A DNA stretch of 64,000 nucleotides from Amphiura filiformis (taxonomy: Eukaryota; Echinodermata; Ophiuroidea; Amphilepidida; Amphiuridae). The notes beneath the pieces are model-generated. The model was not told the origin of the DNA, searched no databases, and worked only from the letters and a program-made list of their open reading frames with translations. The stretch lies in contig NC_092639.1 in the NCBI RefSeq assembly GCF_039555335.1, forward strand, positions 35,321,293 to 35,385,292. Reading direction: 5' to 3'. Both the position numbers and the translations under genes were made by a program. This document shows, in pieces, positions 1-64,000 of the stretch (within the stretch, counting starts at the first letter, position 1; each line of letters begins with the position of its first letter).

Positions 1-640
1 CATTTTGTATTTCACACTATTTTGGCCCATGATCGGGTTGAATTTATATGGAAAAGGGTCGATCTCCTTTCTAGTCATTTTTTGTCAGAGGGGCACTTTT
101 CTCTTTCATTTTTTGTCAGGGGCCCTTCCGCCCCCTGTCTACACTACTGCCGAAATGGTGTGTTTTGCTCTTAAATTGATGTGGCAGTTTGCATAGCGCC
201 CCGGCATAGCGCAAAATTTTTGCAATTTTACTCTATTTGGGCCCAAAACATGGTGCTTTTCGATGTGCTAAAAAAAGTTGCACATGGGAATTATTGCTTT
301 ATTTGTTCTTCTTTAAGGATTTTTAGGGGATGTCCCCCCATGGAAAAAAATTAGAGGGGAGGACGTGTACCCCGCTTCTCCAAGCCTCCTCCGCCTATAA
401 TTGTAATGCAACATGATTTAGTTGTATATATCATATAATAAATGAATAATCTGTACTACATGAAACATTATTGTAAAAATTGTCAACACTACAGAAGAGC
501 AAAGATATTGCAGCTTTTAGTGATTTAAAGAGCTGACCAGAAATAACTGACACAAACCTCAAAATGAAGTTATAGACGACAATTTTTAACACTGGATCAA
601 ATGTACTTTTGTTCTGGTTCAATATGGGAACATTTGCGCG
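1..640. other. Intergenic DNA, no gene seen
   Basis: I see no coding signal here. The short open frames lack family features. Around 60-130 a motif containing TTTTTGTCAG occurs twice, and the 300-400 stretch is G-rich; both look like worn repeat DNA. Confidence 0.5.
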
Positions 641-796
641 CGCAGCGCGCGAAACATTTTTACACCCCCCCTCTACGTGCTGACAAAATTTTTAACCCCC
701 CCTGTTCATACACCCAAAACTTTTTTAACCCCCCTATTCAGAGCTCCTAAAATTTTTGACCCCCCCTACATATTTTCCAGCCCCCCCCCACCAGAG
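641..796. repeat. Degenerate C-rich tandem repeat
   Basis: A unit of roughly 36 bp recurs about four times. Each unit contains an AAATTTTT or AACTTTTT stretch followed by a run of five to nine C. The units have drifted in length and sequence. No coding role is apparent. Confidence 0.6.
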
Positions 797-1057
797 TATT
801 TATGAACACTCCCTCAAATCCCTCCCCCAAAGTAGATTCGCTAAACATTTTGCTTAGAAACTCTGGACAAGAGTTTTAGATAGGTACTTGTGTGTCCAAA
901 ATCTCATATCCTTTTTAATTGTATGGTCACCAGCTTAGGTCAAAGATCATAATGGTGTCAAATTTAATTTTGCCTTTAAAAGATTTTCCTCTCTTCATAA
1001 TTAATAAAAAATTAAATTGTCATATTTCTGTAGGATGCATATATAAGTGGTCAAATA

Positions 1058-1310
1058 TGTGACATGATCAAGGGGAATGAGTCATATGTCGGCCCTGGTC
1101 GAAAATGAGTTTTACACATGTTTCTAAAGAGGACATTTAGAGCTTTCAGAAACTGAAAACCCCATGTTGATACGATTTTTCTTTGTGAAGTTACATCAAT
1201 TTATCAATCGCTGAAAATAATATAAAACAAAAGAATTTTAACACTTTCTTTGCCAATATCTCAAAATCAATATTAGCGACATCCCACTCATTTCCCTTGA
1301 TCGTGTCACA
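1058..1310. mobile_element. TA-flanked MITE, TGTGAC family, copy 1
   Basis: The ends are inverted repeats of about 35 bp beginning TGTGACATGATCAAGGGG on the left and TGTGACACGATCAAGGG on the complement of the right. Both ends abut a TA dinucleotide, as expected for a Tc1/mariner-type target. There is no transposase frame, so the element is non-autonomous. It resembles the elements at 3643, 51140 and 59263. Confidence 0.75.
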
Positions 1311-1439
1311 TATATCAAAGGTCAATGACCTTTTACACAGCATTCTACCAGCTTGCCCAGGATCTGTTCCTGCAGGGGGCTCAGAGCTTTCAGAGTTATG
1401 CGAGGAACTTAATCTTACTATAATTCACCAGAATCTGTA

Positions 1440-2400
1440 CATCTGTCCGTCTGTTTGTCTGTCTGTCCGCCTCTTTTCTCGGAGACTGGGGGTTGCGCTG
1501 CTCCTCAAACTTGGTGGGTGGGTGCAGCTTGGTATGAGGAAGAACGAGTTTATATTGGTTAGTGGGTCAAGGTCACCCAAGGTCATCCAGGGGTCAAATT
1601 AGTAAAAACTGTTTTTCTCGGAGACTGGGGGTCGCACGCTCCTCAAACTTGACGGGTGGGTGCATCTTGACCCGGGACAGAACAAGTTTGTATTGGTTAG
1701 TGGGTCAAGGTCACCAGAGGTCATCTAGGGGTCAAATTAGTAAAACTGTCATATGGGCATGAAACTTGGTGGGTAGGTGCATCTTGACCTAGGACAGAAC
1801 AAGTTTGTATTGATTAGTGGGTCAAGGTCACCCAGGGGTCATCTGAGGTCAAATTAGTAAAAACTATTTTCCGCCTATTTTCTCGGAGACTAGGGGTCGC
1901 ACATTCTTCAAACTTGGTGGATGGGTGCATCTGGACCTCAGACAGAACAAGTTTGTTTCAGTTAGTGGGCCAAGATCACCCAAGGTCATCCAGGGGTCAT
2001 CTCAGGTCAAATTAGTAAAAACTATCGTATGGGCATGAAACTTGGTGGGTACAGTCAACTTTTAGAGTCAAATTTTTGGACGGTCATTTTGGGGTCATCC
2101 GGGGTCATCCAGGAGTCATCCGAGGTCAAATTAGTAAAAAATGTCATATGTGCATGAAAGTTGGTGGGTACAGTCAACTTTTAGAGTCAAATTTTTGGAC
2201 GGTCATTTTGAGGTCATCCAAGGTCAAATTACTAAAAACTGTCGTATGGGCATGAAACGTGGTGGGTACAGTCAACATTTATAGCCAAATTTTGGAAGAT
2301 CATTTCGAGGTCACAAGGGGTCATCTGAGGTCAAATTAGTAAAAACTGTCCTATGGGCATAAAAGTTGGTGAGTACAGTCACCATCAGCCAGGTAATCGC
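1440..2400 (+). repeat. GGTCA-rich tandem repeat, plus orientation
   Basis: After a short CTGT microsatellite (1441-1474), a complex unit is reiterated. It combines 'TTTTCTCGGAGACTGGGGGT', 'CAAACTTGGTGGGTGGGTGC', several 'AGGTCATCC' steps and 'CAAATTAGTAAAAACTGT'. From about 2040 the unit becomes a roughly 115-bp version containing 'GGTACAGTCAACTTTTAGAG'. The same family lies in the opposite orientation at 15585-15790, 16990-17520 and 19975-20730. Frames inside it are not conserved between units, so I treat it as non-coding. Confidence 0.75.
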
Positions 2401-3221
2401 GACAGCCGAGAACCGCCAAATACGGGTAACCGCCTAGTGACTAAAATTGCCAAAAAAACGGCTGATTTTACATGATTTTTAACAGAGTGCGGGGGGGGGG
2501 GCTCAGCCCCAAAGCACCTCCTGGACACGCCACTGCATTCAAGTTTTCAAATTTCTATTCCTTGGAAATGATAAGCTTTCTAAATATAGGCTCTAACAAA
2601 GTAACATTGACATCTGTGATAATGTTCTTGTACACCATCAGGTTGAAGTGCTACAACTTTGCATTTTGCTGGACATTTTGTATGTCAATAAACTTAGTAA
2701 GCAAACAAGACGACTTTACCATAATTATGCACTAAATCAGGATAATGATGATCCAAATAAGATACCAAAATTATGTGTCCTTTCATTTTTTAAGGCCTTC
2801 AAGTTAGGGTTGTGGTCAAATTGCTTGTGTGATGTGGAAATACTTGAAATAAATAAACAAACAAACAAGCAAACAAATAAACAAACTTTAGTGTCATGGT
2901 TACAACCGTTTATCAATATAACAATGTCCGATGTTCTTATTTTAACCATGTTAACTATGATGCTCCCTCCCAATGGAGCCTCTTGCACCAAAGTTTATTG
3001 ACATTCTCAGATTTTTGGCAAAAGTTCTTATTTTTATAATAAATGGCTTCCTCACTTCCTTTGCTGCAAGATTCCATCATCGGACTTGTACTTGTCACTT
3101 GATGATTATCAAAACATCCTCACCTTCCCTGCTAAATATCACTCTAGTCTACATTGACAAGTGATTATGAAATTTGCCTTCAGTTGTTATATAATCATGA
3201 TAATACCAGAAGTGACTGCAA
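2401..3221. other. Intergenic DNA with repeat fragments
   Basis: The first part (to about 2437) is the inverted counterpart of 19909-19982. At about 2524-2536 the sequence GGACACGCCACTG looks like the lone right end of a hAT-like element. An AAAC microsatellite lies at 2849-2886. No gene was recognised. Confidence 0.5.
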
Positions 3222-3378
3222 ACAGTGGCGTTGCCAGGGGCAACTGCCCCCCTTGTGAGAAGTCTTTCCCCTCTTGCGGATTTTGTGGATACTGTGGATA
3301 TTTTCATCAAAGTTCCCCCCAGCCTTGAAATTTGTCTCCTCCCCCCCATCTTCCCCACTCAGTCCTGGCTATGGCAGT
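3222..3378. mobile_element. hAT-like MITE with 8-bp target duplication
   Basis: The element starts ACAGTGGCGTTGCCAGG, and the complement of its right end reads ACTGCCATAGCCAGG. It is flanked by an identical GACTGCAA at 3214-3221 and 3379-3386. An 8-bp duplication with CAG-type ends fits the hAT superfamily. At 157 bp with no frame, it is non-autonomous. Confidence 0.7.
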
Positions 3379-3494
3379 GACTGCAATCATACATAGATTT
3401 GCAATATGGGCCCCCTACTTTTGTCTGCTACAGGGTCAGCTCATTCACAAGGCCTGGGGAGGCCCCTTCAAAAGGTGTAGACTTTCCACTATAA

Positions 3495-3600
3495 TCAGGG
3501 CAAGGGCAACTGCCCCTTGTGAGAAGTCTTTCCCTCTTATGGATACTGTGGATATTTTCATAAAAGTTTTCCCCAGCCTTGAAATTTGTCTGTTTTTCAG
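3495..3600. repeat. Second copy of the 3222-3378 repeat interior
   Basis: This stretch repeats the interior of the preceding element, including GCAACTGCCCCTTGTGAG, GATACTGTGGATATTTTCAT and CCCCAGCCTTGAAATTTGTC. I could not find clear termini, so it may be a truncated copy. Confidence 0.6.
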
Positions 3601-3642
3601 AAATACCTGGTGGAAGTACAATGTATAAAACCTTTTCACATA

Positions 3643-3895
3643 TGTGACCCCTCGGCACAAATGAGCCCTGAAGTCGCCAATCATCATTTTTGAGATATTC
3701 AACCAAAATATTCTGCTTGAAATTAGCTTTAAAATGATGTATATCATGTCTATAGTATTTGACATTTAAGTAGTGAAAAATCAATAAAACAGTCAATAAA
3801 TCCTTTGTTTCCTATTGTTTATTGTTACGCTCGATGGAACATATCTCAATAGTGGCACTGGCGACATCCGGGCTCAGTTGTGCCGAGGGGTCACA
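3643..3895. mobile_element. TA-flanked MITE, TGTGAC family, copy 2
   Basis: Inverted repeats of about 37-40 bp begin TGTGACCCCTCGGCACAA on both strands, differing at only a few sites, and are flanked by TA at 3641 and 3896. The interior is AT-rich with no transposase. It shares terminal TGTGAC and subterminal GTCGC with the element at 1058. Confidence 0.8.
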
Positions 3896-3900
3896 TATGA

Positions 3901-4585
3901 AAACCAGTTTTTTGAACACCCCTCCAACTCTTCATTAAAAGTTGATATTTTTGAAATTTAACAATCCTCAAAGTAAATTGTATAAATCTAATGTAATGAT
4001 ATGTATATACTTAAAAAGTGTATGTAGCTGGGATCAATTGAAAATTTTGACCTTTCATAGATATAGGCTTTTCCTAAAAACATGAAAAAATCATTACGTC
4101 TTTTTACAAAAAAATTGAGAAAATTTTGACAAATTACCCATGCATATACAAGGGATTGCATATGCCTATACCAAAATTGGTTTAGAAAAAGGGGTCATTG
4201 ACATGCGCGTATGCAGGAATTTCTACAGGGGGTGTGATGATAAAAAAACTATCAAAATAAAGAAATGACCGCGCGACGCAAGGGGGTGTCTGAGGGGGGA
4301 TGTACCCCCCTCCGAATTTAGAAACTTTTGCAAAATGAAGACCTTATTGAAGCGATTTGGTGGACAATTTTGGCACTATTACTTTAGTGTGTAAACTTTT
4401 AATTTGAAAAAGCTGAAAATTTGTGAAATGATGGTCCATGTAGCCTTTCGTGAACAAGTTTTCCCTACAGTTGTAGGCCTATTGTGTTAAACACAAATTG
4501 GTAAATGTCAAAAGCAGAAGCCAAAATGGCTACTTGTTTATCCACTACACAGGGGGTGTCTGAGGGGGATGTGCCCCCCTGAGAA
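3901..4585. repeat. Intergenic DNA ending in repeat family R, copy 1
   Basis: The stretch 4332-4560 is one copy of a dispersed repeat that I call R. It is marked by GAAGCGATTTGGTGGAC, CCTTTCGTGAACAAG, GAAGCCAAAATGGCTACTTG and a GGGGGTGTCTGAGGGGGATG end. The last motif also appears alone at about 4265. The DNA before it (3901-4250) shows nothing recognisable. Confidence 0.6.
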
Positions 4586-4589
4586 TTAA

Positions 4590-5047
4590 AGCAATATTAT
4601 AACATTTTCAAACAAAATAGATTAGCATTTCTTTGCCATAAAATGTTAGCTTTTACTGTCCGATATATCCCCTATTATTTTTGAGCCGAACAACTAAGGC
4701 AAAGCAAAGAAAATTGGAATTTACTACCAGCGCACATGTCGCCAATACGTACCACTCCTTCGATCATGTTGTGGTACGACCCTTTGTTGTGTATATCACC
4801 GTCACAAGACGCCGTGACGTACTGTGTGTTATGAACATCGTATGCGTCGACTAACAATTCCATCGAATAATAAAGGGCTGAATCAGCCTTTAATTCAAAA
4901 TCACGGATTTTGACAAAACTACAGCACAATAGAGTCTTGATTTTTGCAGGGTATATTGGTTTAATAAAGTACAATTTAATCGTGTAAAAAAATGAATTAA
5001 AAAAATTCAGTGAGGGCGTCCTCCTCAGCAAATGTTATAATATGGCT
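4590..5047. mobile_element. TTAA-flanked MITE, copy 1
   Basis: The left end AGCAATATTATAACATTT and the right end AAATGTTATAATATGGCT are inverted repeats, flanked by TTAA at 4586-4589 and 5048-5051. Related copies lie at 25711-26483 and, inverted and truncated, at about 45350-45683. TTAA targets are typical of piggyBac-type or Kolobok elements. The assignment is inferred, because no transposase is present. Confidence 0.7.
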
Positions 5048-5052
5048 TTAAC

Positions 5053-5500
5053 TTACTTTTGCAAAATGAAGATCTCATTGAAGCGATTTGGAGGACCATT
5101 TTGGCACTATTAGCATGATTAGTGTGTACAAATTAGTTTGAAAAAAGCCGAAAATTTGTGAAATGACGGTTCATGAAGCCTTTCGTGAACAAGTCTTACT
5201 TAAAGTTGTAGGCCTATATATAAATTGTGTTACAAATTGGTAAATGTCGAAAGCAGAAGCCAAAATGGCTACTTATTTATCTACTACACAGAATGTCCCC
5301 CCCCCCTCAGAAACTTTGCAAAACGAAGACCTAATTGAGGCGATTTGGTGGACCATTTTGGCAATCGTAGTGTGTAAAATTTTAGTTTGAAAAAGCCAAA
5401 ATTGGTGAAATAACGGTCCATGAAGCCTTTCGTGAACAAGAGTTTTCCTCCTGCAGAAGTTGGAAAATTTTGCAAAATGAAGGTCCGATTGAAGCCATTT
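5053..5500. repeat. Repeat family R, copies 2 and 3
   Basis: Two further partial copies of the 4332-4560 repeat follow in the same orientation. The copy at 5053-5290 is full length. The one at about 5305-5500 lacks part of the middle. The nesting of R copies around the TTAA element suggests that element inserted into an R-rich region. Confidence 0.65.
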
Positions 5501-6300
5501 GGTGCATAATTTTTACACTATTTAAATCATTGCTTCAAACAGAAAAAAGGGCCCGAACTCAATTGCACAATACGTACGTACGTTGCCGGGGTAGGGGTGT
5601 GATGATATGGAGAGGTGTTGGTGTTAACATGTAGGCCCTATATCCATGTCAATTAACAATTAAATGGGGATGTGGGTGTGTGTGGGAGGGGTGTTAACAT
5701 AAATCTACATATTTACGTACGTTGCATGCCGGTCAGTCAATACCGGGTATAGGGGAGAGAAAAATTTGAGTGGGGGTAGTGAAGACATCTATAGGCCTAT
5801 GATAATTTGATATTATGTTCCCTATGCCATGCTCATCTCCCTCCTCTCCTCTTCCCTCCCTCTCTCTCTCTCTCTCTCCCTCTCTCTTTCTTTGCCTTTT
5901 CTCCCCCCATTTTTATTTTTTGGATAAACTCAAGGGGGGTGTTTCACACACGTAACACTCCCCCTGCGTACGCCAATGGTCATTGATATACCAACAGGTA
6001 GGGCCTATGGGTAAACCGTACATGGTAAATTTGTACCCCCACCCCCAACTCTATGAAATGACTGAACAGAGTCTGAGAAACATAGGCTATCTTCATTTGT
6101 GGTGGTGTTATTTTTAAAGACAGTTCTTGTTACTCTTATTGATCACAATGTCTGTTCAGTGGGTAGTTTTCTGGGGTCTGTACATGCACATTCTGACATT
6201 GACCTTTATCATGAGATGCAAGTAGACTGTATCTCAGGTCATTTTAAAAGCCTTGAGCAGAGGGGCATCATGCAGACCAGTAGTACATGTAGTGCAGCTC
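5501..6300. other. Intergenic DNA with CT microsatellite
   Basis: A CT/CCT-rich simple repeat lies at about 5838-5893. TAGGCCTA occurs at 5793, and the variants TAGGCCCTA and TAGGGCCTA at 5632 and 5999. No gene was recognised. Confidence 0.5.
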
Positions 6301-6301
6301 A

Positions 6302-7300
6302 GTGTATACGTATAGACACCAATCATCTGATGTCTTATGGGTTTTTTTTTCATGTCAATTTCAGGGATGTGCATCACCTCTTCAATTTTTTTTTTAATGT
6401 TGAGGTCCAAAATGTGGGACCATTTACAACTTTGAAAAGTATGTATCCTGGGCATATTGTGTCCATTTGTAACTCTTTGAAATATGCAATCATCCATTTT
6501 TTTCAAAACTCCAAAAGAAATTTTTTTGCAAATTTGAGTTTGCATTCTCCATTTTTAGTTGTACATGTCATTATACATGCTAAATCAAAATGTGTACAAC
6601 TCTATGGAGAATGCAAACCTTACTGATGTGTTGAAGCCATCGAGTCCCAAAGCCAATATCTCTCAGAAATGTTGTCCAAGGACATATCTTCAAAATGTTG
6701 TCAACTACCTGAAGTTGATGGTGGGGCAAATGTCTGACATTGGTTTTCAGTAATCAAAATGTACAAAAAATGTACAATTGGGGTTTTGCATGGGTAATAT
6801 CTCAGCTAAAAGTATTCTAATCGGCTCAATATTGGATAAGAGTAATGTCCTACCAAATGGCTCTGACTGGCAAAAAAATGGACAATAAAATTATTTTTAC
6901 TTTTGGAGTTTTGACCCCCAAAGTTGGTCCTGGATGGACGAAGTTGCATTTTGAGGGCCCTATATCTTTTAAAGTAAAGGAGTTACAAGTTTTCTGATGC
7001 CAGATTTGAGTTCTACTTAAGTAAGTACCCCAGAATACATACTTTTCAAAGTTGTAAATGGTTCCTTTATACATTTATGGACCTCCAACGTTGTCTTCAA
7101 GCTATGCGATGACATTTTTTACGCTGACCGCCTCTAAATTTCAAATTGATGCCACGGAAAACTAAATGGAGTATGAAGCTCAAATTTTCGAATTTTACTT
7201 TCTTATCAATATCTACCACCACACAGAAAAAGAAAAAATTGAAGAGGTGCTGCGTGCACATCCCTGGAGTTGACATGGAATGGGTCCTATGGAAGTTGGT
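6302..7300. repeat. Large imperfect inverted repeat
   Basis: Left-arm blocks CAGGGATGTGCATCACCTCT (6363) and CATTTACAACTTTGAAAAGT (6422) recur in reverse complement near 7240-7265 and 7045-7070. The right arm carries about 120 extra bases. The spacer of roughly 570 bp contains a second small inverted repeat, GCATTCTCCAT...AGTTGTACA (6542-6566 with 6592-6616). A 175-codon open frame crosses the left arm but resembles no family. This is probably a decayed foldback element. Confidence 0.6.
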
Positions 7301-7479
7301 GACATTTCTCTCAGCTCTGTCTCTGCTGTGTCCTGTTCTCATCCAAAGTTTTGAGTGTGATCATATTATCATACAGGTGGGTTCATTTTACACTGTCAAG
7401 TGCAAAGTGTTTTGCTGGAAAATTTGAAGCTATGAACACACGATGAAATTGATTGTTCAATGCATTATTTCATCATTTT

Positions 7480-8035
7480 ACAATGCTGCTACATGTAGCT
7501 GTATTATTAACCCCTGCACAGATGCTGTGCTGTAAACCTCACATAAAGGCGCAGGATTGGTCATTGCACAAATAGCCTTCAATTGCAAGAAAGTGTGCAA
7601 TTTGTATAAATAGCACAAATTGCCAGTTGCTGAAGCAATTTTCACAAATTGCATAAATAGCCACAGATAGTGCAATTGATGCAATCTATGTCGGACAAAT
7701 TGCATAAATAGCCACAGTTGTTGCAATTTGTGAAATTTATGTCAGTAAATTGCACGAATAGCCTACAGTTGCAGGAAAGTGTGCAATTTGTACAAATAGC
7801 ACAAATAGCAACGTATGTAAGCAATTTTTACAAATTGCATAAATAGCCACAGGTGTTGCAATTTGTGCCATTTATGTCAGTCAATTGCACAAATTGCCTA
7901 CAGACAATTTTTACAATTGTAGAAATAGACACAGGTGTTGCAATTTATGCAATTTATAAAAGCAATGAGGACAATATCTGAGTTGCTTCCAGTATGCGCT
8001 ATTTGTGCAATTTGTGCAATTGGTGGAAAGAAAAT
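7480..8035. repeat. Degenerate TTGCACAAA / AAATAGCAC repeats
   Basis: Short motifs such as TTGCACAAATAGCC, GTTGCAATTTGTG and TTGCATAAATAGCCAC recur irregularly over about 550 bp. They share the TTGCACAAA word with the satellite at 9217-10200 and look like a more degenerate relative. Confidence 0.65.
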
Positions 8036-8130
8036 TTAAGGAAAAATGATACGTACGAGTGGGTACGAGGATGTTTATAAGCAAAAAAAAATCCGTCAAC
8101 CACCCTAACTACGGTTACACTCAACTTTTC

Positions 8131-8822
8131 CGGGCTCGCGCTGCGCCATTTCTTTCGAGAACCGCTTTCATACTGAATCTGAGGCATCGCCGTAGCGCTG
8201 TACCATTGCTTTCGAGAACCGCCTAACACTCAACTTTTCGGGGCTCCCCCTTTCAATAACGCTAACAAAATGACACACCTTCATATCGGAGTCATCATCC
8301 TAGGCTGGCTAGGCATCATCTTTATAGTCAGAAGCTGCGCCGGCATATGATATTATATCCAATTCATCATCCGAAATCATACTGAATCTGAGGCATCGCC
8401 GTCTTGTCATCCTCATCATCATGGTCATCATGATCATCCAAGTCTTCATCATGCGAGACATCGCTATCAATAAAATGTCACGGTTGATTTAGCTCTTATT
8501 CCTGCCAATAGGATAATTAGACTCCCAAAATAGCGCTGTCCCATTGCTTTTCGAGAACCGCCTTTATTACAAGCCGAGAAAATTTAAGGAAGAATGATAC
8601 GCACGAGGATGTTTAGAAAAAAAACAAGTCCGAAAACCGCCTAACTACGGTAACACTCAACTTTCAATAACGCGAATAAAATGACACCTTCATTCATTTT
8701 GTCATTATGCTTAGGCTTGGTTGGGGAATGCTAATACACAAAATTTCCGGTTGATTTAGCCCTAATTGCGTAATCATCGTCGTCATCATCAGCATCATTA
8801 TCATTATCATCATCATCGTCGT
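8131..8822. repeat. Duplicated block A, first copy
   Basis: This stretch, starting CGGGCTCGCGCTGCGCC, is repeated almost unchanged at 10679-11368. It contains an internal sub-repeat: the block around 8035-8130 resembles 8580-8670 (AAATTTAAGGAA.AATGATACG...CTAACTACGGTAACACTCAA). No open frame is shared between the copies. Confidence 0.8.
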
Positions 8823-9000
8823 AAACATCATCATCATCATTATCATCATCATCATCATCATCATCATATTCATCATTATCGGAGTCATCATCATCTAGGC
8901 ATCATATCGGAGTCATCATCATACTAGGCATCATCATTATTCATCATCCGAGTCATACTTAATTTGAGGCATCGGCATCTTGTCATCATCATCATCATAG
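8765..9000. repeat. CAT/ATC trinucleotide microsatellite
   Basis: A long interrupted run of ATC/CAT triplets. It creates a methionine-rich frame on the minus strand that is an artefact of the triplet repeat. Shorter ATC runs lie at 8405-8455 and about 11320-11365. Confidence 0.85.
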
Positions 9001-9007
9001 GCATCAT

Positions 9008-9178
9008 ACGGCAAGTCCCGGCGCGCCGGCTAGTTAACATTTTTACGGCAAGTCCTGCCGGCGAGTTAAAATTTTACCACAAGGTTTGCCAGCGAGTTAT
9101 AATTTATAGCAAAGTCCTGCCGGCGAGTTACAACAAGTCCCATAAGCGAGTTAAGATATTTACAGCAAGTCAACTCGC
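9008..9178. repeat. Minisatellite, GGCAAGTCCTGCCGGCGAGTT unit
   Basis: About five diverged units of roughly 33-38 bp, each with a core like GCAAGTCCTGCCGGCGAG followed by TTAAAATTTTAC. Divergence increases toward the right end. Confidence 0.7.
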
Positions 9179-9216
9179 TTTTGAAACAGTGGACTTTTTG
9201 CAAGGGGAGGGGGTAA

Positions 9217-10200
9217 TTGCATAAATTGCTCACGGCTAGAATGGACTTGGCGATCAATGTCATAATTTCTCATATAGTCGGCACGTTAAAGCCCTTTCCA
9301 CCAATTGCACAAATAGCGATCATCAGAAGCAACTAGGATATGAGAAAAATAATCTAAGTTCAAAATTGCATAAATTGCACAAATTGCTGACGGCTAGAAA
9401 GGACTTGGCGATCAATGTCATAATTGCTTATATAGTCGCCACCTTAAAGCCCTTTCCACCAATTGCACAAATTGCACAAATTGCACAAATAGCGATCATT
9501 GGAAGCAACTAGGATATGAGAAAATAATCTAAGTTCAAAATTGCATAAATTGCACAAATTGCTGACGGCTAGAAGGGACTTGGCGATCAATGTCATAATT
9601 GCTTAGATAGTCGCCACCTTAAAGCCCTTTCCACCAATTGCACAAATAGCGATCATCGGAAGCAACTAGGATATGAGAAAAATAATCTAAGTTCAAAATT
9701 GCATAAATTGCACAAATTGCTGACGGCTAGAAGGGACTTGGCGATCAATGTCATAATTGCTTAGATAGTCGCCACCTTAAAGCCCTTTCCACCAATTGCA
9801 CAAATTGCACAAATAGCGATCATTGGAAGCAACTAGGATATGAGAAAAATAATCTAAGTTCAAAATTGCATAAATTGCACAAATTGCTGACGGCTAGAAG
9901 GGACTTGGCGATCAATGTCATAATTGCTTAGATAGTCGCCACCTTAAAGCCCTTTCCACCAATTGCACAAATTGCACAAATAGCGATCATTGGAAGCAAC
10001 TAGGATATGAGAAAAATAATCTAAGTTCAAAATTGCATAAATTGCACAAATTGCTGACGGCTAGAAGGGACTTGGCGATCAATGTCATAATTGCTTAGAT
10101 AGTCGCCACCTTAAAGCCCTTTCCACCAATTGCACAAATTGCACAAATAGCGATCATCGGAAGCAACTAGGATATGAGAAAAATAATCTAAGTTCAAAAT
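9217..10200. repeat. Satellite, ~158-176 bp unit, six copies
   Basis: The marker TTGCTGACGGCTAGAA (TTGCTCACGG in the first unit) recurs at 9226, 9384, 9559, 9717, 9884 and 10051, giving periods of 158, 175, 158, 167 and 167. The differences are close to steps of nine. They come from one, two or three copies of the nonamer TTGCACAAA inside the unit, so this is a satellite that itself contains a variable microsatellite. Units are nearly identical, which points to recent amplification. Confidence 0.9.
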
Positions 10201-10678
10201 TGCTTATATGGTCAGTACGTTAAAGCCCTTTGAACCCTTGTCTTTTGCATTTACTTCTAGCTATTTGTGGTATTTGTACAGTTTATATATGTGGCAAAAT
10301 GTAAAATTTCCCTATACCTTAAGTATAGGAAATTTACTAAAACAACCAATCCTGCGCCTTTCTCAAACCTCATGGTCCTGTACCATGCATTTATACCTTG
10401 AACTTCTACACTGCACCGAGTGCACCCCGGGGTGGCACTTAGGGGTGGTGCAATAATTATGTGTACCCCGGGTGGTGAATTATAGGGGGCAAAGATTTTT
10501 GGCAGGCCAAAAGGGGGGCAAGCATTTTTGGCAGGTCAAAAGGGGGGGTAAAGCGATTTTGGCAGGTCAAAAGGGGGGGGCAAGCAATTTTTGGCACAGA
10601 TATTTTGGGTACCATTTTATATTACGCCCTAAAAAGGTGTAGGAAAACGTTAGGAACATGTTCAAATATGCACAATTC
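10201..10678. repeat. Duplicated block B, first copy
   Basis: This block is repeated at 11560-12040. It begins TGCTTATATGGTCAGTACG and passes into GGGGGCAAAG.TTTTTGGCAG tandem units of about 25-28 bp. Each copy carries an 82-codon frame, but the few differences between the two frames nearly all change amino acids. That argues against a protein. Confidence 0.8.
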
Positions 10679-11368
10679 CGGGCTCGCGCTGCGCCATTTC
10701 TTTCGAGAACCGCTTTCATACTGAATCTGAGGCATCGCCGTAGCGCTGTACCATTGCTTTCGAGAACCGCCTAACACTCAACTTTTCGGGGCTCCCCCTT
10801 TCAATAACGCTAACAAAATGACACACCTTCATATCGGAGTCATCATCCTAGGCTGGCTAGGCATCATCTTTATAGTCAGAAGCTGCGTCGGCATATGATA
10901 TTATATCCAATTCATCATCCGAAGTCATACTGAATCTGAGGCATCGCCGTCTTGTCATCCTCATCATCATGGTCATCATGATCATCCAAGTCTTCATCAT
11001 GCGAGACATCGTCATCAATAAAATGTCACGTTGATTTAGCTCTTATTCCTGCCAATAGGATAATTAGACTCCCAAAATAGCGCTGTCCCATTGCTTTCGA
11101 GAACCGCCTTATTACAAGCCGAGAAAATTTAAGGAAGAATGATACGATTTAGGATGTTTAGAAAAAAAACAAGTCCGAAAACCGCCCTAACTACGGTAAC
11201 ACTCAACTTTCAATAACGCTAATAAAATGACACCTTCATTCATTTTGTCATTATGCTTAGGCTTGGTTGGGGGAATGCTAATACACAAAATTTCCCGGTT
11301 GATTTAGCCCTAATTGCGTAATCATCGTCGTCATCATCAGCATCATTATCATTATCATCATCATCGTC
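10679..11368. repeat. Duplicated block A, second copy
   Basis: Near-identical direct repeat of 8131-8822, offset by 2548 bp. It ends inside the ATC repeat, where it joins a satellite fragment at GTCGATAAATAATC. Confidence 0.85.
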
Positions 11369-11559
11369 GATAAATAATCTAAGTTCAAAAATTGCATAAA
11401 TTGCACAAATTGCTGACGGCTAGAAGGGACTTGGCGATCAATGTCATAATTGCTTAGATAGTCGCCACCTTAAAGCCCTTTCCACCAATTGCACAAATTG
11501 CACAAATAGCGATCATCGGAAGCAACTAGGATATGAGAAAAATAATCTAAGTTCAAAAT
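11369..11559. repeat. Single satellite unit
   Basis: One unit of the 9217-10200 satellite, with the marker at 11410. The second A-satellite-B block therefore has one satellite unit where the first has six. Confidence 0.85.
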
Positions 11560-12040
11560 TGCTTATATGGTCAGTACGTTAAAGCCCTTTGAACCCTTGT
11601 CTTTTGCATTTACTTCTAGCTATTTGTGCTATTTGTACAATTTATGTATGTGGCGAAATGTAAAATTTCCCTATACCTTAAGTATAGGAAATTTACTAAA
11701 ACAACCAATCCTGCGCCTTTCTCAAACCTCATGGTCCTGTACCATGCATTTATACCTTGAACTTCTACATTGCACCGAGTGCACCCCGGGGTGGCACTTA
11801 GGGGTGGTGCAATAATTATGTGTACCCGGCCCCGGGGTGGTGAATTATAATAGGGGGCAAAGATTTTTTGGCAGGCCAAAAGGGGGGGCAAGCATTTTTG
11901 GCAGGTCAAAGGGGGGCAAGCAATTTTGGCAGGTCAAAAGGGGGGGCAAGCAATTTTTGGCACAGATATTTTGGGTACCATTTTATATTACGCCCTAAAA
12001 AGGCGTAGGAAAACGTTAGGAACATGTTCAAATATGCAAA
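11560..12040. repeat. Duplicated block B, second copy
   Basis: Direct repeat of 10201-10678, offset by 1359 bp. Its G-rich half forms the left arm of the inverted-repeat element at 11798-12309. Confidence 0.8.
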
Positions 12041-12309
12041 ATTGCCGGCCTGCTCGCTGCGCTCGCATTATATGATAAGACAATTTAAGGTTTTAAATTC
12101 GGGTTCCCCCAAATCTTGCATGTGTAAGGGAGGGGGGGCAAAGATTTTTTGGCACGTCAAAAGGGGGGCAAAGGTTTTTTGGCACGTCGAAAGGGGGGGG
12201 CAAAGATTTTTTGGCACGGCCAAAGGGGGGGGGGGCAGTGGATTTTGGCAGACCATTTTGAGAATTCACCACCCCGGGGGTACACATAATTATTGCACCA
12301 CCCCTTAAC
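11798..12309. mobile_element. Inverted-repeat element, GGTGGTGCAATAATTATG ends
   Basis: The left end TAGGGGTGGTGCAATAATTA has its inverted partner at 12264-12308. Internal GGGGGCAAAG.TTTTTGGCA units also run in both arms. A lone end of the same family occurs at 32836-32895, which supports a mobile origin. No transposase and no clear target duplication were seen. Confidence 0.6.
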
Positions 12310-12610
12310 ACATATGACCATACGGGATATGTTCCCCCGATATCGCAGCTTCAAAAGACCCCCTAAATTAGACCAAAATAGAGCTCCGAAAGACCCTCGA
12401 TTTGGATAATTTCGGCACTAAAAGACCATTTCTGTTTTTTCAGGCGATTTTCAACCAGTTCCGGGGGAACATACCCACCAAAAATGTATGATGTGCCCCC
12501 CCCTCCAAGCAGTGCACTAAAATGTTCATTTCTCAATAATTCATGGCCCTGAAGCTGCTTTAGTTACTGAGAAACAGTCTGTCCTTGAATTGTTTTGACA
12601 AGCCGCTGCT
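12310..12610. other. Intergenic DNA
   Basis: A short stretch with phrases such as GTTCCCCCGAT and AAAAGACCC repeated loosely. No gene or clear element. Confidence 0.4.
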
Positions 12611-12844
12611 CAGGGGCGGATTTAGGGGCGCAGCCGCGCGCCCTATTTTTTTGCTCTAGCAAAGGGCGCCGCCCAACTTAAAATACAAAAATGAAAGAAA
12701 TTTAAAAAATGAACAAATTCGCCATGAGCAGCAAATAATGGGCCAAAACCGTTGAGTTTTCGAGGGGGTAACCCCCTTAACATCATTTTTTCGTCATTGA
12801 CCAAAAGGCGCCCCCTCTATCAAAAATTCCTGGATCCGCCCCTG
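12611..12844. mobile_element. hAT-like MITE
   Basis: The left end CAGGGGCGGATTTAGG matches the complement of the right end CAGGGGCGGATCCAGG. The ends are of hAT type, but the flanks no longer match, so the target duplication is lost. The interior is non-coding. Confidence 0.65.
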
Positions 12845-12974
12845 GATATATAGTATCCAGTGGTTCAAAATTTCGGACCGCTCAAAATTTTTAAGTGTAT
12901 CCATATTTTGAAATCGATTGATGTTTAAAGCGATCCCTGATTCCAAGTCTATTTGACACGTGTATGACGCTTGT

Positions 12975-13345
12975 GGGAACTAGCCAAACTTCAGAATAAA
13001 AATACAAGTGCCGATCGCGATGTGATTTGGGACTTGCATAGGATTGCACAGTGATTAAATTTGACAAAATTGGACATTTCTAGCCCGGGGGAATTATTTT
13101 TCGACAGGGATGTGCGACTCAAGCTTCCAAACCCATACTTACTTTTTAAGAGTAATTTTACTGAAAATCTGGACCCATATCTAAGGATTTTCAGGAAATA
13201 AGGACTCATATCTAAGGATTTGAGCTTGAAAATAGTAAACGCAACATGTTTTCCCGCATGTTTTTCACACATAGCACGAAAAATCTAAAAGGGAGACCCA
13301 CATCCAAGGATTTTTTCTTCAAAACATAGACCCATGTCTAAGGAT
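12975..13345. repeat. Dispersed repeat followed by degenerate tandem units
   Basis: Bases 12975-13085 match 41040-41165 in reverse complement (for example AGCCAAACTTCAGAA, GCGATGTGATTTGGGACTT). From about 13150 an ACCCATATCTAAGGATTTT unit recurs four times with drift. Confidence 0.65.
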
Positions 13346-13530
13346 TTTTTGTGGAAAACCCCGGGGAAAACCTACCCATTGGAGTGGCACGTCCATGTAT
13401 GCCTTTACTATGTGAGTCCCCCCTTGGCTTTCTAGGCAAGCTGCCAAAACTTTGTGTGTGTATGAAGACAGTAAGTATATGTGTAACGCTTTTGGTGTTT
13501 TAATGTATTAGGAGACGGTTTCTTGACATT

Positions 13531-14010
13531 AGTCATGTTCACATTGTCAGACGTACGCCCGGCGTAACTTGATCGGCGTAAGTTGCTAGGAGTAGCAGTA
13601 GGCGCTGCCAGGAGGAGGTGCAGTCACAGTGAACGATGGTCAGCGTAAGTTCCGCCAGGCGTACGTCCGACGACTTTTGTCAGGAGTAGCGAGCTGGGTG
13701 TAACCTCCGCCAAGCGTAAGTGGCAATGTGAACACTGCTACTCCTGGCACCTGGTGTAAGTATGACCTTTTGTTAGTCGGAACTAAGAAATTACATATCG
13801 CGCGGTTGATAAAGGTCACAGAAACACCGGAAGTGGTAGCCAATATTTACGCCGACCAGAAGTGAATGCTTGGTGAACTAATTGGCGTAGGTAGTGCTAG
13901 GAGTAGGCTAGGTGTGGACACGTGGTAGGAGTAGGGAAAATATTTGTGGAATTTTGATCAATGTTAGCGTAAATTTACGCCGGGTGTAACTCAAAATGTG
14001 AACACGACTT
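13531..14010. mobile_element. TIR element with GTTCACATT ends
   Basis: The left end AGTCATGTTCACATTGTCAG and the complement of the right end AAGTCGTGTTCACATTTTGAG are imperfect inverted repeats, followed in both arms by CGGCGTAA-rich sequence. Inside, CGTAAGT and TAGGAGTAG motifs recur in both orientations. I found no coding frame and no flanking duplication. Confidence 0.6.
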
Positions 14011-15519
14011 GTGTAATATTCCTTCAACAATTCCCTGTACGGTGTAACAGTCTTATGTCGTATTGAGACAACTCATAAGTTCCATGTACTACCTGGGTGC
14101 CCTTGACCTTGGATACTGGTCAGGCCAGCAAAACACTCATGGCTAGCCTGAGCCAGACAGGGTCTAATTCTGCATAAAACCGGGCAACGTTATTTCTATA
14201 GATCTGCTGCGCATTCAAATTGCATTGTATTGCATCGTAATTTCATTTGTGTCTATGCTAATTATGTTTACACAACATGAACTCACGTGTTTTCAAGCAA
14301 ATTACCGATAATAGGTGATCAAAAGCGATCGGAATGTTACAAAAGTACAGATCGCATTGAGCTTACTTCATATGAGATGATCTTGGGAAAAATACGGCAT
14401 AATTTGTCTTGGTGCTTGCGGAATGCCATGCAGTAAAATATTAAAACGTTGCGGCAATTCATGATTGACAACTAGCAATCGGTGTGTCCTTCGTATCCTC
14501 CGCTGTCAATTTCTTATCCACTCACTAATCCTCACAAAATACGTAATGTGTGGAGGCAAATTGCAATAAGTACAATGAAATAATGAGTAGGGCGGGCTCC
14601 GAGGCGGGTTTCTTCTTCATCTTACGTAACAGTATTGTTCTCCAAAAAAGCCCGGAAGCTTGTCGTTTGGCGCTCTAGCTGAAATACAGCAAGATAATGT
14701 AAGATAGTAAATGTAAACCTGTATTTTAGCTCGAGTATCTCGAGCTAGCCTGAGCTATCCACAGTCTTTTTCTGAGCACCTGAGGGTTCTGTGGTTCGAG
14801 CCCAGACTGAACTTGAGTAAACAAATTTTCTCTTCATCTTCTCTCTTTCTTCCTTCCTTCTTTCTTTTCCCTTCGCCAAAAAACCAGAAGTGGTGATTCT
14901 CTACATTTTCAAATGATTTAAGTTGAAGGGATGAAGTGTTTGGAAGCAGTGGTGGATTAAGGGTCTTGTAGGCCCCTTGCCATTTTGGCCTACAGGCCCT
15001 CTGCCTTTATATTATTATTGTTTTTTGAGGTTTTTTTACTGAGGGGGCCTTTTTTTCCTCCAAGGTTCTTAATAACTTTTTATACTAAATTAAAGCCATG
15101 TTCAAAAGTGCAGTAGGTAGACAAGTAATGAATTAAGTCATTTTAGAGATCTGACATGCGATGATTTGTGATACTTGCTGGTATGCTACTCCTCTTCCCT
15201 CTTTCTCATTAAACACACCAGTGTGACAAACCCTAGCTCTACAACTACAAAAGTCTCAGACCCGGTATGTGGCACACTAGGGCCATACCGGAAGATATGC
15301 AAGGGGGCCCAAATGTAACAATGTTATACAGGAAAATACAGTTTCTCCGCCAAAGAAATAACATTATACATGTTCACCAATAGGCAAATGCATGTAGGTC
15401 ATCTAGTACATCATGGATGATTGGGCTTGCAGTCGCTTTGACATGCTGTGGGTGGGATTTTTAGTAATTTTGTTAGTTTATAAAGCTAACATGAGCACCA
15501 AAATATTCAAGACCCACTT
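14011..15519. other. Intergenic DNA with SINE-like and hAT-like fragments
   Basis: A possible Pol III B box (GGTTCGAGCCC) lies at about 14791, in a context (GAGCTAGCCTGAGCTATC upstream) resembling a tRNA-derived SINE head. A lone hAT-like left end (CAGTGGTGGATTAAGGG) is at about 14947. No gene was recognised. Confidence 0.35.
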
Positions 15520-15790
15520 CTTTAGCAGGGTTCGAACCCTGACAAGGAATTTACTGCTAATTGTCTTGTTGTATATTTGTCCTTCCAAAAATTTGGCTCC
15601 AAATGTTGACTGTACCCACCAAGTTTGCCCATACGACAGCCCAGATGACCCCAAAATGCCCTTTTAAAAATATGGCTCTAAATGTTAATTGTACCCACCA
15701 AGATTCATGCACATACATGCTAATTTGACCTCAGATGCCCCTGGATAACCTCAGGTGACCATGACCTACTAATCAATACAAACTCTTTGG
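15520..15790. repeat. SINE fragment joined to GGTCA repeat
   Basis: Bases 15520-15580 carry GGGTTCGAACCCTGACAAGG and TACTGCTAATTGTCTTGTTG, which resemble the body of the SINE at 36153-36872. They are followed at 15585-15790 by minus-oriented GGTCA repeat (GACTGTACCCACCAAG, GATGACCCCAAAATG). Confidence 0.55.
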
Positions 15791-16990
15791 GGCGCCCTCT
15801 ACGGAGGCGCCACCATATAGGCATGACTTTGTGAAAAGCTTCTAATTTCACTCTTGCTAGATTGACTTCGCAATTGTTTTGCTAAAATTATGCCCAGCTC
15901 AGAAATAAAACCACAATTTGCTTGGATTTTATTTTATTATTGTTTTCTGATATGCACGCGATAAAATGGTGAGCGTATATTCTTTGTTTAAAATACAAAA
16001 TTAGGATTTATAAAAACACCAAATAAATCCTGACCTTTGTATGCGTTCAACCAGTTTACCGTGTGCCTTAGAACCCGATAGACGGTGACATTTGACCATA
16101 CAGTAGGATCCACAACATGCTCATCTATCATGGGAACAGTTCTTAAACCCTAATACATTTGTACATTCATCCTTTGACAATTTGGGTACACAAACTCATA
16201 CTCTGCAACTTGAGGTCAAATTTTGCTTTATGATTATGTAATTGAGGTTATTGGACTATGCCATTGGGATGAGACTCTTGTGGTCCATAGTGATAAGATC
16301 AATTAACGAGGCCTCTTAAACTGATGGCTTTTGTTTGCTAATTATCATAGAATCTATATAGCGGTTATTGCCAAAGTTGCAATATGGTGGCACAATTGGG
16401 CGGCAAACTGTATGCAAACAACACGGCACATATTTTATACATGTTCTACATTGTTGTATTTTAAAACACTGAAGACCAAAATTGACGTTAATGCCATGAT
16501 TGGATCATGGAGGTAGTACTAGCTACTACCTCCATGATTGGATTAAGTAAATAACTAAATCCTGTTATCTACCCAGCAATGTTTGCTTATCTTAATAATT
16601 GTAACAAACTGTAGTGTACTAAATGGTACAAGACAGAAAAGGCAAACAGACAGAAATTTAGAGTTTTAAATTAGAGAGTTGACAGGAAGTTGTAAGAGTT
16701 AAATTGTTATGGATATGATTGGTGTAAGCCTTGAAAATGTTGAATGTCAGATCAAAGTCATCCGAGGTGAATTAAGTAATGTCAATCACAAATTGTTACA
16801 GGTCATTTGAGGTGGACTAAGTTTATATTTGGATTGTCAGAACACCTTCCCCAATCAAAAACATTTCTCTTGCATTTGATCATCTTCTACTCTTCCCTAG
16901 AAAAATCATTATAATACCAAATCTACACACCATGGAATTCACCATATCACGTCCAAGCTCACATTGGGCGCCCCATTCCTTTTTTAAAGG
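15791..16990. other. Intergenic DNA with a small palindrome
   Basis: AT-rich DNA without a recognised gene. At 16504-16538 a perfect hairpin has 15-bp arms (ATCATGGAGGTAGTA and its complement) and a 5-base loop. Confidence 0.5.
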
Positions 16991-17530
16991 AATTTTTATT
17001 TGTCTGGGGTCAAGATGCACCCACCCACCAAGTTTGAGGAATAGGCGGTGTTAATAAGAGAGACTGGCAACCATGGCAACCTCTAGAGAAGACTCCAGGA
17101 TGGGGTCCCCAGAGTAGTATTCCACTAACAAATGCAAACTTGTTCTGCCTTGGGTCAAGATGCACCCACCCAAGTTTGAGGAACGTGCAACCCCTAGTCT
17201 CTGTGAACCTGCAACAATCTATGGCAATTTGAACCCAGATGACCCTGAATGACCCCAAAATGGCCCCATTTTTTGGTCTCGCTTCGGTGGTTGTTAATTT
17301 AGTTGCATCCACCCACCAAGTGTATACGTTAATTACATGTCAATGGTGTTAATAAGAGACTGGCTATTGCGACCTATGGGGAGTGAGAGAGAAGACCCCA
17401 GGATGGGGTCCCCAGGGTAGTAATCCACTAACAAATGTAAGCTTGGTCTGGCTTGGACCAAGTCGCACATACCCACCAAGTTTGAGGGCCCTGCGACCTG
17501 TCAGTTCCAAGAAAATAGGTAGACAGACAG
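16991..17530 (-). repeat. GGTCA-rich repeat, minus orientation
   Basis: Reverse-complement units of the 1440-2400 family, with GATGCACCCACCCACCAAG and CCACTAACAAATGCAAACTT repeated at about 17130 and 17430. Confidence 0.7.
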
Positions 17531-17689
17531 ACTCACAGACTACCGGTATAATTACATAAGACTAGGCACACCGTCGACGTCCTATACGATAAATATAAAT
17601 TTAATACTCCGTTGGTGAGCGACGGGCGAGTGGTAGTGAGCAACAGGCGAGTGGTATTTCACTGAACGCAAGAAAAGGAGTTCTATCTG

Positions 17690-19758
17690 ATTGGCTAGCA
17701 ATCGATCGCTTAGGTCGCTCAGTAGTCAACTACAAACTCATGCATTCAATTCGATTGAAATCGATTATTCTATTATTGACGAAGATAAAGAGCGTGATAG
17801 TGTGTCAATAATGTACATTGTATTGCACCTGGCTTTACCAGCATTCCTTTATAAAATAATTTTCTCAAAGAGTTGAATATTATCAAAATTTTTACCCAGG
17901 ATTTCAAATTTTTACCCGCAAATTGCAGTTAAACATATCCACAGCAAAATACCGGTCCTCACTAATTAGTACATTTAATTTCCAGTTAGTACATTTAAAC
18001 GAAACCTGTGATTTACGTGACAACAAATAAAATTTTCTTACAATAGAAATATCATATGGGATACTGATATGGTAGGCCGCAACCGCCACTACGTGGAGCT
18101 GCTACGCGTAGCTGACTTTTTGTTCCGTGGAGCCAAATTGACCAATCATGTTAGAGTTTTTCATTACTCGGAGGTAAAACTGACCAATCAAGTACGACTT
18201 ACTCATTACGTGAAGCGAATTTAGTCATTAAGAATTTGCCAGACGAGCTTCACGTAGTTGCAAGATATCCTCGGTCACGATAGTTATGATTCAAAAAGTA
18301 GGCCTAATTTATGAAAAGTACGAACCGACTTATTATTAAGATGGACATGCACTCACAAGAAACTCATACAGTATTGTACACAACTATATAGCTAGGCAGA
18401 GTGGTGGTAAACCATGCACACAATTCAGGCTGATTTGTACATCTTATGCAGGCGTGGCCTCATGAATTCGACCTTCAGCAAACCAGTTCGGATTTACTTT
18501 ATATACTAGTAGTAGGCCATACATACTGTAGTTACGGTACTGCCCGCTTTTCCTATACACAATACTCAGTGCGCTCACCATTGACGCGTGACCTAGTGTA
18601 TGTTAGAAGTATTATGCCATTGCCTATATGACGTCACTGTGTAAAAAATAACCAGTCAATATTTAAAGTATTCTCTGAAATTCTAGAAAATATAGTTTTG
18701 TAACATTTCCTAAATTTTAGCTAATTTAGGTGTTTGGAAATATTGGTACTTTTGTGTTTTAGGAAGGATATGTAAACGACAGATAACACCAAAAAATATG
18801 AACAAATTATTTCTAAACCGTGTTAAGTCTGCAAACCATTATGCTTCTCATTTTCAAGAACGCTGGTTAACAATAAGCAGACTATTGTCTCATTTGGTAA
18901 ACAAAGGCAGAGTCAGTATTGTTACCTTCCGCTCGCTTTATAATCATTCACCCAACTGAAACTATAATACCAGCTCATTGTTCATTGCACAGGTAAAACA
19001 GACACAAGTGCAGTGTGTATTTAACCAGAGAAGATCTGATGTAACATAGTTGAGCTGTTTTGATTGAGTGTTATCTTGGTTTAATAGCTTTTAATGGGGT
19101 TTAAGTCCTTCAAAGGTCGTGGTGAATTCTACTGTAGACATGACTGCATCATGATTATTTTAAAGTCAACAACATTCAACATTATGATCACCGTGATAGT
19201 ATGACAGTATCAGTACCGTGGGTGTCAGTGATCCTGGCCTGACACAGTAGACAAACAAACAAACACGCCACACACATGGCACATGCATGCAAGGTAACAT
19301 TGACTATACACTAATCAAACAATGGTATTGATCCTGTACAACTGTTTGTGGTTTATTTACATTCAATTCATTTAAAATCCACATAGTAAACATTAATTTT
19401 GGCAAGAGTTTTCTCTCTCTGGAACGATGATGCATCAACTGGCTCCGCGTAATGAAAAGATCTAACATGATTGGTCAATTTAGCTCCGCGAAGCGAAAAG
19501 TAAGCTACGCGTAGCAGCTCCACATTGTGGCGGTTACGGCCAGCCATATACTGATCATGCGAAAATCGTAAAACATAGAATAGAAACAGTGTGGCGGCTC
19601 TCAAAATCTCAAATTGTATGCATAGCCTGAGTCGCACGGCCTATCTCGAACAAAATAGCTCAAAATCACCATGCGTAGTTGTTGAAAAACGTGAGGATTT
19701 ATCGTACTACCACGGCAATTTTTAACACGAAGATATAGGGATGATGACGGTGTGCTAG
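17690..19758. mobile_element. Repeat element interrupted by a 1.48-kb insertion
   Basis: Bases about 17740-18068 and 19548-19758 are together homologous to one continuous sequence at 32205-32790, for example the CGAAGATATAGGGATGATGAC end. The copy here is split by the element at 18069-19547. I could not define its outer termini. Confidence 0.6.
18069..19547. mobile_element. 1.48-kb TIR element with 8-bp target duplication
   Basis: Inverted repeats of about 115 bp start ATGGTAGGCCGCAACCGCC on the left and ATGGCTGGCCGTAACCGCC on the complement of the right, and share GTGGAGCTGCTACGCGTAGC. It is flanked by exact ATACTGAT copies at 18061-18068 and 19548-19555. The related sequence near 32600 (GGGATACTAGAGCATGCGC) lacks the insertion and acts as an empty site. 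The interior has only small frames, so it is non-autonomous. The superfamily is unclear: an 8-bp duplication allows hAT, P or Merlin. Confidence 0.85.
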
Positions 19759-19908
19759 GCTAAAGCCACAATTTCTCTGTGTTACAAAATTTAAATTCCA
19801 TGTTACAAATTGGATGTTTTCCGTGGCATTTTCAAATTTCTGTGAGCAAACCCTGAATTCCTTGAATTATTTTGTTTTTCCGCATCGCGGAGAAATCGTG
19901 GCTTTAGA
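19759..19908. mobile_element. Small TIR element (CTAAAGCCAC ends)
   Basis: The left end GCTAAAGCCACAATTTCTC is the inverse of the right end GAGAAATCGTGGCTTTAGA. CTAG flanks both sides and may be a 4-bp target duplication, but CTAG is itself palindromic. No frame inside. Confidence 0.6.
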
Positions 19909-20730
19909 CTAGGCGGTTATCCGTATTTAGCTGTTCTCAGCTGGGCTCGATTACTGAATATTACCTGGCTGATGGTGACTGTACCCACCAAGTTTCATGC
20001 CCGTCCAACAGTTGTTACTAATTTGACCTCAGATGACCCCTGGTGACCCCTAAATGACCTTCCCAAAATTTGGCTCTAAATGGTGACTCTACCCACCAAG
20101 TTTCATGCCCATCCAACTGTTTTTACTAACATGAACTCGGATGACCCCTGGTGACCCCAAGATGACCTTCCAAAAATTTTGCTCTAAATGTTGACTGTAC
20201 CCACCTAGTTTCATGCCCATATGACAGTTTTTAATAATTTGACCTCAGCTGACCCCTGGATGACCTCAGATGACCCCGAAATAACCTTCTAAAAAGTTTG
20301 CTCTAAATTTTCGCTGTACCCACCAAGTTCCATGCCCATATGACCTCAGATGAGCCCTGGGTGACCTGGGATGACCCCAAAATGACTTTCCAAAAATTTG
20401 AATCTAAATGTTGACTGTACCCACCAAGTTTCATGCCCATACAACAGTTTTAGCAATTTGACCTCAGATAACCCTGTGCGACCCCAAATTGACCTTCCAA
20501 AGAGGTGGCTCTAAATGTTAACTGTACCCACCAAGTTTCCAGAGAGTTTTTGCTGCGATCCCTAGTCTCTGAGAAAATAGGCGGTGTGTATAAGAGAGAC
20601 TGGTCATGGAAACCTATGGGGAGTAAGAGAGAAGACCGCATGATCGGGTCCCCAGGATAGCAATCCACTAACAAATGCAAACTTGGTCTGGCTAGGAACA
20701 AGTTGCACCTTCCCACCAAGTTTGAAGTTA
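19909..20730 (-). repeat. GGTCA-rich tandem repeat, minus orientation
   Basis: At least five units of about 115 bp contain GACTGTACCCACCAAGTTTC and GACCTCAGATGACCCCTGG. The left edge (19909-19982) is the reverse complement of 2374-2437, so the same repeat boundary occurs in both orientations about 17.5 kb apart. Confidence 0.75.
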
Positions 20731-20822
20731 GATGATGATCACAACCACAGAGAACTGCACAACCTGAGAATCATGTATATGGTTTTTTTGCTCTTTTACC
20801 TTAGGCTATATTATCCAAAACC

Positions 20823-21068
20823 TATAGACCACTTGACATCACTGTTTATAAACAAAGGCGAGGGACTCGTCTATCGATATGCTCGAACGAGCCGCTACAC
20901 TGTTCGATGGCTTTCCTGTACTATATGAAATGTGGCGGGTGATTTAAAATGCACGCGTGCCCTTAGCAGACTACGATGCGTCGCACACTGCAGGGCAAAG
21001 AACAATGGAAATTGCCATAATGCGCGCGCATACTGCCGGGCAATGACGTCAGATGCCAAGTGGTCTAT
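20823..21068. mobile_element. MITE with TATAGACCACTTG ends
   Basis: The left end TATAGACCACTTGACATCA and the complement of the right end TATAGACCACTTGGCATC are inverted repeats that include a TA dinucleotide, consistent with TA insertion. Non-coding interior. Confidence 0.7.
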
Positions 21069-21256
21069 AACAGTGGTATCTTTCATATAAAATCTTGCTT
21101 AACTGCAGTCAGCCAGCAGGTCACACACACACAGTCGAGGTCACCGATTTTCTAACAGCGAGTTCGCTATAATCAGTCGCTTTGCGACTGGACCAAAAGA
21201 CTATGTCTGAACTTTTGAGGGCGATTTGTGACCCTTAGTGCAAAAGCAGAGTCAAC

Positions 21257-21852
21257 ATGGACGGTGAGTAGTTTTGTTTACAAAATTTGCCGTAGAATGA
21301 TACCAAATTCGACATGTTTTTGTCCTTGTTTGATGATGAAAAGTTGTTCCGATGAAAATTTGGGGTGTTGAAATTTGGAATCTTCAAACCGTGTTATTAT
21401 CCGGGCGGAATTCGATGTGAAAAAACGAGTGAATTAGTCACGTAGCGAAGGATGTAAGCTTTCGTGTGATACCAAATTCATTACATCGTGGTTTGGTTCA
21501 GTTTGCAAAAACACGATTTGCAATTGGGGTCGATTTTGAAATGGACTCGAAATCAATCAATGATTATAATATTGTGGAGCTAGCTTGCATTTTACATTAA
21601 TAATATGGCTTGCAAATTTAATTTAAATCGTTATTGTTTGAAGTTTATAATTATCATGATTATTTTATCTTGTTAAATAATTAATTAATTATTAATTTAT
21701 TTGTTCTATTTTTTATATTATTTACGATTCCAGGATCTGTGACGGGAGGCACGAAAAACCGCACAACAAAGAGGAAAACGACAGAGACAAACATGGAACT
21801 TCAGTGGTTGATGAGGAACTACAATTCATATATCTCTAAAACACTGTCATGA
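21257..21852 (+). CDS. Possible two-exon micro-gene, 41 codons
   Basis: I do not recognise this as a known family. An ATG at 21257 is followed seven bases later by a good splice donor (GACG then GTGAGT at 21264). A matching acceptor, TTTACGATTCCAG, ends at 21733 and exon 2 continues in frame to TGA at 21850-21852. The intron would be 470 bp. The peptide starts MDGSVTGGTKNRTTKRK, so it is basic near the N-terminus, and it has no signal peptide or membrane segment. An AATAAA at 22061 could serve as polyadenylation signal. A short hairpin (CAGTCGCTTTGCGACTG, 21172-21188) lies in the putative 5' leader. Alternatively exon 1 may splice to a distant exon, or this is chance. Confidence is low. Confidence 0.25.
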
Positions 21853-22060
21853 CTGTAGACTGTCATTATTTTTAAGGGGACTGTTGAATTGTAAATTATG
21901 GAAGCAAATCTCTGACTGAGACCGAGACGGTATTTGATGAGAAATGACGTCAAAGACGTGCGTCGTCTTGTGGTTGGAATTGTGAATTTTATTCCTGGAC
22001 CTGCTCCGTACTGCAGAAAGAAATCAGAGGCTTGGAACGTAGAATGGAACAAATCCGAAC

Positions 22061-22066
22061 AATAAA
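22061..22066 (+). terminator. Candidate polyadenylation signal AATAAA
   Basis: Canonical hexamer about 210 bases after the stop codon of the possible micro-gene. It is followed by AT-rich sequence, but no GT-rich downstream element is obvious. Confidence 0.2.
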
Positions 22067-22756
22067 TACTTAGTTTATACGATGATCTTGATTTATTAAT
22101 TATGAATATGGAATACAATGGAAATACTTCATCGTCAACAAATTTAAAATATCAGGTACTGAGCTTGAAATCACAAATCATTTTCTTTTTTTAATTGTGC
22201 TAAATTATTGTGTAAAATCAGCCTTATTTCTTTTTGCCTAAATTTATTGATTTTGACTGAAATTTTCAAAATGTTTGCAAAAAATTGTCCTGACCGACCG
22301 ACACTAATTTAAAAGTCTATGCACTCGTAAAACAATCTTTTTTTGGTTGCCTCACAGTTATATTTAAAACGGCAAGAAAATATTATTGCATTGTATAGTT
22401 GAACAATTGCCTGCATAAATTTACATCAGATTTGGATTGTTCATTCGACTCGGCTTCACCTTCATGTATAAACTATCTATATGAAAATTAGTTAATTCCT
22501 GTTCATCGTAGAACTTTCCCACATGGGGTATACAGCGTAGAACGCAGACGCGAAAAATTGTTATTGCACAAACACGATTAGTCGGTTCTGAAAATGTTGC
22601 AGCTGCGCTGTATGCCCTTGTGTTGGGTACCGGTACGAAAATGTCCACAATGAACATGAAATTAGTAATTTTCCTATCCAGGATCAGCTTTTGAAAAATA
22701 TTGTTTTATCAAGCCCAGTAATCCCCAGATGTTTTTTCCTGAATTCAGTGATATGC
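22067..22756. other. Intergenic DNA
   Basis: AT-rich DNA with no gene or element that I can support. Confidence 0.4.
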
Positions 22757-22899
22757 TAGTCCTTCAAGAATGACTATCGGCTTCAGTTAAAATCTATTAA
22801 TAGCGAGGCGACTTGGCCTTGACCTCGTTGTTCGGCTTTGCCGAACATGCTTTCAACTTCATGAGCCCCCCCATAGCTGAGGTCATTCTCGAAGGACTA
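22757..22899. mobile_element. TA-flanked MITE with central hairpin
   Basis: The left end TAGTCCTTCAAGAATGAC and the complement of the right end TAGTCCTTCGAGAATGAC are inverted repeats with TA at the edges. In the centre GTTCGGCTTTGCCGAAC forms a perfect small hairpin. At 143 bp it is a typical non-autonomous Tc1/mariner-type element. Confidence 0.75.
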
Positions 22900-23444
22900 T
22901 GATCTGCCAATGCATTGCATTTGTATAAATCTCTTACAAAATGTAAATACCATAGTAATTTGATTATTCAGTTTGTACCGCTAGAAGTTAAAAAGAAATA
23001 AAACAACTGTTTCAGAAATTAAAAAAGTGAAATGCTTTCTTTTTAATAAAAAATAATTTTCAAAATGGAGTGTTTTGTAGCCAGTTATATGGCTATTTAC
23101 CCCACAGGTGTGGTAACCGTATGCAGCTTAGCCTGAGCCGGGAGCCTGAGTGTGTTTACGAAGCTGGACCAATAATATCTTGCTTTATTCCATAACTTTT
23201 ATGTATGATAGTGTGATGTTGCATCATTGATTTACCCATCCCTGATTTACCCCAGAATATTTGATAAAACCATTGAAGCCTGCTTAAACAAGAACAAAGT
23301 CAAGTTAGTTTGGACTGAAGCACTGAAGATGCAAGAGTGCAAGAAATAGAGCCTACATAACATATTCCATTTCCCCAGATTTTTCTAGAAAATAGTGTGG
23401 TATCTTGCCTGGCAGTGTGACATCCATTCAATCAATTTAAGCTT
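22900..23444. other. Intergenic DNA
   Basis: No gene, repeat array or element recognised. Confidence 0.4.
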
Positions 23445-23720
23445 AGGGACCGTTCACAAACACTTGTTAGGCCTGGGGGTGCTCATACAAAATGGGGGGG
23501 GCTTAAAAGTTTTGACCCTCCTGGGTGGCTGAACATTTATATGACCATAAATTTTCCCAGGAAAATTGAGTTTATTTATGTATGGGGTTGACCTATAATT
23601 TTCATTTTAAAAATGGGGGAGGGCCTGAAATTTTTGAGATCTGAAAAGGGGGCCCCGAAAAATTTTCGTGATGAAATTTTTTGCATCCCTGCCCCCCCAA
23701 CCAACAAGTTACTGTTTTGA
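23445..23720. mobile_element. GGGACCGTTCACAAAC MITE, decayed right end
   Basis: The left end AGGGACCGTTCACAAACACT and the interior (AAAAGTTTTGACCCTCC, ATGGGGTTGACC) match the elements at 43230-44057 and 58672-58945. The right end is degraded (CAACAAGTTACTGTTTTGAC). Confidence 0.65.
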
Positions 23721-25019
23721 CCCAGGGCCAGACGCGATCGCCGTAGTTCTGCAGTGCAAAGCAAAGCCAAAGCTTCATGCTTCAAAGTAAAATAAAGGAG
23801 AACTAGCGTATAAATGTTCTCCACTTCCACATTTTTTTCATGCATACACTTCAACATTTCCTTTTAATTACTTCAGCTGCGCGTAAAATGGTAAACATAG
23901 CTTGTTTACTTCATTGTTTATTTCCGGTTTATTTACCTATCGTAATTTTGAATATTCATGATCTTGTATGTCAATCGACCAATCACAATCGGTTATTTGC
24001 ATGACGTAAACGCAAAATTTGACCTCTGTCGTGACCTGATAAACAATTCTCCTCGTATTAGATTCTGTCATGGACGAAAATAATTTTGATGTCGACAGTT
24101 GAGATATTTTTCGTGTTATTATCCGGGCGGAAATTTCTCATGTAAATTGAATACTTGTATTACGTGGAAAACAGATCAAACTTTGGAAATATTGTGTTTT
24201 TTCTGGATCATGATCCGATATTATGTGAAAAATAACCACATTTCTTGACCGAAATTTGAGGCGAATCATATGATTTTTTTCGAGGTAAGTTTGACCTTCC
24301 AAAATATGTTTTAAGTCATAATTTTATCATCAAACACTAATATATAGTATATAGATATAATATTTTGCAGAAAAGCAAATTATTTTATGATGTTTTAGGG
24401 AGAAATTTGAACTCCAATTTGGGGTTTCGACCACGCAACTGCATTGAGCTACCGAGGTCACGCTGTGTGCACGGGTCGTGGAAGTTAGAAACTAGACGCT
24501 CGCTGCACGACCTGCTGGCTGACTGACTGGGTACATTTCAGGTACAATCTTGTCAAGGGCAACATTTGTTTAGAAACAATGTTAAATTCCTCTTTGGGGA
24601 TGTTTTTTGTTGAAGGGCACATCCTGCTTAGAGTATGGTTTGAAAAGCTCTGGTCATGCATGGTACTTGAATGGCCCTGGGCTAAGTTCCTCGAATGCCC
24701 TCAAATCTGTGAATGTTACTTTAAAGCAGCACAGTATAATTATGATGTTCAAATCATATACTTTTAATCAAAGCGCTGCCGCAGATATGCCTTCACTCAA
24801 AGGTGCTGTTTTTGCTGTCATTTGCTACATGTTCAAGTTAAGTCTTTTGATTCAAAAAGCTTATGAAGCCTTTTATTAGGATCATTTCATCTTCGCATAT
24901 TTCACACATTTCACCTTCAAGTATTTCATGCATTTTCCCTAATGTATATCATGGTTTTTAGCTGGTTCGCATATGTAGCCTTCGCATATTTTGTCCTATT
25001 GGTGAATACCAACCATGCA
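23721..25019. other. Intergenic DNA
   Basis: No gene recognised. A 21-bp word containing TGTTATTATCCGGGCGGAA at about 24113 is shared exactly with 21391, inside the intron of the possible micro-gene. CAGTCAGCCAGCAGGTC (about 21106) recurs inverted at about 24510. Confidence 0.4.
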
Positions 25020-25215
25020 CGATTTAGGGGCTTTAGGGCGCCAGCCCCGGGTAAAAGCAGGGGCGGCCAAAATGAAGGGGCGGCGGTAGAAGAAGGGGCG
25101 GCAAAAAGAATTATTAAATAAAAAAGGGCGGAAAAATTTGATAAAGCATGCACAATTTTGACAAAATGGTACTTTACATCCAAATGTGTTGCTTTTAGGG
25201 CGCTAAGCGCCTGAA

Positions 25216-25251
<36 letters not shown>

Positions 25252-25519
25252 CTTCACTTTTTCAAACGACCGAGAAAAAAATTGGGTCAACCTTTTCGGG
25301 CTGTTGAGGAAGGGCAGTGCTGTACGGTGCGACCATTTTAGGCGCATTGGCGACTAGATTTTTTCTGATGGCGACTAAATATTCAATCCCTGGCGCCAAT
25401 GGCGACCAACTGTTGAAGCTTTTAATCGCCAGCAAACGTAACCGTACAGCACTGAGGAAGGGGCGGCAAAATTGAATTTTCTTCAGCCCCCCGGGGTTGG
25501 GGCGGCCACGGTACGCCAC
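25020..25519. mobile_element. hAT-like repeat (GTGGCCGCCCC end), interrupted
   Basis: The right end, read on the complement, is CAGTGGCGTACCGTGGCCGC. Related sequence occurs at 33290-33632 and, inverted, at 45249-45345 (GGGGCGGCAAAATT, TTGGGTCAACCTTTTCGG). The left end is unclear. A run of 31 T lies at 25218-25248, and another element is nested at 25315-25454. Confidence 0.6.
25315..25454. mobile_element. Nested hAT-like MITE with 8-bp duplication
   Basis: The left end CAGTGCTGTACGGT and the right end ACCGTACAGCACTG are perfect inverted repeats. The element is flanked by identical AGGAAGGG at 25307-25314 and 25455-25462. Its interior carries repeated GGCGACTA / GGCGACCA motifs. At 140 bp, it inserted into the surrounding GGGGCGGC repeat. 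Confidence 0.9.
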
Positions 25520-25710
25520 TGCCAACAATTAAAAGCATCCTATTGAAATATACGCAAAGATTTTACTTTTCTTTGCTTGAAGTCGTTTCGGCAACTAATT
25601 GAACATAAAACACGAAATAGGCGAAATACACAAGGGTGATATGATACTAATATATATGGCTTCATACAGTTTATCCTATTCAAGAAGTGATAACAAAGTA
25701 TAGCAATTAA

Positions 25711-26483
25711 AGCCATATTGTAACATTTCCATAAAATGTTAGCTTTTAGTACTCTCAGATATGTCCCCTTTTAATTTTGAGCCGAACAACTGAGGTTAAA
25801 ATTGGAATTTACTACCAGCGCCGATGTCGCCAATGCATGTCACTTTGATGTGTGTATGATCATCCCTCACGTCATGTACGTACTGTGGTATGAACATCGC
25901 GTTCACCTATTATTTCTATTCTATCGGTCCAACATCCGGGCTATCTCTAGTCTCGGGCCCAAACTGCATGTGACTCACAGTTTGTTATGAACAATAGAAA
26001 CCGGCTGTGAAGGAGGCAACATAGCGATGTTGTTGGAGTGACATTCAATTCTGGAAAAAAAGCACTCGACTATGGAATTTAATTTTAAGTTTGTCAGCAG
26101 TATATACACAGTAAATCCTGTAAGTTTCTTCCACTCTGTAGACTTAGAAACAGTTGTTCGATTTCATTGACTATTTGTGATAGAAATTTACACAACATCA
26201 ATGACAGAAATCATCAACAAAAATCGAATCAAGGACTTGTTTTCACTCGACCGTGAGTCGCATCATCAACCGAAAGTGACGTGACACGGACCGACAGAAT
26301 TGTAATAATTAAACATCGGTTCTAATGCTTTATTCAAATCTCTGATTTTGACAAAACTACAGCACCTAAAGTCTTGAATTTTGCAGGGTATGTTAGTTTA
26401 ATAAAGTACATTACAATTGTGTACAAAACAGAGTTTTGAAAAGTATTAAGGGCATCCTCCTCAGCAGATGTTACAATATGGCT
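25711..26483. mobile_element. TTAA-flanked MITE, copy 2
   Basis: The left end AGCCATATTGTAACATTTCC and the right end GATGTTACAATATGGCT are inverted repeats, flanked by TTAA at 25707-25710 and 26484-26487. Both subterminal regions match the copy at 4590-5047 (GAGCCGAACAACTGAGG, GATTTTGACAAAACTACAGC). The middle is longer and different. It ends about 195 bp upstream of the zinc-finger exon, so it sits in that gene's putative intron or promoter. Confidence 0.75.
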
Positions 26484-26661
26484 TTAATGTAATACCATTA
26501 TTACAGGACTATAGATCTAGAAACTGATTACAAATAAACCTAGTAAAAACCAAATCTGACATTTTACATTTTCTAAAGTTAGAATGAAAGTCAGAAACTG
26601 CAGACCTATCCTTTTTCACCTTGCATTTTAAAACATTATAAAAGAGTTTTTACAATATTAT

Positions 26662-26678
26662 TTTTCTATCTTGTACAG
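26662..26678 (+). promoter_or_regulatory. Splice acceptor before the zinc-finger exon
   Basis: The pyrimidine-rich TTTTTCTATCTTGTACAG stands six bases before the start codon. It suggests the coding exon is spliced to an untranslated first exon upstream, which I could not locate. Confidence 0.5.
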
Positions 26679-26683
26679 ATATA

Positions 26684-28351
26684 ATGGTAAACCGACCAAA
26701 ACGGCAGTGGGATTTACTGAATGATCCTGTTTGCAGGTATTGTAAGAGGAGGTTCATCAACAGCATCCCTCGTTATTTATCTCATCTTCGTCATCACAAG
26801 TTGACAATAACACCATACTGGTATAGCAATCCTCATTTACCACCCAAGGCAAGATGTGCTACTCTCCCAAGGAGGAAACAGAAGCCTGATCCGAGGACAA
26901 CTTGTGCTAAGAAAAACAAACCAAAAGATGATAAAACTCTAATGCAGGCAACCATGAAGAATACGCTTTTTCTACCAACCACAGAAAGAGATGTCCCGTT
27001 TAAAAAAGATGTGCTAAACAAAAAATGTAATGTGGAGAAAGGCAAACCAAGAGTGTGTGACACAAGCAAACCTTCTTCTTCCTCAGCAAATGTGACAATT
27101 AAAAGGCATATAATTAAGAACAAGAAATCAACATATGACAAATCTTTCAGTTATTGTGGAAATGTGGGTAAGCATGGTATGGTACATAAATGCAGCTACT
27201 GCAACAAGTCCTTCAGTGTCATTAGCAAAAGGAATCAACATGAAAAGATACATGCAGGAGAAAAACCTTATAAATGTAGCTACTGTAACAAGTGCTTCAG
27301 TGAAAATGGCACCAAGAATCAACATGAAAAGATACATAGAGGAGAAAAACCTTATAAATGTAGCTACTATAACAAGTCCTTCAGTCAAATGAGCACCAAG
27401 AATCAACATGAAAAGATACACACAGGAGAAAAACCTCATAAATGTAGCTACTGTAACAAGTCCTTCAGTCAAATGAGCGCCAAGAATCGACATGAAAAGA
27501 TACATACAGGAGAAAACCCTCATAAATGTAGCTACTGTAACAAGTCCTTCAGTCAAATGAGCAACAAGAATAAACATGAAAAGATACATACAGGAGAAAA
27601 ACCTTATAAATGTAGCTACTGTAACAAGTCCTTTAGTCAAATGGGTAACAAGAATCACCATGAAAAGATACATAGAGGAGAAAAACCTCATAAATGTAAC
27701 TACTGTAACAAGTCCTTCAGTCGAATGGGTGACAAGAATTGCCATGAAACGATGCATCGAGGAGAAACACCCTATACATGTAGCTACTGTAACAAGTCCT
27801 TCAGTCGAATGGGCAACAAGAATAAACATGAAAAGATACATCGAGGAGAAAAACCTTATAAATGTAGCTACTGTAACAAGTCCTTCAGTCAAACGAGCAA
27901 CAAGAATAAACATGAAAAGACACATACTGGAGAAAAACCTTATAAATGTAGCTACTGTAACAAGTCCTTCAGTGAAAATGGCATCAAAAATCGACACGAA
28001 AAGACACATACAGGAGAAAACCTTTATAAATGTAGCTACTGTAATAAATCCTTTAGTGAAATGGGTAACAGGAATCGCCATGAAAAGATACATAGAGGAG
28101 AAACCCAATCTAAATGTAGCTATTGCAACAAGTCCTTCAGTCAAATGAGCAACAAGAATCGACATGAAAAGACACATACAGGAGAAAAACCTTATACATG
28201 TAGCTACTGCAACAAGTCCTTCAGTCAAATGGGCCACAAGAATCACCATGAGAAGATACATACAGGAGAAAAACCTTATAAATGTAGCTACTGCAACAAG
28301 TCCTTCAGTCAAATGAGCAACAAGAATCGACATGAAAAGACACATACATGA
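26684..28351 (+). CDS. Tandem C2H2 zinc-finger protein, 14-finger array
   Basis: Likely a nuclear sequence-specific DNA-binding protein of unknown target. The frame encodes 555 residues. One isolated finger lies at residues 17-38 (C17, C20, H34, H38), followed by a basic, low-complexity linker. Fourteen adjacent 28-residue fingers start at residue 168, with consensus CSYCNKSFSQMSNKN-x-HEKIH and TGEKP or RGEKP linkers. Finger 3 has lost its second zinc cysteine (Tyr at about 229). There is no KRAB, BTB or SCAN domain. The units are nearly identical at DNA level, as expected for recent tandem duplication. Differences concentrate at helix positions -1, 2, 3 and 6, which contact DNA. A splice acceptor (TTTTCTATCTTGTACAG) ends at 26678, just before the ATG, so an upstream leader exon is likely. 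The final TGA arises by a G-to-T change in a linker Gly codon; see the next entry. Confidence 0.9.
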   Translation: MVNRPKRQWDLLNDPVCRYCKRRFINSIPRYLSHLRHHKLTITPYWYSNPHLPPKARCATLPRRKQKPDPRTTCAKKNKPKDDKTLMQATMKNTLFLPTTERDVPFKKDVLNKKCNVEKGKPRVCDTSKPSSSSANVTIKRHIIKNKKSTYDKSFSYCGNVGKHGMVHKCSYCNKSFSVISKRNQHEKIHAGEKPYKCSYCNKCFSENGTKNQHEKIHRGEKPYKCSYYNKSFSQMSTKNQHEKIHTGEKPHKCSYCNKSFSQMSAKNRHEKIHTGENPHKCSYCNKSFSQMSNKNKHEKIHTGEKPYKCSYCNKSFSQMGNKNHHEKIHRGEKPHKCNYCNKSFSRMGDKNCHETMHRGETPYTCSYCNKSFSRMGNKNKHEKIHRGEKPYKCSYCNKSFSQTSNKNKHEKTHTGEKPYKCSYCNKSFSENGIKNRHEKTHTGENLYKCSYCNKSFSEMGNRNRHEKIHRGETQSKCSYCNKSFSQMSNKNRHEKTHTGEKPYTCSYCNKSFSQMGHKNHHEKIHTGEKPYKCSYCNKSFSQMSNKNRHEKTHT

Positions 28352-28697
28352 GAAAACCCTTATACATGTAGCTACTGTAACAAGTCCTTCAGTTATATGA
28401 GCACCAAGAATCGACATGAAAAGATACAAAGAGGAGAAAAACCTTATAAATGTAGCTACTGTAACAAGTCCTTTAGTCAAATGGACAAAAAGAATAAACA
28501 TGAAAATATGCATCGAGGAGAAAAACCTTATAAATGTAGCTACTGTAACAGGTCTTTAGTCAAATGTGCAACAACAATAAACATGAAAAGATACATACAG
28601 AAGAAACCCAATATAAATGTATAGCTACTGCAACAAGTCCTTCAGTGAAAGGGGCAGCAAGAATCGACATGAAAAGATACACAGAGGAGAAAAACCT
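28352..28697 (+). pseudogene. Broken tail of the zinc-finger array
   Basis: The finger repeat continues for about four units beyond the stop codon. The frame stays open through two of them. The first has its last zinc histidine changed to Gln (EKIQRGEKP). The second is intact (QMDKKNKHENMH). The third is broken by a one-base deletion in the SFS codons (about 28553) and the fourth by a two-base insertion (TGTATAGCTAC, about 28620). The ancestral gene therefore encoded about 18 fingers. Alternatively this is a 3' UTR made of dead fingers. Confidence 0.85.
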
Positions 28698-30150
28698 TTA
28701 TTTATTTCTTTGTTTGTTACTTTATTTATTTCTTCATTGTGTGGATGGGTCTGAGAAGGTGTCCCGGAAGGTGTGTGTCCTAGGCCTATTATTTATTTTC
28801 AGTTTGTTATTTCATTTTGTTTGTTGAAAACAAACTATGAGAAGGACATTTGGAAACAAAAAACTTTTGTACAAAAAATATTATTTAAAACAATGACTTA
28901 GGTTACAGAAAACAATTCTTTTAAAGTCACTGCATCTGAAAATGTCAAGCGAGTGCTGATATTCTTGGGAAGGAATGATGATATTAAACAAAACTCAATT
29001 TATGTTGTATCGATGAAACCAGTTGAAGTAAGAACGAAATCCATAATTTTAATGTCATTGTTTGGGAAAAAATAATGCTCAGAATAATGTTATGCATAAA
29101 ACATAATCGTGCATGCCTCAGGGAGCTTTATCTAATTTCGTGCAACAAAGCAACAAAAACCGGTGGACCATCAGGCGGTGGTGTTGGATTTACAGTTATG
29201 TTAAAGTTAATTCTAAATAACCCTTTAACTACAACTCAGAAAATGCAACTCTAACTCCAACTCGAATTTGAAAAAAGTATAAACTCAGAAGAAGTTCTAG
29301 ACTACTGTTCACTCTTCTAAGAAAATGATAGGCCTATAGTAGCCTTTATAGCATAGGTACACATTTATTTCTTTAAACAAAATGGTAGACTTTAGTGTGC
29401 ATTTTTTTTTATAAAACTTGTCATTTCCTGGGATCACTCCATGGAATAACAATTATTGTATCATAAGGTGATGAAAAAATACATGTAAATAACACACCTG
29501 TTCTACAGGAGGATGGACTTTTCAAGTAGGGTCAGTTGAGAGTTTTTTAGGTGGGGTGGGGCTAAAAGAAGTTTGAAAAATCAGGAAAAATCAAGTGATT
29601 CTTCGCACACATATTTTGAAAATGTTCTGATTGTTCCCAAATATTTTCAGTCAAAAATCAATCAATTTTGGCCAAAAGAAAAATCCTAAAAGGCAAAACC
29701 TGAGTTGGTCAGTCCCGTAAAACATGCAGGTGTTTTTGTCGCCTAATGAGAAGATTTCTTATGTAGTACCATTTCATAGATTAAAAACTATATAGCTTCT
29801 TTGGTCACAAAAGTGTCTCATCTTTTTTTATTTGTGTTTTAAATGTATGCTGTGTGTGTCAAAAACATGGATAAAACAGCATAACCAAGTTTATAGTGTG
29901 CATTGGACTTGGGGGTGGATCAGAATGATCGACCCTTGGAAATTATCTTGTTGGGATAGGTGGAAGATATGAAACATCATCCACTGAGTTATATTATATC
30001 AGACCTTATGTATCCCCTGTCCCCTCTAACTGGGACAAACCTCTCTGACTTTTGCCCCTTCTAAACTACCAGTTGCATCTGATCATTAATACCCAAAAGG
30101 ACGACATGAATTGACATCAGTGAATAGATTCATCAGGTTTGTACATCAAA
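28698..30150. other. Intergenic or 3' UTR DNA
   Basis: Downstream of the finger array the DNA is AT-rich with no further coding signal. TAGGCCTA occurs at 28781 and 29329. Confidence 0.45.
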
Positions 30151-30406
30151 TCAATTTAGTAATTTTGCTTGCCAAAACCAGTAAGTTTTTACTTACTAAT
30201 ATTTCGTCCATCTTGTCGGGGGACTTCATCAGATGTGAGCATCTGATCCACTTTCCCGGGAAACTGGAAGTAAGACTACTCACAACCGGAAGCCAGTTTC
30301 CCGGGAAAGCGGATCAGATGCTCACATCTGATGAAGTCCTCCGACGAGATGGACAAAATATTAGTAAGTAAAAACTTACTTGTTTTGGCAAGCAAAATTA
30401 CTAATT
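30151..30406. mobile_element. Foldback element with ~115-bp arms
   Basis: The arms run 30151-30267 and 30293-30406, are nearly perfect complements and are separated by a 25-base spacer. The ends read TAGTAATTTTGCTTGCC on both strands and abut TA. The arm also contains a smaller palindrome (CATCAGATGTGAGCATCTGATC). Transcription would give a long stable hairpin. Confidence 0.8.
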
Positions 30407-30479
30407 GCTTGATGAATTGACATTATACAATTATTGGTCTCATCGAAGTCACAATAGAACTACCGTGCAAAGCGAGCCC

Positions 30480-30660
30480 TTCCATTAAAGGTCCCGATTG
30501 ACAGCATCATCCCCCCGATTTTTCTCATTGTTAATGAAGTTTTGGTATCATTTAATAGATCAAATTTTTCTCATTACCTTTCTGAAAATTAATGATATGA
30601 CCACATTCATGTGAACCTGCTTTCTATATGGGACACCCTGTACAGCAAAATATATAAGGG
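30480..30660. repeat. Fragment related to the 50228-50583 element
   Basis: CATTAAAGGTCCCGATTGACAGCATCATCCCC parallels the left part of the element at 50228 and is followed by TTTTTCTCA and a similar AT-rich stretch. No second terminus was found. (The quoted stretch is described by position 30483-30514; its key word is CAGCATCATCCCC.). Confidence 0.4.
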
Positions 30661-30831
30661 AGGACATTTACCATGCGTTTTTGTCACATAAAAGTGAACC
30701 ATTATAACATAATTATATCCCATATAGTTAGTGTATTATGACTATTACTTTTATTGATTTATTTATGCTAATTAAGTGTTCAATATTTCATAAATATAAA
30801 CAAAAAGTTATCTTTCCTCTGCACAATAACG

Positions 30832-31113
30832 CAGTGGCATAGCGTCATAGGGGCACTATGGGCACATGCCTATTGCACATGTCGATTGTAAAATTTAGAA
30901 AATCCCATAGGAAAATTGTCGAAAAACGACTTGGTCCCCCCAATCAGACCCAGTGCTCCCCCAGTCTTAGGGGCACATGCCCCCACCCCAATCGATTGCA
31001 AAATTTAGAAAATCCCATAGGAAAATTGCAGAAAAACAGTTTGTGCCCCCATCAGACCCAGTGCCCCCCAATCATGTTCGGTGCCCCCCAATATGACCCA
31101 CGCTACACCACTG
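30832..31113. mobile_element. hAT-like MITE
   Basis: The left end CAGTGGCATAGCGTCAT matches the complement of the right end CAGTGGTGTAGCGTGGGTCA. The flanks CAATAACG and AAATAACA agree at six of eight positions, suggesting a worn target duplication. Internally, a GGGGCACATGCC...GATTGCAAAATTTAG unit is repeated. Confidence 0.7.
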
Positions 31114-31789
31114 AAATAACATAAATGTAGCAAGATATAAGTTGAAAGATCTATAATTTGATTCAGGTGGTGGCCGCATTGCATTCCCTAAATTCAGTAA
31201 ATTTTCATCGTCAACCGTGTAATTGAATGGGATTATTTTGAAATTTTAAAACGCTTGAAATATCACAAAGAAATAGGCCTATGTTGATAAATAATATAAA
31301 TACACAAGCTAAAATCGTTGGGGTTCGATAATGAACCCCACAAAACTAACCGACTAAATTGGAAAATGCCATACGGCCGGGCGGTTTCACAAGTTGCCGG
31401 CTCGATCATGTCATCCGCCGCCTGATTTGATTGGCATTGGATGATCCCAACTTATCACCTTGCAAAATGATGAAACCATGCCAACATTATTTTCCTGAGG
31501 ATAGGAAGTTAGGACTACATGTAATATATAGTGTGGATTGCAGCCTTCTGTGCCAGGTAAATACATATCCCTCCTTCCTATCGATGATAGCTTTCAATGA
31601 CATTACAAACTTACAGATGTGCATTTTCTTGTGAACTTAAATCATGACACCACTTCACGTATGTTTGAGGAAATAAGAGTTTTCCCTTCCCTCTAGCACA
31701 AAAGTGCAAATGGTATGTGCATATTGACATTCTGAGAAATCCAATGTGTATGGTCCATTTGGCTTCTTCTAGACAGTGACATCAGTGCG
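31114..31789. other. Intergenic DNA
   Basis: No gene or repeat that I can support. TAGGCCTA occurs at 31274. Confidence 0.4.
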
Positions 31790-32027
31790 CAGGCCCGTAG
31801 CAAGGATTTATTTGGGGGTGCTGATTTTGAAAAAGTGGACATTTTTTTTCTTCAGAATTGGGACCTTATTTGACTGGGGGCAGATTTGGACATTTTTGGA
31901 TCAAAAGGGCATAAAAAAACCTCTATTTTTTCGCTCACTACACTCGCAAATGGGACTTTTGGGGTAAAAAGGGGGACTTTTGGACCTTTGGCATTGGGGG
32001 GGGTGCATCTCCCCAGCTACGGGCCTG
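31790..32027. mobile_element. hAT-like MITE with perfect 8-bp duplication
   Basis: The left end CAGGCCCGTAGCAAGG matches the complement of the right end CAGGCCCGTAGCTGGG. It is flanked by exact TCAGTGCG at 31782-31789 and 32028-32035. At 238 bp, with a G-rich, non-coding interior, it appears comparatively young. Confidence 0.9.
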
Positions 32028-32204
32028 TCAGTGCGTACTCCAGTGGGCGTAGTTTAAATTGACTCAAAGAATTGGTGTGTTTACATGTGTGATCAAAGAC
32101 AATGCATCTGTACACAAAATAACTGCAACATAGTACTGACATCACACAGCGTCAACACCCTATGTTCTAAATATTTTTTCATACAGGTCCATACGCCATT
32201 GGTG

Positions 32205-32790
32205 AAATTAATATTCTATTATTGACATAGATAAAGAAAGTTTACATATGCATTGTGATATACACGTGTGATCGAATATTTTGACATAGATAAAGAAAGT
32301 TTACATATGCATTGTGATATAGACGTGTGATCGAATATTTTATAATACAAGCACCTGGATTTTAGGTGAATGGGCTAAATGTGTTCCTTTATATAATTGT
32401 AATTCTCAAAATTAAATATATCACAATTTTAACTTACGATTTAAAAATCGTAACGCCAAAAATGCAGTAAAAATGTATCCAGAGCAAACAGCAATGGCCG
32501 CTAATTAGAGTATTTAATTTCAAGTTAGTGTATTTAAAAACAAAACCTGGGTTTACCTGAAAACAAATCAAATTTCCTTTTAATAGCAACACCATATGGG
32601 ATACTAGAGCATGCGCAAATCGTATATAACGTGTAGAATAGAACTTGGCGGTATCTCATATGATAGTCGTATTATGCTTAGCCTGAGTCGCTCGGCCTAT
32701 CTCGAACAAAATCGCCATGCGTAGCTATTGAAAACGAGAGGATTCGCCGTACTATCATGGCAATTTTTGACACGAAGATATAGGGATGAT
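32205..32790. mobile_element. Uninterrupted copy of the 17690-19758 element
   Basis: This stretch is collinear with the flanks of the 18069-19547 insertion. It includes TATCCAGAGCAAACAGC, CACCATATGGGATACTAG and CGAAGATATAGGGATGATGAC. It carries a perfect-but-one 59-bp tandem duplication at 32222-32280 and 32281-32339. It provides an empty-site comparison for the insertion. Confidence 0.7.
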
Positions 32791-32835
32791 GACGCTGTGC
32801 ATCACTGTCTCAAGGAAGCCAAATGGATTATATAG

Positions 32836-32895
32836 TTAAGGTGGGGGGGTGCAATAATAATGTGTAACCTTTAGGGTAGTGAATTATAGGGGATG
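32836..32895. repeat. Lone end of the GGTGGTGCAATAATTATG family
   Basis: GGGGTGCAATAATAATGTGTA and TAGTGAATTATAGGGG parallel the left end of the element at 11798. No partner end was found nearby. (Key word: GTGCAATAATAATGTG.). Confidence 0.5.
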
Positions 32896-33289
32896 GAGTT
32901 GCCTATTTTTATATTACTTTGAAATTCTGAGAAGTTCCAGGCCAAATTAGCTGTGACTGTTTGGATAAATAGAAAGGTTCCTACTTCCACTGTCAGTTCC
33001 TCAGCTGTCACATACTGTAAGAGAACGATCATCATCAGTGACATAATCAGGTGCAGCACTTTTGTGTTTGATACGGTGTGTGTTGGTGTATAGGCCATGG
33101 CATTTGTATCCGCATTCAAACTCTTGAGTTTTGCATGTTTACACACACATACAAACTATTGAGCCTGATCCAACTGTAGAGTTCCTTGGTTAAGTTAGCT
33201 TCAAAAACAGTGTCTTTGAGCCATAGAGGGGGGTATATACGATGATCTCTTCAGTTAAGTCGCTTATCATGCACATATTTTTCGGGAGC

Positions 33290-33632
33290 TTTGGGGTCAT
33301 GAGCCCCCGGGTAAAATCAAAAAAAAAAAAAAGAAGGGGCGGCAAGAAGAATTATTAAAGAAAAAAGGCGGGGCAGAGGGCGCGGCAAGAAAAATTATTA
33401 ATGAGAAAGGGCAGAAAATTGTGGAAAACTAATGTAACTATACCTTTTTGGTTGCCAGCAGGGCCATCGCTCATATGGTGGTGATGATAATTGGGACACA
33501 CACACAAACTTTAGATTCTTGAGCGCCATCATGGCTGGAAAAAATTGGGTCAACCTTTTCGGCCTGTTGCTGCTGGGGGCGGCAAAATTTACATTTTCTG
33601 TGGCCCCCGGGTAGGAGCGGCCACAATAATTC
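33290..33632. repeat. Copy of the GGGGCGGC repeat
   Basis: This shares GAGCCCCCGGGTAAAA, GGGCGGCAAGAAGAATTATT and TTGGGTCAACCTTTTCGG with 25020-25519, and ends with the GGAGCGGCCAC border. It lacks the nested element found there. Confidence 0.65.
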
Positions 33633-34640
33633 ACACAATAATCATGCTCTAACTTGTCACAACGTATAATTGAATGCAGAGTCTAGTCTGTGTGATAGAA
33701 ATTGATTGGTGAATATGTTTTGAATGTTGTGCATGATCAGCGTTTTTTTATAAAAATCCTCATGAAAAGGTATCATTGCCATCAATATTTCAAGTATATT
33801 TTCCTGTAACAAGAATTTTTGAGGACCTGCCTGCCACCTGCCTTATAGAACTAGGAAAGATTCAATCATCATCGGACACAGTCAGCTGTTAATATGTGAT
33901 GTTCCTGTTGACTCACATTATACACATTTTATATCAACATTGATGGATGTGTGATTTGCATCATGTCAAAAAAGGTCAAAATTGCAGTTACACCTGCACA
34001 AAGACAGACCTCAATATATTTGAGGGTGGGGATGGAGGTAGGGGAGAGGAGGGGTGGGGAGAGCAAGGGGGGAAGTGATTATTTGGGGGGGGGGGGCAAA
34101 ATTGCCACAAAAAGTTGAATTTTGAATGAGAAAGTCCAGACTAGCTGTACGGGAGTGTAACTAATGGAGGACAAACTTTGCTTTAAAGTTTGTGCTTGTT
34201 TTGATGCATGTTCTGCATGTAACTGAGCTCAGCGATAACACATACCAAGCTTATGGAAACTTTTGTAACACTCATGCAAGACCCAAATTACCATTCATTT
34301 TTGGATATTTGCTGATGGCTGATTTACTATAGTGATACATTGTTATTCATAGTCTCTTATTCTTTAATATAACCTCTATGGACAACTAGAATATACCTAC
34401 ATCATAATTTTGCACAACTCCCAGGTAGGATGATCAAATTTGCTGTATACCTCTAGAAAAGAATTACAGAAGTCCTGGAAGAAGCATTGCCTCCTGCCTT
34501 GGGTTCATCTCCCCCCCAAAGGTAACAACTTCCCTTCACAATGATGGTAACAAATCAAACCCAAGTGGAATGTAAGGTCATAACAACAAAATCATCCTTA
34601 TATGATTGATGCTTGAAACACTTTTAATCTCTCTCTCTCT
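33633..34640. other. Intergenic DNA with a G-rich tract
   Basis: The plus strand is strongly G-rich at 34023-34104, with many runs of three or more G, ending in a run of 12. It could form G-quadruplex structures. No gene was recognised. Confidence 0.5.
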
Positions 34641-35160
34641 CTCTTGCCAAACCGTAATAGTGGGGACATGGCCAAAAATCGGGCCCTCAGAATGTGCTAA
34701 CCATACATCCTAGCATTATTTTGATGCCACTACTCGATAGAGTGCCCCCTATTTCTATTTGACATACCCCCTTTCTCACCCCGATATATGCTTCTTTGTA
34801 AAGAAGTTGAGAGACTTGATACTCTCACACAAACTTGGGACATAGTGCTTGTGACCCCCATTATGGGGTCATTTTTGGGGTCCCCACTTTTTAAAAAGTC
34901 TCCTATCACCAAACCCCTCTCTCTACAGCCTCTCTCTCTAAGATAAACGACGAGATGTGGGGACCCATACCTATAGTCCCCACTCTGTAAAACAGTGTTT
35001 TCTTAACTTTTCTGGTATACCGTTGATGTGGGAAACTTGATGTCCCACTTTTATTCTGTGTCCCCACTTTGTGAGTGAAAATCCTGCAAATGTCCCCACA
35101 TTTCGGGTTTAGTGGGTCCTCTCTCCCCTCTCACTCTCTCTCTCTCTCTCTCTCTCTTTA
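34641..35160. repeat. GTGGGGAC / GTCCCCAC repeat with CT microsatellite
   Basis: TGGGGACATGG at about 34662 and GTCCCCACATTTCGGG at about 35091 face each other, with further GTCCCCAC and GGGGTCCCCAC motifs between. This suggests an old inverted-repeat element. CT runs lie at about 34628-34643 and 35133-35158. Confidence 0.5.
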
Positions 35161-35662
35161 ATGACTTCACTTCATCTTCTTTATAGGAGTTCAGATTACG
35201 TCACAAGTTCCCAAGGAAGCAGATAGGATGTGCCACAAATTAAAGACATCCTATAACCCTACATGGTGAAAGTGGGCCATTTCACGTCATTCGCTCAGTG
35301 CAACATTTACCCTATTCACTATTTGTCATGTTACTATAAACTATTACTAACTACAAATAATACATATATATGACAGGTTCAATATTTTGTGCAACCAATA
35401 CGGAAATAATTATATGTCATACAATACTTACACAGTAAACACTATTGGAAAAGTGAGAACGTATTTATTTGATGATATTAAGTGCACTTAATGTAAAACA
35501 GTTAAGGTGGGTTGGAAGGTGTTAACACTCAAATAAAAGACAAATAAAGCTGACACACAAGAGGCCCAGACTAGAGGAATAGTAAGGGTTCTAGGAAGGA
35601 GATCCAAAAGGAGATCCCAAGACTTGGTAAAAGAGGTGTCATTTCTAGCTATTTCTACCCTG
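35161..35662. other. Intergenic DNA
   Basis: No gene or repeat recognised. Confidence 0.4.
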
Positions 35663-35913
35663 GGAATTCCAATTGAATGAACGCAGCTTTCAATAGCGTG
35701 ACGAATCATTGCGTACACTACGCGATGTACCCCAGCGTGTGCGACTGTGCATGAGTAACGCAGAAGTGAATCCAACCATGGCAACGCACTCGTGATTGGT
35801 TAGCATTGTATCCAAGGTCGTATGCGTTAGTGTTGTAATTTGAAATCGCGATATACGATCGCGGTTGGATCGAGTACAGCTGCTGAAAGCTGCGTTCATT
35901 CAATTGGAATTCC
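35663..35913. mobile_element. MITE with perfect 30-bp inverted ends
   Basis: The 30-bp ends, beginning GGAATTCCAATTGAATGAAC, are perfect inverted repeats at 35663-35692 and 35884-35913. I see no clear flanking duplication. The interior is GC-richer than its surroundings, and its short frames are not protein-like. Confidence 0.8.
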
Positions 35914-36152
35914 TACTATAAGTGCATGATTTTTCTCAGGAGTGGAAAATGCCCTAAACTTTTGTTTAATATATTATTGGCCTGAAGTCAAGAACCGCAA
36001 GACCTTTTGAAATATCAATAATATTTTGGCTTCCATGACACATTTCTTATAAGAGCAATGTATCAATATTGAGAAGTACACTGTAGTGTTTTAGTGAAAT
36101 GGCTAAAACTGAAAACTATGGCTCCTGCCATCCCATTCACCTTTAGAAATAT

Positions 36153-36872
36153 AAAAAAAAAAAAAAAAAACGCAGTGATTTATAGTGCGCTACGCACAGG
36201 CACAACGCCTAGACGTTGATCCACAAGCCTCAGCACACTTTACAGGTTGTCGCTGACCACTATGGCCCCACATCATTCCACAAACCATTAAACAACAATT
36301 CAGGGACTTTGCTGCTTCAAGAGCGCACACCCTAGACATTCCACAAATAACCATCGCAACCAGGATCAGCTCCCGAGTTTCGTGCGGGTTACAACGAGAC
36401 AAATTAGCAGTGAGTTCCTTGTCCAAGGGAATTTCAAGCTAACTCAATTTTTCCATGTGAGCGTATAGGCACCGCCAGGGTTCGAACCCGCAACCTCTCG
36501 CACCATAGTCTAACGCCTTACAGGGGCTCCGGAAGATTTTTAATATTGGGGGGCGCCCAAAATTTTTGGCCTGCTCCGGAACGCGAAACGGTGAAGGGGG
36601 TGGGTGCGGGAGCTTTTGAAATTCGTACATTTTTACATGAATTCCACCTTACATTTTGAATTATACCTAAAATTATTAATATTACCTTAAAATTATGAAT
36701 TGTATCCTTAATTTTTTGAATTTTACCCCAAAATTATGAATTTTACCTCAGATTATTGGGGGGGCCCTAGGGTACTTGGGCCCCTCACCAAAATTATTGA
36801 GGGGCCAGGCCCCCCAGGCCCCGGCGGTTCCGGAGCCACTGCCTTATCGATTGAGCTAACTTGACTGCTATA
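36153..36872 (-). mobile_element. tRNA-derived SINE, split by a TIR element
   Basis: On the minus strand a tRNA-like head contains an A box (TAGCTCAATCGATAAGG, 36842-36858) and a B box (GGGTTCGAACCC, 36478-36489). It is followed by a roughly 300-bp body and ends at a homopolymer (A on the plus strand, 36153-36170). A related body fragment is at 15520-15580. The head is interrupted between the two boxes by the element at 36521-36841, so internal Pol III transcription should be impaired. The 78-codon minus-strand frame in the body is not a gene. Confidence 0.75.
36521..36841. mobile_element. TIR element inserted in the SINE
   Basis: The left end CAGGGGCTCCGGAA matches the complement of the right end CAGTGGCTCCGGAA. 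CCTTA occurs on both sides (36516-36520 and 36842-36846), which looks like a 5-bp duplication of SINE sequence. Internally, AAAATTATGAATT / TACCTTA units are repeated. Non-coding, 321 bp. Confidence 0.85.
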
Positions 36873-37390
36873 TACCACCCCTAGGCTATCACCTCATTCA
36901 AGTTGTACCAAGCACTACATCATTGAGCCACAATAAATGATAATAAAACAAGACGGAACACGCAAGTCATGCAAAAGTTGACCCCCCCCACCATGCTATA
37001 TGTACATGTACCCTCATAAAAAAAAACTGCTCAAGTAGGCCTCAAAGTAATTTTTCTAACTTGTGGTATTTGAACTTGAAGTGCAATTATATAATGCTTA
37101 TCATTTCAAAAGTTATATAGCACTTTTGCACCCCACTTTAAAATTTGTATCACAGGCACATTATGGAGTGCAAAATTACCTCCCTAAACAATGGTCCACT
37201 TTTCAGTCATAAATATTGTCCCTGCCCCCCCCCCATCACCTCCCTGCAATCGTAACAAAAAATATCTTTCTGCTCAATATACTGCCCTCTATTATTAGAT
37301 TCAAGCCAAAATGGTGGGGTTCTTCCACTCAGTATGTATGGTAGACGGTAGCAACTTAGTTCAACAAGTACTGAAGTGTGCCATAATGAT
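36873..37390. other. Intergenic DNA
   Basis: No gene or element recognised. Confidence 0.4.
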
Positions 37391-37720
37391 ATCCAAAAAA
37401 TAGGTGCACACCCCCTATAGAGGAGTAATATTTTCAATCAAAGATATTTCCGGATTTCCAAGTCTGCCTTCTGAAAACGACTGGAATTCCAGTTGCCAAT
37501 GTTACTGGAAAAAACTTGGAAATCCAATCAAATGAAGGAAAAATCACGGAAATGTTAAAAATGAGCTCTCAAATTGAGGATTTCTGATTTTGAACTATTG
37601 TTCTGCCAGATTTTTTTGCCTTTGGGCACTTTAAAAGTCTGGATTTCCACCAGTCACGACTGGACAAAAAGTCTGAATATCCGAACTCCTCTATAGGGGG
37701 TGTGCATCTATTTTCTGGAA
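37391..37720. mobile_element. TIR element with CACACCCCCTATAGAGGAG ends
   Basis: The subterminal sequence TGCACACCCCCTATAGAGGA on the left is exactly inverted on the right (about 37684-37705). The outer 12-14 bases match imperfectly. The interior is AT-rich and non-coding. Confidence 0.7.
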
Positions 37721-38071
37721 TAGCCCATTTCAGTTTGAAATAAAAACTTTCTTTTTACACCAGGTTGTTGCCCCAAAGCAAGCTTCAAAGAAATAAATCC
37801 TTAAGGACTCAATATTCAAACATTTTATAGAATTACTCTAAACAAATTGACCATGATCAGAGTAAGAGAGAGGCCTTTACAGTTTTTAATTCAAATTTGG
37901 GAAGCACAAGTTGTGAGTGTGTGGTCGTAAAAAAAACATCCTTTTTCAAACATTTTTGGTCATCCCTAAAGGTCTTTTTTTATTAGCATTTGCATACAAG
38001 ACACTCCTGAATATTTTTCTTAGGGACTAATAGTGTAGGTGTGAACAAGAGGCTGGATATGCACCTAAATC
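37721..38071. other. Intergenic DNA
   Basis: No gene or element recognised. Confidence 0.4.
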
Positions 38072-38540
38072 CAGGGGTATAGCGCTAGGCTGCATTTTGG
38101 GATCCCGTACTCACCAAAATACATTTCGGACCCCCTATTTCTAAATTTTCTGTGAGTTCAGGGGTTCCTGCAGACCCCCAGCTTTTCAATCTAGCACTAC
38201 CGCAGATATACTATTTATGCTGCATTTGTGCAACTCTGACTCACCAAACTCTACTATGGACCCCCTATTCAGATTGTCTGCAAGTTTGGGGGTCCCAGCA
38301 GACTCTGGAACACTTTGTTCTAGCCAGCGTTGGAAATGGCTGGTATCGCATAGCAAACTGCTACACAATTTTATCAATTTGCTACACAATTTTGGAGTTG
38401 AGCCCAGAGTTGAGTAGCTTTTTTATGCCATAGACTTAAACCCTGAAATATGTGAATATACTAAGAGAAAAGTAATGAAAGCAATCTTGCTACGCATAAA
38501 AAAATGCTTAATTCCAACACTGGTTCTAGCGCTACCCCTG
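38072..38540. mobile_element. hAT-like MITE hosting a second hAT-like MITE
   Basis: The left end CAGGGGTATAGCGCTAG matches the complement of the right end CAGGGGTAGCGCTAG. Perfect 8-bp duplications CCTAAATC flank it at 38064-38071 and 38541-38548. Inside, a CTCACCAAA...GGACCCCCTATT unit is duplicated. The element at 38325-38522 is nested near the right end. Confidence 0.9.
38325..38522. mobile_element. Nested hAT-like MITE
   Basis: The ends CAGCGTTGGAAAT and, on the complement of the right, CAGTGTTGGAATT are inverted repeats. Exact GTTCTAGC copies flank it at 38317-38324 and 38523-38530, duplicating sequence of the host element. 198 bp, non-coding. Confidence 0.9.
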
Positions 38541-38548
38541 CCTAAATC

Positions 38549-39065
38549 TTACGTCAACTAGATGTAAATCACTCACCTTACTAGCCCTTTCTGTCTGGTA
38601 TGTAGAGACTTCCAGCATTCTCCTTTGCTTGAGTTCATTTTGGCAGGCCTAGGACCCCGGGGCCTAGGAATTGGGTGAGAATCCAAGAATACATTCCTGC
38701 AGATCATTCTCCTAAACTGATCTGTGTGAATATAGCAAGCTTCTTGTAGCTTTTTTAGCTACACAATAATTAAATGTTAATGCAGTGCAGATTCTCGTAG
38801 AATGCTGTTTCAATTCTCTCAAGAGCTCACAAGGTGAAACAAAAATCTTTCCTTGCTTTTGGCTTTTGCTCCCTGTTGCTGCTTCCCCATGGTCTGTGAT
38901 AGAAACAAGAAAATTATGTATGGAGGAAGAATTTATTATTATTATTTACCTGAATCATGCCTGGGAATTACCTTAACATAATTTGCTCAAAACACAGGAT
39001 ACAGAGTGGATGCAGAGGGGACAGCATCACCAACTAAACATCTTGCCATTTTCTTTGAGCTATCC
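38549..39065. other. Intergenic DNA
   Basis: No gene or repeat recognised. Confidence 0.4.
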
Positions 39066-39402
39066 AGGGGCGTAGCCAGCTTTCTTGGTCGGGGAGGGGC
39101 TAAGCGCAGATCCAGGGGTGCTTTGGTGGCTGCAGCACCCCGGGTATGAATGGCAAAAAGAGAGAGAGAGAGAGAGAGAGAAAAGAAAGAAAGAGAGAAA
39201 GAAAGAAAAAAGTATGCACCAAATCGTGCGAATTGAGTGCAAAATTCCCTTCCAACACACTGGACCCCCGTATTGGTCATAGCTTTACAGCTGGCGCGGT
39301 TTAGGGGCCCTCCTCCCACAAAAAAGAAGAAATGAGAGAAGATAAAGGGGAAAAAGCTTTAAAAAAAGGAGAAAAGAGAAGAGAAAAGGAGGAGAGAAAA
39401 AG
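39066..39402. repeat. hAT-like left end and purine-rich simple repeats
   Basis: CAGGGGCGTAGCCAGC at 39066 is a typical hAT-type end, but I could not find its partner. A GA microsatellite (39159-39215) and a longer A/G-rich stretch (39318-39402) follow. Confidence 0.5.
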
Positions 39403-39589
39403 TTAAATTGCACGTAATTGAGTAGGTCCATGCCTAAAAAACGCACAGTCAGGACGATTGGAAGTAGGCCCTATTATAGGCCTGCAATTATTTTAGGCAT
39501 TGCTTGAAGGCGGTTCCTCGTACCAAAATCATGTGAAAATTACTGCGGGCCCACCGATATGCAGAGCCTATCACATTTTGTCACCAAAG

Positions 39590-39890
39590 TCACTAGACGA
39601 CAATAATAGGGAAAACTTGTCCACGAAAGGCTTCATGGACGAGCCGTTATTCACAAATTTCCGGCTGTTTCAATGTTACCCTACAGGACACTAACATAGT
39701 GCCAAAACGGTCCACCAAATCGCTTCAATTAGGTCTTCATTTTGCAAAATTTTCCAACTTCTCAGGGAGCAGGGGGGGGGATATCCCCCGGAATATCCCC
39801 CTTACACACATTAACAAGTGTCCATTTTCGCTTCCGCTTTCAACATTTGCCAATTTATATTTAAAACAATTGATAGGCCTACAACAATAG
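39590..39890 (-). repeat. Repeat family R, minus orientation
   Basis: Reverse complement of the 4332-4560 repeat: CTTGTCCACGAAAGGCTTCA, CCAAATCGCTTCAATTAGG and GTGTCCATTTTCGCTTCCGC are diagnostic. TAGGCCTA occurs at 39874, at the same place as in the copy at 4474. Confidence 0.65.
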
Positions 39891-41039
39891 GGAAACTTAG
39901 TACAAGGAACTTATACACAAACTTATTCACAAACTGATACTATCTGTCCATCGTATAAGACTGTTACCGTACGGCAGCGTGTTAAAGGAATATTACAGAG
40001 TCAAGAATAGGCTCCATCATTTTTTTATTCGGATCCCTCACAGTCTCCCAAAAGATAAAAAATCAAGCGTTGCACGTATACCAGGGCCGTGACACTCGTA
40101 TTCAATCCCTGTATAAAAAGTGAAGTCACTTCGCCGGCAGTTTGATTGACATTGATTGATTTGGTTGCTATGCCGGTTGCTATGCAATCCAGTGCGCAGC
40201 CTAAAATTTACGCACTTGTGCACGTATTTAATTTGGCGACGCCAAAGGAACTTATCCTGTATTGCATTGACAGCTTTCGTCAATGATTGACAGGTCTTGA
40301 ACATTTCAGTCGCGCAAATTAGTCTTAGTTCCAGACGTGCAAGTACACATACGATTGTAACGCAATTTGAAAGTACGTTTATTTGTTTTAGGAAAGAAAT
40401 ACCCTTTTCATTACATTTTGTGTTAGTAGAGAGAAAATTAGACGCATTCGTTACTTGTTTTAATGATTTTCGAGCTAATTTTATGTACGAAATATGCATA
40501 TTTAGACCGCTACAGTACAAACGACAGTCTGTCTTGTTCAAGTCTAACATCGTCAGGCTAAAATCTCCTCAATCTTGAACGACTGTCGAGGAAGTCTATT
40601 TCAAGCTATTTTTCCAAGATGGCGCCCATCTACTGCCAATTATTCGGACCCTTTCCGGCAAAAATACAGCTTATTTAGCCAGTCTCGTCATGGGGTCATC
40701 GAACAGAATATTTTTCTAGCATATTGAGGTAACTCTTTCAATAGCTACTTGGTTTTTCAAAATATGATAGTAGGCCCTAATGGAAAGAAACAACCAATTG
40801 TTCGCCGTTTTTCGCCATTTCATTTTTTTTTAAACGATGACGTAAACATGCATCATCTCTTCCACAGAAAATACACTCCTACATCGCATACAGGGGTACA
40901 GCAATGCCATCACATGCATGATCGTGCATTGGCTGTGTGACTGACTTCATTTGCGCAAACGAGTGGCTTATCCTAGTACTCGAGAATCCTTGACGTATAT
41001 ACTTACTTTAGACTGTCCTTTTTCCATAAATGCAGACAA
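39891..41039. other. Intergenic DNA with an unsupported 170-codon frame
   Basis: A minus-strand open frame spans 40038-40550, and an overlapping plus-strand frame spans 40297-40578. Neither resembles a known family and both lack splice context. CAAGATGGCGCC at about 40615 resembles a YY1-type promoter motif, so a transcription start is possible here, but nothing else supports a gene. Confidence 0.35.
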
Positions 41040-41165
41040 AGTAGAGCCAACTTGCCTAGAAATAGTCAAATTTTGGCAAGTAATATCTCTGTGTAATCCT
41101 ATGTAAGTCCCATATCACATCGTTATCGGCGATCAAGTTTTTTTCTTCTGAAGTTTGGCTGGTAC
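41040..41165 (-). repeat. Dispersed repeat, inverse of 12975-13085
   Basis: GCCAAACTTCAGAAG, GATGTGATATGGGACTTACA and GGATTACACAG on the complement match the copy at 12975. The flanks differ. Confidence 0.6.
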
Positions 41166-41289
41166 CCACCAGCGTCATGCACGTGATGTGACACAGCTAA
41201 AATAATCGATCGGAAATCGGGGATCATTAAAACATCAACAAATTTCAAAACATAGAAATCAGTAAACTTAATGGCGAGCGGTCCGAATT

Positions 41290-41446
41290 TTGAGCCATAC
41301 AAGTTTATGTGGTGAACCAAGGGAAACTAAAGGCTTCATAGCCCGTCACTTTCAGCTTTTTCAAACTAAAACTGTACACACTAATAGTGCCAACATGGTC
41401 CACCAAATCGCTTCAAGGGGGACCCCCGTCAGACACCCCCAGGACC
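41290..41446 (-). repeat. Repeat family R fragment
   Basis: GGCTTCATAGCCCGTCA, GTGCCAACATGGTCCACC and AAATCGCTTCAAGGGG are R-family words in minus orientation. The repeat is interrupted by the foldback element at 41447-41635 and resumes at about 41655-41730. Confidence 0.55.
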
Positions 41447-41635
41447 GCGACACTCCGGAGGACAGCAGAGGACAGAAAAATGTGACTCTCCTGCTAGTCT
41501 CCTACACAACCAGTTAATTATGTTTTTGTTCATACAGCATACAGTCTGGCCCGCGCCCGAGACTAGCAGGAGAGTCACATTTTCTGTCCTCACATCGGTA
41601 TAGGCCGTCTGCACGTTAATTGTACGGAGTGTCGC
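41447..41635. mobile_element. Foldback element inserted in repeat R
   Basis: The outer ends GCGACACTCCG and CGGAGTGTCGC are inverted. An inner pair of about 32-bp arms (GTGACTCTCCTGCTAGTCTC and its complement, near 41481-41502 and 41551-41575) is almost perfect. Non-coding. Confidence 0.7.
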
Positions 41636-41947
41636 TTCTCTACCTTTATTTTCTCTGACACCCCCTGCTTAGTACCTAAACAAGTGGCCATTTTCGCTTC
41701 TGCTTTCAACATTTGCACATTTGTCAATTGAAAAACTAAGTTTATCATCGAAAACTTGGGATTCTTAATAAAAAAATTTGGATTTTTAAACTGCTGGACA
41801 TTGAGCCTTCTACAGACGTCATCACTGATTCGGGGGACCCAAATCCACAGTATGATAATAATACTAGGTTCTTGATACTTTTTTAGTATTAGATTTAGAG
41901 TAAGCTTAAAATATCAATTTAGATGAAATTATACCTACCGATAAAAC

Positions 41948-43029
41948 CCCCGGGGGTGCCAGTTGAACCGTCAATGAAGTCATCACCGACCAAAATTTCG
42001 CGGTAAAAGGGTATCTTTTTAAGCATAGGCCACGTCCCGCGCGGGACGCGAAAAGGGTCTCAATTTTGGTGTTTTCTGGAAAAAAGGGTACCTTTTTTTA
42101 CAATAGATATGTCGGCGTTTTGGGTTAATGAAAAATCAAAGTCCAGCATTTGACGTCAGCCGCTGTTTTCGTTCCTGATTGTAAACAACTTCTTACTTCC
42201 GGGTCTGTAAGTGTAATATATTAGTCTTGTGCCCGGTCTTGTACCATGATTAAAACTCGGTGATGTTTGTGCATGCTGCCGAGCGGGCTGCGTAGAGACG
42301 GGCGTAGAGACTACGAATTTTGTACAAGGTACAGATACTGTGTAATCGGAATGGATTACGACATACGTTTGACTGCTGAACCAGATATGACAGGAACCAT
42401 GCCTTTTGGAAATCGTGAAGTGACATTTGCCATCGCTGTTTGTCACCCGCGCAAAACCGAAGTTAAACGGGGAAAAAGTGCTTTATAGGCCTATTTCAGA
42501 TTTCAGAGCTTAGCGCGGATCATGGATTCGGCCCGGGATTCAGCACTGAAATCAAAGGTAAATAGCTACGCTTATTAAGAAAATGCAATTACGTTTTTCA
42601 TCGCTTTTGCTGATGTTTCTTGCTTTCTACTCCCGGGTTTCTACTTCCGATTGTGTGCCGCGGGTTGTGTACCATTCAAAAACACACCAGTCCAGAGGGT
42701 GCAAAATTCGGCACACACATGACCAATTGATAAGCTTAAAGTTGGTAAGCTTCACTGCTTAGACGATGTAAAGGGATTGGAAATACACTAGGTAAATATT
42801 GCTTTCTACCTTCGTCAGTGAAAAGGGTCATTGGGACATGTAAGGTCAGTGATATGGGTACCTTTGTTTGCACCATGGCTGTGGTCAGTGATTTGGGTAT
42901 CCTTTTTTCATAGCAGGTCAGTGGTAAGGGTTACCTTTCAGCCCTTGGGCATGTCAGTGTTTTGGGTGAAAAATAAAAGTGTCTGGTCAGTGATGACAAC
43001 ATGCAATGGTATATGAGTGGCACCCCCGG
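41948..43029. mobile_element. 1.1-kb TIR element with 8-bp duplication
   Basis: The left end CCCCGGGGGTGCCAG matches the complement of the right end CCGGGGGTGCCAC. GATAAAAC flanks both sides (41940-41947 and 43030-43037). Subterminal GTCATCAC.GACCA is shared by both arms. At 42825-42990 the right arm has a degenerate tandem GGTCAGTGATTTGGGTACC. A 73-codon frame at 42267-42488 is not recognisable. Non-autonomous. Confidence 0.8.
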
Positions 43030-43488
43030 GATAAAACCTCTTCAGTATGCTCAGTTTGAATACACTTTTTCAATTCCGGGACTTCCAGCTAGAGTGAACA
43101 CTGCATTTTCATAGCAAAATCACAAGTTCATTTACTTCTCTTTGAGTTCTCTCTGTCGGATGTCGGTCGGACCAGACCTTCTGAGTCCAAAATTAAAAAC
43201 CCCGTCAAATAGCCACAACATAGCGATAAGGGACCGTTCACAAACACTTGTTCGGGGGGGGGGGGGGGCTGATGCAAAATGGGGCCCTTAAAAGTTTTGA
43301 CCCTCCTAAGGGAGGGCCCTGAAAAATTGAACACAACCTTTCCCTGGAAAAATGAGTTTATATGTTTTTCTATGGGGTTGACCCATAATTTTTATGTCCA
43401 AAAAAGAGGGGGTGGGAGCTGAAATATTTGAGATCTGAAAAGGAACGGCCCGAACATTTTGAAATTTTTTGCATCAGGCCCCCCTAAC

Positions 43489-44029
43489 CAGGGGCGTAGC
43501 AAGCGGGGGACAGGGTGGACGAAGTCCATGGGCCCCGAGGCTTCAGGGGCCCCCGAGCACAAAAGCGAAAATTAAATAAGGGCTGATAATGGAGAGCAGG
43601 CCCGGATTTACCATTGGGCCAGATGGGCCCGGGTCCAGGACAGCCAAAATTTGGGGGCCCCAAAAACTGCCCTATGCATCATTCTTTTAACCACAATAAC
43701 AGCAAATTTTCCGCGCTTTGCGCGCATTCAAATAGCAAAATTTATGTTGATCTGGAGCTAAAATAGTCTGAAAATTAGTTTTTCGCGTGTTTTGCGCGCA
43801 AATGTCCTAGTAGGCCTAACATCGGAACAAAATATGTTAGCCCCATCTATATTATACGTAAACCAAAACTGATTTGGGTGCACATGTCTTCCTCGGCACG
43901 TGAGTTCGGGGCCTCCAAGTTTTGGCCTGGCCCAGGGCCCCATAAGGTAAATCCCGCCCTGGTTAAAAAGGCCCGTAGGCCTACTGCTCCTTGTCCATGG
44001 GCCCCTCGGATGCTCTTGCTACGCCCTTG
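43489..44029. mobile_element. hAT-like element (level 2)
   Basis: The left end CAGGGGCGTAGCAA matches the complement of the right end CAAGGGCGTAGCAA. It is flanked by exact CCCCTAAC at 43481-43488 and 44030-44037, duplicating the right terminus of the host. It is itself split by the element at 43597-43961. Confidence 0.9.
43597..43961. mobile_element. Inverted-repeat element (level 3)
   Basis: The left end CAGGCCCGGATTTACC matches the complement of the right end CAGGGCGGGATTTACC, with GGGCC-rich sequence following in both arms. No flanking duplication survives. The interior is AT-rich, with a GCGCGC-containing segment. Non-coding. Confidence 0.7.
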
Positions 44030-44253
44030 CCCCTAACAAGTGTTTGTGAACGGACCCTAAGTGGCTAGTCGGCTGAAGCAAAATCTGACCTGACCAGTGA
44101 CCAATCAGACTGATTGTTTTGTGTCACATTGGGGATCCCTGGGGAAGGATCCATGGGGAAGGATCACCTTTAGGCTATATTTGCAAAAAGTCAATCGCTC
44201 GCCACTAGGCCTAGGGCCTATAGGTATTTCATAATAAATGCAAATTTCTATTA

Positions 44254-44548
44254 GGGGGCTATCATTTCTTCAGAAAGGGGGTGGGGTCCCAAATTTTCCA
44301 AAAGTCGGCGTCAATAATGAAATTGCGACCCCCCTATTTCGGCAAAAGAGTTGTATGTATGACCCCACCCCACCCCACCCCCACATTCTTTTTGGATGCA
44401 ACACACTATCTATCAGGTCATCTTGTGACTCCCTACATTCTGGTCATCAAAATTTTATGAGCCCCTCCCCCCTATTTTTGTTTCCAAAATGTATGACCCC
44501 TCTCCGCTTATTTGGGACCCCCCCCTTCCGAAGAAAAATAATAGCCCC
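44254..44548. mobile_element. MITE with GGGGCTATCATTTCTTC ends
   Basis: The left end GGGGGCTATCATTTCTTCAG matches the complement of the right end GGGGCTATTATTTTTCTTCG. TA lies on both sides. A second copy (59371-59601) shares ends and interior (GATAGATAGTGTG on one strand). Confidence 0.75.
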
Positions 44549-44564
44549 TAAAGTACACTTACGT

Positions 44565-45250
44565 TACAAGCAATGCTGTCCAGTGCTGATAGTGGCATTG
44601 ATCATTAATGACAAACAATGCTGTCTAGTCTCTACTGCTGATAGTGGCAAGGATGACTTACAAGCAATGTTGTCTTCTGCAGATAGGCCTAGTGGCATTG
44701 TCTACCGCTGATAGTGGCATTGATGACCTACAAGTAGGGCCTAGGCCTAATTCTGTCTACTGCTGATAGTGGCATTGATGACTTACCAGCAATGCTGTCT
44801 AGCCACTGCTGATAGGCCTACTGGCATTGGTGACTTGCAAGTACCGTAATGCTGTTTATGCTGGTAGTGGCATTGATGACATAAGCAATGCTGTCTAGGC
44901 CTACTTCTAATAGTGGCATTGATAACTTACCAGCAGTGCTGTCTACTGCTGATAGTGGCATTGATGACTCACCAGCAATGCTATCTACTGCTGAGTGCTG
45001 ATAGTGGCATTGATGACTTACCAACAATGCTGTCTTCTGTAGATAGTAGCATTGAAGTACCAACAATGCTGTCTATTGCTGAGAGTGGCATTGATGACTC
45101 ACCAGCAATGCTATCTACTGCTGATAGTGGCATTGATGACTTACCAACAATGCTGTCTTCTGTAGATAGTAGCACTGAAGTACCAACAATGCTGTCTATT
45201 GCTGAGAGTGGCATTGATATGATGAAGTTATCAGCAATGCTGTCTTCTGC
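44565..45250. repeat. Minisatellite, ~42-45 bp unit
   Basis: About 15 units with core GTCTACTGCTGATAGTGGCATTGATGACTTACCAGCAATGCT (key words GATAGTGGCATTGATGAC and AGCAATGCTGTCTACTG). Several units carry an extra GGCCTA after TA (44684, 44813, 44896). Unit lengths are often multiples of three, so frames stay open on both strands; I regard these as by-products. Confidence 0.85.
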
Positions 45251-45254
45251 AGAT

Positions 45255-45687
45255 CAGTGGTGTATCGTGGCCGCTCCTACCCCGCGGGGCTAAAGAATAT
45301 GTAAATTTTGCCGCCCCTAACAGCAATAGCCCGAAAAGGTTAACCCAATTTTTTTAGAGGTGCTGTAGTTTTGTTAAAATCCCGAGTTTTTGAATAAAAT
45401 GCAGGAACCGTCATTTAATTATTACGATGGAAATATTAGTCCAACAGGTACGCGATGTTCATAACACAGTACGTACATGGCGTGCGGGACATCAAAGGAT
45501 CGTGCTGTAGCATAACCAACGGATTGACATTTAATGGCGACATTAGCGCTGCTAGTAAATTCAAATTTTCTTTGCTTTACCTCAGTTGTTCGGCTCAAAA
45601 TTAAAAGGGGACATCAGTAGAAGCTAATATTTTATGGAGAAGAAATACTAATCTATTTTTTATGAAAATGTTACAACATGGCTTTAA
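45255..45687 (-). mobile_element. GGGGCGGC repeat fragment joined to truncated TTAA element
   Basis: Bases 45255-45345 start CAGTGGTGTATCGTGGCCGC and are the inverse of the 25519 border. They are joined at about 45350 to an inverted, truncated copy of the TTAA element, whose end AATGTTACAACATGGCT is followed by TTAA at 45684-45687. Confidence 0.65.
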
Positions 45688-46412
45688 CCATTTTTTGTCC
45701 AAATGTAGATGCTATTTTGACTGCATTTAACATAAACGAGTTTTTCCATGTCAAACTAACAGCATAGCCTATTTACCAAACATAATGATTGGATACAATA
45801 CCCTGTGGTATATGATGGAAGGCACTGCAATACTTTGACCTCTTTATTGCAACCAGCTTGTCCCTAAGCTGTGATAGGTGCAATTTTTTTTCAATTAAAA
45901 AGCGCTAGCTCATAAATTAGTCAGTCGGGTGTCATCGAGGTGTTGTTCAATCATATGATTACTTATATATTTATATACTTATATAGTTTACACCATACAC
46001 AGTTTAATAAGATCATCAGTTTATGAGAAAATGTTTTTTAAATAAGTCAGATGCTTGGACAAAAAAATCGCTTTTGCCAATAATAAATGCGGGCCATTTT
46101 TTGACAAAAGTTCCCTTTTTGTGTATGTACCTGTCGTTTTGCGGCCATATTTATACATTTACATTTCTTTAATCACCTTTTTTGGGTAGTTAAGTTTTCA
46201 AGCCACACAGGCACTGGGCTCTCACTTTCTGAGCACACCACTGAAATTCATTTTAAAAGGTCTTATTTCTTAATTTTCTTTGCTGATTTTGTTTTTTTGG
46301 CAGATAGTTTCTACTTTTGTGTAATTTGTGTATAATTTATATATTTTAAAATGACAAGTGAATTATAACAAGCCGAGAAAAAAAAATTATGGGAAGTGAA
46401 AAAAGAGGTAAG
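45688..46412. other. Intergenic AT-rich DNA
   Basis: No gene or element recognised. Confidence 0.4.
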
Positions 46413-46842
46413 GCCAAAAAAAAGGGTTTGTTTCCTGTAGCTGGTCAAAAAAGTCAAATGTGAAATGCGATTTTTTATTTTTATTTTCATTTTTTGAATC
46501 CATTTTCTTCAAATGACAAAAATACCGTTTTTTGCTGCAAATTGGAATGGGAATTTACAGTGGGTCTCTCCGACACACCCAAAAAATCATATTCAAGAAA
46601 AAAAAGACTAAAAAAGATATTAAAAAAATTGTGTGTTTTCTCCAGTAGTTTTTCACTATGCTCGTTTGTTGTGTAATGTGTAAATGTTTACTCTAGTAGT
46701 GTTTTGTATTATTTTTTGTGATTTTCCGTTTTTTTGTTGTTGTTTTTTCTTTGAAAAGTGAAAAAAAAATCTAATGCGCAAAATAATCCATCAAAAACGT
46801 AATGCATGTGCTACAGGAAACAAACTTGGTTTTTTTTAGCCA
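46413..46842. repeat. Inverted repeat with ~30-bp arms
   Basis: GTTTGTTTCCTGTAGC at about 46427 and GCTACAGGAAACAAAC at about 46812 are exact inverses, extended by A- or T-rich sequence toward the edges. This may be a MITE, but I see no target duplication. Confidence 0.5.
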
Positions 46843-48416
46843 AAAACAAATATTGAGCGTGCAAACAAAGGGAGATAGTAAACCTTTTTCCCTTTTTTGA
46901 CCTACATGTACGAATACATTCAAATATAGAGTAAGTGATGGGCAGTTCCATGCAAAAGGTTGGACATGAAGTCAACTTCAAACTTGTTCCAACACTTATC
47001 CCGTAACCTCAATTTACAAAACTAGCAAAATATTGACATGGCCTAGTTTTGGGCACTGAAAATCTGAAAAATCATGGTGGCCAGCATCACAAGATTTTCC
47101 ATGGGGCGGGGCAGCTGCAGTCAAAGGACATGTTAATGACAGTATTCAGTAAAACTGAAATTTTATGTAATACCACGCAAGTATATATGGTAAGAAGCAT
47201 TGAAGACATAACAGAATATACAGAACTTCAGCAACCAGGAGGCGCAAATTTCTTGGTGAGCTAAGAAAGGATGTAAATATAACATATTGACGCTTAATGG
47301 TCAATGGTTATAAATTTGGAACAATTTGCTCGAAGCGCACCTAAATTTGCTTTTTTAAAAGCTGACATGGTCAAATATGAGATTAATTTCGTCAAAATCA
47401 CATGCAACATGCGTTTCACTTTCTTTTTCTCCAATTTCTCTTCTTTATTTTATTTTTTATATGGGTGGGGGCTTGTTTAACAAGGGTTGTATATGCTACT
47501 GCATAATACATAATGCAACAGCATCAAAAGTCACTGATCAATAGTCTTATCCTGAAGTCAAAATTCAGGCACATATTATAAAATAAATTGATAATCTTTT
47601 GATAATCACTGAAATTACCACTTAATTGGAAAATAATTTGGATGAAAAAAAAGATGGTGATTTAATATTTAGTTTGTATCAAAAAAATCATTTGATCATA
47701 TTGCAATATTATTACAAAATAGTGAGTATAAAAGGAAATCCAAAGGTCTTTGCAATGGGTGAACATCACTTACTAATGTATTTGTATCTGAAAATAGAAC
47801 AGGGGTTATAAATAGAAAGAAAAGCTTTTAAAAAGCCTGTTTTGAAATACTACCTATAGCCTACAATGTATACCTTGAATTGAATGAAGTACAACTAATA
47901 AATCAGGCAGTGAAAATTATTTATTGAATTTATTGAAATAAAGGAATAAATCAGGCAGTGAAAATTATTTATTTTATTTTAATTTTATAAGAAGCTGCAA
48001 CTTCATTAAACCAAATGTCATGATTATACTAAGCATGCCAAGATAAGATTAAGGAGTATTATGTGTATTATTCCAAACACCATATTTATATACATTATTT
48101 AGTATATGATAAATCTTATGTTCAATGCCATATTTTATTTACATTATGTTATGTAGATGTACATCAAAGTCCATTACTAGATATACAATCTGTGTAGCGT
48201 TATTATTAATAGGATTTAAAATTAATTGGAAAGGATTGTATTATTTTATATTAACATGTATTATAGGATTAATCATAATTTTGATCAGTAATCAGTAAGG
48301 TAGAATTTTAATTTGTAATATTAGCTCACATCTGCTGTGATTAATATCTGAAGTCATAAACCAAATAATATTAGGCTACCAGTATTATGAGTCGATGGAC
48401 ATGCACATATATGGGG
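46843..48416. other. Intergenic AT-rich DNA
   Basis: A 48-bp direct tandem duplication starting AATAAATCAGGCAGTGAA lies at 47897 and 47945. Nothing else was recognised. Confidence 0.4.
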
Positions 48417-48420
48417 GGCA

Positions 48421-48540
48421 GTGGCAGCACCAGGCTTTTGGGGGGGGTAGGGGCAAAGTGAATTTGCAAAATTGGCGCAAAAGGTGGAAATTTACATCAT
48501 TCAGGGTTTTTGGCACAAAAGTGGGAGGGGGCAAATTTAA
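48421..48540. repeat. hAT-like MITE fragment
   Basis: CAGTGGCAGCACCAGG, GGGGCAAAGTGAATTTGC and GGAAATTTACATCATTCAGG parallel the left part of the element at 61880-62067. No right end was found. Confidence 0.55.
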
Positions 48541-48775
48541 CTGACTATACAGTAATATATAGGGTGGTCCCGCTATGTGGTCCACCAAAAATGTAATGTT
48601 ACCCTGGTCCACATTTTGTGACACTTTGGAAGACTTAAGACTTGCTGAATAACAACAGGTAATGCCATGGATTGATGTTGAAGTCAATGTTGAGTTCATC
48701 TGAATGGCTTTGGTTGGTAACACAACTTCACAGGCTCTGCGGGGCTGCAGAGTAGCGTATCAGAGGGCCCAACTT
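48541..48775. other. Intergenic DNA
   Basis: Short non-coding stretch before the minisatellite. Confidence 0.4.
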
Positions 48776-49195
48776 ACAATGCTATCAACAGTAGATAGCA
48801 AATACCTATAATGCTATCAATAGATAGCAAATACCTACAATGCTATCAACAGTTGCTAGCAAAATACATACAATGCTATCAGTAGTAAATAGCAAATACC
48901 TACAATGCTATAAGTAGTAGATAGCAAATACCTACAATGCTATCAACAGTAGATAGCAAATACCTACAATACTATCAGTAGTAGATAGCAAATACCTACA
49001 ATGCTATCAGTAGATAGCAAATACCTACAATGCTATCAGCAGTAGATAGCAAATACCTACAATGCTATAAGTAGTAGATAGCAAATACCTACAATGCTAT
49101 CAGTAGATAGCAAATACCTACAATGCTATCAGCAGTAGATAGCAAATACCTACAATGCTAGGCCTATCAGTAGTAGATAGCAAATACCTATAGGC
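48776..49195. repeat. Minisatellite, ~29-36 bp unit
   Basis: About 13 units of the type ACCTACAATGCTATCAG followed by TAGTAGATAGCAAAT. One unit at 49159 carries the extra GGCCTA insertion. On the complement the unit shares GCTATCTACT and GATAGCATTG with the 44565-45250 minisatellite, so the two may have a common origin. Confidence 0.85.
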
Positions 49196-50227
49196 TATAA
49201 TTAGGCATATCACCCCAAAAATAAGTGCAGCAGAAACACATTATTTAATGTTTCTCCATGAATGAGCTTTATTAAAGTATCAAAAATCAAAAAACGGAAC
49301 TGAAATCGGTCAATGCATTGTGATGTAGTGTCAATTTTAAGATGCTCGTAAATGGAATTAAAACCTGCCACAAATGGCTATAAATGACAAAATTGGCACA
49401 TTTTGAGATTTTGAAGGTTTATTGGACCCTTGCTTGAAAAAGCAGCAGGTTAAATGCCTATCTTTCCGTACTTCGTTAAAGAAAACAAAATTTAAAAATC
49501 TATCATTGAATAATTATAATAAATTAACCAAATATATTATTTTAGCTATTTCAGCCAATCTGCAGACAAATTAAAGGTGAAAAAATGACTAAGTTCAGCT
49601 AATAAATATGCAAAATTGATGCCAATAGAAAACCGTACATGATATCAGGGTGCGTTATTTTTGCGCACATATGTATACAAAGTTATTTCAATTGATAACA
49701 AAAAATACACAAAAAGTAATTAATTAAGCAAATTAGCTTATTACAGCTAATTATGTATTCATGATATTATTATGTAAATTAGGCATGAGTAATTTTGTGT
49801 TTTTTCAATATTTAATGAAAGTCTATTCATTCACCATAAATTTGTCAAGTATGAACCTGTTATGATGTTGAATAAAGAAAAAAATGCAGTTAATTACTTA
49901 AATATAATACAAAAAATACAAAGTTTGACATTTTGACAATGTCTGGAATAGAATTTTCATTTTTTTTCTGTAAATATGGTATGTGTCACCATTGCTCAAT
50001 CTAAATCCGAAAAGTAAAAATAAAAATTCATTTGCAATGAGACTTTAAATTAACATTTTGTTATCTGGATTAACATGGGAAGACAAATGGTATAAGGAAC
50101 AGCCATTCTACTGTATCGCGTATACAAAAATAGTATGGCGTAATGCAGCTCAGCTCAGTGAGTAAATGTTTCAGAAAACAGTTTCACCTATTTTTGGTTT
50201 ATAATAGGGATAGTTTTGTTACCCTCG
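49196..50227. other. Intergenic AT-rich DNA
   Basis: No gene, array or element recognised. Confidence 0.4.
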
Positions 50228-50583
50228 TTAAAAGGGCATTTTGTGATCCACAGCATCATCCCCGGCCCCCCACTTTTCTCACAAAAAGTTGAGATTTTTA
50301 TATCACTGGAAACCTCTGGCAACATAATGTTTATGTACCAAAAATTATTTGCAGATTGATTCGTTTAGCAAATATATCGTGAAATTTGAATTTCGTTCTG
50401 GTATACCAGAACGAAATTACAACACATTGTCTATGGAGCAGTGTAATACACATAAATCATGCATAACTTGCAAACGCTAAATCGGAATTATCAACTGAAA
50501 TTTTGGGAATAAGCTTTTTTCGTGGATATCTGCTGTAAAATGTCATAAAAAGAGGATGCTAGGATCACGAAATACTCCTTTAA
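50228..50583. mobile_element. TTAA-flanked MITE with central palindrome
   Basis: The left end AAGGGCATTTTGTGATCC and the complement of the right end AGGAGTATTTCGTGATCC are inverted repeats, followed by GCATC in both arms. TTAA lies at both edges. The middle (50389-50418) is a perfect 30-bp palindrome centred on GTATAC. Confidence 0.75.
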
Positions 50584-51139
50584 GATGGCAGATAATGAAA
50601 CAGGGGAATGGGGCAATGGGCAGATCTATTCAAGGGGACATGAGAACACAGAGGTCCAAAGGTACATTTATGACAGAAAGCAGTTACTGCATGGGAAGTA
50701 TATTTAATCAGCTAATTAGAACTAATTACACCTTTCGAATAATTAATTAGGTCTGCAAATTTTTATCATCGAGTATACACAGAAGCAAGCATCGCACCCT
50801 ATATAAAGTATATATTTTCTGGTGTTTTTTTCCAAGAAAAATTTGGGCCAAAAAATGTTTTGGGGAATTTTCTCAAAAAATGAGCATTTTTACCCAAATT
50901 TTACCTCACAGATGAATTCATCAAGTTTTTGCCTTTCTAAATATGTAACTTTTACATGTATATGCTTTAGACCAACAATCATGACAATTTAGCAGTTATG
51001 AGGCCCAAAGGTTTCCGCAATTCCAGAGTAAGGACCACCCTTAGGTTAAAATTCTGCTAATAATCAAATTGGTTATTAAGAACTGCATGATACCAGGTAG
51101 CTGAACCATAAGTTGGGGCTTCAATGATGTAGTCTGATA
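50584..51139. other. Intergenic DNA
   Basis: No gene or element recognised. Confidence 0.4.
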
Positions 51140-51552
51140 TGTGACATGTCATGTCAAAACCAGACACTTTTGGGCAGGATCGTAAATGGAGAAATAGCCA
51201 AAAATCTGCCCTGGGGTGGTTTTTTTCACAATTTGGGTTTGTTGCGAATTTGTGATGTTATTAATGTTTAAAATATTGTCTGACAGTTTCAGACCAGAAT
51301 ATAATGGCATCTTGTATTTTTTCAAGGTAATTCCTACTCTCAACATTGTCAATAATATTTTTAAAGGCCAATATCTCAATTTCCAATTTTATAATACCAT
51401 AACTTACAAACTCAATATCTTCGTATAGGAATGTCCGATTTCATTGGGGAAAACGGTGTTGTGGAGCAAAATATCTCTATATTTAAGATATGTAAAAACC
51501 TCAAAATTGATAACCTGCCCAAAAGTGTCTGGTTTTGACATGACACCTCACA
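51140..51552. mobile_element. TGTGAC-family MITE with perfect 32-bp arms
   Basis: The ends begin TGTGACATGTCATG on the left and TGTGAGGTGTCATG on the complement of the right. Inside them, the 32-bp arms at 51147-51178 and 51514-51545 are perfect inverses (TCAAAACCAGACACTTTTGG). TA flanks the left side. Confidence 0.75.
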
Positions 51553-51691
51553 TTATGTTTACAACATGAATATAGGTATCCTACCCTGGTATCCTACCTG
51601 TCCATAATACTGAGTCTAGACAGTAGTCTACTTTCAAATGTAACTTACAAGCGAGCCAGCAATTAAATTATGCTACAAGTGAGTGTGTGTC

Positions 51692-52728
51692 CACACTGGA
51701 CTTACTTGTAAGCAAACTCATAAGTAAGCATGACCTTCACTGGTAAATATTATGCCATGATTATATACACAATCACAATAGGATTGGATCATCAAGGTCA
51801 TGTTTACTTGCGAGTTACTTGCAAATCTTGTTAATACTGGTCTTACATTCAAATATAACTCCCTCGCTACATGTAAGATATCTCGCATGTAAAATCGTCA
51901 AAAGTTACTTGCATGTAGTTACATGCGTGTGCGTCTTGATTTGGCACTACTTGTAAGTTTACATTCAAAGTATACTTACAGCGACTTTTACTAGCGATCG
52001 TCATAATAAGCCAAATGAAAGTATTGTTTAATTGTTATATGCAGGTAATAAATTATTAATGTTAATGTCATCACTATAGATCATGGTCATCAATTTTCCT
52101 GCTAATGAGCTGGCTAATTAGGTACACCCTGTGATATAATGAATGCATTGACATGGCACTAATTCCAGTTTCATACAAAGTGATTGAACAATACACATCT
52201 CTCACAGCAGGTAGTAAATCTGGTGTTGCTTTTTGACAATTTTTATTATATTATTCCATTGAAACCAACATAACAAGCTCAAGCTCAATCCTACGCAATG
52301 ATTATCATGTCCAAATTTTACAATTGAACTATGTATCCAGCCTAGCTACGCTGTGCACATGTAGAGTATAGATCAAGGTCTATATAGCGACTACCATGTT
52401 AAAAAATATAGTCATTTAATTTCAACACCCAAATTGTGATCTTGAGCAACTTATGGATATTCAATACTACCCCTTTCTTCTAAGCTCTTTTCTAAGCTGA
52501 ATAAATTATAATCCCAGAAGTATTAAGGTACATTCGTGGATTTTATGCAGGTGATTGACTGCAAGTCTTTATTTTTACTTCATAATATAGTACATTCCTA
52601 ATTTAATATTAAATACCAAATGAACCATGTTAATTTTGACAAAACAGCAAGTTGAAATTATTTGACTTGGTATTTTGTCTTCAGTTACAAACTTACAGCA
52701 CTACCTGTACTAAAAACTTTTTTCGACC
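51692..52728. repeat. Segmental duplication, copy 1 (uninterrupted)
   Basis: About 1.04 kb repeated directly at 52994-55987. Markers are AGTAAGCATGACCTTCACTG, GAGCTGGCTAATTAGG, CCAGCCTAGCTACGCTGTG and GGTGATTGACTGCAAGTC. This copy lacks the three insertions found in copy 2. Its right edge reaches into the candidate exon at 52714-52887. Confidence 0.85.
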
Positions 52729-52887
52729 AAGATGTTTAAAAAATGCCAATATTTCCATGCCATCTTGTGTAGTAAGCTTGCCAAGTTCCCCCACATGGTC
52801 GATAATAGCGTCAATAATTGGCGAAAATCTGGATTGGAAACCCGGAAGTGAGCCAGAAGTCAGTGTTTCTAGTTCATATTTCGTCAT
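52714..52887 (-). CDS. Candidate first coding exon, unknown gene
   Basis: On the minus strand an ATG at 52887 opens a frame of 58 codons that reaches a consensus splice donor (GTACAG then GTAGTG). The peptide looks protein-like: MTKYELETLTSGSLPGFQS, then a hydrophobic-charged helix pattern (IIDAIIDHVGELGKL, ILAFFKHLGRKKFL). I do not recognise a family. CCGGAAGTGAG (52840-52850, plus strand) matches an ETS-type promoter site, which is sometimes found near start sites. Upstream is a GGGGGCGTTTATTT repeat. The second copy of the duplication has a donor at the same place but different upstream sequence (see 55965-56053). It could be an exon of a minus-strand gene or a remnant. Confidence 0.3.
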
Positions 52888-53420
52888 TTTAGCATTTTTT
52901 ATCGTTCTAAAATTGACCCTGAATAGACGCCCCCCTTGGGAAAATGTAACACCCCGGGGGCGTTTATTTGACGAAATACGGTATATATTTTCTGGTCCAC
53001 ATGGGACTTACTTGCAAGCCAACTCAAAAGTAAGCGTGACCTTCACTGGTAAATATTATGCCATGATTATGCACAATCACAATAGGATTGGATCATCAAG
53101 GTCATGCTTACTTGCGAGTTACTTGCAAATCTTGTTAACACTGGCCTTACATTCAAATGTTAACTCGCACCATGTAAGATATCTTACATGTGAAATTGTC
53201 TAAAGTAACTTGCATGTACATGTAGTTACATGCACGTACACCTTGATGGGCACTACTTGTAAGTTTACATTCAAAAGTACTTACAAGCGACTTTACAAGT
53301 GATCGTCTGAACAAGCCTAAATGAAAGTATTGCTATATACAGGTAATAAACTATTAATGTTGATGTCATCACTATAGATCATGGTCATCAATTTCCACTG
53401 CTAATGAGCTGGCTAATTAG

Positions 53421-53639
53421 CAGTGTTCGAATTAAGGAAAAATAAATGGTTGTCCCACGGACAACCAGATTACAATTTCTGGTTGTCCGACTCAAGTTTT
53501 TGGTTGTCTGTAGGCCTACAATGGTGACAAAGGCTACAGATTTATGGTTGTCCAGTGGACAACCGAATCAGTATTCTTGGTTGTCCGGCGACTTTTTTAG
53601 TTGTCCCGTGCGAACGGACAACCAAAATTTCGAACGCTG
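53421..53639. mobile_element. hAT-like MITE with 8-bp duplication and empty site
   Basis: The left end CAGTGTTCGAATTAAGG matches the complement of the right end CAGCGTTCGAAATTTTGG. CTAATTAG flanks both sides (53413-53420, 53640-53647) and occurs once in copy 1 at 52114-52121. The interior has repeated GGTTGTCCG and GACAACC motifs in both orientations. Confidence 0.95.
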
Positions 53640-53782
53640 CTAATTAGGTACACCCTGTTTGTGATATAATGAATGCATTGACATGGCACTAATTCCAGTT
53701 TCATACAAAGTGATTGAACAATACACATCTCTCACAGCAGGTAGTAAATCTGTTGTTATTTTTTGACAATTATTATTATATA

Positions 53783-54436
53783 CTGCGCCAATAAAGTATC
53801 CTTACATTTGGAAAAATAATCACAATTTCCAAACAGAACAATATTGGGGTAAATTTGTTTTTTAATAGATGCACTATCTAATTCTGCACATTATGACACC
53901 ACATTGAATCCAATGTGATTTCAAGAAGCAAAGTTACAAGCATTTGATTAGACGAAGGTCCAGTTTTAAAAGTGACAAACGGGCCTATTCAAAACTCCAC
54001 AGACTAGACATCTGGTTTGAGAGTGGTGAATGGCTAATTTATGCGTTTGGCTTTAATTTAAAACAACAGGAACAAAAGAAAACTGAAACAAAAGAACTGA
54101 CAAATAAAATGAAAGTTATGAAAAGTACAGAGAAGTAAAAACTGAAATAAAAACTGCTTTAAATAACGCTTCATTGAAGAAACTGTGTTGTCTCTTTGTT
54201 GCGCTTGTTGGAATCTTTTTGCGCCGTGTATAGGCCATTTTGTCACTTTTAAAACTGGACCTTCGTCTATTCAATTGCTTGTAACTTTACTTCTGGAGGT
54301 CACATTGGATTCAATGTGGTGTCATAATGTGCAGGATTAGTTAGTGCATCTATTACAAAAACAAATTTACCCCAATATTGCTCAGTTTTGAAATTGTGAT
54401 TATTTTTCCAAATGTAAGGATACTTTATTGGCGCAG
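53783..54436. mobile_element. TA-flanked foldback MITE, ~200-bp arms
   Basis: The ends CTGCGCCAATAAAGTATCC are inverted, and the arms remain complementary for about 200 bp (to TTTTAAAAGTGACAAA). TA lies on both sides, and copy 1 (near 52253) lacks the element. This is a Tc1/mariner-type non-autonomous element (inference from TA and structure). Confidence 0.9.
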
Positions 54437-54591
54437 TATATCATTCCATTGAAACCAATATAACAAGCTCAATCCTATGCAATGATCATGTCTACATTTT
54501 ACAATTGAACTATGTATCCAGCCTAGCTTGCTGTGTACATGTAGTATAGATCAAGGTCTATATAGTGACTACCATGTTAAACTAGAATTAC

Positions 54592-55671
54592 GTGGTTCGT
54601 AATTAAGGTGGCCCCCACAAAACTATACACCACATGAGTCCACCATATACTATCACAATACCAAGTTTGATATAATATTGGATGGCTGAGCATGATACCA
54701 TAACATATCGGATGAGTCATAAAAATATCGGCCGAGCCAACGGCGAGTTCGATATTTGTATGCCACCGATATGTTATGGTATCATGCGAAATAAGCCATC
54801 CATATTATCATTATTAGGTTTTCTTAACTCCTAATAACCCTGAAAACATAATAATGAAGTTGATCGGTGATTGCGTTTAAGCTGGAGAGTTGATTAATGG
54901 AAATGAAGGCAAAATGTGCAAATGAGCTCATTAATATTCATAAATATGCAAATAAAATGACACAAAACTATTCAGCACATCAGGCCACCATATCCTATCA
55001 CCGTACCAAGTTTGAAGTTGATCGGTGATTGCGTTAAAGCTGCAGAGTGGATTAATGACAATGTAGGCCAAATATGCAAATGAGCTCATCAATATTCATA
55101 AATATGCAAATAACATGACACAAAAGTATACAGCACATGAGGCCACCATAGACTATCACCGAAGCAAGTTTGAAGTTAATCGGTGGTTGCATTTAAGCTG
55201 CAGAGTGGATTAACGACAGTGTAGGCAAAATATGCTAATGAGCTCATTAATATTCATAAATATGCAAATAATGCGACACAAAAGTATACAGCACATGAGG
55301 CAACCATATACTATCACTGTACCAAGTTTGATATAATATTGGATGGCTGAGCATGATACCATAACATATCGGATGAGTCATAAAAATATCGGACGAGCCA
55401 AAGGCAAGTTCGATATTTGTATGACTTAATCCGATATGTTATGGTATCATCTAAATAAGCCATCAATATTATCATTATTAGGTTTTCTTAACTCCTAATA
55501 ACCCTGAAAACATAATAATGAAGTTGATCGGTGATAGCGTTTAATCTGGATAGTGGATTAATGAATTTGCTTCCGCCCGGACAAACAAACAAAGGAACAA
55601 ACAAAGAAACAGGGGAACAAACAAACAACCATCTGGATGATAACATAAGCCCCACATATATGTGGGGGCCA
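54592..55671. mobile_element. Insertion with ~158-bp tandem units and hairpins
   Basis: About 1.1 kb absent from copy 1. Its edges carry GGTGGCCCCCACA and TGTGGGGGCC. Inside, a 158-bp unit (GTTGATCGGTGATTGCG at 54859 and 55017, diverged at 55175) is repeated. A hairpin module (GATACCATAACATATCGG ... CCGATATGTTATGGTATC) occurs twice, at about 54680-54800 and 55340-55460. The right part has a CAAACAAACAAA stretch after TTCCGCCCGG. I cannot name the element class. Confidence 0.6.
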
Positions 55672-55964
55672 AAAATATAGTCATTTAATTTCAACACCCA
55701 AATTGTGATCTTGAGCAACTTATGGATATTCAATGCAACCCCTTTCTTCTAAGCTCTTCTAAGCTGAATAAATTATAATCCCAGAAGTATTTTAAGGTAC
55801 ATTCGTGGATTTTATGCGGGTGATTGACTGCAAGTCTTTATTTTGACTTCATAATATGGTAGATTCCTAATTTAAAATTAAATACAAAAAATGAACCATG
55901 TTAATTTTGACAAAACAGCAAGTTAAGTAGGTATTTTGTCTTCAACTCTTAAATACAGTACTAC

Positions 55965-56053
55965 CTGTACATTCTAAAAACTTATCTTTGGCATATAAAA
56001 GGGCATAAAGTATGGCTGTGTTGCAGTCAATTACTGAGTGTAGTTTTAATTCT
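55965..56053 (-). CDS. Candidate internal exon, unknown gene
   Basis: On the minus strand an acceptor-like CATTTTCAG precedes an 89-base open stretch encoding ELKLHSVIDCNTAILYALLY followed by AKDKFLECT. It ends at a donor (TACAG then GTAGTA) homologous to the one at 52713. The last residues (AKDKFL) resemble GRKKFL of the other candidate exon because the duplication boundary runs a few codons into the exon. The frame is short, so chance is a real alternative. Confidence 0.2.
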
Positions 56054-56306
56054 CTGAAAATGTCTGAAAATTTTGCATAAAATAGGGGGTGGGATTTTGA
56101 ATATGGGACTATACTAAAATATTGATTTAAATGTTACTACACAGTAAATAATCATTATATTACACGTAACATTCTGACAAAATATGCAAATTAGTTTATT
56201 AATATTCATTAATACATAAGTGCAGATATATATACATGTAACTTGACACATAACTATAATGTACTTGTACGCAGCACCAGAACTTAATATGTTTGGTCAC
56301 CAGCAA

Positions 56307-56545
56307 AATGGGTTATTCCAGTTGAAATCCATAATGGAAGACACAATCTTAACCTCCCACACAGGGGGTGTAGATTTCAAATGGAGTCACCCATTCAGGT
56401 AACCCCATCATACATTCACTCTGTTTGGGAGATTAAGGTCATGTCTTCCATAGGAGGTTTGTTTGTTTGTTTGTTTGTTTGTTTGTTTAAACGGTTGCTC
56501 CGTACGGCGACACGCTTGGGTCCTGGTGGGACCAGGGGTGTAGAT
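56307..56545. repeat. Inverted-repeat element with GTTT microsatellite
   Basis: ATGGGTTATTCCAGTTGAAA (56307) is inverted at about 56372-56395, and the border GGGGTGTAGATTTCAACTGG recurs at about 56525. A (GTTT) run of eight units lies at 56457-56488. This looks like a rearranged or doubled small element. Confidence 0.55.
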
Positions 56546-56599
56546 TTCAACTGGAGCAGCACAATTCAATCAGTAGATACCAATGATTGATGACATTTC

Positions 56600-58668
56600 T
56601 TCCATCCAGCATGATGACAACAAACAATTGATCTACCATCCATCTTTTTTCCAGATCTATTTGTATAATATAAAGGTTCCCACTCCCCATACAACATATG
56701 GACCCCAGGGATTTGGACAATAACCTGGGGCCAAAATTGAGTGGTTTGTGTTTAGCTCAATCATTCAAAATAAGTCTTGTCTTCAGACCAAAAGCTGTGA
56801 AAATCACTGCGAGTCCGCCAATATGCTACCCTGTGGGTCCGCAGGGCCAATGAAATTTTATCACCAAAATCAGCCAGATGGACTTAATTTTGACCTCACT
56901 GTTGTTGATTTGCAAGTCTGAATTATACAAAGTGCAAATAAACAAATGTGTAACAAATGTTACAATTTTACAATCTAAGTTTGGGCCTGTGATAATTGAT
57001 GAGGGCCCCTATATTTCAATGGCCCTTTAGGATTTTGGCTTATTTTGAACACTGGCTTAGCTGATAAATACAAGCTCTACAATGCTTGTTAAACATGTAC
57101 ACACATACAAAAACTAAGTACACGAGTGGTATTCCTGTATAGACAAGTGAACCAATTATACTGTTACTTGAATGGTGATGTTCTTTTTGCTGTGGCTCTT
57201 AACTAGAGCTACATAAAAATATATGAACATCTAAAATATCCTTGCATAAGTTTATATTGGATTAATTCATAATGTATACACAGATAGCATAGACATGAAG
57301 TCAGTGGGATTTGAGATTTTCTACTTGTATAATTATACAATTACAGCTGCTCTACTTAATTTACTTTTGGCAAGGGGAAAAAATAAGCACTCCAGGCTCG
57401 ATTTGCCGACCGCTTACTATGAAATAGCTTCTGGTTTGCCTCTTGTATAACATGAAAGGGAGCTAGTTTTAACCTAAAACTGTCTCCTCGCGGAAAGTCT
57501 CAGTATAAGGCCTAAAAAAGTTTGTGTTACCCTTTCCAACCGACCCGAAAAGTCAAATAGGGTCACATTGTTTTTTTATCATTTGAATTTTCATATTATT
57601 TGGTATAAATCCGCTATATGTTTTGTCTAATTTTAATTCATACTGCACAACTCTGATAAATTTACAAAAAATATGAGCCTGACAAACCTTATAGATCATT
57701 GTTTACCATCATATTTTGTGGTAAACTTGTATTTTTTAACATTTTATGTGGCAAAATTTTTTTTTTAAAGCAAACCAACCCTAACTTTGGAGCTTTAAAG
57801 GCAGCATTATAAACATTTATTTAGGCATAATCTCTCCTGGCAGAAAGATCTCATACTTAAATTTATAATACATTCCCGAATACATATAGCAGTGTGTTTT
57901 TCACACAAAGTAAATTACAAAAACTGAATACTAAAATGAAAATGTTACCAAATTATACCAAGCCAAAATTGCCATATCAAAAATTATTAATATAAAATTT
58001 ACTTTCTTAGCAAAGCATGTTGAACCCAAACTCATATTCACATACACCAACATCTTTACCACCTTTGTCTTTTTTAGAGACAATTCTTGTTTTTAAAAAC
58101 TAGTTTTCATTATAAACCAAGTTGCAATGGACGGTGTGGAGTAGCTCACGGTTCAGACCAAATCAACCCTTACTGGGATCTACTTTTTCACAAGAATAGA
58201 GCCCAGTTTAAACCCTGCTATTTTGGGTTTCACCCATCAGTCAAACACACTGCTAGTCTGACTTGCATTGTAATATTAGCCTAACGTTCTTAGCAAAGAA
58301 GCCTGAGATTGAGACCCTAAACGCAGCCCAAGCGGTCAGTCTGTGATGTTGGATAAAATCAAATTTCTGCTCGAGCATGGTAAACATGGGTTTGAGTGGC
58401 CCCCCTGTCACCAAACAATAAAATTATGCATAAAAATTAAAACAGTGTCTTGCATAAATTTAATACTCAGTGGGAATGTTTTTGGCAAGACAAAAGGAAT
58501 AAAAGTTTAATATCATGCATAATTGTGGCAAGCTTATGTTAACATGAACAAAGGTGACACAATGGAATTGTTGAAATAAAAATATACAAACTTAACATCC
58601 TGGATCTACTATGAAAACTGCATAATGTAAATATACACACTTACACAGGTATGAGGTATTGCATATAA
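56600..58668. other. Intergenic AT-rich DNA
   Basis: About 2 kb with no coding frame, array or element that I can support. Confidence 0.4.
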
Positions 58669-58671
58669 TAA

Positions 58672-58945
58672 GGGACCGTTCACAAATACTTGTAAGGAGG
58701 GCCTGATGCAAAAAAAATTCATCGCGAAAATTTTTCGGGCCCCCCTTTACAGACCTCATAAATTTCAGGGCCCCCCTTTTTGACATGAAAATTATGGGTC
58801 AACCCCATAGAAAAGCATATAAACTCAATTTTCCCAGGAAAATTTGTGGTCATTTTTTTCAGGCCCATCCCCCTTAGGAGGGTCAAAATTTTTCAGGGCC
58901 CCCTTTTTGCATCAGGCCCCCTAACAAGTGTTTGTAAACGGTCCC
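58672..58945. mobile_element. GGGACCG MITE, intact copy
   Basis: The ends GGGACCGTTCACAAATACTT and, on the complement, GGGACCGTTTACAAACACTT are flanked by TAA on both sides (58669-58671, 58946-58948). The arms stay complementary through GCCTGATGCAAAAA. This is the uninterrupted reference for 43230-44057. PIF/Harbinger-type is inferred. Confidence 0.85.
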
Positions 58946-59262
58946 TAACTTACATTGGTAGAGTGCCTACAATTATGCTATAGCCTGTGACTACATGTAA
59001 AAAACAAAAACCACTTTCATGCTGCAATTGATACAAAATAAAACCTGCTAAAGCACACACACTGAAAACAATTTAGAAACATAAATAAAATAAAAATATG
59101 AATTTGTGTACATACAAAATGATACAATACAATATGAATACTCTGCTTAAAAACATTTCAATATATTTGTGATTTCAACACTGTACATTGCCAATGTAAA
59201 AATGCATACCTATAGCAGGCAACTTTTTAAATCGTGAATAATCCCAAGATTTGGGCCAAATA

Positions 59263-59745
59263 TGTGACCCTTTACAGTGAAAAGCATCTTAGGGGCAATA
59301 TTTTGGAAATGGAGATAGACAAAACATTAAATGTTAATTTGGCAGACAGTGACATAAATTTTAAGCTTCAAGGGGGGGGGCTGGCATTTTCTTCGGAAGG
59401 GGTGGGACCCAAATATACTGGGGGAGGGGGTCATAAATTTTGATGACCTAAATATAGGGAGTCACAAGATGACCAAAGATAGATAGTGTGTTTATTGTAT
59501 TCAAAAAGACTGATTTCAATACAATTTTAGCCTGTTTAAGGTGTATTGGTGGTGGGGGTAATAAAATTTGGGACCTTTTCCGAAGAAAATGCCAGCCCCC
59601 TTAGATGCTATCATCCTGGTTTCCATATTGGTTCCACTGTGAAGATATGAAGAAAAGACAAGTGAATTGTCTTATAATTTACTTTATATTTTGAACATAA
59701 AATCATCAATATCTCAGAACAAATCTTTTTGCTGTGGGGGTCACA
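59263..59745. mobile_element. TGTGAC-family MITE with nested element
   Basis: TGTGACCC ends face each other with TA on both sides (59261, 59746). The arms are only moderately similar. A 231-bp element with GGGGGCTGGCATTTTCTTCG ends sits inside. Confidence 0.6.
59371..59601. mobile_element. Nested MITE, second copy of the 44254 family
   Basis: The left CTGGCATTTTCTTCGGAAGG and the complement of the right CTGGCATTTTCTTCGGAAAAG are inverted repeats after a G run. The interior shares GATGACC...AGATAGATAGTGTG with 44254-44548. Confidence 0.75.
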
Positions 59746-60308
59746 TATTATGTTGTATTTATCTAGGAACCTATAACAATTACTGGTCCTGGTGGTCGAG
59801 TGCCAAAAAAGTTAAAGGAACAGTAATTAATGCATAAGGGAATTACACCATGTTAACATGCACACTGCACAGATATAATATAAGTATAAATATATAATGT
59901 GTAAATATTTACACCTGCATGTGTTGAACACATTTACAGAAACCCTGTTTACTAACAATTACAATGTATTGTATATCTCAAAACATATTTTAAGGAGATA
60001 CAATGTATAAAAACAGTAGTATTTGAACACAGTAGTTCAGAATATCATAGATTATTAAATGTATCTGTAGATACATAACACACAAATACAAAGGTATAGC
60101 ATCATAGGGGAAATATTTGAGAATTTCCATTGAAAAATAGCTGCAAAATGACAGGTGTTGTCTCAATCAAGTCTATTCCTGTCCGATACTCTCAGTCTGT
60201 GAAGATTTTAAATTCTCCCTATTGCGGAATATGTTTCCTCTCCCCAACACCTCAATTCAAATTAAGCTTGAGAAAAGTCGAGATGCTTGAAACTTTCAAC
60301 ACTCTTAA
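59746..60308. other. Intergenic AT-rich DNA
   Basis: No gene or element recognised. Confidence 0.4.
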
Positions 60309-60466
60309 GGGCTCGAATAGCAATGTGTGCACAGTATTTTTTGTGGCACATGAGAGCACATCAGAGCGATCAGACACACCAAATTGCATTCTGAATGCAA
60401 TTTGGTGTGTCTGATGTGCTCTCAGGTCCCAAAAAAATACTGTGCAAAGCGCTGCTATTCGAATCC
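60309..60466. mobile_element. TTAA-flanked foldback hairpin, almost loop-free
   Basis: GGGCTCGAATAGC and GCTATTCGAATCC mark the ends, each beside TTAA (60305-60308, 60467-60470). The arms of about 75 bp meet at ATTGCATTCTGAATGCAAT, leaving about three unpaired bases. A transcript would be a long hairpin. No frame of note. Confidence 0.8.
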
Positions 60467-60910
60467 TTAAAACACATGAAATATTTTCACTAAGTCTAAA
60501 TTACATAATTCTTTTATTGAATGTTTTAAACATATTTTTACCAACATTTGGTAAAAACAATGGGGGAAAAAACAATAATGTTCCCAAGACAAATTGAAAA
60601 CAAAAAATGTTGTAAGGTCCCAAGCAAATTACCTTCACATTATAATGATCTGTAAACACAAATTCCTAAAATCTGAGGCAATGACAATTATCAGTGAATA
60701 GATTATAAATCTGAATCTTGAATCCTTTGCAAACACACCCACCCCTACATCTCACATACTTGTTATGTGTGCAAAAAAATACACAATTCAGGGTTTCCCC
60801 TTCAAATGGGGTTTTTCTGTTAAGAGTTAATAGCCAACAAACCCAGTACTATAATGTACAATTTTCAAGTGCTATTGACGTAAATAATGAATAAATATAT
60901 GGTAAAATTT

Positions 60911-60956
60911 CTTTTTCCTGATATAAATAACCCTTTTCCTGATATAAATAACCCTT
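60911..60956. repeat. 22-bp tandem duplication
   Basis: TTTTCCTGATATAAATAACCC occurs twice in tandem (key word CCTGATATAAATAACCC). Confidence 0.8.
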
Positions 60957-61879
60957 TTTTCAAAATTCCTTAACCGCTACAACTTGGTGTACATGTATGC
61001 AAGTGTTAACTAACATTTAATATGGCTATCTATGTTAAAATTACCCTTTTCCAATCTGAAACAACCTTTCTCCAATTTTAAAGTAAAACATTGACATTTT
61101 ATTGTATCAACCAACTATTCTCAGTTTCTCACAATTGCTGTAAAGCACTTGTTCAATGTTCATATCTCCGTCGAGTTTGAGGTGCTCACGTCTCTTAATC
61201 TATTATGGTAAATGATTTTGTGATCCCTTCCACACTTTGGACTAATCAAGTATCATAATTAATTAAGTAGTAATGTATTAAGTATTCAGTACCAAATTAA
61301 GTGTTGTATTCTCAGTCAGATTTTGCCTTTTGGCAATTTTACTGAGTATTCTGGTAGATTTAGATGGGATGGGGTAACTGTTGGGACAACAGGACATCAG
61401 GATGTACCTCTTTTATGCACACATCTCTTTTATCCAGCAATGTGATCTTGTAGGGAAAAATTATTTTTTTAATGCATTGACACCATAATTTCATGCTCAA
61501 ACATTTAGAAGTGGTAGATTTATTTCGCACTATAGATAGTACTCAAATATCATCTTTCAGTGTTGTTAATCATTTGTCCCAATTTTAGCATAAGACATTC
61601 AATGCAGAATTATACACTTGGCTAGATTTTTCATGTATCCTGCCAATGCTTTGTGCCATCAAGGCTGGACAAGTGTAGCCATGGCCCACAGGGGCAAAAT
61701 TAGACAAAGATGGCAAAAAAAAAGGGCTAAAGAGTACAAAAAATGCCTTAATCCAAGCATCCCACAGGGGAGATGGGGGCGAGACTTCCCATAGCATAGG
61801 GGGCCAGCTGCCCCATTTCCCCCTGGCTACATACATGCCACTGTGGCATGATAAAAGAGGTTGGACTGTGGATTGTTAT
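60957..61879. other. Intergenic DNA
   Basis: No gene. CTGGCTACATACATGCCACTG at about 61822-61842 looks like a lone right end of a hAT-like element (key word TACATGCCACTG). Confidence 0.4.
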
Positions 61880-62067
61880 CAGTGGCGGCATCAGGAATTT
61901 TTTCAAGGGGCCATACGGGGGCAAAGTGTACAATTTTGTGTAAAATTGCGGCAAAAAGCGGAAATTTACGTAATTTGGGGGTTTTGCCTGAAAAGTGTGG
62001 GGGCGGCAAACTGTGGGGGGGCAAGAAAAATATTGGGGAAATTCCTCTCTCCGTGGCGCCACCACTG
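61880..62067. mobile_element. hAT-like MITE
   Basis: The left end CAGTGGCGGCATCAGG matches the complement of the right end CAGTGGTGGCGCCA. The interior is GGGGCAAAGTG / GGGGGCGGCAAA sequence, partly shared with 48421-48540. No flanking duplication is preserved. Confidence 0.65.
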
Positions 62068-62072
62068 ATTAG

Positions 62073-62248
62073 AGGTTAATAACGGCGATCGGTTATTTGG
62101 AGGCATTGTGAAAAATCTAAACATTTTGCCTTTGGAACCAAGGAATATCCCGAGGGGAGTAGCCCCGAGGGATATTCCAAGGTCCAAAGCAAAATGTTTA
62201 GATTTTTCACAATGCCCGACATATTACCGATGCAAAGTTATTAACCTC
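62073..62248. mobile_element. Foldback hairpin with ~80-bp arms
   Basis: AGGTTAATAAC and GTTATTAACCT mark the outer edges. The inner 50 bp (GGCATTGTGAAAAATCTAAA onward) is nearly perfectly complementary to its partner, leaving a loop of about 15 bases around 62150-62165. TTAA sits in both edges. Confidence 0.8.
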
Positions 62249-63186
62249 ATTCATAACTGTCACTTTAATCTCATCACCTTACAAAATAACACAAAATTTT
62301 GCTCAAAAGTTGATAAAACTAGATGATTTTTACATCTTCCCTTCCAAAAATCGATCAGGCTAAAACAGGACAACCAATAACAAAAGTGCGTATCACAATC
62401 TGCGCAAATATGGTAGCGCGCAATCCAAATACGGCAGCCAGCGCGCGCATTTTGCATTTTACGCATTTTGCCGTCAATTGTGAGATATTAATGACCTCGA
62501 TTTGCGTTCGTGTTTTCACAAATAACTAAATGTAATTGGATCGCACACATCGCGTTTATTAATGAGGTTATGAATTGTTATTAAATGATAGATGCTAACC
62601 TTTTTCCAAGTACAACTTACTCTGTATATAAATCAATTCAGTTACATGTATGGAATAAAGAGTGACAAATAAACAGCACAACCAAGAGGCGATTTCTCTC
62701 TCTCACAGACGGATACTGTAAAAGTGGACAGTTTCACATGATTCATTTTGTTTGAACTTTTTCACTTGTTTTTAATTCACAATTTTAAGCTTTCTTTCTT
62801 CAATTGACCTAAAAACAAGGAACATTTTCGCATGTCGTCATTTTCGGGGCAGCTGTTTGCCAGCAAAAGCACAAAAATAAATGTGACCAGATCTGGTCCA
62901 ATCAGGCTAAAGTTGGCAATAATAAAACTGAGATATAAGCAAAAAGTCAGGAGGAAAACAATAAAATATATAAGAAAAGGAACAGATAAAAGGTTCATAA
63001 CTTTGCCACCAAATATTCAAGAGATCTGGGGATTCAACATCAGTAATTGTACATGACTGTACTGACTGAGCAAGTTAGCAATGGTAGTAACTCAATTTTC
63101 AAAATTTCCAACTTTGACCTGATGGATCAGTTTGGGTCACAAATGTAACATGAAAATGTCCACCATTACTGTTTTACTGGAGCCGT
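62249..63186. other. Likely 3' UTR or downstream flank of the sulfotransferase gene
   Basis: This DNA lies downstream of the minus-strand stop codon. It is AT-rich with no coding signal. Several minus-strand AATAAA-like words exist, but I cannot choose one as the polyadenylation site. Confidence 0.35.
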
Positions 63187-64000
63187 TCATGCATATCTCT
63201 GGTTCTGGTTCGGATTGAACCTCTTCTGTATACCTCTTTTCCTCAATTGACCTCTCCGAGGAATGTTTGTTCCAAACTGTTTCCTTCTCAACTCCTCGGT
63301 ATAAAGAACTTCCGGTTTGACCATACGCTCACATACAGGATTCGCTTTGGCTTCCTCTTTCAGTATAAACCCATTTATTTTTACCCCTCGTGGTTCCCAT
63401 ACATCAAAATCTGCATCGCCGTTTAAGGCATGGTCTGACTGCACACAGTTTTTATAATATCTATTGGTGAGCTTGTGTAACTTATCAACTTCTGCCGCCA
63501 TCTTGTCTCTTCCGTACCTTGCAATTTTCTGCCACAATGTTTGGTTGAAATGCTTGTAGAGCATCACATCGCCTTTGTTCCAGTCTCTGATTCGTTCTCG
63601 ATCCTGCTCGGATAATTTTGTCACAGAGTTTTCATTGCGTGCATTTAATCTAAACACGACTACGTCTTCTAGTGTCCAGCACAGAAGATCCTTTAGTAAA
63701 ATAAGTGATTCTTCAAAGTGTTCTCCTATTATAATCAGACTGAATTTCTCGCTGATTTCATCAATTGCACTTTGCAGTTTTGCCTCATCATTGAATGTTT
63801 CTGCAGGTATGCCATAGTCATAGAGCATATTGTTACGTGTATGCACCGTATTTCTCATTGACTTTGAGTACTTCTCTGGATTAGATAAAAAAATACTTAA
63901 TGCTTGGGGATTATCCACTTTACCCATCCGGTAATCAATTTTGAAATAGGTGAATGCACTTTCAAACACATCTACTGGATCCCGCACGATGCTGATGTAC
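63187..64000 (-). CDS. Galactose-3-O-sulfotransferase-like protein, C-terminal part
   Basis: Members of this family transfer sulfate from PAPS to the 3-OH of galactose on glycolipids or glycoproteins in the Golgi lumen. The frame is open from the window edge and ends with TGA at 63187-63189, giving about 271 residues. The first visible stretch, YISIVRDPVDVFESAFTYF, fits the RDPV...S motif that binds the 3'-phosphate of PAPS. Further family-like segments are LCWTLEDVVVFRLNAR and WNKGDVMLYKHFNQTLW. The C-terminus is basic (RRGQLRKRGIQKRF). The N-terminal membrane anchor and the 5'-phosphosulfate-binding loop lie outside the window, so the true start is not visible; the first ATG-like codon here is not a start. 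A single long last coding exon fits vertebrate homologues. I assign the family with good confidence, but not the exact member or substrate. Confidence 0.85.
   Translation of the reverse strand, partial: YISIVRDPVDVFESAFTYFKIDYRMGKVDNPQALSIFLSNPEKYSKSMRNTVHTRNNMLYDYGIPAETFNDEAKLQSAIDEISEKFSLIIIGEHFEESLILLKDLLCWTLEDVVVFRLNARNENSVTKLSEQDRERIRDWNKGDVMLYKHFNQTLWQKIARYGRDKMAAEVDKLHKLTNRYYKNCVQSDHALNGDADFDVWEPRGVKINGFILKEEAKANPVCERMVKPEVLYTEELRRKQFGTNIPRRGQLRKRGIQKRFNPNQNQRYA

Follow-up and report, generated by a model that had tools for sequence, protein, structure and literature searches.

Among the described systems that come closest to the short insertions dealt with here are the excision footprints of the Tc1/mariner transposons Sleeping Beauty, Frog Prince and ZB (PMC3878927, PMC7913693, PMC8151067). 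As in the brittle star DNA discussed below, the target in the passages on these elements is a TA that becomes duplicated, with a few bases of the element left between the two TAs. The superfamily is described there as producing 2- or 3-base 3' overhangs along with the TA duplication (PMC3878927) and scars of 2-4 bp (PMC7913693), and certain DNA transposons are said to favour target sites close by (PMC3878927). In contrast to the insertions considered here, the scars given in these passages are mostly of 2-3 bp and come from annealed overhangs, not from a palindrome made of both ends; the Sleeping Beauty scar is C(A/T)GTA, whereas the bases found here are a uniform, self-complementary GGCC with one uncertain candidate source.

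Two further systems share the palindromic character. The GC clusters of yeast mitochondria, as presented in the passages on them (PMC4478555), are likewise G+C-rich palindromes with a putative short target duplication and merging of units, but the active one is 42 nucleotides long (GC42) and has an AG target. The insert here is of 6 bp at TA, and neither a length of tens of bases nor an AG target was found. HIP1 of cyanobacteria is also an exact palindromic octamer of high frequency; it differs in being bacterial and in reading GCGATCGC, and the passages on it discuss methyltransferases and do not mention insertion at TA (PMC4390886). No description of recurrent GGCC insertion at TA was found in the open-access papers that were searched.

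An exact octamer and its variants

The window, meaning the whole 64-kb stretch of Amphiura filiformis DNA that was analysed, contains 18 exact copies of TAGGCCTA. Only 0.76 are expected from 100 dinucleotide shuffles (shuffle maximum 3) and 0.72 from 60 order-3 Markov simulations (maximum 2), which bears out the over-representation claimed in the original prediction and sets it well above composition-matched controls within the window. With 14 repeat stretches masked, 13 copies remain against 0.66 expected. The 24 one-mismatch octamers of TAGGCCTA, pooled, are at background (14 observed, ~15.9 expected), and the excess is thus one of the exact string. Among the TA-N4-TA words outside arrays, TAGGCCTA stands at 13 vs 0.68 (P 5e-13) and TACATGTA is enriched as well, at 14 vs 2.47 (P 4e-7); the control words of equal length framed by AT, CA, AA or GC reach a best P of only 1.9e-6. 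GTAGCTAC was dropped as a further enriched word, its count falling from 14 to 0 once arrays were masked. The ends of Tc1 of Caenorhabditis elegans, CA...TG, would yield TACATGTA if both overhangs were filled in. The scars that Tc1 leaves in that species are TACATA or TATGTA, and neither is in excess in the window (29 vs 31.7 and 31 vs 31.0).

It is the order of G then C alone that is strongly enriched, with TACCGGTA at 2 vs 0.35 in the window. TACCTA (8 vs 10.7) and TAGGTA (11 vs 11.2), the words that one-sided, annealed two-base scars would leave, show no excess there, nor does TAGGGCCCTA (0). TAGGCC plus GGCCTA outside the octamer come to 25, or 19 when the five-base variants are subtracted, with ~21 expected. 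Runs of four G or C within the TA frame are absent from the window, as is the telomere-type extension TTAGGGTTAGGG (0). In an exploratory comparison, the base following TA was seldom A (3/36 half-sites; P 0.0017 to 0.016 depending on the background). The base preceding the leading TA was A at seven octamers, G at six, C at five and T at none. Elsewhere, a triple-octamer pattern has matches in 11 viral and 28 prokaryote stretches; the 15 of these 39 with at least four octamers were inspected and are mostly tandem repeats, though three are so in part at most. These matches have no bearing on the window.

Three of the octamers, located by exact match and by repeat pairing, lie in the three diverged copies of one dispersed repeat, and all three are intact: 4474-4481 in the first copy (4324-4552), 5209-5216 at the matching position of the second (5055-5291) and 39874-39881 in the third, which is inverted (39810-39895). 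Exact matches outside this repeat are found at 5792-5799, 18299-18306, 28781-28788, 29329-29336, 31274-31281, 42486-42493 and 53511-53518. The copy at 43811-43818 opens a cluster of seven of the 18 octamers in 1.1 kb, an interval picked post hoc, which 0/20,000 random placements reach; it is followed by 43976-43983 and by TA-GGCC-TA-GGGCC-TA at 44206-44220, where two abutting units have a TA in common. The positions originally listed were correct for 16 copies and off by one for two, at 5792 (not 5793) and 42486 (not 42485). The six five-base variants were all found where they had been placed, three of TAGGGCCTA and three of TAGGCCCTA, with TAGGCCCTA at 5632-5640, 39465-39473 and 40771-40779, TAGGGCCTA at 5999-6007, and those starting at 44212 and 44735 within double units. 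Apart from how many G or C they carry, the forms are alike, with 2+2 occurring 18 times and 2+3 or 3+2 six times. Given that 5/18 octamers are in tandem arrays and three in one dispersed repeat, there can have been no more than about 16 independent events.

The earlier state in tandem arrays

Five octamers sit in two minisatellites, and for these five alone the prior state can be read. The unit alignment of the first, of ~42-bp units at 44561-45260, records that state; the second, at 48775-49190, has mostly 29/32-bp units and carries the insertion in 1/13 of them. Each octamer site was reduced to TA and paralogous matches were counted at up to 4 mismatches in 20. Such collapsed-site matches number 13 for GATA-GGCCTA-GTGG (44684-44691), 10 for GATA-GGCCTA-CTGG (44813-44820), six for GTCTA-GGCCTA-CT (44896-44903) and 12 for GCTA-GGCCTA-TCAG in the last unit of the second array (49159-49166), and in each case the best three have a single TA, the top match at the last site differing by 1 mismatch of 20. 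In these four array units GGCC and a further TA have thus been inserted at a TA, and each site has 6 to 13 paralogous stretches that lack the insert. The fifth copy belongs to a double insertion, TA-GGGCC-TA-GGCC-TA (44735-44749), whose closest paralogues have CA at the site, not TA, so that the TA duplication expected of a Tc1/mariner footprint is seen in 4/5 array copies.

The three array alignments that had been quoted (44684, 44896, 49159) are correct, and 44813 and the double site at 44735-44749 join them. The claim of GGCC(TA) insertion at TA thus stands for the arrays through their paralogous insert-free sites, and the 13 octamers outside arrays probably arose by the same insertion. The empty-site test was uninformative for those 13, as 2/13 match, but so do 15/40 control words. 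The 42-bp array also carries TA-CCG-TA and TA-GTCTC-TA, which resemble scars of other content.

Proposed excision scars and their possible source

The reading we favour, at roughly even probability, is that the octamers are excision scars of a TA-targeting cut-and-paste transposon of Tc1/mariner-like type. Such an element would insert at TA and duplicate it; on exit, the cut would fall a few bases inside the element ends and the flanks would rejoin with those bases kept. With ends starting in GG, two bases per side would give TA-GG-CC-TA, and two bases on one side with three on the other would give TAGGGCCTA or TAGGCCCTA. Alternatively, a four-base GGCC overhang, being self-complementary, could re-anneal untrimmed; this second route best explains the uniformity, but it has no source in the window. 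Every scar would leave two TAs, both open to new insertion, and this would explain the nested TA-GGCC-TA-GGGCC-TA. In favour of this reading are the insert-free sites of four array copies, the excess of TAGGCCTA and TACATGTA among TA-framed words, the order of G then C, the nested units at 44206 and 44735, the clustering, the rarity of A after TA and the scar-like words of other content in the 42-bp array. The 4 bp of GGCC fall within the published scar length of 2-4 bp, and the six five-base variants exceed the range given in that passage (PMC7913693).

A small TA-flanked element with GGGGG ends had been noted and is present, MITE-like, at 44252-44550 with its TAs included (TA-GGGGGCTAT...ATAGCCCC-TA), and this element or its kin would be the source, with a transposase making the breaks and the chemistry of the overhangs setting the product. 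A gapped inverted-repeat test of 742 TAGG...CCTA pairs in the window passed exactly one, this TA-GGGGG…CCCC-TA element, and its place inside the cluster of seven octamers supports the idea of a TAGG...CCTA source. The idea is weakened by a diverged relative at ~59376-59604, whose ends adjoin CAA and TTA and not a clean TA, and by the rate of TAGG-ended pairs, which is not above that of others (1/742 vs 0.0010 to 0.0047 for seven other TA-NN ends). An ungapped test, which overlooks repeats that have acquired an indel, yielded 46 inverted-repeat pairs bounded by TA in the window, two of them starting in GG and neither convincing. No element with GGCC ends was seen in the 64-kb window, and the transposase-bearing full-length element that had been envisaged did not turn up, no transposase domain being found where 1-14999 and 29001-64000 were scanned in all six frames and 15001-29997 in two of the six. 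The window carries a C2H2 zinc-finger array and a Gal-3-O-sulfotransferase exon, both of which point to an animal, and no Rfam families or tRNAs were found in it. The zinc-finger sequence has matches in 7,888 proteins, and among the 120 matches listed vertebrate zinc-finger proteins prevail; its N-terminal portion and a further ORF gave no match, nor did a repeat of the window among viral and prokaryote contigs.

Other GGG-ended MITEs in the window adjoin TTA or TAA and are, presumably, Harbinger-like; they too have G-rich ends beside TA-containing targets. The duplicated TTA or TAA of a PIF/Harbinger scar was not found at the octamers, T preceding the leading TA in 0/18. Ordinary transposon families have more elements than scars, whereas here 18 putative scars face a single candidate element, which counts against excision as the origin. 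The lack of an excess of TAGGTA and TACCTA, of TAGGGCCCTA and of TAGGCC plus GGCCTA outside the octamer speaks against it too, as does the absence of a transposase domain from the frames scanned. The octamer intact in three diverged repeat copies also fits poorly with purely recent scars.

Other origins and what they would mean

A possible, though rather unlikely, origin is micro-insertion free of any element, whereby a host nuclease, a topoisomerase or a domesticated transposase would cut a TA with a stagger of two bases, a tailing or telomerase-like polymerase would add two (sometimes three) G's to each 3' end, and the G-tailed ends would be filled and joined to give TA-GG-CC-TA. The single candidate element and the lack of a transposase in the frames scanned speak for it, as do the sharp exactness of the octamer and the variants, which differ in G or C number alone, as independent end-tailing predicts. 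On the other hand, four-G or four-C runs do not occur in the frame, TTAGGGTTAGGG is at 0, the one-sided products TAGGTA and TACCTA show no excess, and the excess of TACATGTA would require a separate cause. Telomerase-like tailing as a standalone cause was rejected, longer telomere-type tails being absent. We know of no micro-insertion process of such a kind in animal germlines.

It is improbable that the octamer is a minimal mobile palindrome that is copied from site to site, as a nuclear counterpart to the yeast mitochondrial G+C-rich clusters; a G+C palindrome in A+T-rich DNA, a short duplicated target and the merged units at 44206 and 44735 would suit such an origin, but four to five bases would offer little information for recognition and copying, and the yeast cluster in the passages on it has 42 nucleotides, is mitochondrial and targets AG (PMC4478555). 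Similarly small is the likelihood of a protein-binding site that selection has maintained or multiplied. Palindromes commonly serve as such sites and the octamer has stayed intact in the three repeat copies, but binding sites usually tolerate some change, and mismatched relatives are not enriched here (14 vs ~15.9); moreover, the derived insertions fall within minisatellite units. Least probable of all is that the count stems from composition, from a family of tandem repeats or from an artefact of the assembly. That 5/18 copies are in tandem arrays and three in one dispersed repeat would point that way, but 13 vs 0.66 remain after array masking, the array octamers occupy different unit positions in the unit alignments, and GTAGCTAC, unlike TAGGCCTA, disappears on masking (14 to 0).

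If the octamers are excision scars, they would form a countable record of transposition that outlasts the element, and a genome-wide count together with polymorphism would measure excision. Their palindromic, uniform form would then point to a repair route absent from the literature passages on Tc1/mariner. If they are not scars, they would come from a mutational process whose target and product are both defined and which, to our knowledge, is absent from standard indel models. We hold it doubtful, but conceivable, that a standing, fairly recent and sequence-specific process writes GGCC (sometimes GGGCC/GGCCC) at TA, duplicating the TA and requiring no parent element. The agent may be a TA-cutting transposase that has been domesticated, or repair by breakage and tailing, and the process would amount to one insertion per 3 to 4 kb at the density of the window. 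Every copy of TAGGCCTA contains AGGCCT, the StuI site. On either reading, 6-bp insertions at the density of the window have consequences for the calling of indels, for markers based on restriction sites and for how simple arrays change.

The TA-framed octamer

There are 18 copies of the palindromic octamer TAGGCCTA (TA-GGCC-TA) in the 64,000 bases, against a mean of 0.76 and a maximum of 3 in 100 dinucleotide shuffles and an order-3 Markov expectation of 0.72 (60 simulations); the list of copies in the original prediction was accurate save for two coordinates, each off by one base. With 14 tandem or simple-repeat stretches masked, 13 copies remain versus 0.66 expected, a deviation larger than that of any other in a list of the 15 commonest palindromic octamers; next come TACATGTA (14 vs 2.58) and CCCCGGGG (7 vs 0.78). 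These figures apply to a single 64-kb window, in which the copies represent at most about 16 independent events. The octamer is an exact string: order-3 Markov means summed over its 24 one-substitution neighbours give about 15.9, and 14 are seen on the + strand. Had the copies decayed from insertions of greater age, a simple Poisson model would predict more neighbours than observed once mean divergence exceeded about 4% (one-sided 5% level).

The octamer is also framed by TA. All X-Nk-X' words were compared in five frames for k = 2 to 6, leaving out arrays and long hairpins and taking the five best words per cell. The leading words at k = 4 were TAGGCCTA (P 5e-13) and then TACATGTA (P 4e-7); the pair TAGGCCCTA/TAGGGCCTA stood out at k = 5 (P 4e-5), and k = 6 was led by TAATTAATTA (P 6e-6) and TAGGCCTATA, the latter being the octamer itself. 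Since outliers exist in other frames, again among the five best per cell (ATGTCAAT, 1.9e-6; GCGTAGC, 2.1e-6; GCGCAGCGC, 6e-5), the five-base pair is unconvincing taken alone, while the octamer is well clear of them. A rarely follows the outer TA: of 36 half-sites, 3 have it (P 0.0017 to 0.016 depending on background), this being one among eight positions inspected in partly non-independent copies.

TAGGGCCTA and TAGGCCCTA, with three copies each, differ from the octamer only in how many G or C they carry. With the arrays left out, there are 7 TA-GG-C-TA and 3 TA-G-CC-TA, each vs 2.4, and TA-GGG-CCC-TA is absent vs 0.06 expected. Strong enrichment is limited to the G-then-C order, with TACCGGTA at 2 vs 0.35.

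The second over-represented TA-framed palindrome, TACATGTA, lies at 17 places across 6284-62650, 14 of them outside arrays vs 2.5. Tc1 elements follow a pattern of CA...TG ends, and by analogy TACATGTA could share the scar chemistry; its copy at 53217, the sole one with a shorter paralogue noted, can equally be explained by tandem duplication of CATGTA. Elsewhere, a 69.5-kb viral contig (L007) carries seven TAGGCCTA in about 230 bases (4561-4793), with no simple tandem array.

Insertion, age and clustering

That the octamer is an insertion is seen in two minisatellites that preserve the earlier state. At 48775-49190 (mostly 29/32-bp units), CTA-GGCCTA-TCAG is present in 1 of 13 units, and the collapsed site, with the insert removed to leave a single TA, has 12 matching stretches, the best three with 1 mismatch in 20. 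In the array of about 42-bp units at 44561-45260, octamers interrupt GATA/GTGG at 44684, GATA/CTGG at 44813 and GTCTA/CT at 44896; their collapsed sites have 13, 10 and 6 matches, respectively, with no more than 4 mismatches, and the best three for each have a single TA. An octamer likewise interrupts the double unit at 44735-44749, whose closest paralogues (4 mismatches) have CA at the insert start, so a prior C to T change may have created the TA. As a control, 16 further TA-N4-TA words from the arrays were compared, and 2 gave any match at that threshold. Outside the arrays, matches were found for 2 of 13 octamers versus 15 of 40 control words sampled from 418, and the test is therefore powerless there.

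The 42-bp minisatellite holds further TA-framed extra bases: TA-CCG-TA, at a site where a different unit bears the double insert, as well as TA-GTCTC-TA (44832-44858 and 44624-44640). Its units (44565-45260, + strand) are partly open in one frame, which would give a repeating MLSTADSGIDDLP-like peptide.

One dispersed repeat carries an intact octamer at the equivalent place in each of three copies (4474, 5209 and 39874), the alignments being 84% and 80% identical and another 70%, which counts against a purely recent origin. A repeat copy also has TTA-GCATGA-TTA at 5106-5125 vs a single TTA in its paralogue, possibly a scar with a TTA target. Seven of the 18 octamers fall within 43811-44903, a density reached by none of 20,000 uniform placements, a figure that is indicative only because the interval was chosen post hoc and some of the array copies could share an origin. 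TA density is not raised in this cluster (68 vs 75 per kb).

Candidate source elements

Inverted repeats bounded by TA were sought without gaps (15 or more matches in 18 bp, up to 1.5 kb apart, low-complexity ends removed), which gave 46 pairs, two of them starting with GG: at 37401 the repeat extends beyond the TA, and the pair at 19756 begins TAGGCTAAAGCC/TAGTCTAAAGCC. The TA-flanked element noted in the original prediction was recovered at 44252-44550 (TAGGGGGCTATCATTTCTTC/TAGGGGCTATTATTTTTCTTC) as the only one returned from 742 TAGG...CCTA pairs (60-1200 bp) in a gapped test, and it sits within the cluster, with octamers to either side at 44206 and 44684. Since seven other TA-NN end classes yield pairs of this kind about as often or more often, TAGG ends do not stand out in frequency. 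This element has a relative, at about 59376-59604, with the inner part of the repeats in common and with CAA and TTA as its two flanks; thus, TA duplication is not established for the family.

Outside the octamer, TAGGCC (14) and GGCCTA (11), including 6 in the five-base variants, compare with about 21 expected for both. Three TAGGCC...GGCCTA pairs lie within 1.5 kb, and the closest (14969-14992, TA-GGCC-CCTTGCCATTTT-GGCC-TA) may be due to chance. A MITE family with GGGACCGTTCAC ends (58672-58945, about 23446-23708 and about 43230-43490; an end only, GGGTCCGTTCAC, at 44057) adjoins TTA or TAA, not TA alone, and judged by this target we take it to be Harbinger-like. Long inverted repeats at 53775-54444 and 30156-30404 (arms of 146 nt at 88% and 88 nt at 95%; 112 nt at 96%) are probably fold-back elements.

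A Pfam search for transposases gave no match in ten ORFs, in all six frames of 1-14999 and 29001-64000, or in the two frames of six scanned for 15001-29997. The read-through frame scan recovered a galactose-3-O-sulfotransferase exon (63277-63999, - strand, PF06990, E 1.6e-61), and is thus able to detect, at a minimum, an exon that is well conserved. The window also holds a C2H2 zinc-finger gene (26642-28700, + strand) with an array of 84-bp fingers, and residues 1-175 of its ORF found no relative by protein search.

Origin of the octamers

Known Tc1/mariner scars consist of overhang bases flanked by two TAs (PMC3878927, PMC8151067, PMC7913693). TAGGCCTA would result if one end contributed GG and the opposite end CC, as the 44252-44550 element could do; alternatively, a self-complementary GGCC overhang would produce it. 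The first route predicts that TAGGTA and TACCTA should be common, and no excess of such annealed one-sided products was found (11 vs 11.2 and 8 vs 10.7); that route would thus require filling of both overhangs. A rival explanation is a break-and-tail process that adds the bases without any mobile element, which we consider rather improbable. We prefer to regard the octamers as excision scars of a Tc1/mariner-like element, a reading that we hold at about even confidence and for which we infer the overhang step.
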